From the NCBI RefSeq assembly GCF_022227845.1, contig NZ_JAJNQN010000001.1, positions 1-64,000 on the forward strand: 64,000 bases of DNA, read 5' to 3'. Source of the stretch: Ectothiorhodospira lacustris. GTDB taxonomy: Bacteria; Pseudomonadota; Gammaproteobacteria; Ectothiorhodospirales; Ectothiorhodospiraceae. The translations under genes were made by a program, and so were the position numbers. Positions 1 to 64,000 of this stretch are shown here, piece after piece (position 1 is the stretch's first letter; every line of letters begins with the position of its first letter). Below the pieces are notes generated by a model, which searched no databases, was not told where the DNA came from, and worked only from the letters and a program-made list of their open reading frames with translations.

Positions 1-18
1 TCCCAGATACTGAGCACC

Positions 19-54
19 TGAGGTGGACCCCAAAATTCGGACCAGGCGCTAAGA
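19..54. mobile_element. Remnant resembling an IS3-family terminal inverted repeat
   Basis: The stretch starts with TGAGGTGGACCCC, followed about 20 bases later by a GGAC and a GCGCTAAG motif. From memory, this layout (TGA, then CCC, then GGACA and GC-CTAAG) is typical of outer ends in the IS3 subgroup. The element would extend rightwards, but no transposase follows; the next open frame is a cytochrome b5-like gene. It may be a solo end or a decayed copy, or part of an element cut off at the window edge. Confidence is low because only one end is visible. Confidence 0.35.
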
Positions 55-167
55 GCCTGTTCAAAGTCTCTTGAGAGGACCATCCTTGCGCTGCCGCATG
101 GCTTTGGCAGGCAAACGGGTGCATGCTGGACATGAAGCCTCCATCCCTCAAAGAAAAAAGGCCTGCC

Positions 168-527
168 ATGAGACTCCCGCACCCACGTCTTCCCTTCACG
201 CTGCCGCCGATGCTCTGTCTGCTGGCGGCCATGGCCTTCACACCGGCCACGGCGAATGAAACCGAAGCCACGCTCCCCGTCTTCACCCTTGAACAGGTGG
301 CGGAGCACCACAGTCCGGATGACTGCTGGATGGCCATTCGCGGCAAGGTCTATGACCTCACCCCCTACGTGCCGAATCATCCCGGACCGGCGGGCATGAT
401 GCTGGTCTGGTGCGGGCAGGAAAGCACCGAGGCCTGGGAGACCAAGAGCTACGGCGAACCCCACAGCAGTCTGGCGGCACGTCTGCTCCAGCGCTATTTC
501 ATCGGCACCCTGGAAGAAACCGACTAG
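168..527 (+). CDS. Secreted cytochrome b5-like heme-binding protein
   Basis: 119-residue protein starting at the ATG preceded by an AAAAGG purine run. Residues 1-30 look like a signal peptide with a hydrophobic core, ending near ATAN-E, so the product should be periplasmic. The rest is a single cytochrome b5 fold: FTLEQVAEHHSPDDCW, then GKVYDLTPYV, the heme-ligand motif HPGP (His71; the usual form is HPGG) and a second candidate His99 in GEPHSS. Such small periplasmic b5 domains are presumed electron carriers. The partner is unknown; the gene lies 55 bp upstream of a peroxidase-like gene on the same strand, so co-transcription is likely. An in-frame ATG further upstream at 123 would place 15 charged residues before the signal peptide and is less likely. 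Confidence 0.8.
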   Translation: MRLPHPRLPFTLPPMLCLLAAMAFTPATANETEATLPVFTLEQVAEHHSPDDCWMAIRGKVYDLTPYVPNHPGPAGMMLVWCGQESTEAWETKSYGEPHSSLAARLLQRYFIGTLEETD

Positions 528-582
528 AGAACTTGGGCTTTGCGCCGGGGTCTGAAAGCTCACACCCACCCGGAGCCCCGCC

Positions 583-1137
583 ATGCGTCGATGTCTTCTG
601 ACCGCCCTGCTGATCACCCTGCCCTGGAGTCCCGGCCTCATTGCCCGGGAGGCACCGGGCCATGGCGATCTGTTTGACCATGACCTGCGGCGCCTGCACT
701 CCAGCGAGGTGGTCAACCTGCGGGAGCGGTTCGCCGGACACCCCCTGCTGATCGTGAACACCGCCAGTCATTGCGGTTTCACCGGACAGTTTTCCGCCCT
801 GGAGGCCGTGCACCGCAAGTATGCGGACCAGGGGCTGAAGGTGGTGGGATTTCCGTCCAACGACTTTCGTCAGGAAGCGGATGATGAAGCAGACACGGCC
901 CGGGTCTGCTTTCAGAACTTCGGCGTGAGTTTCGACATGTTCGCCCCCATCAGCGTGCGGGGTGACACGGCCCACCCCATCTTCCAGGAACTGGCACGGC
1001 AAAGCCGGGCGCCGAGATGGAATTTCTACAAGTACCTGGTGGACCGGGAGGGACAGGTAGTGGCCACCTTCTCCAGCATGGTGTCGCCGGATTCCCGGCG
1101 TTTTGAGGCGGCGGTGGAAAGACTACTGCGGGATTGA
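583..1137 (+). CDS. Glutathione peroxidase family protein, probably periplasmic
   Basis: 184 residues. A hydrophobic N-terminus (about residues 1-22) resembles a signal peptide, unlike cytoplasmic BtuE. The GPx core is clear: VNTASHCGFT with peroxidatic Cys64, a GFPSNDF segment where the family usually has FPCNQF, and WNFYKYLVDREG near the C-terminus, containing the conserved Trp-Asn. The FPCNQF Cys and Gln positions are replaced by Ser and Asp, so resolving chemistry may differ. A GGAG lies just upstream of the ATG. Likely role: reduction of hydroperoxides with a thiol or thioredoxin-like donor in the envelope. It follows the b5-like gene and faces pnp across a terminator hairpin. Confidence 0.8.
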   Translation: MRRCLLTALLITLPWSPGLIAREAPGHGDLFDHDLRRLHSSEVVNLRERFAGHPLLIVNTASHCGFTGQFSALEAVHRKYADQGLKVVGFPSNDFRQEADDEADTARVCFQNFGVSFDMFAPISVRGDTAHPIFQELARQSRAPRWNFYKYLVDREGQVVATFSSMVSPDSRRFEAAVERLLRD

Positions 1138-1144
1138 CATAAAA

Positions 1145-1180
1145 AAAGCCCCTCTCCCCTTGATCAGGGAGAGGGGCTTT
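1145..1180 (-). terminator. Rho-independent terminator after pnp
   Basis: A 14-bp perfect stem (AAAGCCCCTCTCCC paired with its complement) with an 8-nt loop. On the minus strand it is followed by a run of seven Ts, so it terminates the rimP-to-pnp transcript. On the plus strand it lacks a good U-tract but still sits 7 bp after the peroxidase gene, so it probably serves both convergent units. Confidence 0.85.
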
Positions 1181-1189
1181 GGGGACTTA

Positions 1190-3280
1190 TCAGGAAGCCT
1201 CGTTGACCGCCTTCATGCTCAGGCGGATGCGGCCCTGCTTGTCCACTTCCAGGACCTTGACCTTGACGGTCTCGCCTTCCTTGACACGCTCGGAGACACT
1301 CTCCACGCGCTCTTCTGAGATCTGGGAGATATGCACCAGACCGTCGCGACCGGGCAGGATGGTGACGAAGGCGCCGAAGTCCATGATCTTGGCTACACGA
1401 CCTTCGTAGATCCGACCCACTTCCACGTCGGCGGTGATCTCTTCGATCCGGCGACGGGCCTCTTCACCGGCCTCCTTGTCCACGGAAGCGATCTTCACGA
1501 TACCGCTGTCGTCGATGTCGATGGTGGCACCGGTCTCTTCCGTCAGGGCGCGGATGGTGGCGCCGCCCTTGCCGATCACATCGCGGATCTTTTCCGGGTT
1601 GATACGAATGGTGATGAAACGTGGGGCGTAGGCGGACATCTCGACGCGCGGGGTGCTGATGACCTTGTTCATCTCACCCAAGATATGCAGGCGACCTTCG
1701 CGGGCCTGAGCCAGGGCGGCCTCCATGATGTCACGGGTGATGCCGTCGATCTTGATGTCCATCTGCAGGGCGGTGACGCCCTCTTCCGTGCCGGCCACCT
1801 TGAAGTCCATGTCACCCAGATGATCTTCATCACCCAGGATGTCGGTCAGCACTGCAAAACGGTCGCCGTCCTTGATCAGCCCCATGGCCACACCGGCCAC
1901 CGGCGCCTTCAAGGGCACGCCGGCATCCATCAGGGCCAGGCTGGTACCGCAGACGGAAGCCATGGAGCTGGAGCCGTTGGATTCGGTGATCTCGGACACC
2001 ACGCGCAGCACGTAGGGGAAGTCGCCTTCCGCCGGCATCACGCCCTGCACGCCCCGCTTGGCCAGACGGCCATGGCCGATCTCACGTCGCTTGGGCGAGC
2101 CCACCATGCCGGTTTCACCGGTGCAGTAAGGCGGGAAGTTGTAGTGCAGCATGAAGCGTTCGCGGCGCTCACCCTCGATGGCATCGATGATCTGGGAGTC
2201 CCGATCCGTGCCCAGGGTGGCAGTGACGATGGCCTGGGTCTCGCCGCGGGTGAACAGGGCGGAACCATGGGTACGGGGCAGCACGCCGACGCGCACGTCG
2301 ATGGGACGCACGGTGCGTGTGTCACGACCGTCGATACGGGGCTCGCCGTCCAGGATGCGATCGCGCACGATGCGCTTTTCCAGACCGTGGAAGATCTCCT
2401 TGACTTCATCGGCCAGGGGGGAGCCTTCCTCGCCATCGGCAAGGCGGGCCACCACGGCCTCGCGGACCTCGGCGATGCGGTGGGTGCGTTCCTGCTTCTC
2501 GGCCACCTGGTAGGCGGCGGTCAGGTCGGCACTGCAGGCCTCCGCCACGCGGGTACGCAGGTCGGTGTTGTCTTGCGCGGGCTGCCAGTCCCAAGCCGGC
2601 TTGCCGGCTTCGGCGACCAGTTCCTGGATGGCCTGGATCGCCACCTGCATCTGCTCGTGCCCATAGATCACAGCACCCAGCATCACCTCTTCGGAGAGCA
2701 TGGCGGCTTCGGATTCCACCATGATCACGGCGTTGGCCGTACCGGCCACCACCAGGTCCAGGGCGGAGTCCTTGAGCGGGGAACGATCGGGGTTGAGGAT
2801 ATACTGACCGTCCACATAGCCTACCCGGGCGGCGCCGATGGGACCGGCGAACGGCAGGCCGGACAAGGCCACCGCCGCGGAGGCACCCAGCAGGGCCGGG
2901 ATGTCCGGGTCCACTTCCGGGTTCAGGGACATCACCGTGGCCACCACCTGGACTTCATTGATGAAGCCCTTGGGGAACAGCGGGCGCAGGGGCCGATCGA
3001 TCAGGCGGGAGGTCAGGGTCTCCTTTTCGGAGGGACGACCTTCACGCTTAAAGAATCCACCCGGGATACGGCCAGCTGCATAGGTCCGTTCCTGATAGTT
3101 CACGGTCAGGGGAAAGAAATCCCGGCCCGGCACGGCATCCTTGCGGCCCACCGCCGTGACCAGCACCACGGTGCCGGCCACATTGACCATAACGGCGCCG
3201 GAGGCCTGACGGGCGATCTCGCCGGTTTCGAGGGTAACGGTATGCTGACCATACTGGAACGACTTGCTTATTGACGGCAC
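1190..3280 (-). CDS. pnp: Polyribonucleotide nucleotidyltransferase (PNPase)
   Basis: 696 residues, the usual length. It is a 3'-5' phosphorolytic exoribonuclease of the RNA degradosome. Two RNase PH-like halves come first (N-terminal [19 protein letters not shown]; second half with [15 protein letters not shown] and the [17 protein letters not shown] motif). A KH domain follows ([20 protein letters not shown]) and then a C-terminal S1 domain ([18 protein letters not shown]). It is the last gene of the operon, 49 bp after rpsO, as in E. coli, and ends at a strong terminator. The E. coli leader is autoregulated by RNase III cleavage; I did not resolve an equivalent structure here. Confidence 0.98.
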
Positions 3281-3329
3281 GTTGAATCCCGGTTTTGACT
3301 GGTTCTTGTTCGATGGCTCCGGCCGAGAC

Positions 3330-3599
3330 TCAACGGCGCAGGCCGAGGCTGCTCACCAGCTCCTGGTAACGATCCTGGTCCTTGCGCTTGAGATAGTCCA
3401 GCAGCTTGCGGCGCTGGTTGACCATCTTCAGCAGACCACGGCGGGAATGATGATCCTTCTTGTGCTTGGCAAAATGCTCCATCAGGTGCTGGATGCTGGC
3501 GGACAGCAGGGCCACCTGCACTTCCGGGGAACCGGTGTCCACGGAACCACGCTGGTATTTTTCCACGATGGCGGACTTGACTTCACTGCTAAGGGACAT
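3330..3599 (-). CDS. rpsO: 30S ribosomal protein S15
   Basis: 89 residues, exactly the family length. Diagnostic segments are [22 protein letters not shown] and the [21 protein letters not shown] helix that binds the 16S central domain and S6/S18. It lies between truB and pnp. The 104-bp gap on the truB side contains a 7-bp hairpin (3685-3701, CCCTGTT/AACAGGG) without a T-run, which may be a processing or regulatory structure rather than a terminator. Confidence 0.98.
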
Positions 3600-3703
3600 G
3601 CTCTAAGACTCCTGGAATTGACCCCGGCACCCTCTTGGCCGGAATCGTTACATTCGTTGAAGGCCCGCGATTCTATCACGCGCCCCCTGTTTGGAACAGG
3701 GTT

Positions 3704-4630
3704 TCACCCTGAATTCGAGGGGATCATCAGCCGCTTGGGTGCCACCTTGCCATCGTCCTGGAGCTGACCAATACCCATGAAACGATCACCGGGTCCGTAG
3801 AGTCGCAGCCACCCGGTCCGGGCAAGACCGGGTACGAACACCGCCTGCCCCTGGGCAAGATAGAAGGCGCTGTCCGCATCCAGATGCACCACGGGCCAGT
3901 GCATCAGGGCCTCGTCGGCCGGATGCAACGCCGTATCCAGGGCCTCGGGGCCCTGCTCGGCCAGCGTCTCCAGTTGTGCCAGCGTCACCATCCGGGGCGC
4001 TTGGAACGGCGTCAGCCCCACCCGCCGCAGTTCGATCACATGGGCGCCACACCCCAGTGCCCGGCCGATATCTTCCACCAGCGTGCGGATATAGGTCCCC
4101 TTGGAACAGGCCACATCCAGACTCAGGGTATCCGCGGTCCGGGACAGGCAGTCCAGATGGTGAATGGTCACCGGGCGCGGTGCCCGTTCCACTTCCCGCC
4201 CCTGGCGGGCCAGATCATAGAGCCGCTGCCCCTGGTGCTTGAGGGCGGAATACATGGGCGGGATCTGCTCGATAGGACCCCGGAACCGGGCAAGGACCGC
4301 CTCGATCCGGGTGTCATCCAGTTCAGGCACGGGGCAGGTCTCGATCACTTCTCCTTCCGCATCCGCCGTGGTAGTGGTCACCCCCAGGCGGCAGACGGTG
4401 CGGTACTGCTTGTCCGCATCCAGCAGGAAGGCGGACACCTTGGTGGCCTCGCCGAAACACAGGGGCAAAAGACCGGTGGCCAGCGGATCCAGGCTGCCGG
4501 TATGACCGGCCTTTCTGGCCTTGAACAGATACTTCACCCGCTGCAAGGCCTGGTTGGAGGTATAGCCCACCGGCTTGTCCAGCAGGATCAGGCCGTGCAC
4601 ATCACGGCGCTGGATTCTTGGCTTGCTCAT
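3704..4630 (-). CDS. truB: tRNA pseudouridine-55 synthase
   Basis: 308 residues. It makes pseudouridine 55 in the T-loop of tRNAs. The catalytic motif [11 protein letters not shown] places the nucleophilic aspartate at residue 48, the same number as in E. coli TruB. Other family blocks are [32 protein letters not shown] and [15 protein letters not shown]. The C-terminal part (from about 250) is the PUA-like domain. Its start codon overlaps the rbfA stop by 4 nt, so the two are translationally coupled. Confidence 0.97.
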
Positions 4631-5016
4631 GAATGGTCGTCGGTGTCATCCCGATGGCGGGCCTTGTCTTCGGCCACGGCCCGGTCGATCAGCGCGGAGA
4701 TGCGAGCACCTTCGCGCTGGGTATCGTCATAATGAAAATGCAGCTCGGGTATGGAGCGGATGCGCATGCGCCGCCCCAACTCCCGACGCAGGAAGCCGGC
4801 CGCCTTGCGCAGTCCTTCCGAGGTGACCTTGATGGCCTCATCGTCCCCGAGCACGGTGAAGAAGACCTTGGCGTGGGCTAGGTCCCGACTCACCTCCACC
4901 CCGGCGATGGTGAGCATCCCCACCCGGGGGTCCTTGAGCTCCTCACGCACCAGCTCGGCCAGCTCCCGCTGGATCTGATCCCCCACGCGCTGGGCACGGG
5001 AATATTCTTTAGGCAT
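4627..5016 (-). CDS. rbfA: 30S ribosome-binding factor A
   Basis: 129 residues. It is a late 16S rRNA maturation and cold-adaptation factor with a KH-like fold. Family signatures: [27 protein letters not shown] at the N-terminus and [15 protein letters not shown] towards the C-terminus. It lies between infB and truB as in most gammaproteobacteria, overlapping truB by 4 nt. No unusual features. Confidence 0.97.
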
Positions 5017-5057
5017 CTCGAAACATCTCCAGGCCTTCGCGTATCGGATACGGGCGA

Positions 5058-7796
5058 TTACAGCGTCCGCGCCACTTCCACCCGCTGGTAGACCTCGATC
5101 TGGTCGCCGGGCTTCACATCATTGTAGTTCTTCACCGCGATGCCGCACTCAGTGCCGGTCCGCACCTCGTTGACGTCATCCTTGAAGCGACGCAGGGATT
5201 CCAGCTCGCCCTCGTAGACGACCACGTTGTCTCGCAGCACGCGGATCGGGTTGCCGCGGCGCACCGAGCCCTCAATGACCAGACAGCCCGCCACCGCACC
5301 GAACTGGGACGACTTGAACACATCCCGCACCTGGGCCAGACCCACGATCTCCTCCCGCAACTCGGGGGAGAGCAGACCGGTCAGGGCCTGTTTGACGTCG
5401 TCGATGGCCTCGTAGATCACGCTGTAGTAGCGCAGATCCACTTCCTGTTCCGCCACTGCCTTGCGGGCACCGGCATCGGCACGCACGTTGAAACCGATGA
5501 TGATGGCGTTGGAGGCCTTGGCCAGATTGACGTCGGACTCGGTGATACCACCCACACCGGCAGCCACGATCTTCACCTTGACCTCGTCGGTAGACAGCTT
5601 TTCCAGGGAGTCGCGCAGGGCCTCTGCGGAACCCTGTACATCGGCCTTGAGCAGGATATTGACCACCGAGGCGGCACCTTCCTGCATCTGGCTGAACAGG
5701 TTTTCCAACTTGGCGGCCTGCTGGGTGGCCAGCTTGGACTCGCGGAACTTGCCCTGACGGAACAGAGCGACTTCGCGGGCCTTGCGTTCGTCGGCCAGTA
5801 CCAGCATGTCGTCACCGGCATTGGGCACGCCGGACAGGCCCAGCACTTCCACCGGGATGGAGGGACCGGCCGTCTTCTCGGGCCTGCCGTTCTCATCGAA
5901 CATGGCACGCACCCGACCGAATTCCTGACCGGCCAGGATCACATCACCCTTGTTCAGGGTACCGGCCTGCACCAGCACGGTGGCGACGGGACCGCGCCCC
6001 TTGTCCAGGCGGGATTCGATGACGACACCCCGGGCCGGGCCTTCCTTCGGCGCCTTGAGCTCCATCAACTCCGCCTGCAGATGAATGGCCTCCAGCAGAC
6101 GCTCCATGCCATCACCGGTCTTGGCGGAGACATGGACGAACTGGGTATCGCCACCCCATTCCTCGGAAATCACGTTGTGCTGGGACAACTCGTTCCTGAC
6201 CCGATCCAGATCGGCCTCGGGCTTGTCGATCTTGTTGACTGCCACCACCATGGGCACTTCACCGGCCTGGGCGTGCTGAATCGCCTCCAGGGTCTGGGGC
6301 ATGACGCCGTCATCGGCGGCCACCACCAGCACCACCACGTCGGTGACCTTGGCACCACGGGCACGCATGGCGGTAAAGGCCGCGTGGCCGGGAGTATCAA
6401 GGAAAGTGATCCCGGTGCCTTTCTTGAAGGGGACGTGATAGGCGCCGATGTGCTGGGTAATGCCCCCCGCCTCGCCCGAAGCCACCTTGGTGCGACGGAT
6501 GTAGTCCAGCAAAGAGGTCTTGCCATGGTCCACGTGTCCCATGACGGTGACCACGGGAGGACGCGACAGGGCCTCGCCCATCTCCTCGGTCTCCAGGGCC
6601 AGCTCCTCACCCACTTCGGCATCCTGCATGGGCTTGGCGACATGCCCCATCTCCTCCACCACCAGGGTGGCGGTATCCTGATCAATGGACTGGTTGATGG
6701 TGGCCATCACACCCATGCCCATCAGGGTCTTGATCAGCTCGGGGGCCTTGATGGCCATCTTCTGGGCCAACTCACCCACGGTGAGCATCTCGGGAATGCT
6801 CACTTCGCGCACCACCGGGGCGGTGGGACGCTCGAAACCGTGCTTGCCCGTCGGACTCGCGGCAGCTCCACCGCGTCCAGCCTTACCCTTGCCGCGGCGG
6901 CCGCGCTTGTCGCTGGCCACGTGCAGCTCTTCACGCTTGGACTTGCCGACCTCTTCGCGCTCCTTGCCACGACGGCGGCGGCGGGGGTTGTCCGACGCCG
7001 GCGCCGGGGTAGCGGCAGCACCAGAGGGTGAGGCAGGTCCGGGAGTCGCCGCAGCGGCGGGGGTGGGGGTGGGGGCGGCGGCCGCGGCCCGTTCCATGGC
7101 CGCCTTGCGGGTCGCCTCTTCCACAGCCTGGCGCGTCTGGAGCTCAGCCTCGCGCCGGGCCATGGCCTCGGCCTCCTTGATCATTTCAATCTCACGGGCC
7201 TTGAGTGCTTCCGCCGCCTGGCGAGCCGCTTCTTCCGCTGTCCGCTGTGTCTCCTCGGCACGGCGCAACTCAGCCTCGGCAGCGGCACGCTCGGCTTCCT
7301 TAGCCTGCATTTCCAGCTCTTCCGGTGTCGGCTGCGGGACTTCCGCCGTCACGACCGGCGTCGGCTCCGGGGCGGGCGGTGCCATATCGGCAGCCGTCTT
7401 CTCAACCGAAGACGGGACTTCCGGGATCTCGCTGGAGGTCTCCGTCACCAGGGATTCCGGCGCAGTCTCAACCACATCGGCGTCCGTCTCACCCTGTTTC
7501 ACGTAGGTGCGACGCTTGCGCACCTCCACGCTCACGGTCTTGGCGCGACCCTGGGCGCTGGTCACTTTGAGTTCCGTGGTGCTCTTGCGTCGCAGGGTAA
7601 TGCGGCGGGCCTGGCCGGCCTCTGAAGTCTTGCCGTGAACCTTGCGCAGATGTTCCAGGAGCTGCAATTTCTGCTCCTCGGTGACGGTCTGATCGGGATC
7701 CGCAACGGGCACTCCCGCCTCGGACAACTGCTCCAGCAGTCGTTCCACGGGCGTCCCAACTACTTCGGACAATTGTTTCACCGTAACGTCGGTCAT
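5058..7796 (-). CDS. infB: Translation initiation factor IF-2
   Basis: 912 residues, the long gammaproteobacterial form. Residues 1-55 are the IF2 N-terminal subdomain. Residues about 110-320 are a charged, Ala/Glu/Pro-rich linker that ends in basic [13 protein letters not shown] segments. A second N-type subdomain (about 335-385) precedes the GTPase domain, with GHVDHGKT at 420-427, DTPGHAAF and NKID. Domains II-IV carry the fMet-tRNA binding region at the C-terminus. It guides initiator tRNA to the 30S subunit; the initiator tRNA-fMet gene is in the same window. It sits between nusA and rbfA. Confidence 0.98.
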
Positions 7797-7892
7797 GTGC
7801 CGTTACCTCCGATCTGAATGCTTCCGCGAACCCTGGCCGCGACTCAGGGTCGCGGGGCGTGCGCACGGCTGGCGCACACCGGTCCAACTGTC

Positions 7893-9398
7893 TTATGCGT
7901 CTTTTGGCTGGTCCGCAAACCAGGGGGCACGGGCAGCCATGATCAGGCCGGCGGCCTGCTCGGCATCGATCTGTGCCAGTTCTACCAAGTCGTCCACCGA
8001 CTGTTCCGCCAAGTCTTCCATGGTGCAGACCCCGCGGGATGCCAGTCGGTAGGCCAACTCACGATCCATACCATCCATCTCCAGCAGATCCTGCGCCGGC
8101 TCACCCGTGGTCACCTGCTCTTCGGTGGCAATGGCCCGGGTCAGCAGTGCATCGCGCGCCCGACGTCTGAGCTCTTCGACCATATCTTCGTCGAACTCTT
8201 CGATCTGCATGATCTCTGTGGTGGGCACATAGGCCACTTCATCAATGCTGGAAAAGCCTTCTTGCACCAGAATGGCCGCAACTTCCTCATCCACGTCCAG
8301 ACTGCCCATGAACATCTGCTGCAATTCTGCGGACTCGCTCTCGCTCTTTTCCACCGCCTGCTTTTCGCTCATGACATTGAGTTCCCAGCCGCTCAACTGA
8401 GAGGCCAGGCGGACATTTTGCCCACCACGGCCGATGGCCTGGGAGAGCTTTTCTTCCGCTACGGCGATATCCATGACCCGATTATCCTCATCCACCACAA
8501 TGGACAGGACTTCGGCCGGGGACATGGCATTGATCACAAACTGAGCGGGATTGTCATCCCAAAGGATAATATCAATTCGCTCTCCGGCCAGTTCATTGGA
8601 TACGGACTGCACCCGGGAACCACGCATGCCTACGCAGGCGCCCACCGGGTCCAGCCTGGGATCCAGGGATCGGACGGCAATCTTGGCGCGCATCCCGGGA
8701 TCACGGGCCGCGCCCATGATCTCGATCAGGCCCTGCCCCACTTCCGGCACTTCCAGCTTGAAGAGCTCCACCAGAAACTCGGGGGCGGTACGGCTGACAA
8801 ACAGCTGGGGACCACGAGCCTCGGTACGCACATCCTTGAGATAGCCGCGGAGGCGATCATTGGGGCGCACGGACTCACGGGCGATCATCTCGTCCCGGGG
8901 GATAAAGGCCTCGGCATTGCCCCCCAGATCCAGAAACACACCATTGCGCTCCGAGCGCTTGACCACGCCCATCACCAGCTCACCGACACGGCTCTGGAAT
9001 TCATCCACCACCTTGGCACGCTCGGCCTCGCGCACTTTCTGCACGATCACCTGCTTGGCGGTCTGGGCGGCAATACGACCAAAATCCACCGACTCAATGG
9101 GCATCTCGACGTATTCACCCACCTGGACATCGGGGTTTTTCTGGATGGCGTAGGAATACAGGATCTGTCGATCCGGGGATTCGAACTCGGGGTCCTCATC
9201 ATCCACCACCAGCCAGCGGCGAAAGCTCTCGTAATCCCCGGTGTCCCGGTGGATGCTGACACGCACATCGATGTCGCCACCGTGCTTCTTGCGCGTGGCA
9301 GAGGCCAGCGCGGCCTCGATCGCCTCGAAGATCACTGCCTTCTCGACACCTTTCTCGTTGGAGACGGCGTCCACCACCAGCAAGATTTCTTTGTTCAT
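7893..9398 (-). CDS. nusA: Transcription termination/antitermination factor NusA
   Basis: 501 residues. An N-terminal RNA-polymerase-binding domain is followed by an S1 domain ([22 protein letters not shown]), tandem KH domains ([21 protein letters not shown] and [20 protein letters not shown]) and two acidic C-terminal helix-hairpin repeats (about 365-500), as in E. coli-type NusA that contact alpha-CTD and lambda N. It lies 68 bp after rimP and 96 bp before infB. The infB-proximal gap holds a short GC hairpin (around 7842-7858) without T-run. NusA probably feeds back on its own operon at the leader terminators. Confidence 0.98.
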
Positions 9399-9466
9399 CA
9401 GTACGTCTCCACAGGACTGTCCCGCTGGGCCGGGATACAGCCCCCGCCGGACAGGACACGGATTAT

Positions 9467-9922
9467 CTAGAATTTGGGCACCAGCCGTGCCCGGGAGATG
9501 GCTTCCAGAGGCAGTCGCACGGAATTTTCTTCCACCGCCAGGATCACTGCGGTCTCCTCGACACCGGCGATCCGGCCACGGTAATTGCGCTGCCCCTCGA
9601 CCGGCCAGTTCAGGCGGACTCGGATATCTTCGCCCTGGTAGCGTCGGAACTGATCCGGGGTAAACAGCGGCCGGTCCATCCCAGGGGATGAAACCTCCAG
9701 CCGGTAGGGAACAGGGATGGGATCTTCCACGTCCAGGACACCGCTGACCTGGTCACTGACTGCGGCGCAGTCATCCAGGTTGATGCCATTGGGACCATCG
9801 ATAAAGATGCGCAGCAAGGCACTGTTGCGCTGCACACGGTACTCCAGCCCCCAGAGCTCGAAACCGAGTCCGGCGATGACGGGAGTGATCAACTCTTTCA
9901 ATTCCAGGGCGTCCTGACTCAC
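9467..9922 (-). CDS. rimP: Ribosome maturation factor RimP
   Basis: 151 residues from a GTG start preceded by GGAGAG. The open frame extends 56 codons further upstream, but that extension runs through two terminator hairpins and lacks family similarity, so the GTG start is preferred. Family blocks: [46 protein letters not shown] and a C-terminal SH3-like domain. It is needed for 30S assembly. First gene of the rimP-nusA-infB operon. Confidence 0.95.
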
Positions 9923-9935
9923 GCACTCTCCACAA

Positions 9936-9960
9936 ACAAAAAATGGGCCTACGGCCCATT
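9936..9960 (-). terminator. Leader terminator T2 just upstream of rimP
   Basis: On the minus strand an 8-bp stem AATGGGCC/GGCCCATT with a 3-nt loop is followed by a T-run, ending about 10 nt before the rimP ribosome binding site. Together with a second hairpin about 100 bp upstream it forms tandem terminators that any rimP transcript starting further upstream must read through. Confidence 0.7.
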
Positions 9961-10049
9961 CAAGAATACTCGCCGGCCCGGCACCGTACCGGATGCCACC
10001 TTGCCATCCCGCCCTACCGGACGACTGACAACATTGCTGGCCAGCTAAC

Positions 10050-10073
10050 AAAAAAACCCCATTAGGGGCCTTG
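10050..10073 (-). terminator. Leader terminator T1 upstream of rimP
   Basis: On the minus strand AAGGCCCC-TAAT-GGGGTTTT forms an 8-bp stem with two G-U pairs, running into a T7 tract. It could end dsbB transcripts, act in the rimP leader, or both. E. coli also has terminators between metY and rimP. Confidence 0.7.
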
Positions 10074-10203
10074 AACAAACAAAAACTCAAGACTCACGCC
10101 GGATTGAGCACTGGAATCAGCAATCAATCCGCCGGATTCATCGTGTCTGACACCGCTGTAGGCCCGGACCCATGATCTGAAGGCGGCGTCATCAGGGATG
10201 CGT

Positions 10204-10233
10204 ATCCTAACTCACAAAGACGTACCACGTAAA
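10204..10233 (-). promoter_or_regulatory. Weak sigma70-type promoter candidate for rimP operon
   Basis: Minus-strand TTTACG, 18-bp spacer, TAGGAT: four of six matches in each hexamer. It lies just downstream of the dsbB stop and upstream of both leader terminators. The promoter is needed if the tRNA-fMet promoter no longer reads into rimP. Low confidence. Confidence 0.3.
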
Positions 10234-10236
10234 GGG

Positions 10237-10731
10237 CTACCGGCTGCGCCACAGCGCCCAGGCGGCCAGGCCGAATACCAGCAGATAGCCGGCGAACGCG
10301 GCATTGGCGAAGGAGATCCCCAGCCACTGGGGACCCATCTCGTCACACAGACCGGTGGCCAGGAACAGTGTGGGCACCTGCTGCCCCAACCACTCCACCA
10401 GGCGTTCAATGATGCCCATCTGAGGCCCCACGCAGGAAAACCCCAAATCCGGCGGCTGGCGCTCAAGCCAGCTCTGATAGCCCGCCACCCCCAGGCCGGC
10501 ACCCGCCGTGGCCAGCACCAGCCCCCCCGCAATCATCCCCGCCGAGGCAGCCCCGAACACCACGCCGCCCAGCGCCAGTACGGCCAGGGCCATGAACAGC
10601 AGGCGCTGAAAGATACACAGGTGGCAGGGGTGCAGGCTGAACCACTCGGTCAGGCCGATGCTCAGCGCAGCAGACGTCGCCGAAAACAGGGCGATCAGCA
10701 ACCAGATGGGACGAACCGCGGGTGCGAACAT
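10237..10731 (-). CDS. dsbB: Disulfide bond formation protein B
   Basis: 164 residues, four predicted membrane helices. It reoxidises DsbA and passes electrons to quinone. The first periplasmic loop carries the redox pair Cys36-x2-Cys39 (HPCHLCIFQR) and the second loop carries Cys100 and Cys129, matching the two essential pairs of DsbB. The ATG at 10731 puts the first helix (WLLIALFSATSAALS) immediately after the start; the 43-codon upstream extension is polar and not conserved-looking. Divergent from the MFS gene. Extracytoplasmic enzymes of this region could benefit from disulfide formation, but no specific link is shown. Confidence 0.92.
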   Translation of the reverse strand: MFAPAVRPIWLLIALFSATSAALSIGLTEWFSLHPCHLCIFQRLLFMALAVLALGGVVFGAASAGMIAGGLVLATAGAGLGVAGYQSWLERQPPDLGFSCVGPQMGIIERLVEWLGQQVPTLFLATGLCDEMGPQWLGISFANAAFAGYLLVFGLAAWALWRSR

Positions 10732-10879
10732 GCATGTCTCCCGAAGACGGGCTATGACCATTGCTTGAGCTTGCGGCACATGATGACCGAATCGGCGGAC
10801 GGGGAAAAGAGGCATGCCCGACACCCGCCCCTGCGGCTGCACCATCGAGTATTGAACCACCCCTCGAACCCTTCAAAGC

Positions 10880-10897
10880 CCCCCGCTCACGCGGGGG
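10880..10897. other. GC-rich hairpin in dsbB/MFS intergenic region
   Basis: Perfect 7-bp stem CCCCCGC/GCGGGGG with a TCAC loop inside the 232-bp divergent intergenic region (10732-10963). No T-run follows on either strand, so it is not a classical terminator. No other feature is evident in this gap. Confidence 0.4.
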
Positions 10898-10963
10898 ACC
10901 TTGAACTTGACCCGTGGGTCTGCATCCGGATACTGAAAAGCAAACCCAAGCTCCACGGTCAAC

Positions 10964-12220
10964 ATGGTTGAACATCTTCCCATAAGAACACGGGCACTGC
11001 TGCTCGGGGCTGGCCTGCTGTTTGCTGCCGGCGCCATGCTGGGGCTGGTGCTGCCCATTCGCGCCGAGTTGGAAGGCTTTCCCACATCCCTGATCGGTCT
11101 CATCGGCAGTGCCTTTGCCGCCGGCTACGTGGCCGGCTGCCTGTATGTGCCGCGCCTGGTGGCCAAGGTAGGTCATATCCGGGTGTTCGGGGTGATGGCG
11201 GCGCTGGTGGCGATGACCGCCCTGATCAACGTCCTGTACGTTTCGCCCCTGGCGTGGATTCTGGTCCGCGCCATGACCGGTTTCGCCTTTGCCGGCGCCA
11301 CCATGATCATCGAAAGCTGGCTCAGCGAGAGCGCCAGCAGCGAGACCCGCGGACGGGTGTTTGCCCGCTACATGGTGGTCAACCTGGCCAGTTCAGTGCT
11401 CGGCCAGCTGGCGGTGATGCTCTATCAGCCGGGTGGCTTTGAACCCTTCGTGATCGTGGCGATCCTGGCCTGTCTGGCCCTGATCCCCACCGCCCTGAGT
11501 TCCAGCCGGGCGCCTGAGCCGCTGCACGAGGTCAAGCTGGACTTCAAGCGACTCATCCGGGTGTCTCCCATTGCCGTGGTGGCCTGCTTCGGCGTCGGCC
11601 TGGCCAATGGGGCCTTCGGCACCCTGGCGCCGGTCTATGCCAACAGCATCGGCCTGCCGGTCTGGGCCGTCGCCCTGCTGGTGGCCGGAGCCATCGTCGG
11701 CGGTGCACTCATGCAGGTGCCGATAGGCCGCCTCTCCGACCGGCTGGACCGGCGCTGGGTGGTGGTGGCCATCGCCCTGACCGGGGCGGGCCTGTCCTTC
11801 CTGCTCTACAGCCTGGATCTGCGTGAACCGACGCAGGTGATCCTGATGGTGGTCTTGCTGGGGGGGGCCATGCATACGATCTATCCGGTGGCCGTGGCCC
11901 ATGCCAACGACCGGGCGGCGGAAGGCAATTTCGTCGCGGTGTCCAGCGGCCTGCTACTGGTCTTCGGCGCCGGCGCCACGCTGGGTCCGGCGGTGGCGGC
12001 ACCCTTGATGCAGTGGGGTGAGCCGGGCTGGCTGTTCCTGTTCCTGGTCTTCATCTATTCCGGCATGGCCATGCATGCCATCTGGCGGACCCGCATCCAA
12101 CCGCCCGTGGCAGAGGTGCGGCACACCTTCGTCGGACTGGAGACCATGCAGGGAGCTACTCAGGAAACCATGCACATGGACCCAAGGGCCGAGGACCCCG
12201 GTCAAGAGGCAACGCCATGA
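10964..12220 (+). CDS. MFS transporter, YcaD-like
   Basis: 418 residues with about 12 predicted membrane helices in two six-helix halves joined by a loop near 185-205. The N-terminal half has the helix 2-3 region AAGYVAGCLYVPRLVAKVGHIRVF and the second half IGRLSDRLDRRWV, both major facilitator superfamily loop motifs. WLSESASSETRGRVFA is characteristic of the YcaD/TagF-type MFS group. The substrate is unknown. The C-terminal tail of about 45 residues is polar and acidic. Nothing in the sequence ties it to arsenic, though it lies beside the ars/arx genes. Confidence 0.85.
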   Translation: MVEHLPIRTRALLLGAGLLFAAGAMLGLVLPIRAELEGFPTSLIGLIGSAFAAGYVAGCLYVPRLVAKVGHIRVFGVMAALVAMTALINVLYVSPLAWILVRAMTGFAFAGATMIIESWLSESASSETRGRVFARYMVVNLASSVLGQLAVMLYQPGGFEPFVIVAILACLALIPTALSSSRAPEPLHEVKLDFKRLIRVSPIAVVACFGVGLANGAFGTLAPVYANSIGLPVWAVALLVAGAIVGGALMQVPIGRLSDRLDRRWVVVAIALTGAGLSFLLYSLDLREPTQVILMVVLLGGAMHTIYPVAVAHANDRAAEGNFVAVSSGLLLVFGAGATLGPAVAAPLMQWGEPGWLFLFLVFIYSGMAMHAIWRTRIQPPVAEVRHTFVGLETMQGATQETMHMDPRAEDPGQEATP

Positions 12221-12404
12221 GATAACCAGGAATCATCCCGGCGGCCGCCTGAATTGCGACGAAGTTCCCGGATACGAGGCCGCGCAGCGCGCAACATCAG
12301 GCGCAGGGCGACTCATCCGCAAGGAAAAATCATCGCCCCGCCGCGCCCTTCGTCCAAGCGAAAGGCGCGGGAGACACAGGTTAACTCCACAAGGAGGCTA
12401 CGCC

Positions 12405-12746
12405 ATGAACAAGGCACTCATTTTTGGTTTTGCCGTCGCTCTCGGCCTGCTGCCCGCGCTGGGTGCAGTCCAGGCGATGGAACAGGCGATGGAAGAGGAA
12501 AAGACCATCTACGGCAGCCAACTCATGACCCAGGAGGAGCGGGACGAGTATCGTGCCCGGATGCGGGCGGCAACCACACCCGAGGAAAAGGCACAGATCC
12601 GGGAGGAACACCACGCCCGCATGAAGGCGCGGGGCGAGGAAATGGGCGTTGAACTGCCGGACGAGCCCCCCGCTCGGGGTGGGCGCATGGGACCTGGTGG
12701 CGGCATGGGACCTGGGGACGGCACGGGACCCGGCTACGGCCGCTGA
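12405..12746 (+). CDS. Small secreted protein with Gly-Pro-Met-rich tail, unknown function
   Basis: 113 residues from an ATG with a strong AAGGAGG at -8. Residues 1-24 form a clear signal peptide (cleavage near AVQA-ME). The middle (30-85) is a charged helical segment, YGSQLMTQEERDEYRARMR followed by EEKAQIREEHHARMKARGEE. The last 25 residues are low-complexity, Gly/Pro/Met-rich repeats (GRMGPGGGMGPGDGTG). I do not recognise the function; similar small periplasmic proteins are annotated as hypothetical in halophilic gammaproteobacteria. His and Met content would permit weak metal binding, which is speculation. The 184-bp gap before it (12221-12404) holds nothing else I can recognise. Confidence 0.7.
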   Translation: MNKALIFGFAVALGLLPALGAVQAMEQAMEEEKTIYGSQLMTQEERDEYRARMRAATTPEEKAQIREEHHARMKARGEEMGVELPDEPPARGGRMGPGGGMGPGDGTGPGYGR

Positions 12747-12771
12747 GGCAACGTTTGTCGGACTGAACGGC

Positions 12772-12797
12772 ATCCAGGGTGCCCATGCACCCTGGAT
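12772..12797. terminator. Hairpin between small secreted protein and arsA
   Basis: Perfect 11-bp stem ATCCAGGGTGC/GCACCCTGGAT with a 4-nt loop between two convergent genes. Only a TT follows on the plus strand, so termination efficiency is uncertain, but position and stability fit a bidirectional terminator. Confidence 0.55.
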
Positions 12798-12842
12798 TTG
12801 CCATGAAGTCACGCAGACGCATGACGGCGATGACCTGTCCGG

Positions 12843-14561
12843 TCAGTCGTGGACCTCGCTCCAGGGCACCACCAGCAGTCTTTGGTGATGTTGCTCAAGA
12901 ATCTCCCGGATCCATCGGCCCTCGGCAGCCTGACGCGCCTTAAGGATGGGATCGCTCACCGTCACTGGGCTGAGTGCCTGATTCACGATCCAGCCGGCGG
13001 GCTCGATGCCGGCCCGCCGCAGATCCGCCTGCAGCGCCGCGGCCTCATGCACCGGCGTGGCCTCCGGCAGGGTACAGATCAGCACGTGGGTGAAGGCCGG
13101 ATCCCGTAGCCGGGGCAGCAGCTGTTCCACTGCCTCCGGCACGCCCTGGCTCTGGCGCCCCAACTCCCGATGGTAGGCCTGCGCGGCATCCAGCAGGAGG
13201 ATGGTGTGGCCGGTGGGTGCCGTGTCCAGGACCACGAACTGTTCCCGGGCCTGATCGACCGTCTTGGCAAAGGCCTGGAAGACGGCAATCTCCTCGGTAC
13301 AGGGAGAACGCAGATCCTCTTCCAGCAAGCGGCGGCCCTCCTCGTCCAGATCCTTGCCGGCGGAGGCCATGACCGCTTCCCGATAACGCCGGGTTTCCAG
13401 AACCGGGTCCACGCGCCCGATGGTCATGCCTTCGGGCATCTCGCCCACGGCGGCCTGCACATGCGCCGCCGGATCCGTGGTGGTCAGATGGACCTTGTGG
13501 CCGCGCTCGGCCAGGGCCACCGCGATGCGGGCCGCCAGGGTGGTCTTGCCCACACCGCCCTTGCCCATGGTCATGATGGCACCATGGCCACCGACTGCCA
13601 GGGCATCCACCAGTGCATCGAAGGATTCCCCCTCCGGCACCGGGAACGATTCGCCGGGCTCGGGCGCGGGCGCGGGCTCCGTGTCGGCCAGCAGGATGCG
13701 CAGGCCTTCCAGCCCCATGGGGGGACGACCCCGCAGCGGGCGTTCACTGCGCGGCAGGTCCCTCAGCATGGCGGGTATGCGTTCCAGGGCCTGGCGCCCC
13801 CGCGCCTCCAGGGCGCGGGCCACTGGATCATCTTGAGCCACGGCCCGGAACAGGCCGTTGACCACCAGATGCTGATTCGCCACACCCAACTCCCGCAGTT
13901 CCCCGCTGGAACGGGCCGCCTCGTTGAGGGCCGCCGCCTCGGGGCGGCTGACGAGTACCAGAGTGGTGCGTCGGCCATCGCCAAGGCTCTCCATGGCCCG
14001 GGCATAGATCTCTTTCTGGCCGGCCAAACCCTCCAACGGTCCCAGGCAGGAGGTACCGGAGGTATTGCTTTCGATATACCCGGTCCAGGCGCGGGGCAGG
14101 GACAAGAGGCGCAGGGTGTGCCCCGTGGGCGCGGTATCGAAGACCAGGTGATCGAAGTCCCGGGTGGATCCGGGATCCCCCAACAGGGCAGCGAAGGCGT
14201 CAAACGCCGCAATCTCAATGGTGCAGGCCCCGGAGAGCTGTTCCTCCATGCTGTTGACCACGGTTTCCGGGAGTTTGCCCCGGTAGGGACCCACCACCCG
14301 CTCACGATAGGCGGCGGCGGCCTTTTCCGGATCGATGTTCAGGGCCTTGAGGCCCGGCACGCCCCGGATGGGGGTCGGCGTGTCGCAGAGGGGGGTTTCC
14401 AGGACCTCGTCCACGTTTGAAGCCGGATCGGTGGAAATGAGCAGGACCTTCCTACCCTGTTCAGCCAGGGCCAGGGCACCGGCGCAGGCCAGCGAGGTCT
14501 TGCCCACGCCCCCCTTGCCGGTGAAGAAGAGATGTCGGGTGGGGTCTTGCAGGAAATTCAT
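12843..14561 (-). CDS. arsA: Arsenite-activated pump ATPase ArsA
   Basis: 572 residues, a full two-domain ArsA (plasmid R773 ArsA is 583). It has two P-loops (GKGGVGKT at 15-22 and 333-340) and two DTAPTGHT signal motifs. The three arsenite-binding cysteines are present at residues 113, 172 and 421, nearly identical to R773 numbering (113, 172, 422). The protein energises ArsB for arsenite extrusion with ATP. It is downstream of arsD, as in arsDA pairs, but arsB is about 15 kb away beyond the arx genes. No frameshifts; codon use resembles neighbours. Confidence 0.96.
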   Translation of the reverse strand: MNFLQDPTRHLFFTGKGGVGKTSLACAGALALAEQGRKVLLISTDPASNVDEVLETPLCDTPTPIRGVPGLKALNIDPEKAAAAYRERVVGPYRGKLPETVVNSMEEQLSGACTIEIAAFDAFAALLGDPGSTRDFDHLVFDTAPTGHTLRLLSLPRAWTGYIESNTSGTSCLGPLEGLAGQKEIYARAMESLGDGRRTTLVLVSRPEAAALNEAARSSGELRELGVANQHLVVNGLFRAVAQDDPVARALEARGRQALERIPAMLRDLPRSERPLRGRPPMGLEGLRILLADTEPAPAPEPGESFPVPEGESFDALVDALAVGGHGAIMTMGKGGVGKTTLAARIAVALAERGHKVHLTTTDPAAHVQAAVGEMPEGMTIGRVDPVLETRRYREAVMASAGKDLDEEGRRLLEEDLRSPCTEEIAVFQAFAKTVDQAREQFVVLDTAPTGHTILLLDAAQAYHRELGRQSQGVPEAVEQLLPRLRDPAFTHVLICTLPEATPVHEAAALQADLRRAGIEPAGWIVNQALSPVTVSDPILKARQAAEGRWIREILEQHHQRLLVVPWSEVHD

Positions 14562-14640
14562 GAGAAGCCTCGATGTGAATTCATGTCCCCCTGAGTGGAG
14601 AAGGGAGCCAGCCCCCCCCTCAGGGAGAAAAGGAAGTCAG

Positions 14641-14692
14641 AGCCCCTCTCCCGCTGGCGGGAGAGGGGTTGGGGTGAGGGTGGAGAAGCTTC
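14641..14692. repeat. REP-like GC hairpin element between arsD and arsA
   Basis: Perfect 11-bp stem CCCCTCTCCCG/CGGGAGAGGGG with a CTGG loop, followed by a TTGGGGTGAGGG tail of the kind common in intergenic repeats. It shares the CCCCTCTCCC core with the terminator after pnp. No T-run follows on the minus strand, so it probably stabilises or partitions the arsDA mRNA rather than terminating it. It fills most of the 134-bp gap. Confidence 0.55.
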
Positions 14693-14695
14693 AAT

Positions 14696-15046
14696 TCAGC
14701 CGCAGCAACTGTTACCCGGACTGACGCTCTTGCTGCATTCCACCTCCAGACCCGTCCACTGGGCCAATTGCTCCCGATCCGGGTACACACCCCGACTCCT
14801 GACCTCTCCGTTCACCAAGAACACCGGCAGGGCGCCCTCGCCGTCCTGCTCCAGGATGGCCTGAATGGTCGCGTTCTCCACGAAGGCGCCGGGTTGCTGG
14901 GACAGGTTGTAACGGGTCACGGTCACGCCGGCATGACGCAGCCAGGCCAGATCCCCTGCCAACTTTGAGAGCTTGGGATCCACACTGGGTCCGCACACGC
15001 CGCTGGCACAGCACTGGGGTGGGTCGAATACGGTCACTTCGGTCAT
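14696..15046 (-). CDS. arsD: Arsenic metallochaperone ArsD
   Basis: 116 residues from the ATG with an upstream GGAG. The arsenite-binding triad Cys12-Cys13-Cys18 (QCCASGVCGP) matches R773 ArsD position for position, and a vicinal CC pair is at the C-terminus (NSCCG). ArsD delivers arsenite to ArsA and can act as a weak co-repressor. The open frame extends 18 codons upstream across the promoter; the internal ATG is preferred because it aligns the cysteines. First gene of an arsD-arsA unit. Confidence 0.95.
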   Translation of the reverse strand: MTEVTVFDPPQCCASGVCGPSVDPKLSKLAGDLAWLRHAGVTVTRYNLSQQPGAFVENATIQAILEQDGEGALPVFLVNGEVRSRGVYPDREQLAQWTGLEVECSKSVSPGNSCCG

Positions 15047-15081
15047 GATGATTGTCTCCGGGAGAATGGCATTGCTCGTGT

Positions 15082-15123
15082 AGAATACGCATTTACGCAT
15101 ATATGATCAAACATATATGATGC
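15082..15123 (-). promoter_or_regulatory. arsDA promoter with ArsR-box-like operator
   Basis: Minus strand: TTGATC (15105-15110), 17-bp spacer, TATTCT (15082-15087), a good sigma70 promoter with a start about 30 nt before arsD. It overlaps 15097-15123, where CATATATGATCAAACATATA contains CATATATGAT twice at about 12-bp spacing. On the minus strand this reads TCATATATGTTTGATC, very like the E. coli ars operator (TCATATATGTTTTTGACTT, from memory). Likely bound by an ArsR encoded elsewhere, since none is in the window. Confidence 0.65.
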
Positions 15124-15208
15124 ACTTGGCGCACCCGCCTCTCTGGGCCTAGAGGCCATCCAGACAGCGATCAGCCCTTCATCAAGGGGAACACTGCCAG
15201 CCCCGGAT

Positions 15209-15727
15209 TCAGGACAATGACGCCCAGTTCAGGATGAAATCCCGGATCTGTCCCACATCGCTGAGCGACAGTACGGGCAAAGCGGTCTGCACCGATACCG
15301 GCTCGTCCGTAGCCACGGCGATGATGTCCGGGTCCTGAAGGTAGCGGGCAGGCTTGCCCAGGGAGGGACGAAACAGTTCCAGCTTGGGGAAGGGCTCCGC
15401 CTTGAATCCCTCCACCAGGATCAGATCGGTGCGGGACGCATCCAGGTGCCCGATCAGCTCCCACAGATCCGGCTCCCGGGACTCGGGCTGCTCCACCATC
15501 AGGGCAAACCGCTGAGTGGAGGCAATGAGCATCTGCTCGGCACCCGCCTTGCGCAGTGCGTGGCTGTCCTTGCCCGGTTGATCCACATCGAAAGTGTGAT
15601 GGGCATGCTTGATGACCGCAATCCGAATGCCCCGCTCCCGCAGCAGGGGGATCAACTGCACCAGCAGGGTGGTCTTTCCGGTACCGCTCCAGGCGGCAAA
15701 ACCCAGGATGGGTGGGGAATGCTCCAT
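15209..15727 (-). CDS. mobB: Molybdopterin-guanine dinucleotide biosynthesis adapter MobB
   Basis: 172 residues from ATG 15727, 56 bp after arxD. Walker A is GFAAWSGTGKTTL near the N-terminus, followed by the family blocks AVIKHAHHTFDVDQPGKDSHA and DLILVEGFK. MobB is a GTP-binding partner of MobA in bis-MGD cofactor synthesis and delivery. Its position at the end of the arx gene run suggests a role in loading ArxA. A longer frame (from 15832) would overlap the arxD end and add 35 residues unlike the family. mobA is not in the window. Confidence 0.92.
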   Translation of the reverse strand: MEHSPPILGFAAWSGTGKTTLLVQLIPLLRERGIRIAVIKHAHHTFDVDQPGKDSHALRKAGAEQMLIASTQRFALMVEQPESREPDLWELIGHLDASRTDLILVEGFKAEPFPKLELFRPSLGKPARYLQDPDIIAVATDEPVSVQTALPVLSLSDVGQIRDFILNWASLS

Positions 15728-15783
15728 GGGGTGTTCTGTCTCCCGCCGAAGGCCTTCGGATCTGTTGGGTGGGGTCACTTCAC

Positions 15784-16659
15784 TTACCGGCCGGAAAAGG
15801 ATCGCCGTCTTCCCGGCAGACCCGGAGGACACATGGCGGCCATCCCCATGACCTGATCCCGCTCGTCCACGGGGATCGCCACATGTTCGGCGGGCAGGCC
15901 GTCGGCCGCCAGTCGCTCCCGGATCACCGCCATGTCCGCCTCGCTCAGGTGGCGACCGGCATACTGGGCACGCAGACGGGCGATCTCCGGATCGATGTCC
16001 TCACCGCCTTGGCATGGGACGGGGGGCGCCGACACATGGCCAGCCATGTCCGCCTGTACCGCCGCCTCCAGCAGGCAGGCCAGAGCCGTGTAGGGATGGT
16101 CGGGCAGTTCGAATCGGCGGCCTGCCTGCTCGATATCCAGCCGTAGCGGCGTGACCCAGCGGGCCACGAAATGCTGCAGAAACTCATCGGCCGTCATTGG
16201 CGCAGGCTCACCCTCCCCGGCTGCGGCCTCGGCACGGGCCGCCAGCAGCCAGGCCACAAACTCCAGCTGCACACTGATCTGATCCGGCAGATCGTGGAAG
16301 TCTTCGCCCTTGTCCAGACCGCAGCGCCGGTAGCAGCCGTGTATAGCATGCACCGAACCGCCGGCGATGGTGCCATCCAGGTAACTGGCGGTGTTGAGAC
16401 TGGGATGATCCGCGCCCGGCATCAGAAAGAGACGGGAATACACCACCAGCAGACCCGGGTCATCCAGGCCTCTCAGGCTGTCCCGCAAGGCCGCCAGCGG
16501 GACCTCGACGTCATAGCCGCAGGGTCCGGCGGCCGCTTCCAGGTCCAGGGGCAGGGTATCCCGCAGGGCACTCAGGGTGCCGGGGGCCGGGACCGCAAAG
16601 GCCCGGGACAGGCACAGATAATAGGCAGCGCGTTCGATCTCTCGGCCGACGTCGTACAT
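15784..16659 (-). CDS. arxD: TorD/DmsD-type molybdoenzyme chaperone ArxD
   Basis: 291 residues, somewhat long for TorD-like proteins (about 200-230). An all-helical N-terminal region has RAAYYLCLSRAFAVPAP and, in the middle, YSRLFLMPGADHPSLNTASYLDG, the usual position of the conserved TorD-family tyrosine/leucine/phenylalanine-rich segment. It is expected to bind the Tat leader of ArxA and hold it for cofactor insertion. It follows arxC by 81 bp and precedes mobB. The paralogue family is broad, so the assignment rests on context. Confidence 0.85.
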   Translation of the reverse strand: MYDVGREIERAAYYLCLSRAFAVPAPGTLSALRDTLPLDLEAAAGPCGYDVEVPLAALRDSLRGLDDPGLLVVYSRLFLMPGADHPSLNTASYLDGTIAGGSVHAIHGCYRRCGLDKGEDFHDLPDQISVQLEFVAWLLAARAEAAAGEGEPAPMTADEFLQHFVARWVTPLRLDIEQAGRRFELPDHPYTALACLLEAAVQADMAGHVSAPPVPCQGGEDIDPEIARLRAQYAGRHLSEADMAVIRERLAADGLPAEHVAIPVDERDQVMGMAAMCPPGLPGRRRSFSGR

Positions 16660-16694
16660 GGAATCACCTTCATCAATTTGCCGTGACTGCAGAA

Positions 16695-16719
16695 CCCCCG
16701 GGCATCCGGCACCCGGGGG
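16695..16719 (-). other. Stable hairpin between arxC and arxD
   Basis: Perfect 8-bp GC stem CCCCCGGG/CCCGGGGG with a 9-nt loop within the 81-bp arxC-arxD gap. No T-run follows on the minus strand. It may attenuate or process the transcript so that arxD and mobB are made at lower levels than the structural subunits. Confidence 0.45.
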
Positions 16720-16740
16720 CGTGACGGGAACGTGGCCTAC

Positions 16741-17880
16741 TCAGCGGCTGCGGGTGATCCCCAGCACCCCGCCCAGGGCGTTGACCACGTTGGCCAGGAA
16801 GATGGCCATGATCAGCAACAGCCACTCCGTGGACGACGGGGCATAGGACAGCACCGGCGGTGCCCAGCTACCCTTGAACAGGGGGATGATCTGGCCGCCG
16901 ATGATGTACTCGTAACGACCGATGAACAGCCCCACCATCACCAGCACGGCGGCGGCCACCTGGACCAGAATGTTGCGCCGCAGGGCATGACTGAACATGA
17001 TCACCAGGGCCGTCATCAGGGCCGCCAGTTCAATCCAGTACAGGGGGGAGGAAACGATGTACTGCCAGGCCTGCAGACCTTCCACGTTGCCGTACAGGCC
17101 GTTGACGGTCCGGCCCACCACGAACACCAGATGCAGCACGATGGCCCAGGCGAAGACGCCCCCCATCCTCCCGGCAAACACCGAACGAATGGACACCGGC
17201 ACCTTGTCGGCCTGGAAGCCGTAGGCCAACAGGGTGAAGAAATAGACGAAGGCCAGACCGCCGACGATGGATTCCACGATGAAGGCGGCCGGGATGTCAC
17301 CGGAGGCCCAGAAGGGGCGGAAACTCTGGGAGCCGTACACCACCCCTGCCAGGGCCGTCACCAGAATGGCAAACAGCAACGTCAGCCGGGTGAGCCCCCG
17401 CAGACTGTCCAGGGTGGACTGGGTGGCCCGGGCACGCCAGATCAACAGCAGCAGGCAGACGGTGAAACCGATCACCGCCAGCACCTTCCAGTACAAGGGG
17501 GAGCTGAAGGCGAAACTGAAGGGAATGAGGAACATGGCCCGCAGGGGGTAGCCCAACTCCATCATCAGCACCGCCACCCCACCGCTGAGACCGGCCAGGG
17601 CCAACCACAAGCTGCGCGCAAACAGGGGACGGAAGGTCTCGCCGGTGAACAAAAAACCGAAGCAGGCCACCATGGCAATGCCGGTGGAGGTGAGCAGGAA
17701 AAAGTCATACACCACGATGGGAAAACCCCAGAACAGGCCGTCGTTGGAGATGTTGAAGGCCGCATGGCCCTGGCTGGACAGATTGAACATCACCAGCCCG
17801 GCGGTGATCAGAAAGCCGATCCCCGCCACCAGCAGGATGGGCATCTGGATGCCCTTGTTGTCCATGGTTGCAGTGGTCAT
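16741..17880 (-). CDS. arxC: Arsenite oxidase membrane subunit ArxC (NrfD/PsrC family)
   Basis: 379 residues with about 9-10 predicted transmembrane helices; the NrfD/PsrC polysulfide-reductase fold is the best fit (FFWGFPIVVYDFFLLTSTG near the N-terminus, FLANVVNALGGVLGI at the C-terminus). It should anchor ArxAB on the periplasmic face and exchange electrons with the quinone pool. The ATG at 17880 has AGAGGA upstream; a TTG 18 nt further upstream overlaps the arxB stop and is less likely. No heme ligands are expected in this family. Confidence 0.9.
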   Translation of the reverse strand: MTTATMDNKGIQMPILLVAGIGFLITAGLVMFNLSSQGHAAFNISNDGLFWGFPIVVYDFFLLTSTGIAMVACFGFLFTGETFRPLFARSLWLALAGLSGGVAVLMMELGYPLRAMFLIPFSFAFSSPLYWKVLAVIGFTVCLLLLIWRARATQSTLDSLRGLTRLTLLFAILVTALAGVVYGSQSFRPFWASGDIPAAFIVESIVGGLAFVYFFTLLAYGFQADKVPVSIRSVFAGRMGGVFAWAIVLHLVFVVGRTVNGLYGNVEGLQAWQYIVSSPLYWIELAALMTALVIMFSHALRRNILVQVAAAVLVMVGLFIGRYEYIIGGQIIPLFKGSWAPPVLSYAPSSTEWLLLIMAIFLANVVNALGGVLGITRSR

Positions 17881-17894
17881 GGTCTGGATTCCTC

Positions 17895-18656
17895 TCAAGC
17901 CTTGTCTTGGTGGACCGCACGCAGTGAGGGCACTGCCGCGGAGGCGCCGCCCGACAGGTAATAGACCTGGGGCTTGTTGCCGGTTTCATCCTTCAGCCGG
18001 GTGCCCCGGTGATCGGCGATGAGCTTGTTCACCCGGCTCTCCGGATGATCCAGGTCACCGAAGAAACGGGCCTTGGGGGCGCACACCCGCACACAGGCGG
18101 GCACGTATTCCTTCAGTTCCGGGATGTCCTCGTCCAGGTCCGGCACGCCCGCGGGGGCCTGGCTCACCTTGTGGTAACAGAAGGTGCACTTGGAAACGAC
18201 CCCGTGGGGCTGGATGCCGATGCCCCGACGGGGGTCGTCCTGGGGTCCCTTCCAGGGCGGATCCCACTGGCGGCCCTCCTCCGACGGGAAGACCGTGCGG
18301 ATGTCCGGCTGTACCACCGCCTTCTCATCGGTGTAGAAACGCACCCCGTAGGGACAGGCCACCTGGCAGTACTTGCAGCCGATGCAGCGGTTCCAGTCGA
18401 TGAGCACGAACCCGCCCTCCGGGTCCTTGTAGGTGGCCCGGGTGGGGCACACCGAGACACAGGAGGGGTTTTCGCAATGCATGCAGGGACGGGGCAGCCA
18501 CTTGAGCTGCACGTTGGGATACTTGCCCTCGTGATAGAAGAGCACGTCCTGCCAGTTCTCCCCCGGCAGGCGGCTGTTTTCCATGGCACAGGCCGTGGTA
18601 CAGGCTTGGCAGCCGGTGCAGGTGTCCAGGTCGATGACCATTCCCCATTTCGCCAT
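17895..18656 (-). CDS. arxB: Arsenite oxidase iron-sulfur subunit ArxB
   Basis: 253 residues. Four cysteine groups for four [4Fe-4S] clusters, as in DmsB/PsrB/ArrB: DTCTGCQACTTAC, PCMHCENPSCVSVCP, RCIGCKYCQVACP and a split CTFC with CVRVCAPKA near the C-terminus. It carries electrons between the Mo centre of ArxA and ArxC. No signal peptide, as expected for hitchhiker Tat export with ArxA. It lies 30 bp after arxA and 14 bp before arxC. Confidence 0.94.
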   Translation of the reverse strand: MAKWGMVIDLDTCTGCQACTTACAMENSRLPGENWQDVLFYHEGKYPNVQLKWLPRPCMHCENPSCVSVCPTRATYKDPEGGFVLIDWNRCIGCKYCQVACPYGVRFYTDEKAVVQPDIRTVFPSEEGRQWDPPWKGPQDDPRRGIGIQPHGVVSKCTFCYHKVSQAPAGVPDLDEDIPELKEYVPACVRVCAPKARFFGDLDHPESRVNKLIADHRGTRLKDETGNKPQVYYLSGGASAAVPSLRAVHQDKA

Positions 18657-18686
18657 GTCTCATGTCTCCTCTGACCGCCAGCGCGC

Positions 18687-21173
18687 TCAGGCGCGCTCGA
18701 TGCGAACCTTGGTGGTGTAGTAACTGCACTGGCCGGTGATGCGGTCGGACTGGTTCACCGTGATTTCGCCGCTGTGGCCGGGCTTGCGTCCCTTGGCCCA
18801 GCGTCCGTGAGCCCAGTGGCCGTGCTCCATCGGGAATACCAGAGTGTCCGGACGCACCCCCTCGTAGTACTTGCAGAAGCCCTCGATGGCGCCCAGATCG
18901 GAACTGATGCGCACCCGTGACCCGTCCGGAATGCCTCGGGCCCGGGCGGTCTTGGGATTGATTTCGATGTAAATGGTATTGCGGCCACCCAGGGTGGGCT
19001 GCATGTTGGCGATGGCCACCGGCAGGTTGGCGCCCCGCCCTTCCGCGTGCAGCGCCACCTTGGGGGTGACCATGTAAAGATCACCACCGCCGGGATGGCT
19101 GGGTTCCTCCCAGATGGGGAACATGAGCCGGGACGGGTCACGACCGGTCTTGGCGGCGATCCAGTCCGCATGGGCCTCCAGCCAGCCGGAACGGATCTCG
19201 AACTTGCCGGACGCGGTCTTGAACAACGCGCCCCTGACTTCATCGGCGGACATGAGACGGGCATGGTCCTGGCCGTCCCACTCATAGAACTCGCCATCGA
19301 TCTGCCGATAGGGGTAGACCCGCTTGTACCAGACCCCCTTTTCCTTCCAGCTCTCGAAGGAATTGACGCCGTTGTCGCCGGGGTCGCTTTCAAAGCCCTT
19401 GGCCAGGTGCCGAATGACGTTCTCCGTGTTGTCCAGGGCTTGGTAGTACTCGCCCATGGAACCATTGATCCGCTTGCCCAATTCGATGAGGACATCACCG
19501 AAGTATTTCGTATCGTAGAGGGGCTTGACCGCCGGCACCCGCAACTGGGTCATGGGCCAGCCCTGGAAGGGATAGGTGGGCGCATCCTGCAGCCGCTCCA
19601 GATAGGTGTGGTCCGGCAGGATCACGTCGGCGAACATGGCCGTCTCGCTGGGGAACGGGGAAGTCTCGATGACGAACAGTTCCTTGAGGGCCGCCTCCCA
19701 GGCCTTCACGTCCGGCGCCGTCCAGATGGCGTTGTTCAGGTAGAACATGATGGTATCCAGCTTGTAGGGCTTACCCTGCAGGGAGTTGGGCCCGATCTCC
19801 TGCATCATGTTGTTGGCCAGCAGGTAGCCGTCGGGATGACCCTTGAGGTCGATGCGAGGCTGCGCCTTCCAGCCACCGGCTCTGGCCCAATCATCCAGGT
19901 AGTCATCCGCGTTCACCGGCAAAGGACCGTAGGAGGGCCCCACCTGGTAGGCCAGGCCGCCCTTGGCGTAGAGGGACCCCACCAGGGCATTGAGGGTGTG
20001 GATGGCCATGCCGTTGAAGATGCCGTTGCTGTGAGCATGGGCCCCCCGCTCATACAGGGCGATGGCCGGACGGGTGGTACCGAACTCATGGGCGGTGGCC
20101 AGGATATCCCGCTCGTACAAGGTGGTGACCTGGGCCGCCCAGCGGGGAGTGCGATCCTTGAGTTCCGCATTCCACCATTCCACCAATCCCTTGACCCACT
20201 TCTCCTCGAAGCTGTCCGGGTCCACGGTCTCGCCCGGGATGAAGCGGTTGACGCCGTCGCCGAAATCACCCACGAATGCCTTCTCCCACAGCCCTTCGAC
20301 AAGGATCACGTGGGCGATGGCCAGGGCCAGGGCACCATCCGTCCCCGGCTTGATGAGCAGGGCCCGATCCGAACCGGCCAGGGTGGTGTTCATGTGTACA
20401 TCCACCGCCGTGATGCGGGTCTTGGGCACCTTCACCCCGCGGATGTAACCCCACACCTGCATGTTGTTGTTGTAGGGACGGAAGGCCTCCAGGAAACCGG
20501 CACCGAACATGAGCAGCATGTTGGCGTTCTTGTAGTCATAGCTGTTGTACCCGCCGATGCCGTCCACCGCCTTCTTGGAGATGATGCTGCCGTCGGAGCA
20601 CATGGAGGAATGACCGATGGCCACGTTGGGGGAGCCGTAAAGCTTGCCGAAATTGCCCAACAGTCCGGCGCAGGAAGCGCCCCAGCCGCGCCCGTAGAGC
20701 AAGGCGAAGCGATGGGATTCCTCCCGCTCACGCAGCCCGTTGAGGCGCTCGGCCACCATGTCCAGGGCCTCGTTCCAGCTGATGGGCACGAAGCCAGGGT
20801 CCTGGTCCCGGCCCTTGCTCGGGTTGGTGCGCTTCATCGGCCCCTTGAAACGATCGGGGTCATAGAGGATGTAGGCCCCCAGGGGACCCTTGGGGCAGAG
20901 CTTGCCGTTGGAGATGGGGTGGTCCGAGGTCCCGTAGATGGCGTGGACCCGGCCCCCGGTGGTGTAGACATCGATGCCGCAACGGGCCGGGCACTGATGG
21001 CAGATGTTCTTGGTGATGGTGGTATCGGCCGACGGTGCCGGCGACCGGGCATGGGACAGGGTCGTCAGGCCGGGGACCACCCCGGCCCCACCGGCCACCA
21101 CCCCGGCACCCGCCACGGCGCCGGTGGCCTTGAGAAAACGGCGCCGATTGATCAAGGTTTCAAGCAGCTTCAT
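18687..21173 (-). CDS. arxA: Anaerobic arsenite oxidase catalytic subunit ArxA (DMSO reductase family)
   Basis: 828 residues. Tat leader RRRFLKATGAV at 10-20 followed by an Ala/Gly-rich core. A [4Fe-4S] site is formed by Cys58, Cys61, Cys65 and Cys93 (CHQCPARC, NGKLCPKG). The Mo ligand is probably Cys192 in GHSSMCSDGS, as in the ArrA/PsrA branch. A C-terminal molybdopterin-dinucleotide binding domain (about 690-828) follows. Expected reaction: arsenite to arsenate with electrons to ArxB. The neighbours arxB2, arxC, arxD and divergent arxXSR favour ArxA over its sister, respiratory arsenate reductase ArrA, but a tree is needed to settle this. Residue content and length fit both clades. Confidence 0.88.
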   Translation of the reverse strand: MKLLETLINRRRFLKATGAVAGAGVVAGGAGVVPGLTTLSHARSPAPSADTTITKNICHQCPARCGIDVYTTGGRVHAIYGTSDHPISNGKLCPKGPLGAYILYDPDRFKGPMKRTNPSKGRDQDPGFVPISWNEALDMVAERLNGLREREESHRFALLYGRGWGASCAGLLGNFGKLYGSPNVAIGHSSMCSDGSIISKKAVDGIGGYNSYDYKNANMLLMFGAGFLEAFRPYNNNMQVWGYIRGVKVPKTRITAVDVHMNTTLAGSDRALLIKPGTDGALALAIAHVILVEGLWEKAFVGDFGDGVNRFIPGETVDPDSFEEKWVKGLVEWWNAELKDRTPRWAAQVTTLYERDILATAHEFGTTRPAIALYERGAHAHSNGIFNGMAIHTLNALVGSLYAKGGLAYQVGPSYGPLPVNADDYLDDWARAGGWKAQPRIDLKGHPDGYLLANNMMQEIGPNSLQGKPYKLDTIMFYLNNAIWTAPDVKAWEAALKELFVIETSPFPSETAMFADVILPDHTYLERLQDAPTYPFQGWPMTQLRVPAVKPLYDTKYFGDVLIELGKRINGSMGEYYQALDNTENVIRHLAKGFESDPGDNGVNSFESWKEKGVWYKRVYPYRQIDGEFYEWDGQDHARLMSADEVRGALFKTASGKFEIRSGWLEAHADWIAAKTGRDPSRLMFPIWEEPSHPGGGDLYMVTPKVALHAEGRGANLPVAIANMQPTLGGRNTIYIEINPKTARARGIPDGSRVRISSDLGAIEGFCKYYEGVRPDTLVFPMEHGHWAHGRWAKGRKPGHSGEITVNQSDRITGQCSYYTTKVRIERA

Positions 21174-21196
21174 CGAGATCCCTCCTCAGGGTTGAC

Positions 21197-22462
21197 TCAG
21201 GCCCGGGACACACCGGGCGCATCCGGAGCAGCCTCCGGGGGATGACATGGGTCCGCTATCCGGGCCGAATCCTCACATTCGGCCATTTGCCGAAACAGGG
21301 ATCTCGCAAAGGCCTGGGAACGGGCGCAGGGGACACATTCGCTCTCATCGCCGAGGGTCTGGAACGGACTGCCGCAGCGGCGGCAGGTGCGCGAACCGAA
21401 CTCGCGCAGGACTTCCGGCAAGCGCCAGTCATCGTCCTGCCGTGCCTCAATCCGCAGGGCCTGCTCCGGACAGGCCCGCTCACAGGCCCCGCAACCGATG
21501 CAGTGACAGGGATCAAAGATCAATGCCGTGGACCCGCTTTCCTCCTGCCGACGAAACAGGGCCCCGGTGGGGCAGACCGAACTGCAGACCCCATGGCCGC
21601 GGCAGTCATCACCGACTTCCATGGCACTGAACAGTCCATGGGGCATGGGTAAAGCTTGTTGCCGGGCCAGTTCCAGACAGGCGTTGAGCAGACGCAGACG
21701 GGCATCCGAAGGCCGGGCCGACGGCACGCGGGACAAGGCTGGGGGTGCCGTGAGTGAGGCCGTCCCGGTCGCCGGGGAGACGAGCGACATCGCCGGTACG
21801 GTATGGCCCATCAAACGCCCCGCCTCCAGCCCCAGGCGGCCCAGAAAGGCCCGGCGTGAGGCGTCGGGGATCGAGGAATCTTGTGCCGTCACCCCGCAAG
21901 CCCCCGGGGCCGGGGCCGATTGCAGGCGCGGCAGGTGAGACAGGGGGACCCCCATGGTTTCCAGCAGATGGCGGGCCTGATCCAGGGTCGCCCGGGACGG
22001 ATGGATCTCTGCCCCGCCACCGGAAGGGCAGTGGGCACAGAGTCCACGATCCACCAACCGGGGTCCCTCCCCCGCCAGACGATGGGCGTGGATCAGGGCG
22101 GCCGCATCCAGCCCGCCCAGACAGGGCACCATCCGTGATCGAGGCAGGCGCGCAGAAGGCGGAACCTGCTCACACTCCAGATGCGTGGCCGGCGACGCCT
22201 CGGACCCGACCCCCTCCAGGGACAAGGCGCCCATGGGACAGGCCGCCACGCAACGGCCACAGCCGGTGCAACCCTCGGCGGGTTCCGGCACCGCGTCGGC
22301 GCTCGACGGCCGCAGGGCCTGAACGGGACAGACCCGCACACAGGCGTCACAGCCGCCGAGGCGAATGGAGAGGGTCTGGCAGGTCATCACCGCCAACTGC
22401 AGTCCCCGGGCGGGGTGCAAGGTACGATGCACGGCGACGGGCAGGGAAGAATATGCTTGCAT
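21197..22462 (-). CDS. arxB2: Polyferredoxin ArxB2 (multi-[4Fe-4S] protein)
   Basis: About 421 residues from ATG 22462. The N-terminal half has two [4Fe-4S] motifs (GGCDACVRVCP and CTGCGRCVAACP) and extra cysteines (CLGGLD, CAHCPSGGG). The C-terminal half has two more clusters (DDCRGHGVCSSVCP, CHCIGCGACERACP) and a CRRCGSPF...CVPC zinc-ribbon-like tail. Between the halves (about residues 205-220) is SRRAFLGRLG, a twin-arginine-like motif inside the protein. Start uncertain: a candidate -24/-12 promoter places transcription at about 22463, which would make this ATG leaderless; a downstream ATG at 22387 is the alternative. Codons between the two starts show coding-like GC3. First gene of the arx operon, 23 bp before arxA. 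Confidence 0.8.
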   Translation of the reverse strand: MQAYSSLPVAVHRTLHPARGLQLAVMTCQTLSIRLGGCDACVRVCPVQALRPSSADAVPEPAEGCTGCGRCVAACPMGALSLEGVGSEASPATHLECEQVPPSARLPRSRMVPCLGGLDAAALIHAHRLAGEGPRLVDRGLCAHCPSGGGAEIHPSRATLDQARHLLETMGVPLSHLPRLQSAPAPGACGVTAQDSSIPDASRRAFLGRLGLEAGRLMGHTVPAMSLVSPATGTASLTAPPALSRVPSARPSDARLRLLNACLELARQQALPMPHGLFSAMEVGDDCRGHGVCSSVCPTGALFRRQEESGSTALIFDPCHCIGCGACERACPEQALRIEARQDDDWRLPEVLREFGSRTCRRCGSPFQTLGDESECVPCARSQAFARSLFRQMAECEDSARIADPCHPPEAAPDAPGVSRA

Positions 22463-22474
22463 GGCATATATAAA

Positions 22475-22488
22475 GCACAAAAAATACC
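22475..22488 (-). promoter_or_regulatory. Candidate sigma54 (-24/-12) promoter for arxB2-arxA-arxB-arxC
   Basis: On the minus strand GG (22488-22487) and GC (22476-22475) are separated by exactly 10 bases, within AGGTATTTTTTGTGCT. The invariant GG/GC dinucleotides and their spacing fit the sigma54 consensus; the flanking bases match only partly. It lies about 65 bp downstream of the nearest ArxR-like dyad, which suits an enhancer-dependent promoter. Confidence 0.6.
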
Positions 22489-22514
22489 TGGTTTTATACC
22501 AGACTGTTTTCAAA

Positions 22515-22542
22515 GATGATTTTGACAATCATCAAAATCATC
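22515..22542. promoter_or_regulatory. FNR/Anr-like box inside an 11-bp inverted repeat
   Basis: A perfect 11-bp inverted repeat (GATGATTTTGA/TCAAAATCATC, 6-nt centre) contains TTGAC-AATC-ATCAA at 22522-22535. It differs from the FNR consensus TTGAT-N4-ATCAA at one position and has exact spacing. It sits between the putative ArxR sites and the arxB2 promoter, centred about 65 bp upstream of the predicted arxB2 start. It could give anaerobic control of either divergent unit. Confidence 0.55.
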
Positions 22543-22553
22543 CAGAGGGTCCC

Positions 22554-22569
22554 GTTACCATGCGGTAAC
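22554..22569. promoter_or_regulatory. Putative ArxR enhancer site 1 (GTTACC-N4-GGTAAC)
   Basis: Perfect dyad GTTACCATGCGGTAAC. First of three near-identical 16-bp sites in the divergent arxB2/arxX region, nearest to the arxB2 promoter (about 90-105 bp upstream of the predicted start), the usual place for sigma54 activator sites. Confidence 0.7.
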
Positions 22570-22587
22570 ATGAGCACCCGCTAACCC

Positions 22588-22603
22588 GTCACCATCGGGT
22601 AAC
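22588..22603. promoter_or_regulatory. Putative ArxR enhancer site 2
   Basis: GTCACCATCGGGTAAC, one mismatch in the dyad relative to site 1. Its centre is 34 bp from site 1 and 30 bp from site 3, close to three helical turns, so all three sites may lie on roughly the same DNA face. Confidence 0.65.
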
Positions 22604-22617
22604 ACCCGGCACAAAGC

Positions 22618-22633
22618 GTTACCATGCGGTAAC
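22618..22633. promoter_or_regulatory. Putative ArxR enhancer site 3, adjacent to arxX
   Basis: Identical to site 1 (GTTACCATGCGGTAAC). It ends 16 bp before the arxX start codon, directly upstream of the AGGAG ribosome binding site, so occupancy could also repress arxXSR. Confidence 0.68.
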
Positions 22634-22649
22634 CAGGAGTCTGTACGAC

Positions 22650-23522
22650 ATGGGCGAACCTGCCACCGAGACCGGTTTTTCCCTGCGTCGGCGCCGGACC
22701 CTGCAGGCGCTGGGCTGCCTGGGCGCCCTGGGCTGGGCACGTGCCGGCGCCGATGAGCCCATCCGCTTCGGCCTCACGCCGGTGTTCCTGGATGACCAGG
22801 TGGGTTTTCTGGGGCGCTGGCGATGGTATCTGGAAGGGCGCCTGGAACGGCCATTGCAGTTCGTGCAGCGACGCAGCTATGACGAGATCCTGCAATTGCT
22901 GCTGGAGGGGCGCATCGATTTCAGCTGGCTGTGCGGTTATCCCTACTGGCGTCATCGGCACCGCCTGGCCCTGGTCTCGGTACCGGTCTACGAGGGCGCG
23001 CCCCTCTACCGTGCCTACCTGATCCGCCACGCCGAGGACCCCCACCTCCAGGACCTGAACCGGCTGCGGGGTCGTACCTTCGCCTATTCGGATCCGGACT
23101 CCAATTCCGGCTATCTCTATGTGCGCCATCGCCTGCAACAACAGGGCCTCGACCCGGCGACCCTCTTCGGCCGCAGTTTCTTCACCCTGGCCCACCGCCG
23201 GGTCATCGAGGCCGTGGCGGTCCGGCTGGCGGATGCGGGCGCGGTGGATGGCTACGTCTGGGACGTGCTCTCCCGCCGCGCCCCCGGGATCACCGACGAC
23301 ACCCGTGTCATCGAACGCTCGGACCCCTTCGGTTTTCCCCCGGTGGTGGCCAGTCGGCACCTGGCGCCGACGTTGAGCGAATCCATGCAACGGGTGCTCA
23401 ACGGGATGCACCGGGATGCGGACGGCCGAGCCCTGCTGGCGGAACTGGCCCTGGACCGTTTCGAGACCGCGGCCCCCGACCTCTATGAAGACATCGGTCG
23501 CATGGCGGACGGGGTGGCCTGA
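22650..23522 (+). CDS. arxX: Periplasmic substrate-binding sensor protein ArxX (PhnD-like)
   Basis: 290 residues. An N-terminal twin-arginine-like stretch LRRRRTLQALG and hydrophobic segment (11-34) suggest export. The rest is a phosphonate/phosphate-type solute-binding fold: IRFGLTPVFLDDQVG, YDEILQLLLEGRIDFSWLCGYPY, and GRTFAYSDPDSNSGYL. Such proteins in sensory operons present a ligand (here presumably arsenite) to the sensor kinase. The stop codon is 1 nt from the arxS start. First gene of arxXSR, preceded by AGGAG. Confidence 0.88.
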   Translation: MGEPATETGFSLRRRRTLQALGCLGALGWARAGADEPIRFGLTPVFLDDQVGFLGRWRWYLEGRLERPLQFVQRRSYDEILQLLLEGRIDFSWLCGYPYWRHRHRLALVSVPVYEGAPLYRAYLIRHAEDPHLQDLNRLRGRTFAYSDPDSNSGYLYVRHRLQQQGLDPATLFGRSFFTLAHRRVIEAVAVRLADAGAVDGYVWDVLSRRAPGITDDTRVIERSDPFGFPPVVASRHLAPTLSESMQRVLNGMHRDADGRALLAELALDRFETAAPDLYEDIGRMADGVA

Positions 23523-23523
23523 C

Positions 23524-24981
23524 ATGCTGCTGCTGCGCGATCTCAGCCTGCGCTACAAGATCCCCCTGCGGGCCGTGGTCCTGGTGCTGATCACGGCCAC
23601 CCTGCTCACCGCCGTGCAGGTGCCGCGGGAACGGGATGAACTGCAGCATGACCTGGAGGAAAACGCCCGGCTGCTGGGCATTACTCTCACCCAGAACCTG
23701 GTGGTGCCCCTGATACAGGATGACGTCTGGCGGGCCTTTGAACTGCTGCGGTCACCGCTGTCCGGGGTTGACGAGCGGGCGGCGGAGCGCCTGCCCTTCG
23801 CCCTGGTATTGTTTGACCGGGACCTGCGGGTGATGGCCAGCTCCGATCCCGCCCGCTATCCGGTGAACGCGGAGCCCGAGGCCCTGCCCCGGTTTCGCGG
23901 CATCGCCCCCTGGGTACGGGCATCCCCCACCCTGCCCGGGGCGCGGCCCTTGGTGGTGGACGAAAACACACTGGCCCTGGTGCTGCCGGTGGTGGCCGAC
24001 GGCGTCACCCTGGGACATCTGGTCCTGGGCTATTCCCGGGACGGCATGCGTGCCCGCGCCGCCCGTCTGGTGCAGCAATCGGTGATCTACACCCTGGCCC
24101 TGCTGGCCCTGATCCTGCCCCTCACCTGGTACTGGGGGCAGCGCACCGCCAGACCGCTGATCAAGCTGGCCGACGGCATGGCGCAAGTGGGGGCCGGCCT
24201 GCCCGAGGATGCCGCCCTGGACCTGGAAGAGTCGGGGGACGAGATCGGCCGTGCCGGCGTGGCCTTTCGGCGCATGCTCTATGAACTGCGGCAGAAAGAG
24301 GCCCTGGAGCAGGAGGTGATGGTGAACGAACGGCTGGCGGCCGTGGGGCGCCTGGCCGCCGGCGTGGCCCATGAGATCAACAACCCTTTGGGGGGCATGC
24401 TCAATGCGGTAGATACCTTCAAGCGCTACGGTGGCGATGCCGAGCAGACGGCCCGTACCCTGTCCCTCATCGAACGGGGCCTGCTGCAGATCCGGGACAC
24501 GGTCTCCGCCCTGTTGGTGGAGGCCCGCCCCTCGGGCAAGCCCCTGTCCCTGCAGGACTTTGAAGACTTGCATACCCTAGTGTCCGCCGACGCCCACCGA
24601 CAACGGGTGAACTTTGACTGGCACGTGGCGCTGCCGGACGTGCCCCTGCCCTTGCCGGCCACCCTGGTCAGGCAGGTGGTGCTGAACCTGCTGCTCAACG
24701 CCCTGCAATCCACGCCGCCAGGCGAGATCATCACCGTCTGCGCCCACATCACGGGCGAATACCTGAGCATCCAGGTGATCAACGCAGGCCCCCTCATCCC
24801 GCCGGAACGCCTCGGTCACTTGTTCGAACCCTTCGCCGGAGATCACCCTCGCGGCCACGGCCTGGGCCTGTGGGTGAGCTACCAGATCGTCCAGCAGCTC
24901 AGAGGACAGATCGCCGTGGACAGCGACGAGAGTGGCACCGGCTTCACGGTAAGACTGCCCCTGTGCCACGAGGAGGATTGA
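23524..24981 (+). CDS. arxS: Sensor histidine kinase ArxS
   Basis: 485 residues. TM1 at about 17-33, a periplasmic domain to about 183, TM2 at about 186-204, then a HAMP-like linker. The HisKA motif LAAGVAHEINNPLGG places phospho-accepting His283; the kinase domain has N box LNLLLNALQS (387-396) and G boxes GHGLGLWVSY and GTGFTVRLP. The periplasmic domain is expected to read ArxX. The start is 1 nt after the arxX stop; its stop overlaps the arxR start by 1 nt (TGATG), so the three genes are tightly coupled. Confidence 0.92.
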   Translation: MLLLRDLSLRYKIPLRAVVLVLITATLLTAVQVPRERDELQHDLEENARLLGITLTQNLVVPLIQDDVWRAFELLRSPLSGVDERAAERLPFALVLFDRDLRVMASSDPARYPVNAEPEALPRFRGIAPWVRASPTLPGARPLVVDENTLALVLPVVADGVTLGHLVLGYSRDGMRARAARLVQQSVIYTLALLALILPLTWYWGQRTARPLIKLADGMAQVGAGLPEDAALDLEESGDEIGRAGVAFRRMLYELRQKEALEQEVMVNERLAAVGRLAAGVAHEINNPLGGMLNAVDTFKRYGGDAEQTARTLSLIERGLLQIRDTVSALLVEARPSGKPLSLQDFEDLHTLVSADAHRQRVNFDWHVALPDVPLPLPATLVRQVVLNLLLNALQSTPPGEIITVCAHITGEYLSIQVINAGPLIPPERLGHLFEPFAGDHPRGHGLGLWVSYQIVQQLRGQIAVDSDESGTGFTVRLPLCHEED

Positions 24982-26354
24982 TGAAGATGAAGACGAAGGC
25001 ACGCATTCTGATCGTGGAAGACGACGCCATCATGGGTGAGTCCCTGCTGGATCGTTTCCGCCTGGAACACTACGACGCCCTCTGGTGCCGCTCCGCCGAA
25101 GACGCCCTGGCCCGCCTGTCCGCCCGGCCGGTGGACCTGGTCCTAAGCGACATTCGTCTTCCCGGGATGAACGGCCGTGCGCTGCTGGAGGCCGTCAACG
25201 GTCTGCCGACGGCACCACCGGTCATCCTCATCACCGGTTACGGCGCCATTCAGGAGGCGGTCTCGGCACTCAAGGCGGGGGCGGCGGACTATGTCACCAA
25301 ACCTTTTGATCTGAACCGGCTGATGGAAAAGGTGGCGGGCCTGTGTCCCGAGCGAGAAGACCGGGAGGGTTTCCCGCCTCTGGGCGTCTCCGCGCAGATG
25401 CGGCAACTGGAGTCCCTGCTGCCCCGGGTGGCCGCCCAGGCCGGAACCATCCTGATCACGGGAGAATCGGGCGTGGGCAAGGAACGGGTTGCCCGACGCC
25501 TGCATGATCTGTCTGGCGGTACCCCCGAATTCCCCTTTTTGGCCATCAACTGCGCCGCCCTGCCCCATCCCCTGCTGGAGGCCGAGCTGTTCGGCCATGA
25601 GAAGGGGGCCTTCACCGGTGCAGACCGCCGCCGTACCGGGCTGTTCGAGGCCGCGGGGAGCGGCAGCCTGTTCCTGGATGAGATCGGCGAACTGGATCTG
25701 TCCATGCAGGCCAAGCTGCTGCGGGCGGTGCAGGAACGGGAGGTGATGCCCATCGGCAGCCACAGTCCACGACGATTCGAGGCGCGACTGATCTTCGCCA
25801 CCAACCGAAATCTGCGGGAGGAAGTGGAACAGGGCCGTTTCCGGGAGGACCTGTACTACCGGATCAACGTGATTCACCTGCACGTCCCGCCGCTGCGGGA
25901 GCGACGGGAGGACATCCCCTGGCTGGCCCAGGGGTTCGCGGCGGACTGTTCCCGCCGACAGGGCAAGCGCTGTGTGATCACGCCCCAGACGATGGATACC
26001 CTGTCGATCCATGATTGGCCGGGCAACGTGCGGGAACTCAAGCACGCCATCGAACGGGCCTGCATCCTGTCCGATTCACCGGTGATCCAGGGGAGTGATA
26101 TTTTCAGGGAGCGTGACGCGGGCCTATCGGAAACCCACGCCGGGGACACCGGGACATCGGCTCCGGCGGCAACCCATCAGGACTTTGATCTATCCACCCA
26201 TCTGCAACGCTGTGAGCGGGCCTTCATCCTGGAGGCCCTGCGGGCCAACGAGGGCAGGATCACCCAGACCGCCCAGGCCCTGGGCATCAGCCGCAAGAAT
26301 CTGTGGGAAAAGATGCGGCGGCTGGGGCTGGGGGCTGATGGGCCGGGGCATTGA
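24981..26354 (+). CDS. arxR: Sigma54-dependent response regulator ArxR (NtrC family)
   Basis: 457 residues. Receiver domain 1-120 with acidic pocket EDD, phospho-acceptor Asp57 and Lys107. AAA+ domain has Walker A GESGVGKE at 161-168, the sigma54-contact loop GAFTGA at 209-214 and Walker B SLFLDEIGEL near 229-238. A Fis-type helix-turn-helix (ITQTAQALGISRKNLWEKM) closes the C-terminus. The intact GAFTGA supports activation of a sigma54 promoter; three dyads in the arxB2/arxX gap are the natural binding sites. It converges on the GGDEF gene with a 1-bp gap. Confidence 0.94.
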   Translation: MKMKTKARILIVEDDAIMGESLLDRFRLEHYDALWCRSAEDALARLSARPVDLVLSDIRLPGMNGRALLEAVNGLPTAPPVILITGYGAIQEAVSALKAGAADYVTKPFDLNRLMEKVAGLCPEREDREGFPPLGVSAQMRQLESLLPRVAAQAGTILITGESGVGKERVARRLHDLSGGTPEFPFLAINCAALPHPLLEAELFGHEKGAFTGADRRRTGLFEAAGSGSLFLDEIGELDLSMQAKLLRAVQEREVMPIGSHSPRRFEARLIFATNRNLREEVEQGRFREDLYYRINVIHLHVPPLRERREDIPWLAQGFAADCSRRQGKRCVITPQTMDTLSIHDWPGNVRELKHAIERACILSDSPVIQGSDIFRERDAGLSETHAGDTGTSAPAATHQDFDLSTHLQRCERAFILEALRANEGRITQTAQALGISRKNLWEKMRRLGLGADGPGH

Positions 26355-26355
26355 C

Positions 26356-27960
26356 TTATTCCGAACATCCCACGCAGATGCGGTTACGCCCCCCGGATTT
26401 GGCTTGGTAAAGCAGCTTGTCGGCGGCAATCAGCAGCTCCTGCAGGCTCGTGTCCGGTCTGTGCTGACAGATGCCGATGCTGACCGTGACCGGTCTGGGA
26501 ACCGGGAATCGATGGGCGGCAATGGCGGCACGGATCTTCTCGGCAATGTTCATTGCCGCGGCCTGATCCGTTTCAGGAAACAGGATGAGAAACTCCTCGC
26601 CCCCCCACCGCGCCACGCTGTCGGTGGCGCGAACCATGCTGCGCACCAGGGCCGCCAGTTCCTGGATGACGAAATCGCCCACATGATGGCCATGGGTGTC
26701 GTTGATCTGCTTGAAATGATCGATATCGAAGAGCATCAGTACGAAGGTGCCCTGATAGCGACAGACCCGCGAATACTCCTGCTCCAGCTGTTCGTTCATC
26801 TTGCGACGATTCATCAGGCCGGTCATGGAGTCGGTCTGGGACAGCCTTTCCAGCAACGCATTGTTGTGCTGAAGCTCCCGATTCTTCTGATACAAGGCGT
26901 GTTCCGTCACCGCCTCGATGGCCTGAGAAATGGTACCGATCTCGTTTTTCAATCCCGCCAGCGGCACCGACTGTCGTGTCTGTCCCAAGGCCTTGCCATC
27001 GACCACATCCCGAACCCGCTGCTCCAGCAGACGCAACGGCCCCACGATATGGGCGCTCAGGTTTCGTGCCATGGAGGCGGACAGCAACAACGCGATACAC
27101 AGCACCACGGCCACGCTTTGCAGGATGCGCAACATGATGGGCAACAGGACTTCCCGCTTCTCCACCATGGTGACCACGGTCCAGTTCAGGGGCTCTTCAT
27201 GAATGAACTGCACCATCCAGGTCCTTTGATCCACTGCCAGGAAGAGCTGACCGCTTCCCTCCCCCATCATCGGCGCCAGGCTGTCCCAACCGGCAAACCG
27301 GGTACCGATCAAGGCGTCCTGTGCATGAAACAGTATCCTGCCCTCATGATCCAGCACCAGGTTGCGGGCAGTGGTGAAGGAGGGATCGCGGGCGCCGATG
27401 ACCTCCATCACCGCATCCACCAAAGCATCAATTGCCACCACGCCGCGTAGCCCGCCATCCTCGTCCAGCAATACCTGACTGAACGACACCAGCCACTCGT
27501 CCGACTTGATTTCACGGTAAGGGATGCCACCCGACAATGCCGTTCCCGCTCGCACCCCCGCCTCATACCAGGGGCGGATACGGGGATCGAATCCGGGGGG
27601 CGGCACATAATCATTGATGACCAACCGACCGTCCTCGTAGGCTGCGAAGATGAAGTGTATGGTCGGATTGGCATCCTGCAGCACACGGAACAGTTCCAGG
27701 AGTTGCGACTCGTCACGGTAGTTCGTATCCATGGCCTGACGCACGGCATCTTTGGCGGCCAGGTACTGCACGACGGACCGCAGCGGCTGTACATAGCCCC
27801 GAATATGGTGAGCGGCGGCCATGTTCTTGTTGCGAATGACGGCCTGAGCCGAGTCGAGGCCGCTGTGATACAGCACAACCGACACCAGGGAGCCCAGCAG
27901 GATCACCATCGCCAGCGTCAGCAAGACCAGTTTTCCGAACAGCGTCTTCTGGAGGCTCAT
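26356..27960 (-). CDS. Membrane diguanylate cyclase with Cache-type sensor
   Basis: 534 residues. TM1 at 9-31, an extracytoplasmic dCache-like domain (about 35-268, with IRPWYEAGVRAGTALSGGIPY), TM2 at about 273-295, HAMP, a short coiled coil and GGDEF. The active-site motif is GGEEF at 453-457, and an RxxD inhibitory site (R444-D447) lies five residues before it, so c-di-GMP synthesis with product feedback is expected. The tail ends ICVGCSE. ATG 27960 was chosen because upstream codons run through a REP-like repeat. Its ligand is unknown; it abuts arxR end to end. Confidence 0.88.
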   Translation of the reverse strand: MSLQKTLFGKLVLLTLAMVILLGSLVSVVLYHSGLDSAQAVIRNKNMAAAHHIRGYVQPLRSVVQYLAAKDAVRQAMDTNYRDESQLLELFRVLQDANPTIHFIFAAYEDGRLVINDYVPPPGFDPRIRPWYEAGVRAGTALSGGIPYREIKSDEWLVSFSQVLLDEDGGLRGVVAIDALVDAVMEVIGARDPSFTTARNLVLDHEGRILFHAQDALIGTRFAGWDSLAPMMGEGSGQLFLAVDQRTWMVQFIHEEPLNWTVVTMVEKREVLLPIMLRILQSVAVVLCIALLLSASMARNLSAHIVGPLRLLEQRVRDVVDGKALGQTRQSVPLAGLKNEIGTISQAIEAVTEHALYQKNRELQHNNALLERLSQTDSMTGLMNRRKMNEQLEQEYSRVCRYQGTFVLMLFDIDHFKQINDTHGHHVGDFVIQELAALVRSMVRATDSVARWGGEEFLILFPETDQAAAMNIAEKIRAAIAAHRFPVPRPVTVSIGICQHRPDTSLQELLIAADKLLYQAKSGGRNRICVGCSE

Positions 27961-28083
27961 GCCGCCGGCGCCCCTGTTTTGACTGGTTGCCCCTGGATTG
28001 AGGGACAGGGAGAGGAAGGTATGCCGCAGGCGCCATGCCGGCGACCTGCTCCCGCCCATCTTACCAAACAGCGCCATCCTCAC

Positions 28084-28183
28084 GCCGTCACTAACCCTCG
28101 CCGGCACCGTCGTCACTCCCGCGAAAGCGGGAGCCCAGGGGGAGGCCCCGCAACTGGATTCCCGCTTTCGCGGGAATGACGGG
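28084..28183. repeat. REP/dRS3-like intergenic repeat, copy 1
   Basis: A roughly 100-bp unit: ACCCTCGCCGGCACCG, a hairpin CTCCCGCGAAAGCGGGAG, a spacer and a second hairpin ATTCCCGC-(TTTC)-GCGGGAAT. The CTGGATTCCCGC...GCGGGAATGACG core is a very common intergenic repeat in proteobacteria. A second copy lies about 170 bp downstream. Confidence 0.8.
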
Positions 28184-28256
28184 TACGGATGAAAAACTCT
28201 TGCCGTCATTCCAGAACGGACCCTCGCCAAGCCCCGTCGTCACTACGCCAGGCACC

Positions 28257-28355
28257 GTCGTCACTAACCCTCGCCGGCACCGCCGTCACTCCCGCGAAAG
28301 CGGGAGCCCAGGGGGAGCCCCCGCAACTGGATTCCCGCTTACGCGGGAATGTCGG
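28257..28355. repeat. REP/dRS3-like intergenic repeat, copy 2
   Basis: Nearly identical to copy 1 over its full length, with single-base changes (TTACGC instead of TTTCGC in the second hairpin). A partial third piece (GCCGTCATTCC, around 28202) lies between the copies. The 506-bp gap 27961-28466 holds these repeats and nothing else I can recognise. Confidence 0.8.
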
Positions 28356-28466
28356 CCTGGACAACCCCGCATCACCCTCACGCTCCCGGAATACCGCTTT
28401 GTGCGGGGTGTCCCGTCCGGAGCATCCCAGGACCTGCGGATGAGGCCGCTGACAATGAGGGCTGGT

Positions 28467-29048
28467 CTACGACTGCCTGACCACCAGCGTGGAGGCAATC
28501 AGGTCGTGGAGACCTTGCTTGCGCCGGGTAAAGGCGATCATCAGATAGCCGATGAACAGCAAAAGCGCCGAAAGGATCTTGGACCAGTAGCGGCCATTGG
28601 CGCGACCAAAGCCGATCCGGTTGCCGTCCATGTCCGTCACCCGCAGGCCCAGCATCCGCTTGCCGGGGGTGGATTGCCATTTCGAGGACTCGAACACCGT
28701 GTAATAGAGCCACCCCAGCAGCAGGGACAGCAGATTACCCATACCTTCCGCAACCAGAGTGATCTCCTGGCCAGTGGCCCCGCTTGCCGCCATGGATGCC
28801 CCCAGGGCAAAACCCAGCGGAACCGCCACCACGATGGTGATCAGGGTCAGGATGACCATGTCAATCACGAATGCCAGCAGGCGATACCAGAATCCGGCAT
28901 CCCTGACCGAGGCTGAGGCGGGCGCAGCAGCGGCGCCCGCTCCCTCCGCCATGTCGGCCGGCAACGGCTGCGTCCCGAGGGACGCCCCGCAACCGGCGCA
29001 GAAACGTGCCGAATGATCGTTGTTGTGACCACATTGCGTGCAGTACAT
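28467..29048 (-). CDS. Zinc-ribbon plus RDD-family membrane protein
   Basis: 193 residues. The N-terminus is a zinc ribbon (CTQCGHNNDHSARFCAGCG, four cysteines in the first 21 residues). A flexible Ala/Pro segment follows, then an RDD domain with three to four helices (GFWYRLLAFVIDMVILTLIT; WQSTPGKRMLGLRVTDMDG). RDD proteins are small membrane proteins, in some cases linked to ion or osmolyte transport; the function here is unknown. It lies downstream of arsB on the same strand (77-bp gap), so it may be co-transcribed. Confidence 0.8.
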   Translation of the reverse strand: MYCTQCGHNNDHSARFCAGCGASLGTQPLPADMAEGAGAAAAPASASVRDAGFWYRLLAFVIDMVILTLITIVVAVPLGFALGASMAASGATGQEITLVAEGMGNLLSLLLGWLYYTVFESSKWQSTPGKRMLGLRVTDMDGNRIGFGRANGRYWSKILSALLLFIGYLMIAFTRRKQGLHDLIASTLVVRQS

Positions 29049-29125
29049 GATGACGCTCCCTGTATCGTCGAAGCTGGCAAAAGGACGATTCTACCTCGCT
29101 TGATCCCTGCCTGCCGGTCTGGTGA

Positions 29126-30418
29126 TCAGCGGATCAGCGACAGCCAGCCGGCCAGGGCCAGCAGCGTGACCAGCAGCACCGGCGGCGTGATCAGGATGCC
29201 GATCCTGAAATACTGGCCCCAGGTGATCTTGATGCCTCGTCGCGCCAGCACGTGCAGCCACAACAGGGTGGCCAGGCTGCCGATGGGGGTGATCTTCGGC
29301 CCCAGGTCGGAACCGATGATGTTGGCATAGATCATTGCCTCCTTGATCACGCCGGTGACATTGGCCTCGTCGATGGACAGGGCCACCACCATCACCCCTG
29401 GCATGTTGTTCATGATGGAAGAGAAGAAGGCGGCGATGAAGCCGGTCCCCACCGCCGCCGCCGTCACCCCAAACTGACCGATCCAGTCCAGGGCAATGGC
29501 GATGTCCGCCGTCAGCCCGGCATTGCGCAGGCCGTAGACCACCAGATACATGCCCACGGAGAAGATCACGATCTGCCAGGGGGCACTGACGAAGACCCGG
29601 CGGGTGGAAATCACATGTCCCCGCGCAGCCACCGCCAACAGGATGGCGGCACCCAGACCCACCATGGCGGAAATGGGCACACCCATGGGCTCGATCACCA
29701 AAAAGCAGAACAGCAGCAGGGCCAACACCACCCAGCCCGTCTTGAACACGGCCGGGTCCTTGATGGCCTGTTCGGGCCTGCGCAGACCGTCGAGGCTGTA
29801 GGTGCGGGGGATCTGTTTGCGGAAGAACAGATACAGGATACCCAGCGAGGCGGTCACCGAGACGGCATTAACCACCATCATCACGGCGGCGTACTCGCGG
29901 AAGTTGATACCGAAGAAATCCGCCGAGACGATGTTTACCAGGTTGGAGGTGACCAGGGGCAGACTGGCGGTGTCGGCGATGAAACCGGCGGCGATGACGA
30001 AGGCAAAGGCCGCCCCGGCGGTGAAGCCCAGGGCCAGAAGCATCTCCAGCACGATGGGAGTGAGCATGAGGGCAGCACCGTCGTTCGCAAACATGGCGGC
30101 CACCGCAGCGCCCAGCAGGATGATGAAACAGTACAGGCGCAGGCCGCTACCCTTGCCCCAGCGAGCCACGTGCAGAGCCGCCCATTCAAAGAATCCGGCC
30201 TCGTCCAGCAGTAGGGAAATGATGATAATGAAGACGAAGGTGAGCGTGGCGTTCCAGACGATGTCCACCACGATGGGCACGTCGGAGAACTGCACCACCC
30301 CCGTGGCCAGGGCCAGGGCCGCGCCGCCCAAGGCGCTCCAGCCGATACCAAGCCCCTTGGGCTGCCAGATGACGAAGGTGATGGTGACGATGAAGATCGT
30401 CAGGGCGGTCAACAACAT
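29126..30418 (-). CDS. arsB: Arsenite efflux transporter ArsB
   Basis: 430 residues, same length as R773/E. coli ArsB (429). About 12 membrane helices in an ion-transporter superfamily fold; diagnostic blocks are [34 protein letters not shown] and [14 protein letters not shown], and [22 protein letters not shown] at the C-terminal half. It extrudes arsenite, driven by the membrane potential alone or by ATP with ArsA. ArsA and ArsD are encoded about 15 kb away in the same window. Divergent from arsC. Confidence 0.95.
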
Positions 30419-30554
30419 GGATATGTCCTGTGGTCGGGTTCAGTCAGACAGCCACTGCCGCACCTCGCCATGGCCTTCGGCATGGAAGCGCTGTGCACCA
30501 GGGTGAAGATTTCCAGCATGCACTATGCCGGGTCATTCATTAGTCATGAGAGAT

Positions 30555-30583
30555 AAGATATAGTCCATACCGCATATTCGCAA
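30555..30583 (-). promoter_or_regulatory. Candidate arsB promoter
   Basis: Minus strand TTGCGA, 17-bp spacer, TATCTT (four of six matches each), inside the 201-bp arsB/arsC divergent region. The start would leave a 130-nt arsB leader. An AT-rich imperfect dyad ATATT...AATAT (30574-30592) overlaps the -35 and could be a metalloregulator site. Neither is strong. Confidence 0.35.
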
Positions 30584-30619
30584 GAACAAATATCTATTCA
30601 CCCACCAAGGCACAGCCCC

Positions 30620-31051
30620 ATGACTTCATCAAATAATCCCAGCATCCTGTTCCTCTGCACCGGCAACTCCTGCCGTTCCCAGATGGCTGAAGGCTTTGCC
30701 CGTCATCTGGGAGGCGACGCCTTCCGGATCCAGTCGGCGGGGATCGAGGCCCACGGCAAGAACCCCCGGGCCATCCTGGCCATGGCGGAACTGGGGATCG
30801 ACATCAGCGGCCAGGAATCCACCCGCGTCACCGATGCCATGCTGGTGGAGGCGGATCTGGTGGTGACGGTCTGTGGGCACGCGGATGAACATTGCCCCCT
30901 GCTGCCTCCGGGCACACGGCGCCTGCACTGGCCCCTGACGGACCCGGCCAAGGCCACCGGCACCGAGGAAGAGATCAACCTGGCCTTCAGGCAGATACGG
31001 GACGAGATCCGGGCGCGGGTGAGCACCCTGCTGGCAGATCTGAAGCGCTGA
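30620..31051 (+). CDS. arsC: Thioredoxin-dependent arsenate reductase
   Basis: 143 residues of the low-molecular-weight phosphatase-like ArsC family (Staphylococcus pI258 type). The P-loop CTGNSCRS has catalytic Cys13, and the redox relay cysteines Cys85 and Cys92 (VCGHADEHC) are seven residues apart, as Cys82/Cys89 in pI258 ArsC. It reduces cytoplasmic arsenate to arsenite for ArsB export. Divergent from arsB; followed by a strong terminator shared with tRNA-fMet. Confidence 0.94.
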   Translation: MTSSNNPSILFLCTGNSCRSQMAEGFARHLGGDAFRIQSAGIEAHGKNPRAILAMAELGIDISGQESTRVTDAMLVEADLVVTVCGHADEHCPLLPPGTRRLHWPLTDPAKATGTEEEINLAFRQIRDEIRARVSTLLADLKR

Positions 31052-31055
31052 AACG

Positions 31056-31092
31056 AAAAAACCCGCGCCGGGATGACCGACGCGGGTTTTTT
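31056..31092. terminator. Bidirectional terminator between arsC and tRNA-fMet
   Basis: Perfect 12-bp stem AAAAAACCCGCG/CGCGGGTTTTTT with a 13-nt loop. T-runs occur on both strands, so it ends arsC transcripts rightwards and the tRNA transcript leftwards, isolating the tRNA from the arsenic genes. Confidence 0.9.
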
Positions 31093-31104
31093 GTACTTCG
31101 AATG

Positions 31105-31181
31105 TGGTAGCGGGGGCAGGATTCGAACCTGCGACCTTCGGGTTATGAGCCCGACGAGCTGCCAGACTGCTCCACCCCGCA
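31105..31181 (-). tRNA. Initiator tRNA-fMet (CAT)
   Basis: 77 nt with encoded CCA. Anticodon CAT is flanked by three consecutive G-C pairs in the anticodon stem (GGG-CTCATAA-CCC), a hallmark of initiator tRNA. Position 1:72 is unpaired as expected for an initiator, but reads U:U here rather than the E. coli C:A. In E. coli the equivalent metY gene directly precedes rimP; here rimP is about 21 kb downstream. Confidence 0.95.
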
Positions 31182-31248
31182 ACTGAAGATATGTATACTA
31201 CCGATCTTGCCCGGATAATACAAGGGTTTCATCCAACTTTTTTGCAAC

Positions 31249-31575
31249 TCATGCACCACGGTGGACCAGGTGTCGGCGCAGATCATGTCGATAGATGAAT
31301 CCGGGCATGGCAAACACGGCAAACATGGACAGGGTGATGGCATAGAACTGCCAGCCCTGGGTATGGATCGTGCCGGTGACCAGACGCTCCAGCCCAAGGC
31401 CGATGGCCACCACCAGGGCGTAGAGTATACCCCATTCCAGAAAGCGCATGAAGGCCGGTTTGGCATCGCCCCGTGGCGTCAGAACGAACAGGACCCGTTC
31501 ATTGAGCCACGGCAGGTTGGCTGCCGCCAGGGCGATGAGAAGATAGAGCCACACGGTAACCTGCAAAAGATCCAT
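31249..31575 (-). CDS. DUF2818-like small membrane protein at end of nuo operon
   Basis: 108 residues with three predicted helices (TVWLYLLIALAAANLPWL; GILYALVVAIGLGLERLV; FYAITLSMFAVFAMPGFIY) and a charged tail. It matches the small family often found directly after nuoN in beta- and gammaproteobacteria. It starts 10 bp after the nuoN stop. A role in complex I assembly or stability is plausible from position only. Confidence 0.8.
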   Translation of the reverse strand: MDLLQVTVWLYLLIALAAANLPWLNERVLFVLTPRGDAKPAFMRFLEWGILYALVVAIGLGLERLVTGTIHTQGWQFYAITLSMFAVFAMPGFIYRHDLRRHLVHRGA

Positions 31576-31585
31576 ACCCCCTCCC

Positions 31586-33022
31586 CTACCGGACCGCTGC
31601 AGTCAGCGACATCAGGATGCCGGGGAAGATCCCCAGACCCAGCATCAGCAGACCGTTGACCGACAGCACCACGTTGAAATCCATGCCCCGGGACAGTTCG
31701 GTCCGATCCTCCGGCTTGTCGAAGTACATGAACTTGATGATGCGCAGGTAGTAGAAGGCACCGATCACCGACATCAGGACGGCGAACACGGCTATCCAGA
31801 CGAAGTCCACCTGCACCACCGCCTGCAGCACCGCCAGCTTGGCATAGAAACCCAGGGTAGGCGGCAGGCCTGCCATGGAAGCCATCAGCAGCAACATGAT
31901 GAAGGCAAACCAGGGACTGCGTTCATTCAGGCCGCGGAAATCCTGGATGTTGTCCGCCTCGAAGCCCTGGCGGGACAGATACAGCACCATGCCGAAGCCG
32001 CCGGCTGCCATCAGGGCATAGGCGATCACATAGAACAGGGCCGCCGCATTCCCCTCCGTCGTCCCGGCCATGACGGCCAGCAGCACGAACCCGACGTGGG
32101 AAATGGTGGAATAGGCGAACATGCGCTTGATGTTGGTCTGGGCGATGGCCACCACGTTGCCCACCGCCAGGGAAAGCACCGCCAGGATCAGCAGCATGCC
32201 TTGCCAGTCCGCGTGCAGCGGCCCAAGGCCATCCACCAGTAGGCGCATGATGATGGCCAGAGCGGCGATCTTGGGCGCCGTGCCGATAAACAGAGTCACC
32301 GGTGTGGGCGCGCCGTGGTACACATCCGGCAGCCACATGTGGAAGGGCACCGCCCCCAGCTTGAACGCCAGGGCCACCACCACGAAGGCCAGGGCGAACA
32401 CCAGGGCCATGTTGAATTCACCAGAGGCCGTCAGGATGCCCGCGGTCACACCGGCGATGTCCAGGGTACCCGTGATGCCGTAGAGCATGGACATGCCGTA
32501 GAGCAGTACGCCCGAGGCAATCGACCCCAGCACGAAGTACTTCATGGCGGACTCGGCCGCCTGGGTGGAATCCCGATTGAAGGCCACCATGGCATAGAGG
32601 CACAGGGACAGTAGCTCAAGCCCGAGATAGAGGGTGAGCAGGCTGTTGGCCGAGATCATCACCATCATCCCCAGCACCCCGAACAGCCCCAGGACATAGA
32701 ACTCACCCTGGTACAGATCCCGGCTCATCAGGTAGGGCCGCGCATAGAGGAAGACCACCGCCGAAATCAGCAACACCACCGACTTGAGCAGATCCGACAT
32801 AGGATCGGCCACGAAGGTACCGGACATGGTGATCCGTACCTCCGGCGCCGCCAGCCACAGGGTCAGCAGCAGGGCGCCCAACAGGGAGAACTGAGCCAGT
32901 CCGTAGGTGATGTCACGCCGGGCCTGGGGGATGAACAGATCCGCCACCAGGATGAAGCAGCCCATGCCCAGCAGGAAGAGCTCGGGAATGACGGGGATGA
33001 AGTCCGGAATCTCAAAGGTCAT
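31586..33022 (-). CDS. nuoN: NADH-quinone oxidoreductase subunit N
   Basis: 478 residues, about 14 membrane helices; one of three Mrp-antiporter-like proton-pumping subunits. Antiporter-type segments include [38 protein letters not shown] and [13 protein letters not shown] with the conserved lysines and glutamates of the proton path. Last structural gene of the 14-gene nuo operon, 18 bp after nuoM. Confidence 0.97.
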
Positions 33023-33040
33023 ATCGGCATCCAGGAGAGC

Positions 33041-34555
33041 TTAGAGCTTGGAAACGGCGATATGCCGCACCAGGTTGTCCACGGTGGCGGCCAGCACATC
33101 CAGCAGAGGCGCCGGCCAGACCCCCAGCAGGAGTACGGCAAAGGCCAGCACGCCCAGCACCCAGAACTCGCGCCGGTTCACATCCGTCAGCCCGGCCACG
33201 TTGTCGTTGGCCACTTCGCCGTAGACCACCCGTTTCACCAGCCACAGGGTATAGGCCGCGGCCAGGATCAGGGTAGTGGCGGCCAGCAGGGCGATCCAGA
33301 AGTCGGCCCGGAAGGCGGCCAGGATCACCATGAACTCGCCCACGAAGCCCGAGGTACCCGGCAGCCCCGTATTGGCCATGGCAAACAGCACGAAGAAGGC
33401 GGCAAACCAGGGCATGGTGTTGGCCACACCACCGTAATCGGCGATCCGGCGGCTGTGCATGCGGTCATAGAGTACGCCCACACAGAGGAACATGGCCGCG
33501 GAGATCAGGCCATGGGAGATCATCTGCACCATGCCGCCACTGATCCCCAGGGCGGCCCCCTGCCAGGAGCCGGTGTTGTTGTAGATCATGAAGACGATGA
33601 AGAAGCCCAGGGTCACGAAGCCCATGTGGGCGATGGAGGAATAGGCGATCAGTTTCTTCATGTCCTGCTGCATCAGCGCCACCAGACCGATGTAGACCAC
33701 GGCGATCAGGGACAGGGTGACCATCAGCCAGTCCAGGGCCATGGCCGCGTCCGGGGCGATGGGCAGGGAAAAGCGCAGGAATCCGTAGCCGCCGATCTTC
33801 AGCATGATCGCCGCCAGGATCACCGAACCGCCGGTGGGCGCCTCCACGTGGGCGTCCGGCAACCAGGTATGGACCGGGAACATGGGGATCTTCACCCCGA
33901 AGGCCAGCAACATGCCCAGGAAGATCAGGGTCTGGGCGGTCATACCCAGGGGCAGATGGTGGAAATCCAGGATGGCGAAGCTACCGGACTGGGTGTACAG
34001 GTAGATCAGGCCGATGAGCAGGAAGACCGAGCCCAGGAAGGTGTAGAGAAAGAACTTGAGGGTGGCGTAGATCCGGTTGGGACCGCCCCAGATGCCGATC
34101 ACCAGGAACATGGGGATCAGCATGGCCTCGAAGAAGACATAAAACAGCACTGCATCCAGGGCCGAGAAGACCCCGATCATCAGGCCCTCCATGACCAGGA
34201 AGGCCGCCAGGTACTGGGATACCCGATACTGGATCACCTCCCAGGCGGCGATGACCACCAGCACCGTGGTGAAGGTGGTGAGCAGGATCAGCGGCATGGA
34301 GATCCCGTCCACGCCCAGATGGTAATGGATGTTGAAGGTGCTGATCCAGGGGATCATCTCCACGAATTGCATCTCGTGGGTGCCGCGGTCGAAGAGCGTG
34401 AACAGCGGGATACTCACCAGGAAGGTCAGCACCGCGAAGGCCAGGCCCACGCGCCGGGATGCCTCGGGCATCCGGTCACCCATGGTCAGGACGATCAGGC
34501 CGCCGAGAATCGGCGTCCATATCACAAGAGAGAGCAGTGGCCAGTCAGCGAACAT
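33041..34555 (-). CDS. nuoM: NADH-quinone oxidoreductase subunit M
   Basis: 504 residues, about 14 helices, antiporter-like. Characteristic motifs: YHLGVDGISMPLILLTTFTT, FYVFFEAMLIPMFLVIGIWGG (essential helix 5 Glu), PVHTWLPDAHVEAPTGGSV and KKLIAYSSIAHMGFV. Gap of 57 bp after nuoL. No anomalies. Confidence 0.97.
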   Translation of the reverse strand: MFADWPLLSLVIWTPILGGLIVLTMGDRMPEASRRVGLAFAVLTFLVSIPLFTLFDRGTHEMQFVEMIPWISTFNIHYHLGVDGISMPLILLTTFTTVLVVIAAWEVIQYRVSQYLAAFLVMEGLMIGVFSALDAVLFYVFFEAMLIPMFLVIGIWGGPNRIYATLKFFLYTFLGSVFLLIGLIYLYTQSGSFAILDFHHLPLGMTAQTLIFLGMLLAFGVKIPMFPVHTWLPDAHVEAPTGGSVILAAIMLKIGGYGFLRFSLPIAPDAAMALDWLMVTLSLIAVVYIGLVALMQQDMKKLIAYSSIAHMGFVTLGFFIVFMIYNNTGSWQGAALGISGGMVQMISHGLISAAMFLCVGVLYDRMHSRRIADYGGVANTMPWFAAFFVLFAMANTGLPGTSGFVGEFMVILAAFRADFWIALLAATTLILAAAYTLWLVKRVVYGEVANDNVAGLTDVNRREFWVLGVLAFAVLLLGVWPAPLLDVLAATVDNLVRHIAVSKL

Positions 34556-34612
34556 TATTTCTTCCCAGTGGAATCCTGCGTTGATCCTGTCGTTGCACCC
34601 AGCACGACCGCG

Positions 34613-36613
34613 CTAGAAGGCAAACGCCATGATGAGTACCAGCAGACCGATGATCATGGCGAAGGCGTAGTGATAGACATAGCCCGTCTGCACTTGGCGC
34701 ACCTGCCGGGATGCCCAGCCCACCACCCTGGCGCTGCCGTTGACGAGGGTCGTGTCGATCAGCAACGTGTCGCCAAAGCGCCACAACCACTGCCCCAGGC
34801 GCTGGGTGCCCCTGGCGAACACCACATCATTGAACTGGTCGAAGCCGTAGCTCCGGTTCAGCAGGTCATAGGCCCAGGGAGCGCGCCGGCGTGCGTTGTC
34901 GGCAATGTCCGGACGTTTCGTGTACACGTACCAGGCCGTGGCCAGACCCGCCATCGCCAGCCAGAAGGGCGGCATCGCCAGACCGTGGGTGATATAGCCC
35001 ATGACCCCGGTATAACTCTCGCCCAGACGGGCCAGCACATCCCGGGTCTCGTCCACATGGATCACCCCGGCGAAGAAATCACCGAACAGCAGGGGGCCGA
35101 CGAAATAGCCCGCCAGTACCGAAGGGATGGCCAGCAGGATCAGGGGTACGGTCACCACCCACGGCGATTCCTTCGGGTCGCCCTGCAGGCCGTGACCATG
35201 CCCGTCATGGTCGTGGCCGTGATCGTGGTCGGTGCCGGGCGCCGCATGGCGGAAACGCTCCTCGCCGTGGAACACCAGGAAGAACATGCGGAAGGTGTAC
35301 AGGGCAGTGACGAACACGCCCAGCAATATCAGCACGTAGGCAATACCCGCCCCCGGAATCTCCGACAGGGACACGGCCTCGATGATGCCGTCCTTGGAGA
35401 AGAAGCCGGCCAGGCCCGGGAAGCCGATCAGGGCCAGGGAGCCGATCAGGGCGGTGGCATAGGTGATGGGCATGTACTTGCGCAACCCCCCCATGCGACG
35501 GATGTCCTGCTCATGATGCATGGCCATGATCACCGAACCGGCCGCCAGGAACAAAAGGGCCTTGAAGAAGGCATGGGTCATGAGGTGGAAGATCCCCGCC
35601 GCATAGGCGGAGGCCCCCAGGGCCACGGTCATATAACCCAGCTGGGACAGGGTGGAATAGGCCACCACCCGCTTGATATCGTTCTGCACCAGCCCCACCA
35701 ACCCCATGAAGAAGGCGGTGACGGCACCGATGATGAGTACGAAGCCCAGTGCGGTGACGGAGAACTCATACAGGGGCGACATGCGCGCCACCATGAAGAT
35801 CCCCGCCGTCACCATGGTAGCCGCATGGATCAGGGCCGAGATGGGTGTGGGGCCTTCCATGGAGTCGGGCAGCCACACATGCAGGGGCACCTGGGCCGAC
35901 TTGGCCATGGCACCGATGAACAGCAGGATACAGGCCACGGTCAGCAGGGACCACTCGGTGCCCGGCAGGACACTGATGCCGGCCTGGGACATGCCTTCCG
36001 CCTGACCGAAGACGGTGGCGTAGTCCAGGCTGCCGGTGTAGAAGACGATGGCGGCAATCCCGAGCACGAAGGCAAAGTCCCCCACCCGGTTGACGATGAA
36101 GGCCTTGAGGTTGGCATGGATGGCGGTGGGCCGCTTGAACCAGAAGCCGATGAGCAGGTAGGACACCAGGCCCACGGCCTCCCAGCCGAAGAACAGCTGC
36201 ATGAAGTTGTTGGCCATCACCAGCACCAGCATGGAGAAGGTAAACAGGGAGATCAGAGCAAAGAAGCGCTGGTAGCCCGGATCCTCATGCATGTAGCCGA
36301 TGGTGTAGATGTGCACCATCAGGGAGACGAAGGTCACCACCAGCATCATCAGGGCGGTGAGGTTATCGATCAAAAAACCCACCTCGAAGCGGATGCCGTC
36401 GCTCACCAGCCAGGTGTACACGGTCTCGTTATAGACCCCGCCCCCGCCGAACACGTGATGCCAGAACACCACCAGGGAGAGCAGGAAGGAGACGGCCACC
36501 CCGGCGACGGTAACGGTATGGGCCCCGGTCCGCCCCAACTGTTGGCCGAACAGGCCGGCGGCAATGGCCCCGAACAGGGGGGCGAGAACGATGAGCAGAT
36601 AGATAGTATCCAT
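34613..36613 (-). CDS. nuoL: NADH-quinone oxidoreductase subunit L
   Basis: 666 residues, longer than E. coli NuoL (613). It contains the antiporter core (GWEAVGLVSYLLIGFWF, VPLHVWLPDSMEGPTPISALIHAATMV, KRVVAYSTLSQLGYM) and the long lateral helix at the C-terminus. A His/Asp-rich loop (about residues 455-475, alternating HD/HG) accounts for part of the extra length; similar loops occur in other proteobacterial NuoL and could bind divalent metal. It starts 3 bp after nuoK. Confidence 0.97.
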   Translation of the reverse strand: MDTIYLLIVLAPLFGAIAAGLFGQQLGRTGAHTVTVAGVAVSFLLSLVVFWHHVFGGGGVYNETVYTWLVSDGIRFEVGFLIDNLTALMMLVVTFVSLMVHIYTIGYMHEDPGYQRFFALISLFTFSMLVLVMANNFMQLFFGWEAVGLVSYLLIGFWFKRPTAIHANLKAFIVNRVGDFAFVLGIAAIVFYTGSLDYATVFGQAEGMSQAGISVLPGTEWSLLTVACILLFIGAMAKSAQVPLHVWLPDSMEGPTPISALIHAATMVTAGIFMVARMSPLYEFSVTALGFVLIIGAVTAFFMGLVGLVQNDIKRVVAYSTLSQLGYMTVALGASAYAAGIFHLMTHAFFKALLFLAAGSVIMAMHHEQDIRRMGGLRKYMPITYATALIGSLALIGFPGLAGFFSKDGIIEAVSLSEIPGAGIAYVLILLGVFVTALYTFRMFFLVFHGEERFRHAAPGTDHDHGHDHDGHGHGLQGDPKESPWVVTVPLILLAIPSVLAGYFVGPLLFGDFFAGVIHVDETRDVLARLGESYTGVMGYITHGLAMPPFWLAMAGLATAWYVYTKRPDIADNARRRAPWAYDLLNRSYGFDQFNDVVFARGTQRLGQWLWRFGDTLLIDTTLVNGSARVVGWASRQVRQVQTGYVYHYAFAMIIGLLVLIMAFAF

Positions 36614-36616
36614 GCC

Positions 36617-36922
36617 CTACCCCTTCATCTCGTCCAGATCCTGGACGTTGATGGTCTGTCGATTACGGAACACCAGCACCAGGATGGCCAGGCCGATGGC
36701 CGCCTCCGCCGCTGCCACGGTGAGAATGAAGAACACGAATATCTGCCCCGACAGATCCCCCAGATAATGGGAGAAGGCGACAAAGTTCATGTTCACCGCC
36801 AGCAGCATGAGCTCGATGCACATGAGCAGGAGGATCAGGTTTTTCCTGTTCAGGAAGATCCCGGTGACGCTCAGTGCGAACAGGATCGCCCCAAGGATGA
36901 GGTAATGCGACAGAGGAATCAT
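36617..36922 (-). CDS. nuoK: NADH-quinone oxidoreductase subunit K
   Basis: 101 residues, three helices, related to MrpC. The paired membrane glutamates of the E-channel are visible in [13 protein letters not shown] and [13 protein letters not shown] 146-bp gap separates it from nuoJ, unusually long within this otherwise compact operon. Confidence 0.97.
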
Positions 36923-37068
36923 GCTTGGTCCCGTTTTTGGCCCAGCGCAGGTCTCGCCACGGCGCCCGCTTGGGTGTTTTCGTTCAGCCCTGTAGATTCA
37001 CTCGAACCCGTCCGCCAGGCCGATCCGGCCACGGCAGACGGGTTCAGGGTCCATCGGCCCATGTGACG

Positions 37069-37662
37069 CTACTTCTTTTCCGCTTCCATCTTGATCAAGC
37101 GCACGCGGTCCTTGCGCTGCACCCGGACCTGTTCCGCCGGGTCCATGTAAAGACTGTCGCGCCGACGCCGCAGCGTCAGCACGATGGCCGCAATGATCGC
37201 CACCAGCAGGATCACGGCGGCAATCTCGAAGGGATACACGTACTCGGTATAGAGCAACCGACCGATGGCCTCGGTGTTGCTGTAGTCCGCATCGGCGCGG
37301 CCGGGGGACTCCACCTGGAACACCTTGGCACCCACCACCATGGCCATCACCACCATCATGCCCACGGCCACCACCAGCCCCACCGGCAGCAGGCGCGCAA
37401 ACCCCTCCCTGACCCGGGCCACGTTGATGTCCAGCATCATGACCACGAACAGGAACAGCACCATCACCGCACCCACGTACACCAGCACCAGCAGGATGCC
37501 GAGGAATTCCGCCTCCAGCATGATCCAGTGAGCGGCGCAGGTGAAGAAGGCCAGCACCAGAAACAGGGCCGCATGGACGGGATTGCGCACCGTGATCATG
37601 GCCACGGCCGAACCCACCAGGACGGTGGAGAAGAAGTAGAACAGAAACTGTTCGAAACTCAT
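37069..37662 (-). CDS. nuoJ: NADH-quinone oxidoreductase subunit J
   Basis: 197 residues, five helices. It has the conserved VRNPVHAALFLVLAFFTCAAHWIMLEAEFLG and VYVGAVMVLFLFVVMMLD blocks (pi-bulge helix 3). The soluble C-terminus after the last helix is basic. The nuoJ-nuoK gap (36923-37068) contains an inverted repeat GAACCCGTC/GACGGGTTC but no gene or T-run. Confidence 0.96.
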   Translation of the reverse strand: MSFEQFLFYFFSTVLVGSAVAMITVRNPVHAALFLVLAFFTCAAHWIMLEAEFLGILLVLVYVGAVMVLFLFVVMMLDINVARVREGFARLLPVGLVVAVGMMVVMAMVVGAKVFQVESPGRADADYSNTEAIGRLLYTEYVYPFEIAAVILLVAIIAAIVLTLRRRRDSLYMDPAEQVRVQRKDRVRLIKMEAEKK

Positions 37663-37680
37663 GACGGGCAGTCCCCCTGA

Positions 37681-38172
37681 TCAGCGGTAGGGCGCATCGA
37701 CGGCACGGGCGGCGGCAATCTGCGCTTCGTTCTTGTCACCGATGGCCAGCAGCTTGTCCTTGGTCATGATCTGCTCGCCGCGATTTTCGAAGTGGTAGTG
37801 CATGATGTGGGTCTCCACAATGGAATCCACCGGGCAGGCCTCTTCGCAGAAGCCGCAGAAGATGCACTTGAACAGATCGATGTCGTAGCGGGTGGTACGA
37901 CGGGTACCGTCATCCCGCTGCTCCGACTCGATGGTGATGGCCAGGGCCGGACACACCGCCTCGCATAACTTGCAGGCAATGCATCGCTCTTCTCCGTTGG
38001 GATAGCGGCGCAGGGCGTGCAGGCCGCGGAAACGGGGTGAGATCGGTGTGGTCTCGTCCGGATACTGGACGGTAATCTTGCGGGCAAAGAAGTGCCGGCC
38101 GGTGAGCTTCAGGCCCAGCAGCAGTTCCCACAGCAGGAAGGTCTTGAAGAACTGGCGAATCGCCGTGCTCAT
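37681..38172 (-). CDS. nuoI: NADH-quinone oxidoreductase subunit I
   Basis: 163 residues from the internal ATG ([10 protein letters not shown]). Two [4Fe-4S] clusters: [12 protein letters not shown] and [12 protein letters not shown]. It passes electrons towards NuoB (cluster N2). The 24-codon upstream extension runs into nuoH and is not conserved-looking. Lies between nuoH and nuoJ. Confidence 0.97.
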
Positions 38173-38186
38173 AATGAAAGCCTCCC

Positions 38187-39251
38187 TCACGCGAACCAGG
38201 GACCGACGCCCAGGGCGACGGCCACGCCCAGGACAAACAGCCATATGATGGTCACGGGAATCAGCACCTTCCAGCCCAGTCGCATGATGTGGTCATAGCG
38301 ATAGCGCGGGAAGGTGGCGCGGAACCAGAGGAAACAGAACAGGAAGAAGGCCGTCTTGATCAGCAGCCAGTGGATGCCGCTGTCCAGCACCCAACCGATC
38401 AGCGGCAGGTCGAAGGCGCTCTCGGGCAGGATGCCCTGGAAGGGCGACAGCCAGCCACCCAGGAACAGCAGGGCGGTCAGGGCCGAAATCAGGATCATGT
38501 TGGCGTATTCGGCCAGGAAGAAGATGGCAAAGGCCATGCCGGAGTATTCCACGTGGAAACCGGCAACAATTTCCGACTCGCCTTCCGCCACATCGAAGGG
38601 CGCGCGGTTGGTCTCGGCCACCCCGGAAATCAGGTAGACCAGGAACAGGGGGAACAGGGGCAGCAGGAACCAGTGGTAGACACTGCCCTGCTGAGACATG
38701 ACGATCTCGCCCAGGTTCAGACTTCCGGCGGCCATCACCACCCCCACCAGGGCAAAGCCCATGGCGATCTCGTAGGAGACGATCTGGGCGGCGGAACGCA
38801 TCCCCCCCAGCAGGGCGTAGCGGGAATTGGAGGCCCAGCCGGCGATGATGATGCCGTAGACCCCCACCGAACTCAGGGCCAGCAGGTAGAGCAGGCCGGC
38901 ATTGATGTCCGCCAACACCATACCGTCGTCGAAGGGGATCACCGCCCATACCGCCAGGGCCGGCGCAATGGCCAGTACCGGCGCAATCAGGAACAGGTAC
39001 TTGTCCGAATTACTGGGGATGATGACTTCCTTGAGCAGGAGCTTGAGGGAGTCGGCAATGGGCTGCAGCAGGCCCCTGGGTCCCACTCGGTTGGGTCCCA
39101 CCCGCACCTGCATGTAGCCGATCACCTTGCGCTCGGCGAGGGTGGTGTAGGCCACCACCAGCAACAGGGGTCCCACGATCATCGTGATCTTGGTCATGAT
39201 CTGCATGATCACGGGTAACCCGTCCCAGAATTCCATCATGGCTTGCTGCAT
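38187..39251 (-). CDS. nuoH: NADH-quinone oxidoreductase subunit H
   Basis: 354 residues, eight helices; forms the quinone-entry region. Conserved [43 protein letters not shown] and [24 protein letters not shown] loops are intact. Gap of 15 bp after nuoG. Confidence 0.97.
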
Positions 39252-39266
39252 GCTCGGACCCCGACC

Positions 39267-41651
39267 TTAAACCTTGTGCAGTTCCACCGGCCCGTAAGCG
39301 GGGCCGAGGGTGCTTGTTTCCGTGATGCCACCCGGCAGCCAGACACAGCCGGCGGGTACCGTATCGTCGATCACCAGCCCCATACGGGCGGTCAGCTTGC
39401 CCTGGCGCACCACCACTTCCTCGGCCCCCAGCAGATCCTGACTGCGGGCCTCGACTTCATTGAGGCGGGCCGCACCGTCCCGGGCCTCCGGCGTCTGTTG
39501 CAGCGGCAGGGACCGGCGTACCAGACTGTCCACCCCATACATGGCGGTCGCGGAGACCCGCTGCAGCCCGGCAGGTCTGGGCGGCAGGGCCAGGGCACGG
39601 CCTTCCAGGGGGACCCGGTTCTCGAAACCGGTGACGCCCGCCTCGGCCAGGCGTACCTTGAGTTCGTCCCTCACCTCTTCCGAGGAAAGGTATTCGAATC
39701 CGGAGAGATCGCTCATGTTGCCCAGTACCCGCAATACCTTCCAGGCGGGACGGGTATCCCCGGGCGGCGTGGCGGCGCCGGGCACACTCTGCCAGCGGCC
39801 TTCCACATTGACCCAGGTTCCCGAGGTTTCGGCAAAGGTGGCAATGGGCAGCAGCACATGGGCATGGCGACGCAGACTATCGGTGACAAACGGCGTCATG
39901 GCCACCACAAACTCTGCCTCCTGCACGGCTCGCAGGGCTTGAGCAGGGTTGTCACAATCCAACTCCGGTTCCACATTCAACAGCACACAGGCCTTGATAC
40001 CGTCGGCCAGCATGCTCCGGACATGACGTCCCCCGGCTTGCAGGGCAACCCCGGCCGCGCCCCGATGGGGGACCGCTCCCGCCAACCAGGCACCGGCGGC
40101 ATTGCCGCCTTCGGGCAAATACCCCTGGCGGGCGCCGGTGATCTCGCACAGGGCACCCGCCAGGGCGCCCAGCAGGGCAAACTGGGGATGATGCATGGCC
40201 TGGGTGCCCAGGAGTACGTGCCCCTGCGCCCCTGCCTGGACCAGCACTTCGGCCATGGCCGTATCAACAGCATCGGGCTTGATGGCCTTGAGCACGTCGG
40301 CCAGGGCCGCCGGCGCGGATTGCCCCTTCCGGGTCAGTGCCGCCTGCAGTACCCCCGCCAGGGCGGTGAGCATGCCGTGGGGGTCAGTGACCCGCTGATG
40401 AGCCAGCGGGAAATGAAAACCAAAATCCCGCGGATTGATGGCCATCACCGGCCGTCCCCTGAGGGCCGCCCTGCGCAGACGATGGGCCAGCAGGGGCTGT
40501 TCCTTGCGGACATTGCCACCCACCAGCAACAGACCGCCGGTCTCGTCCAGATCCTCCAGGCTGCTGCCCAGATAGGGGAATAGGGGCGCCTGATCCTGAT
40601 CCGAAAAATCCGTCTGCCGCAAGCGGTGATCCAGTGACTGGATCCCCAGGCCCCGCAGCCACTGCTGGGCCAGATAGAGTTCTTCCAGGCTGGACTGGGG
40701 CGACAGCAGGGCGCCGCTCTCGGCGGCCGGCAGCGCCCGCAGTCCCTCAACGGCCCGGGCCATGGCCGTTTCCCAGTCGGTGCTCACCCACTCGCCCTTG
40801 TCACGGATCATGGGGGTGGTAAGGCGATCCTCCGACTGCAGTCCGGCATAACTGAACCGGTCACGGTCCGCGATCCAGGTCTCGTTTACGCCGTCGTTGC
40901 GACGGGGCACCACCCGTTTGGCCTGACCGTTATAGCTATGCAGGAACAGGTTGGAACCCACGCAGTCATGGGGAGAGATGGTCGGATGCTGGATCAGTTC
41001 CCAGGCCCGGTAGGTGAAGCGGGACGGCTTGGCGGTCAGCGCCCCTACCGGACACAGGTCGATAACATTGCCCGACAGTTCGGACACCACGGTACGCTGG
41101 ATAAAGGTGCCGATCTCCATCCGTTCACCCCGGCCGGTGGCCCCCAATTCCCGCATGCCGGCGATCTCCTCGCCAAAGCGCACGCAGCGGGTGCAATGAA
41201 TGCAGCGGGTCATCTCGGTGGCGATCAGGGGACCGATGTCCTTGTCCCTGACCACGCGCTTGGCCTCGCTGTAACGAGACAGGTCCTCACCATAGCCCAT
41301 GGAGACATCCTGCAGTTCACACTCCCCGCCCTGGTCACAGACCGGACAGTCCAGGGGATGGTTGATGAGCAGGAATTCCATCACCGCCTTCTGGGCGGCC
41401 AGGGCCTTGGGCGAGCGGGTGTAAACCTTCATACCCTCGGCCACCGGCGTGGCGCAGGCGGGCATGGGCTTGGGAGCCCGTTCCACTTCCACCAGGCACA
41501 TACGGCAGTTGGCCGCCACCGACAGCTTCTCGTGGTAGCAGAATCGAGGGATGCGGATACCGGCGGCATCCGTCGCGGCGATCAACATGCTCCCTTTCCT
41601 GGCTTGCAGGGGGATGCCGTTGACCTCGAAGTTGACCAGATCGTCACTCAT
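39267..41651 (-). CDS. nuoG: NADH-quinone oxidoreductase subunit G
   Basis: 794 residues. The N-terminal [2Fe-2S] ferredoxin domain carries CRMCLVEVERAPK; then the His-Cys3 [4Fe-4S] cluster (HPLDCPVCDQGGECELQD) and a second [4Fe-4S] motif (CIHCTRCVRFGEE). The large C-terminal region is a molybdopterin-oxidoreductase-like fold without cofactor. The E. coli-type extra N7 cluster was not evaluated in detail. 33-bp gap after nuoF. Confidence 0.96.
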   Translation of the reverse strand: MSDDLVNFEVNGIPLQARKGSMLIAATDAAGIRIPRFCYHEKLSVAANCRMCLVEVERAPKPMPACATPVAEGMKVYTRSPKALAAQKAVMEFLLINHPLDCPVCDQGGECELQDVSMGYGEDLSRYSEAKRVVRDKDIGPLIATEMTRCIHCTRCVRFGEEIAGMRELGATGRGERMEIGTFIQRTVVSELSGNVIDLCPVGALTAKPSRFTYRAWELIQHPTISPHDCVGSNLFLHSYNGQAKRVVPRRNDGVNETWIADRDRFSYAGLQSEDRLTTPMIRDKGEWVSTDWETAMARAVEGLRALPAAESGALLSPQSSLEELYLAQQWLRGLGIQSLDHRLRQTDFSDQDQAPLFPYLGSSLEDLDETGGLLLVGGNVRKEQPLLAHRLRRAALRGRPVMAINPRDFGFHFPLAHQRVTDPHGMLTALAGVLQAALTRKGQSAPAALADVLKAIKPDAVDTAMAEVLVQAGAQGHVLLGTQAMHHPQFALLGALAGALCEITGARQGYLPEGGNAAGAWLAGAVPHRGAAGVALQAGGRHVRSMLADGIKACVLLNVEPELDCDNPAQALRAVQEAEFVVAMTPFVTDSLRRHAHVLLPIATFAETSGTWVNVEGRWQSVPGAATPPGDTRPAWKVLRVLGNMSDLSGFEYLSSEEVRDELKVRLAEAGVTGFENRVPLEGRALALPPRPAGLQRVSATAMYGVDSLVRRSLPLQQTPEARDGAARLNEVEARSQDLLGAEEVVVRQGKLTARMGLVIDDTVPAGCVWLPGGITETSTLGPAYGPVELHKV

Positions 41652-41683
41652 GCTTCACTTCCCGTTGCCCCGTTCCGCACCCG

Positions 41684-42964
41684 TCAGGCCGCGTCCGCCA
41701 CCAGGCTGCGACCGTGCTGAATGTAGTGTTCGAACTCGTGTCTGAAGTGCTTCACAAAACTGCGCACCGGCATGGCGGCGGCATCGCCCAGGGCACAGAT
41801 GGTTCGCCCCTCGATCTTGGCGGCCACATCGTCCAGGCGTTCCAGGTCTTCCATGCGGCCCTGGCCTTCCACGATGCGCGTGACCATGCGGTAGAGCCAG
41901 CCCGTACCCTCTCGACAGGGAGTGCACTGGCCGCAGGACTCGGCGAAGTAGAAGCGGGAGATGCGTTGCAGCACCTTGACCATGTCGGTGGTCTCGTCCA
42001 TAACGATGACGGCACCGGAACCCAGCATGGAACCCACCTTGGTCACACCGTCATAGTCCATGGTCGCGGTCATCATGAGATCACCCGGCACCACCGGCAC
42101 GGAGGAACCACCGGGGATCACCGCCTTGAGCTTGCGCCCCTTCCAGATACCGCCGGCCAGGGCCAGCAGGTCGGCAAACGGGATCCCCATGGGCACTTCA
42201 TAGTTGCCGGGGCGTTCCACATGACCGGAGACCGAGAACAGCTTTTCACCCCCGGCGCGCTCCACCCCCAGATCGGCAAACCACTTGCCCCCTTCACGCA
42301 GGATGGCGGGCACCGAGGACAGGGTCTCGGTGTTGTTGATGGTGGTGGGCCGGCCGTAGAGACCGAAGTTGGCCGGAAACGGCGGCTTGAACCGGGGCAT
42401 GCCCTTCTTGCCTTCCAGGGATTCCAGCAGAGCGGTTTCCTCGCCGCAGATGTAGGCCCCGGCGCCCAGGGTGGGATAAAGGTCAAAATCGATGCCGCTG
42501 CCCTTGATGTTCCGCCCCAGCCAGCCGTGGTCATAGGCCTCCCTCACCGCCTGGCTGAAACGCTGGTAGGGCTCGTCCATGAACTCGCCGCGCATGTAGT
42601 TGTAACCCACGGTGGCGCCGATGGAATAGCCGGCGATGATCATGCCCTCCACCAGGGCATGGGGATTGAAGCGCAGGATGTCCCGGTCCTTGCAGGTGCC
42701 CGGCTCGGATTCATCCGAGTTGCACACCACGTACTTCTGGCCCGGCGCCGTGCGCGGCATGAAGCTCCACTTGAGACCCGCCGGGAATCCGGCACCGCCG
42801 CGGCCTCGCAGATTGGATGTCTTCACCTCTTCGATGACCTGGTCCGGCGTCATCTTCTGGGCGATGATCTTTTCCAGGGCCTGGTATCCCCCCACCTTGA
42901 GATAGTTCTCATAGGTCCAGGGCTCATCGAACCGGCGGGTGATGAAGCAGATGCGGTTGGTCAT
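41684..42964 (-). CDS. nuoF: NADH-quinone oxidoreductase subunit F
   Basis: 426 residues. NADH/FMN site [14 protein letters not shown] near the N-terminus, FMN segment [22 protein letters not shown], and the N3 [4Fe-4S] cluster [14 protein letters not shown] with a distal cysteine ([13 protein letters not shown]). Entry point for NADH electrons. Gap of 6 bp after nuoE. Confidence 0.97.
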
Positions 42965-42970
42965 GGGCGC

Positions 42971-43477
42971 CTACTCCAGCTTGTCCAGGATCTCATCCAC
43001 CTTCTCGGGGGTGAGATGCTCGTGATAGACGTGGTTCACCTGCATCATGGGGGCGCCGCAGCAACCCGCCAAGCACTCCTCCTCCTTTTTAAGGAAGAAG
43101 CGGCCGTCGGGGGTGGACTCACCCAACGTGATGCCCAGTTTGTTTTCCACATGTTCGAGGATCTTGTCGGCACCACGCAGCATGCAGGAGACATTGGTGC
43201 AGACGGAAATGCTGTGACGCCCCACCGGCTCCAGCTCGAACATGGAGTAGAAACTGGCCACCTCGTAGACGGCGATCTCGGGCATGCCGATGTACTCAGC
43301 CACCGCATCCATCATCTCGGCACTCAGATGCCCCTGCTCATGCTGGACGGCCCGCAGGGCCGCCAGCACCGCGGACCGGCGGCGATCTTCCGGATAGCGG
43401 GCCAACCACTGATCGATCTCCTCGCGCAGATGCGCATCGAGCAGGCTGGCCTTCCCCTTGGTCTGCTTGGCTGACAT
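42971..43477 (-). CDS. nuoE: NADH-quinone oxidoreductase subunit E
   Basis: 168 residues, thioredoxin-like [2Fe-2S] subunit. The N1a ligands are in CTNVSCMLRG and CLAGCCGAP. Its ATG overlaps the nuoD stop by one nucleotide (TGATG). Confidence 0.97.
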   Translation of the reverse strand: MSAKQTKGKASLLDAHLREEIDQWLARYPEDRRRSAVLAALRAVQHEQGHLSAEMMDAVAEYIGMPEIAVYEVASFYSMFELEPVGRHSISVCTNVSCMLRGADKILEHVENKLGITLGESTPDGRFFLKKEEECLAGCCGAPMMQVNHVYHEHLTPEKVDEILDKLE

Positions 43478-44730
43478 CAGCGATCAATCTCCCCGAACAC
43501 GATATCCAGGCTGCCGATCAGGGTGACCACGTCGGCAAGCATGTGGCCCCGGGACATCTCGTCCAGGGCCGACAGATGAACGAACCCCGGGGGGCGAACC
43601 TTGACCCGGTAGGGCTTGTTGGCCCCGTCGGAGATCAGGTACACCGCGAATTCCCCCTTGGGATGCTCCACCGCCGAGTACACCTCGCCCTCGGGCACGC
43701 AATAACCTTCGGTGTAGAGCTTGAAGTGATGAATCAGAGACTCCATGTCCGCCTTCATCTCCTCCCGCGGCGGCGGCGCGACCTTGTGGTCGTCGAGCAT
43801 CACCGGACCCGGATTGGCCTTGAGCCAGTCCACGCACTGACGGATGATGCGGTTGGACTGGCGCATCTCTTCCACCCGAACCAGATAGCGGTCGTAGCTG
43901 TCGCCGTTGACCCCCACCGGGATATCGAAGTCCATGCGATCATAGACGGCATAGGGCTGCTTCTTGCGCAGATCCCAGGCCACCCCGGAACCGCGCAGCA
44001 TGGGTCCGGTCAGCCCCATCTGCAGGGCGCGCTCCGGACTGACCACGCCGATCCCCACGGTCCGCTGCTTCCAGATGCGGTTATCCGTGAGCAGGATCTC
44101 ATATTCATCCACGTGGGTCGGGAAGCGGTTGGTGAAATCCTCGATGAAATCCAGCAGGGAACCGGAGCGGTTCTCGTTGAGACGCTTCACATCCGCCGGG
44201 CTCTTCCAGCGGGAGGTCTGGTACTGGGGCATGGTGCCGGGCAGGTCCCGGTTGACGCCGCCGGGACGATAATAAGTGGCGTGCATGCGGGAACCGCTGA
44301 CTGCCTCATAGCAGTCGATGAGGTCCTCGCGCTCGCGGAAACAGTACAGGAACATGGTCATGGCGCCCACGTCCAGGGCGTGGGTGCCCAGCCACAGCAG
44401 GTGGTTCAGGATCCGCGTGATCTCGTCGAACATGACGCGGATGTACTGGGCCCGCAGCGGCGGCTCGATCCCCATCAGGCGCTCAATGGCCTTCACATAG
44501 CCGTGTTCGTTGACCATCATGGACATGTAATCCAGGCGATCCATGTAGCCGATGCTCTGGTTGTACGGCTTGCTCTCGGCCAGTTTCTCCGTACCCCGGT
44601 GGAGCAGGCCGATATGGGGATCGGCACGTTGCACCACCTCACCGTCCATCTCCAGCACCAGCCGCAGCACCCCGTGGGCAGCCGGGTGCTGGGGGCCGAA
44701 GTTAAGCGTGTAATTGCGAATCTCAGGCAT
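43477..44730 (-). CDS. nuoD: NADH-quinone oxidoreductase subunit D
   Basis: 417 residues from the ATG at 44730 ([10 protein letters not shown]). [24 protein letters not shown] carries the quinone-site His; the protein is the 49-kDa homologue related to NiFe-hydrogenase large subunits. nuoC and nuoD are separate genes here, unlike the fused E. coli nuoCD; they overlap by 8 nt. Confidence 0.97.
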
Positions 44731-45448
44731 CGGCGGACGTCTCCTCGGCGGCATCGTCCAGATGACGATGATCCTTGCGGATCACCCGGGGCACCAGGAC
44801 CCGGGGGGTGATGGTCACGGGCTGGTAGATCACCCGGCGCTGTTCCGGGTCGTAGCGCATCTCCACATGCCCCACCAGGGGAAAGTCCTTGCGGAAGGGA
44901 TGGCCGACAAAGCCGTAGTCGGTGAGGATGCGGCGCAGGTCCGGGTGACCATTGAAGACGATGCCGAACAGATCAAAGGCCTCCCGCTCGAACCAGTTGG
45001 CACTGTTCCAGACCTCGACCAGGGAGGGCATGGCGGGAAATTCGTCGTCCTCGCAGAACACCCTGATCCGCAGGCGATGATTATGGGCCACCGAAAGCAG
45101 ATGGTAGACCACCGCAAAGCGGGGATCGGCGCGTTGGGAAACCGGTGGTGTCTCATCGAAGGTGAACCGACCGAAGGTGGCCTTCTCCACCCCGCGACTG
45201 AAACCCTCGGCAGTGGAAGACTCGGTGCTCCACTCCGTGACCCCGTAGGCGGAATAGTCCACGCCGCAGACATCCACCAGCATATCGAATCCCAGTTCGG
45301 GGTCCCGGCGCAATGTCCTGGCAACCCTCAGCAGGTCTCCCGCAGAGACTTCGAGGGTCAGTTCATCACAGGCCCGGTGTATGCCCCGGATCTGATCCCT
45401 GATTTTTTCTTCCAGGCACGCGGCCAGTCTGTCGAGTTTCTCGCTCAT
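44723..45448 (-). CDS. nuoC: NADH-quinone oxidoreductase subunit C
   Basis: 241 residues of the 30-kDa subunit family; signature [22 protein letters not shown] is present as [18 protein letters not shown], followed by [15 protein letters not shown]. The C-terminal 30 residues are charged. Overlaps nuoD by 8 nt. Confidence 0.96.
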
Positions 45449-45475
45449 CGTGAAGTCCAGGCTGGGGACCGCCGG

Positions 45476-45952
45476 CTAGCGGGCTATGGTCTGAGTGCGA
45501 CGGATCTTGTTCTGCAACTGCAGAATGCCGTACAGCAGGGCCTCCGCGGTAGGAGGACATCCGGGGACATAGACATCCACGGGCACGATGCGGTCACAGC
45601 CGCGAACCACCGAGTAGGAGTAGTGATAGTACCCTCCCCCGTTGGCGCAGGACCCCATGGAAATGACCCAGCGGGGTTCGGCCATCTGATCGTAGACCTT
45701 GCGCAGGGCGGGTGCCATCTTGTTGCACAGGGTGCCGGCCACCACCATGACGTCCGACTGACGTGGACTGGGGCGGAAGATCACGCCCAGGCGGTCCATG
45801 TCATAGCGGGCGGCACCGGCATGCATCATTTCGATGGCGCAGCAGGCCAGACCGAAGGTCATGGGCCAGAGAGACCCGGTACGGGCCCAGTTGATGAGCT
45901 TGTCTGCGGAGGTAGTGACAAAGCCCTTTTCCAGGACGCCCTCTATTCCCAT
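45476..45952 (-). CDS. nuoB: NADH-quinone oxidoreductase subunit B
   Basis: 158 residues from ATG 45952 ([10 protein letters not shown]). Binds cluster N2 with the tandem Cys-Cys in [10 protein letters not shown] plus GSCANGGG and VPGCPP cysteines. Start overlaps the nuoA end by 10 nt. The longer open frame upstream is a shadow of nuoA. Confidence 0.97.
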
Positions 45953-46299
45953 TCCAAGGCCCCCTTCTTCCACTCGTAGATGAAGCCGATCACCAGGATA
46001 CCCAGAAACATGGCCATGGCGAGCAGACCGAACATACCGATCTCGTCCAGGGCCACCGCCCAAGGGAAGAGAAAGGCAATTTCCAGATCGAATATGATGA
46101 AGAGAATAGCCACCAGGTAGAACCTGATGTCGAATTTCATGCGGGAGTCTTCAAAGGCTTCGAAGCCGCACTCGTAGGGCGAATCCTTGGCGCTATCGGG
46201 CTTGCGTGGCCCCACGGCCATGCCGATTGCCAGGGGGATGACGCCGACAAGCAGCCCGATGCCAATGAACACCAGTATTGGCAGGTAGTTTTCCAGCAT
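45943..46299 (-). CDS. nuoA: NADH-quinone oxidoreductase subunit A
   Basis: 118 residues, three helices, from the ATG preceded by GGAGGAGAGGG. Conserved [32 protein letters not shown] loop is complete. First gene of nuoABCDEFGHIJKLMN. Upstream, 46300-46666 carries a promoter and no gene. Confidence 0.97.
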
Positions 46300-46441
46300 T
46301 TCCCTCTCCTCCTGACCCATCGCTAACGGGCATGAGACAGGACTTGGTGATTTTTCGTGTACCCATGACTTAAGTCCAGGCACATCTTTTTATTAGTTAT
46401 TTGAGCCGGCGTAAAGTGCCAATGCTTCTGAAGTCCGGGCG

Positions 46442-46471
46442 AGTCTAGGACACCCATAAAAAAAGTGTCAA
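46442..46471 (-). promoter_or_regulatory. Sigma70-type promoter of the nuo operon
   Basis: Minus strand TTGACA (46466-46471), 18-bp spacer rich in T, TAGACT (46442-46447): a consensus -35 and a four-of-six -10. The start is near 46435, giving a leader of about 135 nt before nuoA. It lies between tRNA-Leu and nuoA in an AT-rich stretch. Confidence 0.65.
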
Positions 46472-46666
46472 GCTCCCAATAAAACCAATGAATTGATGAA
46501 CCAGCAAATTATTTTGATGACCCGCAATATCCAGCCTATGGAAGGGCTGGTTTGCCGCCACAAAATCCCATCGACGGACAGGCACCGGATTCACCGGACA
46601 GGGTGACTCACTCGGAAAAAACCGAGGCCTGCTCTGGATGCAGGATCAGGACTGAAAGGATAAAGA

Positions 46667-46751
46667 TGGTGCAGATGGTCGGACTCGAACCGACACGGCT
46701 TTCGCCACCGCCCCCTCAAGACGGCGTGTCTACCAATTCCACCACATCTGC
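46667..46751 (-). tRNA. tRNA-Leu (GAG)
   Basis: 85 nt with encoded CCA and a long variable arm typical of tRNA-Leu. The anticodon arm reads CCGTC-TTGAGGG-GGCGG, giving anticodon GAG. It sits just downstream of secG, the same arrangement as secG-leuU in E. coli. Confidence 0.95.
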
Positions 46752-46865
46752 AATATCGACTACTGAGGTCCCGGCAGCTTGCCGCGCTGCGTCAGCTTGG
46801 CCGCCGGACCGGCATTCTATCAGAAACCGCGCCGGGGTGAACCCCGAATTTCGCTTTATTTCCAA

Positions 46866-47216
46866 TCAATTCGGCACATCAGCAGGCACATCACGCGCAC
46901 CGTTGGCGGGCACCTGATCCACCGGCTGCTCGATGACACGCGGTGCGGTGTCGATCAGATCGATGACGCTGGGCGCCTCGGGCCGGTTGGCCACCAGATA
47001 CGCCAGCGCCAGGCTGTTGACGAAAAAGGCGGTGGCCGTGAAGGCGGTGGCGCGACTGAGGACATTCGCAGAACCACGGGCCCCGAAGACGGTGGCGGAG
47101 GCGCCGCTGCCGAACGCCGCACCGGCATCCGCACCCTTACCGTGCTGCAGCAGGATCAGGGCGATCAGTCCAATGGCCAGGATGACCTGGATAACGAGCA
47201 AAATGCCATACAGCAT
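46866..47216 (-). CDS. secG: Preprotein translocase subunit SecG
   Basis: 116 residues, two helices (YGILLVIQVILAIGLIALIL and TAFTATAFFVNSLALAYL) joined by a Gly/Ala-rich loop containing LLQHGKGADAGAAFGSGASATVFG, the SecG signature. Accessory subunit of SecYEG. 7 bp after tpiA. The C-terminal tail is Pro/Asp-rich. Confidence 0.95.
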   Translation of the reverse strand: MLYGILLVIQVILAIGLIALILLQHGKGADAGAAFGSGASATVFGARGSANVLSRATAFTATAFFVNSLALAYLVANRPEAPSVIDLIDTAPRVIEQPVDQVPANGARDVPADVPN

Positions 47217-47223
47217 GACGATT

Positions 47224-47985
47224 TCAACCTGCTTGTTCTGCGGCCTTGCAGATTGCCAGGAAATCCGAGGCCTTGAGTGAGGCGCCGCCGATCAGGCCGC
47301 CATCGATATCGGGTTGTGCAAACAGCTCGGCGGCGTTATCGGCTTTGACGCTGCCGCCATACAGGATACGAACCTTCTGCGCCACGGCCGGATCCCGGTC
47401 CGCCAGACGGGCGCGGATAAAGGCGTGGACCGCCTGCGCCTGTTCCGGCGTGGCGGTCCTGCCGGTACCGATGGCCCAGACGGGCTCATAGGCAATCACG
47501 GCATCCGCCAGGGCTTCAATCCCCACCCGCTCCAGCACGGCATCCAGCTGGCGCGCCACAACGGATTCGGTGACCCCGCCTTCACGCTCTTCCAACAACT
47601 CACCCACGCACAAAATGGGGGTGAGACCATGGCGGCGGGCGGCGGCAAACTTACGCGCGGTAAAGGCATCATCCTCACCGTACAGGGCACGGCGTTCGGA
47701 ATGACCCACGATCACGCACGTGCATCCCATGTCCCGCAGCATGTCGCCGGACACCTCGCCGGTGAAGGCACCGCTGTCCTGATCCGACACATCTTGGGCG
47801 CCCAGGGCGATCCTGCCATCCCGGCACAATCCCGCCACCTGTTCCAGATACACGAAAGGCGGACAGACCGCCACGTCCACCTTGCCCAGACCGCTCACGG
47901 AACCCACCAGTTCCTGCATCAGGACCTGGTTGGCATTGCGTGAACCATTCAACTTCCAGTTACCGGCTACCAGGGGCCTGCGCAT
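47224..47985 (-). CDS. tpiA: Triosephosphate isomerase
   Basis: 253 residues, TIM barrel. N-terminal GNWKLNG with catalytic lysine, VGHSERR with catalytic histidine, and AYEPVWAIGTG with the catalytic glutamate; phosphate-binding loop LYGGSV and GLIGGASL follow. Between secG and glmM. Confidence 0.97.
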   Translation of the reverse strand: MRRPLVAGNWKLNGSRNANQVLMQELVGSVSGLGKVDVAVCPPFVYLEQVAGLCRDGRIALGAQDVSDQDSGAFTGEVSGDMLRDMGCTCVIVGHSERRALYGEDDAFTARKFAAARRHGLTPILCVGELLEEREGGVTESVVARQLDAVLERVGIEALADAVIAYEPVWAIGTGRTATPEQAQAVHAFIRARLADRDPAVAQKVRILYGGSVKADNAAELFAQPDIDGGLIGGASLKASDFLAICKAAEQAG

Positions 47986-48060
47986 GAATCTGCTCCTGAG
48001 TTCGCACTGCGTGTTGTATGGAGCCGGGAATCCTACCTTCGCGGCGCGGATAAATCAATT

Positions 48061-49413
48061 TCATCCTGTCTCGGCGGCCCGGCGTACCACTTCCGCCAGT
48101 TCCTGGGCGATACGTCCCACCAGACGCATGTCGGACCCTTCCACCATCACGCGCACCAGGGGTTCGGTACCCGAGGGACGCAACAGGACGCGCCCGCGAC
48201 CGGCCAGGGTGGATTCGGCGGCCTTCAGCGCCGCAGCAATCTCCTGGTGATCCAGCAACGTGGCACGGGGCATGGCGGCGTTGATAGGTACGTTCACCAA
48301 GGTTTGCGGGTATTTTTCCATCACCGCCTTCAGCGCCGACAGCGGCCGTCCCGAAGAACGCATGACCTCAAGAATCTGCAGGGCTGCCAAGATACCGTCT
48401 CCGCTACTGCTGCGATCCAGGCAGATCAGATGCCCGGAGGACTCCCCCCCCAGCACCCAGCCCTCCGACTGCAGGGCCTCCATCACATAGCGGTCCCCCA
48501 CGGCGGCACGGCGAAACGGGATCCCCTTGGCCGAGAGGGCCTGCTCAAGACCTAGATTGCTCATGAGGGTGCCCACCACCCCCCCCTGCAGGATGCCGTC
48601 CTCGTGCCGGGCCAGGGCGATGATGCACAAGGCCTGATCACCATCCACCACCTCACCCTTTTCGTCCACCAGGATCAGGCGGTCGCCGTCCCCGTCCAGG
48701 GCGATGCCCAGGTCCGCCTGATGAAACAGCACCGCGGTCTGGAGCTGCTTGGGATGAAGGGAGCCACAGCCCTCATTGATATTGAAACCGTCCGGCTCCA
48801 CGCCGACGGGAATCACTTCGGCGCCCAATTCCTCAAACACATGAGGGGCCACCGCATAGGTGGCACCGTGAGCGCAGTCGACGACGATCCTGAGTCCACG
48901 CAAGGTCGTGCCGGTGGGAATCGTGCCCTTGCAGAATTCGATATAGCGACCGGCGGCATCCACCATCCGCTCCACCTTTCCCAGGTCAGCGGAATCCACC
49001 GTCTCCATGGGTTTCTCCAACTCCGCCTCAATGGCCTGCTCCACGGCGTCCGGGAGCTTGCTCCCATTGGTGGAGAAGAATTTGAAACCGTTGTCGTAGT
49101 AGGGATTGTGAGAGGCGCTGATGACGATGCCGGCCGAAGCGCGGAAGGTGCGGGTCAGATAGGCCACGGCAGGGGTCGGCATGGGGCCGAGGAGGCGGAT
49201 ATCCACGCCGGCGGCGGACAGGCCGGCCTCCATGGCGGACTCGAACATGTAACCCGAGACCCGGGTGTCCTTGCCGATCAGGACCAGGCCCTTGCCGTCC
49301 TGTGCCAGCACCCGTCCGGCGGCCCAGCCCAGGCGCAGGGCAAAGTCCGGGGTCATGGGATGATGTCCGACACGGCCGCGGATGCCGTCGGTACCGAAGT
49401 ATTGTCTTTCCAT
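48061..49413 (-). CDS. glmM: Phosphoglucosamine mutase
   Basis: 450 residues. Interconverts glucosamine-6-phosphate and glucosamine-1-phosphate for peptidoglycan and LPS. N-terminal [11 protein letters not shown], phosphoserine loop [15 protein letters not shown], metal loop [10 protein letters not shown], sugar loop GGESSGH and phosphate loop [14 protein letters not shown] are all intact. Downstream of folP by 56 bp. Confidence 0.98.
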
Positions 49414-49469
49414 GGTCTTACCTGAGTCTGTCAGTGAGTCTGCCGGGGCAGTCTTGTCGTTATCATTGT

Positions 49470-50276
49470 CTATCCCAGGGCGGCCAGGACCCGCAAGGCA
49501 TCCCGGGTGGCCCCCACATCGTGGACACGCAGAATCCGGGCACCGCGCTGGGCTGCCAGCAAGGCCGCCGCCACGCTCCCCGTGACCCGTTCCCGGGGCG
49601 GGCGATCATCGCCGAGCATTTTACCGATCATGCTCTTGCGGGACACGCCCACCAGCAGGGGCAGTCCATTGACCGCCAGCGCCGACAGGTGATTCATGAG
49701 GGTGAGATTATGCGCATGGGTCTTGCCGAAACCAAACCCCGGGTCCAGTACCAAGCGATCCTCGCGGATACCGGCCTCAAGGCAGGCGGCCACCCGCGCG
49801 GCGAGAAAATCGCGCACCTCCGCCACCACATCGTCATAACGGGGATCCACCTGCATGCTGCGGGGCTCTCCCTGCATGTGCATCAGACAGACCTGAGCGC
49901 CCGTCCCGGCCGCCACCGCCAGGGCGCCGGGGGCCTGCAGGGCGAAGACATCATTGATCATGCCGGCGCCGGCGACACAGGCCGCGCGCATTACCTCCGG
50001 CTTGCTGGTATCCACCGAGATCAGCGCATTCACCCGCGAGGCAATGGCCTCAACCACCGGGATGACCCGGTCCAGCTCTTCCTGTAGGGACACCCCGGCC
50101 GAACCCGGACGGGTGGATTCCCCTCCCACGTCAATGATGCCCGCCCCCTCCTCCACCATGGCAAGCGCCCGCTCGATTGCCTGTCCCGGGGCCAGGAAAC
50201 GGCCGCCATCGGAGAAGGAATCCGGGGTGACGTTGAGAATACCCATGATCTGGGGCGGGTTGGTGCGATGGATCAT
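49470..50276 (-). CDS. folP: Dihydropteroate synthase
   Basis: 268 residues from ATG 50276 (MIHRTNPPQ). TIM barrel with [40 protein letters not shown] and [14 protein letters not shown] motifs. Joins pABA to the pterin in folate synthesis; target of sulfonamides. The 36-codon upstream extension crosses a terminator hairpin and is rejected. Confidence 0.97.
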
Positions 50277-50330
50277 GTCTTGCGTCCAGGGATTGGAAAT
50301 TGACCGATGGCGGGGTACGAATAAAACAAA

Positions 50331-50380
50331 GAAGCCGCCCAGAGCAGGCGGCTTCTCCCAACGGGCCGTAACGGCCCGTT
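50331..50380 (-). terminator. Two hairpins between ftsH and folP
   Basis: Hairpin A (50331-50355): GAAGCCGCC/GGCGGCTTC, 7-nt loop, followed on the minus strand by TTTGTTTTATT, a reasonable intrinsic terminator. Hairpin B just upstream (around 50360-50380): AACGGGCC/GGCCCGTT. Together they probably limit read-through from ftsH into folP-glmM. Confidence 0.65.
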
Positions 50381-50399
50381 TCATACGGCCACGGGCGCA

Positions 50400-52322
<1,923 letters not shown>

Positions 52323-52370
52323 GGGTCTACCTCGACTTTGTCTGTCGTGTGCTCGTGGTTTTAACTGACC

Positions 52371-52994
52371 TTACACCAGTTTGACGCCCCTGGCCAACGC
52401 ATATACTTCCCGCGATCGGGAGCGTGACGCCTCGGGCTTGCGGATCTGGACCTTTTCGAACCGTCCGCGCAGGGTCTTCACGTAATCGTCAAAACCCGCC
52501 CCGTGGAAAAGTTTGACCAGGAAATCACCGCCGGGTTTCAACACCCGGCCTGCCGTATCCAGGGCCAGCTCCGCCAGGTACATGGCCCGAGGCTGATCCA
52601 CGGCCTCCACACCACTGGTATTGGGGGCCATGTCGCAGATTACAAGGTCTGCCGGCTCACCCCCCAGGGCGGCGAGGATGGCCTCCAGGACGTCCTCCTC
52701 GTGAAAATCCCCCTGGATGAACGTCACCCCCTCAATGACATCCATGGGCAGGATATCGGAGGCGATCACCCGGCCCTTGCGACCCACCTCGCCGACGGCG
52801 AACTGGGTCCAGCCGCCGGGGGCGGCGCCCAGGTCCAGCACCTGCATGCCGGGCCGGATAATCCGGTCGCGGGCCTGGATCTCCTGCAGCTTGTAGACGG
52901 CGCGGGAGCGCCAGCCTTCCTGCTGCGCCTTCTGGACGAAGGGATCGCTGAAATGTTCCTTGAGCCAGCGGCTACTGGTCTTGCTGCGTGCCAT
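52371..52994 (-). CDS. rlmE: 23S rRNA 2'-O-ribose methyltransferase RlmE (FtsJ)
   Basis: 207 residues. SAM motif [14 protein letters not shown], then [13 protein letters not shown] and the catalytic lysine segment FLVKLFHG. Methylates U2552 of 23S rRNA. Divergent from yhbY and directly upstream of ftsH, the same arrangement as in E. coli. Confidence 0.97.
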
Positions 52995-53184
52995 GGGTAC
53001 GGGTTTCCGGGGGTTACTTCCTGCGGACGTCGGATCGGCGGGCGATGTTGCCCGGGGTCAGACTCCTACAGCGGGTGAGTGCATGCTAGACTCGGCATCC
53101 CTGGAACGGCCCGCATGCCCCGGCCGCCCTGTCATCTCGCGGGAACCTCCCGCGCCTTGGTTATTCTTGCGGATTTTCCCTGAC

Positions 53185-53475
53185 ATGCCCATCGAAAGAC
53201 ACATCAAGCACCTGCGTGCCCTGGCGCACTCCCGTAAACCCGTGGTCAGCCTCGGCCGCAACGGCCTCACCGAACCGGTCATGGAGGAAATCCGCCGGGC
53301 GCTGGATCACCATGAACTCATCAAGATCAAAGTGGCCATCGGCGATCGGGAGCAGCGAGATGCGGCGGTCAGTGAAATCTGCGGGCAAACCGGGGCGGAA
53401 CTGGTACAGCGGGTGGGATTCATCGCCACCCTGTTCCGACGCAATCCGGAAAAGCCGGTGATCGAACTGCCCTGA
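53185..53475 (+). CDS. yhbY: RNA-binding CRM-domain protein YhbY
   Basis: 96 residues from ATG 53185. CRM/KH-like fold: RALAHSRKPVVSLGRNGLTEPVMEEIRRALDHHELIKIKV and the GTELVQRVGFIATLFRR-type C-terminus. Associates with pre-50S particles. Divergent from rlmE across a 190-bp gap (52995-53184) with no recognisable gene. Longer upstream frame is rejected because similarity begins at MPIERHIK. Confidence 0.93.
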   Translation: MPIERHIKHLRALAHSRKPVVSLGRNGLTEPVMEEIRRALDHHELIKIKVAIGDREQRDAAVSEICGQTGAELVQRVGFIATLFRRNPEKPVIELP

Positions 53476-53481
53476 ATCCCG

Positions 53482-53510
53482 CAGCCCTTCTCCCCGGGGG
53501 AGAAGGGCTG
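53482..53510. terminator. Hairpin between convergent yhbY and greA
   Basis: Long GC stem CAGCCCTTCTCCCC/GGGGAGAAGGGCTG with a minimal loop, between converging genes. No long T-run, so perhaps weak but bidirectional. Confidence 0.6.
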
Positions 53511-53520
53511 TCCGCGGCCA

Positions 53521-53997
53521 TCAACGGTAGTGTACCGCCAGGATCTCGAAGTGTTTCTCCCCGCCCGGGGCGCTGAAGTGGATCTCGTCCCCTTCATGCT
53601 TGCCGATCAGGGCCCGGGCGATGGGTGAGTTCACCGAAATCAGGCCCGCCTTGATGTCGGCCTCGTCGTCCCCCACGATCTGGTAGGTCACCTCCGCGTC
53701 CGAATCCAGGTCCACCAGTTCGACGGTGGCGCCAAAGACCACCTTGCCGCCGGCACTGAGGGTGGTCACGTCGATGATCTGTGCGTTGGAGAGCTTGGCC
53801 TCCAGATCCTTGATACGTCCTTCGATGAACCCCTGCTGCTCCCGTGCGGCATGGTATTCGGCATTTTCCTTCAGATCGCCATGGGCACGGGCCTCGGCAA
53901 TGGCGGCAATCACCCGCGGACGATCCTCGCTCTTGAGGCGCTGCAACTCCGCCTTGAGCAATTCGGCCCCACGTACCGTCAAAGGCGTCTTGTTCAT
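53521..53997 (-). CDS. greA: Transcription elongation factor GreA
   Basis: 158 residues. N-terminal coiled coil (about 8-75, with [30 protein letters not shown] carrying the acidic tip) and a C-terminal FKBP-like domain ([29 protein letters not shown]). Rescues backtracked RNA polymerase. Its start overlaps the carB stop by 4 nt, giving a carB-greA coupling. Confidence 0.97.
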
Positions 53998-56900
53998 GAG
54001 CGGATCTCCTTGTGCATGTCCTGCAGGCAGTACACCTGGTCGCTGTCCAGGTATTCCAGGGCCTGGACCGTGGCATAGGCGCCGGCCAGGGTGGTGGTAT
54101 AGGTCACCTTGTGCTGTAGGGCCTCGCGGCGGATCGTGAAGGAATCCGCGATGGCCTGCTTACCTTCGGTGGTGTTGATGATCAGGCTGATCTCGTCGTT
54201 CTTGATCATATCGACGATATGGGGACGACCTTCGGTCACCTTGTTGATGCGCGCGCAGGCCACGCCGGCGTCCTCCAGGGCCTGGGCGGTACCCTGGGTG
54301 GCGATCAGCTCGAAACCATGGGCGACCAGCTCCTTCGCCACCTGGATGATGCCGGGCTTGTCCACCTCGCGCACGCTGATGAAGGCCTTGCCGGTCTCGG
54401 GCAGCTTGACGCCTGCACCCAGCTGGCTCTTGGCAAAGGCCTCGGGGAAGCTGCGGCCCATGCCCATGACCTCACCGGTGGACTTCATCTCGGGGCCGAG
54501 AATGGGGTCCACGCCGGGGAACTTGATGAAGGGGAAAACGGCTTCCTTCACCGAATAGTAGTCAGGTACCACGGTCCGGGTGGCGCCCTGCTCCACCAGA
54601 GAGCGGCCGGCCATGCAGCGGGCGGCGATCTTGGCCAGAGGCATGCCGACGGCCTTGGAGACGAAGGGCACGGTACGGGAAGCGCGGGGGTTCACCTCCA
54701 GCACGAAGATGCGGTCCCGCTGAATGGCGAACTGGGTATTCATCAGTCCCACCACACCCAGGGCCAAAGCCATCTTGCGCACCTGTGCGATGATCTCGTC
54801 CTGCAGCGCCATGCTCAGGCTGTAGGGCGGCAGGGAACAGGCAGAGTCACCGGAATGCACACCGGCCTGTTCGATATGCTGCATGATGCCGCCGATGAGT
54901 ACGTCCTTGCCGTCGCAGATGGCGTCCACGTCCACCTCCACGGCATCATCCAGGAAGCGATCCAGCAGCACCGGCGCATCATTGGACACCTTCACCGCGT
55001 CACGCATGTAGCGCCGCAGATCGGACTCGTTATAGACGATCTCCATGGCGCGGCCGCCCAGCACGTAGGAGGGGCGTACCACCACCGGATAGCCGATGGC
55101 CTCGGCGTGACGTACCGCCTCGTCCACGCTGCGGGCGGTGCGGTTGGGAGGCTGGACCAGTTCCAGCTTCTCGATCAGCTGCTGGAAGCGCTCCCGGTCC
55201 TCCGCCAGGTCGATGCAATCGGGGGTGGTGCCGATCACCGGCGCACCGGCGGCCTCCAGGTCCCGGGCCAGCTTCAGCGGGGTCTGGCCACCAAACTGGA
55301 TGATGATGCCCTTGGGTTTTTCCAGGTGCACGATCTCCAGCACGTCCTCCAGGGTCAGCGGTTCGAAGAACAGCCGGTCGGAGGTATCGTAGTCGGTGGA
55401 AACGGTCTCCGGGTTGCAGTTGACCATGATGGTCTCATACCCGTCCTCGCGCATGGCCAGGGCGGCATGCACGCAGCAGTAGTCGAACTCGATCCCCTGC
55501 CCGATACGGTTGGGGCCGCCGCCCAGCACCATGATCTTCTCGCGGCCGGAGGGGTTGGCCTCGCACTCTTCCTCATAGGTGGAGTACATGTAGTCGGTGG
55601 TGGAGGCGAACTCGGCGGCACAGGAATCCACCCGCTTGTAAACGGGGTGGATGCCCAACTCGTGGCGATAGGCACGCACGGTCCGTTCGGTCTCGTTGAG
55701 CAGCTTGGCCAGACGGCGGTCGGAGAAACCGTACTGCTTGAGGGTGAACAGGGTCTGACGATCCAGGTCTTTCAGAGATCGGGTCTTGAGGTCCTGCTCG
55801 ATGTCCACCAGCTCCTGGATCTGGGCCAGGAACCAGGGATCGACGCGGCTGAGCTCATGCACCTGCTCCAGGGTCAGACCGAAACGGAAGGCATCGGCCA
55901 CGTACCAGATGCGCTCGGGACCGGCATCCGCCAGTTCGCTGCGGATGGTGGACTCGGCGTCTTCTCCGTTCAGATCCACCATCTCGTTGAGACCGTCACT
56001 GCCGGTCTCCAGGCTGCGCAGGGCCTTCTGGAAAGATTCCTGGAAGGTACGGCCGATGGCCATGGCCTCACCCACGGACTTCATCTGGGTCGTCAGCTTG
56101 GCCTTCGCGCTGGGGAACTTCTCGAAGGTGAACCGAGGAATCTTGGTCACCACGTAATCGATGGACGGCTCGAAGGAGGCCGGGGTCACCCCGCCGGTGA
56201 TCTCGTTGCGAAGCTCATCCAGGGTGAAGCCAACGGCCAGCTTGGCCGCCACCTTGGCGATGGGGAAGCCGGTGGCCTTGGAGGCCAGGGCCGAGGAGCG
56301 GGACACCCGGGGATTCATCTCGATGACCACCAGACGACCGTCCTGCGGATTCACAGCGAACTGCACGTTGGAACCGCCGGTATCCACACCGATCTTGCGC
56401 AGCACCGCCAGGGAGGCGTTGCGCATGATCTGGTATTCCTTGTCCGTCAGGGTCTGGGCCGGGGCCACGGTGATGGAGTCACCGGTATGGACGCCCATGG
56501 GATCCAGGTTCTCGATGGAGCAGATGATGATGCAGTTGTCCGCACGGTCGCGGACCACCTCCATCTCGTACTCCTTCCAGCCCAGCACGGATTCCTCCAC
56601 CTGCACCTCGTTGACCGGGGACAGGTCCAGGCCGCGCCTGACGATCTCTTCGTATTCTTCCCGGTTGTAGGCGATGCCGCCGCCGCTGCCGCCCATGGTG
56701 AAGGACGGGCGGATGATGATGGGATAACCGATCTCCGGCTGCACCCGCTGGGCCTCTTCCCAGCTGTTGACCATGAAGGCCATGGGTGAGGCCAGGCCGA
56801 TCTCGTCCATGGCCTGACGGAAGCGTTCCCGGTCCTCGGCCATGTCGATGGCGTCTTCGGTGGCGCCGATCAGTTCCACGCCGAACTGTTCCAGCACGCC

Positions 56901-57215
56901 GTTGCGGGCCAGATCCAGGGCACAGTTGAGGGCGGTCTGCCCGCCCATGGTGGGCAGGACCGCGTCCGGGCGCTCCCGTTCGATGATGCGGGCAACGGTC
57001 TTCCACTCCACCGGCTCGATATAGACGGCATCGGCCATCTCCGGATCGGTCATGATGGTAGCCGGGTTGGAATTCACCAGGATGACCCGGTAACCCTCTT
57101 CGCGCAGGGCCTTGCAGGCCTGGGCACCGGAGTAGTCAAACTCACAGGCCTGGCCGATGACGATGGGGCCGGCGCCTATGATGAGGATACTCTGGATGTC
57201 GGTTCTCTTTGGCAT
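53994..57215 (-). CDS. carB: Carbamoyl-phosphate synthase large subunit
   Basis: 1073 residues, the E. coli length. Two homologous ATP-grasp halves (N-terminal [20 protein letters not shown]; second half [20 protein letters not shown]), an oligomerisation region between them and an MGS-like allosteric domain at about 935-1073. Makes carbamoyl phosphate for arginine and pyrimidines. Separated from carA by 160 bp (57216-57375), which holds a small GC hairpin (CGGCGCC/GGCGCCG near 57240) and no gene. Confidence 0.98.
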
Positions 57216-57375
57216 GGGTGTCCTACCGTGAACAGCCCGGCGCCTTCAGGGGCGCCGGCGGGCAAAATGGGGGGCGGTCTTTATGGGTCGGATCAGGTGC
57301 CGTAGCAGCGCCATCCAAATCGAAACGAGCAGGCCCGGACGACGCTTGGAAAGTACTTCATGACACGCCGAGTCC

Positions 57376-58509
57376 TCAGCCCTGATGGGCTCGCATCATG
57401 TCGATGAACCGGTCGAACTGCGGCGCCACGTCCTCGGGACCGGGGCTCGCCTCCGGGTGTCCCTGGAAGCTCAGGGCCGGACGGTCGGTCAGTTCGATGC
57501 CCTGCAAGGTCCCGTCGAACAGGGAACGGTGGCCCGCGCGGGCATTGCCCGGCAGGGTCTGCTCGTCGATGGCAAAGCCGTGGTTCTGACTGGAGATCAT
57601 CACCTTCCCGGTGGCCAGATCCTGGACGGGATGATTGGCACCGTGATGGCCGAACTTCATCTTCACGGACTTGGCGCCCACGGACAGTCCCAGCAGCTGA
57701 TGCCCCAGGCAGATACCGTACAGGGGAACATTTTTTTCCAGCAGTCCCTGGATGCCGCGGATGGCATAGTCGCACGGAGCCGGGTCACCGGGGCCGTTGG
57801 AAAGCAGGACGCCGTCCGGGTTCAGGGCCAGAATCTCCTCGGCGGTACTGGTACCGGGCACGACGGTAATCCGGCACCCCCGATCCGCCAGCAGACGCAG
57901 CATGTTGCGCTTGACGCCGAAGTCGTAGCAGACCACATGGAAAGGACGCTCGGCAGGTCCCGGGCGATAACCTTCGCCCAGGGCCCAGCTACCTTCCGTC
58001 CATTCGTACGCCGCTGCCGTGGTAACGGTCTTCGCCAGATCCATGCCGTTGATGCCCGGGAAGGCACGGGCGGCCTCCAAGGCCTTGGCCTCGTCCACCT
58101 CGCCGGCCATGATGCAGCCGTTCTGGGCGCCCTTTTCCCGCAGCAGGCGGGTCAGGCGACGGGTGTCCACGCCGGTGATGGCGACGATACCGTGACGCTT
58201 GAGGTAGTCGGGCAGGGATTCGGCGGCACGCCAGCTGGACATGCGCGCAGGCACGTGGCGGACGATCAGGCCGGCGGCCTGGGGCCCGGCGGCCTCTTCA
58301 TCTTCGGGATTGATGCCGGTATTGCCGATGTGGGGATAGGTGAGCGTCACCATCTGACGCGAATAGGAGGGATCCGTGAGGATTTCCTGATAACCGGTCA
58401 TGGATGTATTGAACACGACTTCACCCACGGTGGTTCCTTCCGCACCCAGGGCGTAACCGTGAAACAGACTGCCATCTTCCAAAGCCAGCAAGGCGGGTGT
58501 GGTTCTCAA
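57376..58509 (-). CDS. carA: Carbamoyl-phosphate synthase small subunit (TTG start)
   Basis: 377 residues from a TTG preceded by a strong GGAGGA at 5-nt spacing; the next residues [21 protein letters not shown] align with family N-termini. E. coli carA also uses UUG. Class I glutaminase triad: Cys in [10 protein letters not shown] and His/Glu in [10 protein letters not shown]. Provides ammonia to CarB. The frame is open 29 codons further upstream through a leader hairpin, which is rejected. Confidence 0.96.
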
Positions 58510-58532
58510 AGAGTCCTCCGGCACACATAGAA

Positions 58533-58565
58533 ACAGGGCGGGTTGGGAGACCCAACCAGCCCTGT
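58533..58565 (-). terminator. Long hairpin in the carA leader
   Basis: 15-bp stem with one mismatch (ACAGGGC-GGTTGGG and complement) and a 3-nt loop, ending about 23 nt upstream of the carA start and followed on the minus strand by TTTCTATG. Either a dapB-carA boundary terminator or an attenuator in the carA leader. Confidence 0.55.
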
Positions 58566-58648
58566 CAGGGATTTCAAGACCTGTTGAATGGCACAAATTC
58601 TAGCGGATCAGGGCCATTTCGTCCAATGAGCCCCGCCGCCGGGGCGGC

Positions 58649-60603
<1,955 letters not shown>

Positions 60604-60701
60604 GATTACCGTGGGTCTTGCAGAAACGTTAAAGCCCGCAGACCGGCACATGCCCCTTTTGAGGGCACCTGCCGGTCAACGGACCCGGATGCCGTGGAAA
60701 A

Positions 60702-60721
60702 GGCCCGTCCTGGAACGGGCC
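60702..60721 (-). terminator. Hairpin in dnaK-dnaJ gap
   Basis: GGCCCGT/ACGGGCC stem, 6-nt loop, followed on the minus strand by TTTTCC, 8 bp after dnaK. A second 8-bp stem GACCGGCA/TGCCGGTC encloses 60641-60677. These may reduce dnaJ relative to dnaK, as expected stoichiometrically. Confidence 0.5.
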
Positions 60722-60728
60722 CTGACCG

Positions 60729-62663
60729 TCACTTCTTCTTATCGTCCACTTCTTCGAACTCGGCGTCCACCACATCGTCCCGGGCACCCTTGCTGCCGGC
60801 CTGGCCCTGGGTGTCGCCGGCATCTTCGGCGGCGGCACCTTCAGGCTGCTGGGCATACATGCGTTCCGCCAGCTTGCCGGAGGCCTCGGACAGTTTCTGG
60901 GTCCGCTCTTCGATGACCGCCTTGTCGTCACCCTTCATGGCATCCCGCAGGGCGCTGACAGCGGATTCGATGGCGCTCTTCTCGCCGGCCTCCACCTTGT
61001 CGCCCATGTCCTTGAGGGTCTTCTCCACCGAATGGATCAGGTTATCCGCCTGATTGCGCACGCCCACCAGTTCGTGGAAGCGCTTGTCTTCCTCGGCGTG
61101 GGCCTCGGCATCCTTCACCATGCGCTCGATCTCGTCATCGTTCAGGCCGGAAGAGGCCTTGATGATGATGGACTGCTGCTTGCCGGTGGCCTTGTCCTTG
61201 GCGGAGACGTTGAGGATGCCGTTGGCATCGATATCGAATACCACCTCGATCTGGGGTACGCCGCGGGGCGCCGGCGGGATATCCGCCAGGTCGAAACGGC
61301 CCAGGGACTTGTTGGCATGAGCCACTTCGCGCTCACCCTGCAGCACATGCACCGTCACCGCCGTCTGATTGTCATCGGCAGTGGAAAAGACCTGGGAGGC
61401 CTTGGTGGGGATGGTGGTGTTCTTCTCGATCAGCTTGGTCATCACGCCGCCCAGGGTCTCGATACCCAGGGACAGGGGGCTGACGTCCAGCAACAGCACG
61501 TCCTTCACGTCACCGCCCAGCACGCCGCCCTGGATCGCGGCGCCCACGGCCACTGCCTCGTCGGGGTTGACGTCACGACGCGGCTCCTTGCCGAAGAAGT
61601 CCTTCACCGCCTCCTGCACCTTGGGCATGCGGGTCTGACCGCCCACCAGGATCACGTCATCGATCTGGGACACGGACAGGCCCGCATCTTTCAGGGCCAC
61701 CTTGCAGGGTTCGATGGTGCGCCTGACCAGCTCTTCCACCAGGGCTTCGAGCTTGGCCCGGGAGACCTTGATGTTCAGGTGCTTGGGCCCGGTGTTGTCG
61801 GCGGTGATGTAGGGCAGATTGACGTCGGTCTGCTGGCTGGAGGACAGCTCGATCTTGGCCTTCTCTGCGGCCTCCTTCAGGCGCTGCATGGCCAGCGGGT
61901 CGCCGGTCAGGTCAATGCCCTGCTCCTTCTTGAACTCGGCCGCCAGGTATTCGATCAGGCGGGAGTCGAAGTCCTCGCCACCGAGGAAGGTATCGCCGTT
62001 GGTGGCCAGCACCTCGAACTGGTGCTCGCCGTCCACTTCCGCGATCTCGATGATGGAGATATCGAAGGTACCACCACCCAGGTCATAGACCGCCACCTTG
62101 CTGTCACCGCGCTTTTTGTCCAGGCCATAGGCCAGGGCGGCGGCGGTGGGCTCGTTGATGATGCGTCTGACTTCCAGACCGGCGATCTTGCCGGCGTCCT
62201 TGGTGGCCTGACGCTGGGAGTCGTTGAAGTAGGCCGGCACGGTGATCACGGCCTCGGTGACCGGCTCGCCCAGATAGTCCTCGGCGGTCTTCTTCATCTT
62301 CTGCAGGACGCGGGCGGAGATTTCCGGAGCGGCCATCTTCTTGCCGCGCACATCCACCCAGGCGTCGCCGTTGTCCGCCTTGACGATCTTGTAGGGCACC
62401 AGCTTGATGTCCTTCTGCACTTCGGGTTCTTCGAAGCGGCGTCCGATCAGACGCTTGACCGCAAACAGGGTGTTCTGGGGGTTGGTGACCGCCTGGCGCT
62501 TGGCGGACTGGCCCACCAGCACCTCGCCGTCTTCGGCAAAGGCCACGATGGAGGGGGTGGTACGACCACCCTCGGCGTTTTCAATGACCTTGGCGCTGCC
62601 GCCTTCCATGATGGCGACGCAGGAATTGGTGGTGCCCAGGTCAATACCGATGATCTTGCCCAT
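60729..62663 (-). CDS. dnaK: Chaperone protein DnaK (Hsp70)
   Basis: 644 residues from ATG 62663 with GGAGAAACAC upstream. Nucleotide-binding domain: [35 protein letters not shown] and [12 protein letters not shown]. Substrate domain and C-terminal lid follow; ends in an acidic [10 protein letters not shown] tail typical of DnaK. Downstream of grpE by 113 bp, with its own heat-shock promoter. Confidence 0.99.
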
Positions 62664-62724
62664 GTGTTTCTCCAAAAATGTTCAAATGTCTGTCAATGCC
62701 GTGAATTCCGGGGTTAACCGCTTG

Positions 62725-62751
62725 ATGGGGGTGGCGTCGGACCTTTTCAAG
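62725..62751 (-). promoter_or_regulatory. Sigma32 heat-shock promoter of dnaK
   Basis: Minus strand CTTGAAA (62745-62751), 14-bp spacer, CCCCAT (62725-62730): a full match to the sigma32 -35 and the core of the -10 (CCCCATNT). The predicted start is about 55 nt before the dnaK ATG. Confidence 0.85.
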
Positions 62752-62776
62752 CCCCGGCCGAAAATCCCCCCGTCGG

Positions 62777-63340
62777 CTATTCGCCTCCGGCCGCCGGCGC
62801 CTTGCTGACGATCACCATGGCAGGGCGCAGCAGGCGGTCGTTGAGGGCGTAGCCCTTCTGCAGCACGGCCATGACGGTGTTGGGCTCCAGCTCGGCATTT
62901 TCCTGCATGGACATGGCCTGATGCCGCTCCGGATCGAAGCGCAGGCCGGCGGGATCCACCGTCTCGATGCCCTGCTTGGACATCACCTGCTCCAGCATCT
63001 TCAGGGTCAGCTCGGTACCCTCGCGGATCTTGTTCAGATCGGCCTCGCCCCGGGTGGCGTCCAGCCCCATCTCCAGGCTGTCCTTCACCGGCAGCAGTTC
63101 ACCGGCGAAGCGTTCCAGGGCGAACTTGTGGGCATTCTCCACATCCCGGCTCATGCGCTTGCGCAGGTTTTCCAGCTCGGCCTGGGTACGTACCAGCTTG
63201 TCCCAGTGGTCCTGGGCCTGTTTCTGTGCCTCTTCCAGCTGCTTGAGCAGCGCCCCGGGACTGAATTCCGGCGCCTTCTCTTCAGGGGCCGCGGGCGCCT
63301 GTTCATGCTGGGGGTTTTCGACTTGTTCCTCGTTCGCCAT
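62777..63340 (-). CDS. grpE: Nucleotide exchange factor GrpE
   Basis: 187 residues from ATG 63340 (GGAG at 6-nt spacing; an ATG seven codons upstream lacks it). N-terminal acidic disordered tail, long coiled coil (about 38-90: LEEAQKQAQDHWDKLVRTQAELENLRKRMSRD), and C-terminal beta domain with GYALNDRLLRPAMVIVSKAP. Resets DnaK. Lies between hrcA and dnaK. Confidence 0.96.
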   Translation of the reverse strand: MANEEQVENPQHEQAPAAPEEKAPEFSPGALLKQLEEAQKQAQDHWDKLVRTQAELENLRKRMSRDVENAHKFALERFAGELLPVKDSLEMGLDATRGEADLNKIREGTELTLKMLEQVMSKQGIETVDPAGLRFDPERHQAMSMQENAELEPNTVMAVLQKGYALNDRLLRPAMVIVSKAPAAGGE

Positions 63341-63438
63341 GGAAAGCTCCGATCCGCTCATGTCTTGGTGTGTTCCGGCAAAAGCAATCGCTCACCGGCG
63401 ATGATTCCGATGAGCGCATGCCACATGTATGTGGGACT

Positions 63439-64000
63439 TCAGTTACGGGAATTCAAGGCCGCACCCAGCAGCCTGGCGGTGATATCCACCACCGGGATGA
63501 TGCGCTCGTAGGCCATGCGGGTGGGACCGATCACCCCCAGCACCCCCACAATCCTGCCACCCACGCTGTAGGGGGCCGTCACCACGCTGCAGTCATCCAG
63601 CATCTGGTGCCCCGATTCCTGGCCGATGAAGATCTGAACCCCTTCGGCACTGATGCAATTGTCCAGCAGGGTGAGCAGCTGCCTTTTTTCGTTGAAGGCC
63701 TCGAACAGGTTGCGCAACTTCTCCACGCTGGAGAGTTCCGCGTAGTCCATGAGGTGGATCTGACCGGCAAAGACCAGGTCGTCCGCACCTTCATCGTCGC
63801 AAAAGGCCTTTTCCCCCAGCTCGATGGCGGCCAACATGAGAGTATTCATGTGCTCGCGGACGGCCTTCATCTCCTTGAGGATCTGTTCCCGGGCCTGCCG
63901 CAGATCTCGCCCGATCAGATGCTGGTTGAGATAGTTGGCCATCTGCTGCAATTCGGCATGGGAGTACTCCCGGTCCAGATCCAGGATGCGGTTCTGCACC
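63439..64000 (-). CDS. hrcA: Heat-inducible transcription repressor HrcA, C-terminal part (cut by window edge)
   Basis: About 187 C-terminal residues visible, open at the right end; full HrcA is about 340 residues. Visible blocks: LNQHLIGRDLRQAREQI, GADDLVFAGQIHLMDYAEL, VFIGQESG-like QIFIGQESGHQMLDDCSVV and the conserved end GVLGVIGPTRMAYERIIPVVDITARLLGAAL. It represses CIRCE-bearing heat-shock genes; no CIRCE repeat is seen in this window. hrcA-grpE-dnaK-dnaJ order matches many proteobacteria. Confidence 0.95.
   Translation of the reverse strand, partial: VQNRILDLDREYSHAELQQMANYLNQHLIGRDLRQAREQILKEMKAVREHMNTLMLAAIELGEKAFCDDEGADDLVFAGQIHLMDYAELSSVEKLRNLFEAFNEKRQLLTLLDNCISAEGVQIFIGQESGHQMLDDCSVVTAPYSVGGRIVGVLGVIGPTRMAYERIIPVVDITARLLGAALNSRN

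Follow-up and report, generated by a model that had tools for sequence, protein, structure and literature searches.

Tandem GTTACC-N4-GGTAAC dyads between arxB2 and arxX of Ectothiorhodospira lacustris as probable ArxR enhancers related to AioR sites

Introduction

The NtrC enhancers of glnAp2 are TGCACC-N5-GGTGCA-type sites located near -108 and -140. Among the regulators of arsenite oxidation, AioR recognizes the consensus GTT-N10-AAC, and in Agrobacterium tumefaciens GW4 DNase I footprinting upstream of mcp showed it to cover GTTCGGATTTCCGAAC (PMC5335332). Control of the arx genes by ArxXSR was stated as undemonstrated in the open-access literature of 2019 (PMC6549141, PMC6683785), and an ArxR site (gtaacaattcaagc) and an RpoN site (tggcaaggctattgct) have been predicted in Alkalilimnicola ehrlichii MLHE-1 (PMC5908839).

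The arxB2-arxX intergenic region of Ectothiorhodospira lacustris carries three dyads of the GTTACC-N4-GGTAAC type that resemble the glnAp2 enhancers in several respects: the dyads are paired, have ACC/GGT cores, lie about three helical turns apart, go with a GAFTGA-bearing activator and precede a sigma54 promoter, here a candidate one, by about 100-160 bp; relative to its predicted start, the dyad centres fall near -98, -132 and -162. They differ in their outer bases and spacer length, and the signal would be arsenite, through ArxX and ArxS, rather than nitrogen status. With the AioR system they share the 16-bp frame GTT-N10-AAC, an XSR three-component system and a sigma54 promoter, in E. lacustris a candidate one, of an arsenite oxidase, but the inner triplet of betaproteobacterial and gammaproteobacterial (beta/gamma) arx sites is ACC/GGT instead of CGG/CCG, the arx sites mostly come in pairs spaced about 43 or 33 bp, with three copies in E. 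lacustris, and their target is arxB2ABCD. On these features, the arx dyads would belong to the AioR-type XSR/sigma54 enhancer class.

The MLHE-1 prediction concerns the same regulator and target operon and also proposes a sigma54 promoter, but its ArxR string is not a dyad and may hold just the right half-site (gtaac). Its RpoN string occurred in 0 of the 159 loci examined, MLHE-1 itself lying outside the set. A sequence-only reading of the present locus had suggested that its three sites would define the ArxR motif; the dyad is indeed sharply defined and widely conserved, but the motif is only partly new, given the published AioR consensus and footprint and the different ArxR site already predicted. 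What is new is how broadly the dyad is conserved, how cleanly its presence depends on arxXSR, and the proposed helix-site code described below.

Materials and methods

The window was the whole stretch of DNA analysed, 64,000 nucleotides long. ArxX homologues in relatives and 80 named arx loci, the latter collected by ArxA alignment, gave 90 distinct loci. A locus was scored as having the dyad if a match with two mismatches or fewer lay upstream of its first arx gene. A motif-only scan for two perfect dyads 28-48 bp apart covered 369 class-level and 398 phylum-level genomes, some of them shared. Sigma54 elements were scored by a scheme devised for this analysis, with a cut-off score of at least 18.

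Results and discussion

Gene organization and sequence of the dyads

The genes arxB2, arxA, arxB, arxC and arxD run leftward, and arxX (ATG 22650), arxS and arxR rightward (Table 1). ArxR (P0004) combines a receiver, a sigma54-interaction AAA+ domain whose GAFTGA is at residue 210, and an HTH_8 domain bearing the recognition helix SRKNLWEKM, so that the dyads do lie beside the gene of a GAFTGA-bearing NtrC-type regulator, as had been read from the sequence. RpoN is also encoded in the genome (PF04552 match). An alternative arxB2 start (GTG/ATG, 22390/22387), preceded by a possible Shine-Dalgarno sequence, was rejected as homologous N-termini favour ATG 22462.

Table 1. Coordinates of genes and of putative regulatory elements around the arxB2-arxX intergenic region, in window positions
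Feature	Position	Strand	Sequence or remark
arxD, TorD-like chaperone	15784..16659	-	
arxC	16741..17898	-	
arxB	17895..18656	-	
arxA, arsenite oxidase large subunit	18687..21173	-	
arxB2, Fe-S protein	21197..22462	-	ATG 22462 backed by homologous N-termini
Candidate sigma54 -24/-12 element for arxB2	22474..22489	-	AGGTATTTTTTGTGCT, GG-N10-GC; degenerate
Extended -10-like element (putative)	22493..22501	-	TGGTATAAA, from sequence reading
28-bp palindrome	22515..22542	-	GATGATTTTGA-TGATTG-TCAAAATCATC; 11-bp perfect arms; between site 1 and -24/-12
ArxR site 1 (putative), proximal to arxB2	22554..22569	.	GTTACCATGCGGTAAC, centre 22561.5
ArxR site 2 (putative)	22588..22603	.	GTCACCATCGGGTAAC, centre 22595.5
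ArxR site 3 (putative), 16 bp before arxX ATG	22618..22633	.	GTTACCATGCGGTAAC, centre 22625.5
arxX, periplasmic oxyanion-binding protein	22650..23522	+	PF12974
arxS, sensor kinase	23524..24981	+	
arxR, NtrC-type response regulator	24981..26354	+	Receiver, AAA+ with GAFTGA, HTH_8

All three dyads were found exactly where the sequence-only reading had placed them. Sites 1 and 3 are identical, as it had stated, whereas site 2 departs from it at three places rather than two (positions 3, 9 and 10; one in an arm, two in the spacer). The GTT/AAC ends of the 16-bp dyad are exact in sites 1 and 3, and site 2 has GTC at one end. At 10.5 bp per turn, the centre spacings are 34 bp (3.24 turns) between sites 1 and 2 and 30 bp (2.86 turns) between sites 2 and 3. 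Sites 1 and 3, 64 bp apart (6.1 turns), are in helical phase, but the phasing proposed for all three does not extend to site 2, which is about 1.5-2.5 bp off.

A whole-genome scan (3,280,934 bases) recovered the perfect GTTACC-N4-GGTAAC dyad only at sites 1 and 3. Three one-mismatch sites were present genome-wide, namely site 2 and two others within coding frames, one sucA-like (L057) and one RHS-repeat-like (L058); the existence of a wider ArxR regulon in this genome was therefore rejected. When up to three mismatches were allowed, the window held 12 matches against 11.3 expected, so that what makes the dyads significant is that exact copies occur and lie clustered. Among named relatives, the locus is closest to that of Ectothiorhodospira shaposhnikovii DSM 243 (L059; ArxA 99%), from which the 187-bp intergenic region differs at three places: the N4 spacer of site 3 (22625), to which the change in that site is confined, the -24 element (GGT in the window, GGC in the sister) and position 22470.

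Conservation of the dyad across arx loci

The sequence-only reading had proposed looking for the dyad upstream of arxB2/arxX in other genomes with arxXSR. It was present in 46 of the 48 loci with beta/gamma-type arxXSR, 40 of which carried at least two dyads, compared with 0 of the 19 loci without arxXSR (Halomonas, Marinospirillum, Nitrincola, Geminicoccaceae and others; at most two mismatches). The Fisher test for this comparison gave p = 9e-15, a value that overstates independence and is not to be taken literally because the loci are related. Permuted dyads of the same composition matched a mean of 0.79 of the 48 loci (maximum 10); this control and the genome scan led to the rejection of a chance origin. 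The loci spanned Ectothiorhodospira, Thiocapsa, Thioalkalivibrio, Tepidimonas, Hydrogenophaga, Rubrivivax, Piscinibacter, Ramlibacter, Thauera, Azoarcus, Aromatoleum, Sulfuritalea and others. Two loci (L117, L136) possessed arxXSR, yet had no clear dyad upstream of the first gene of the operon. The GTTACC-type dyad was found upstream of the first arx gene in 0 of the 7 loci with alphaproteobacterial (alpha-type) arxXSR (at most two mismatches).

The motif-only scan returned four tandem pairs in two genomes, all adjoining XSR genes or arsenic-type molybdoenzyme genes, and the reversed control pattern gave zero matches in the same genome samples.

Two further placements of the dyad were observed. 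The Azoarcus/Aromatoleum loci had an additional dyad (GTTACCGAACGGTAAC or one or two changes from it) at a conserved place about 520 bp inside arxB2 (L093:9287, L094:7939, L096:5279, L097:9284, L098:9287, L099:9282), which could reflect either coding constraint or a real internal site. L049 held a second pair between arxX and arxB2, at 9040 and 9083 in the arxA-forward orientation (43 bp apart), and the inserted genes beside it may be additional ArxR targets.

Sigma54 geometry and proposed mechanism

The dyads of 30 pairs lay 42-45 bp apart and those of 11 pairs 30-34 bp apart, and the spacings clustered on the 10.5-bp helix (Rayleigh R 0.78, 42 pairs). The -24/-12 element started 43-101 bp past the last dyad, toward arxB2, in most loci (e.g. 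TGGCACACGCTTTGCA in L043 and TGGCACACCCCTTGCT in L044). Downstream of the dyads, 83% of loci had a sigma54 score at or above the cut-off; for shuffled sequence the figure was 0.8%, and for the reverse strand 2%.

The -24/-12-like promoter that had been read downstream of the dyads in E. lacustris exists as GG-N10-GC (AGGCATTTTTTGTGCT in E. shaposhnikovii) and starts about 65 bp after site 1 (64-bp spacer), inside the range of the homologues. It is, however, degenerate: with a score of 16.9 it falls in the weakest class, and it departs from the TGGCAC/TTGC context, which is strong in most homologues. The transcript would also begin at the arxB2 ATG or immediately beside it, in contrast to the homologues, which have a leader; as homologous proteins start at the equivalent of ATG 22462, the leader has seemingly been lost in this clade. 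This predicted near-leaderless transcript is the weakest step of the mechanism proposed here.

Conservation, co-occurrence with arxXSR, sigma54 geometry in the homologues, the GAFTGA motif and the presence of RpoN all give computational support to the initial suggestion that the dyads are ArxR enhancers, and very probably they are ArxR binding sites driving arxB2-A-B-C-D through sigma54. Arsenite bound by ArxX would be signalled through ArxS to ArxR, and phosphorylated ArxR dimers would bind the dyads and assemble there. Through its GAFTGA loop, ArxR would then act on RNA polymerase-sigma54 at the -24/-12 element, which lies about 64 bp nearer arxB2, and so switch on arxB2-A-B-C-D.

The dyads might instead be mainly operators of arxXSR, mediating autoregulation by ArxR or another regulator, given that site 3 overlaps the leader/promoter region of arxX and that the nearest dyad in L014 and L020 also begins 19-24 bp before arxX. 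This is improbable in view of three loci (L043, L044, L046) in which arxXSR has its place after arxD, in the same orientation: here the pair of dyads remains upstream of arxB2, and no dyad was seen before the relocated arxX, which argues that the sites belong to the oxidase promoter. The XSR loci of Alphaproteobacteria likewise hold their site before aioB/arxB2, downstream of the regulator genes. Under the enhancer reading, the position of site 3 so close to the arxX start codon means that the same ArxR occupancy probably also dampens or tunes arxXSR. No sigma70 promoter for arxX was detected by consensus scan.

Covariation of the site with the recognition helix

The helix of alphaproteobacterial AioR (SRTTLWEKM) aligns with that of ArxR, and the recognition helices fell into two forms, SRK[N/S/T]LW for the beta/gamma type of regulator and [S/G/A]R[T/S]TLW for the alpha type. 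GTTCGG/CCGAAC-type sites were found at alphaproteobacterial aio loci (NT-26, pSinA, Agrobacterium, Rhodobacter, Microvirga, Paracoccus) and at alphaproteobacterial arx loci (L078, L079, L121, L123, L127 and Cereibacter ORIO, L143), while L081, L084 and L085 had GTCCGG/CCGGAC sites. GTTAC-type sites occurred at beta/gamma aio loci (L047, L145, L146) and arr-like loci (L031, L141), indicating that the site follows the lineage of the regulator and not the enzyme.

Half-sites were GTTACC (104) and GTTACG (22) with the KN helix, GTTACC (12) with KS, GTTACG (7) and GTTACC (4) with KT, and GTTCGG (28) with TT; the ST helix went with GTCCGG in three loci. L108, from a genome binned as Rhodospirillaceae, combined a K-T helix with a GTTACG site, so that the site there followed the helix and not the host class. 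Since few independent changes lie behind the pattern, the code is offered as a hypothesis in which KN or KS would specify GTTACC, KT GTTACG or GTTACC, TT GTTCGG, and ST GTCCGG.

ArxR binding is so far a prediction, and the dyads could in principle serve an unrelated palindrome-binding regulator, their nearness to arx being incidental. Such a coincidence is barely credible, however, as the presence of the dyad tracks arxXSR across loci and its sequence tracks the ArxR/AioR recognition helix.

Alpha-type regulators with GAFTGA or GAFSGA (L078, L147-L149, L151) were associated with strong -24/-12 elements (scores 20.4-21.2). The GAFTGA loop was missing from most Rhodobacteraceae-type ArxR/AioR (L079, L081, L084, L085, L121, L123, L127, L143, L150, L152), and most of their promoters had no strong -24/-12 element; L081, L121 and L127 scored in between. 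This agrees with the NtrC of Rhodobacterales, which is reported to have no GAFTGA and to work through sigma70 (PMC10274813). By analogy, the Rhodobacteraceae-type ArxR/AioR may activate sigma70 like Rhodobacter capsulatus NtrC.

At L047, a GTTACC-type dyad (position 6445) lies upstream of a gammaproteobacterial aioBA-like operon with XSR, and a second perfect dyad (position 594), near another frame, may mark a further target.

A candidate second promoter

In class II FNR promoters, about 32 bp separate the centre of a TTGAT-N4-ATCAA box from the -10 centre downstream of it. The palindrome between site 1 and the -24/-12 element, missing from the earlier reading, has a core (TTGATGATTGTCAA, 22522-22535) that agrees with the FNR box in 9 of its 10 positions, and the putative extended -10 element is centred 33 bp downstream of the box centre, near the class II spacing. 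The palindrome is unchanged in E. shaposhnikovii, and the genome encodes two FNR homologues (51% identity). Its arrangement with the extended -10 suggests a second, oxygen-controlled arxB2 promoter beside arsenite control, and a dual ArxR/sigma54 and FNR/sigma70 promoter is a reasonable reading of the region. Expression of arxA in Azoarcus CIB and A. ehrlichii is reported to need both arsenite and anaerobiosis (PMC6683785).

These observations and the degenerate -24/-12 element could also mean that the main arxB2 promoter here is the FNR-activated sigma70 promoter, with ArxR/sigma54 weakened or secondary, and FNR-like boxes are indeed present in 4 of the 19 loci without arxXSR. Such an arrangement is unlikely, as none of the three putative ArxR dyads is damaged, the -24/-12 element keeps its GG and GC at the expected distance, ArxR retains GAFTGA, and nearly all other arxXSR-bearing loci have no FNR-like box. 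An FNR box as a general arx feature was rejected, since few loci carry one.

The helix code and the FNR-like promoter can be combined in a tentative proposal, somewhat more doubtful than probable, in which residues 440-441 of ArxR/AioR would set the inner triplet whatever the enzyme (Arx, Aio or Arr-like), and the Ectothiorhodospira arx promoter would join ArxR/sigma54 with FNR/sigma70 as an arsenite-and-anoxia gate. The helix code, if true, makes target operons predictable from the regulator and vice versa, and the helix-site covariation is a ready system for studying how NtrC-family regulators shift DNA specificity. The defined, widely conserved site makes ArxXSR control of arx directly testable, allows operons for arsenic respiration and arsenite oxidation to be predicted across genomes, and supplies parts for arsenite biosensors.

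Among the loci without arxXSR, L074 had a perfect FNR box (TTGATAATTATCAA) located roughly 114 bp before arxB2; a -10-like TATTCG lies 33 bp from the centre of this box. FNR is a possible alternative regulator for arx operons without ArxR. Around the arx genes of E. lacustris, frames resembling arsA, arsD, an ArsB-type permease gene and arsC (window positions 12843-15100 and 29126-31051) and a frame resembling mobB (15209-15832) were recognized by eye from their translations, which suggests an arsenic island with its own cofactor gene.
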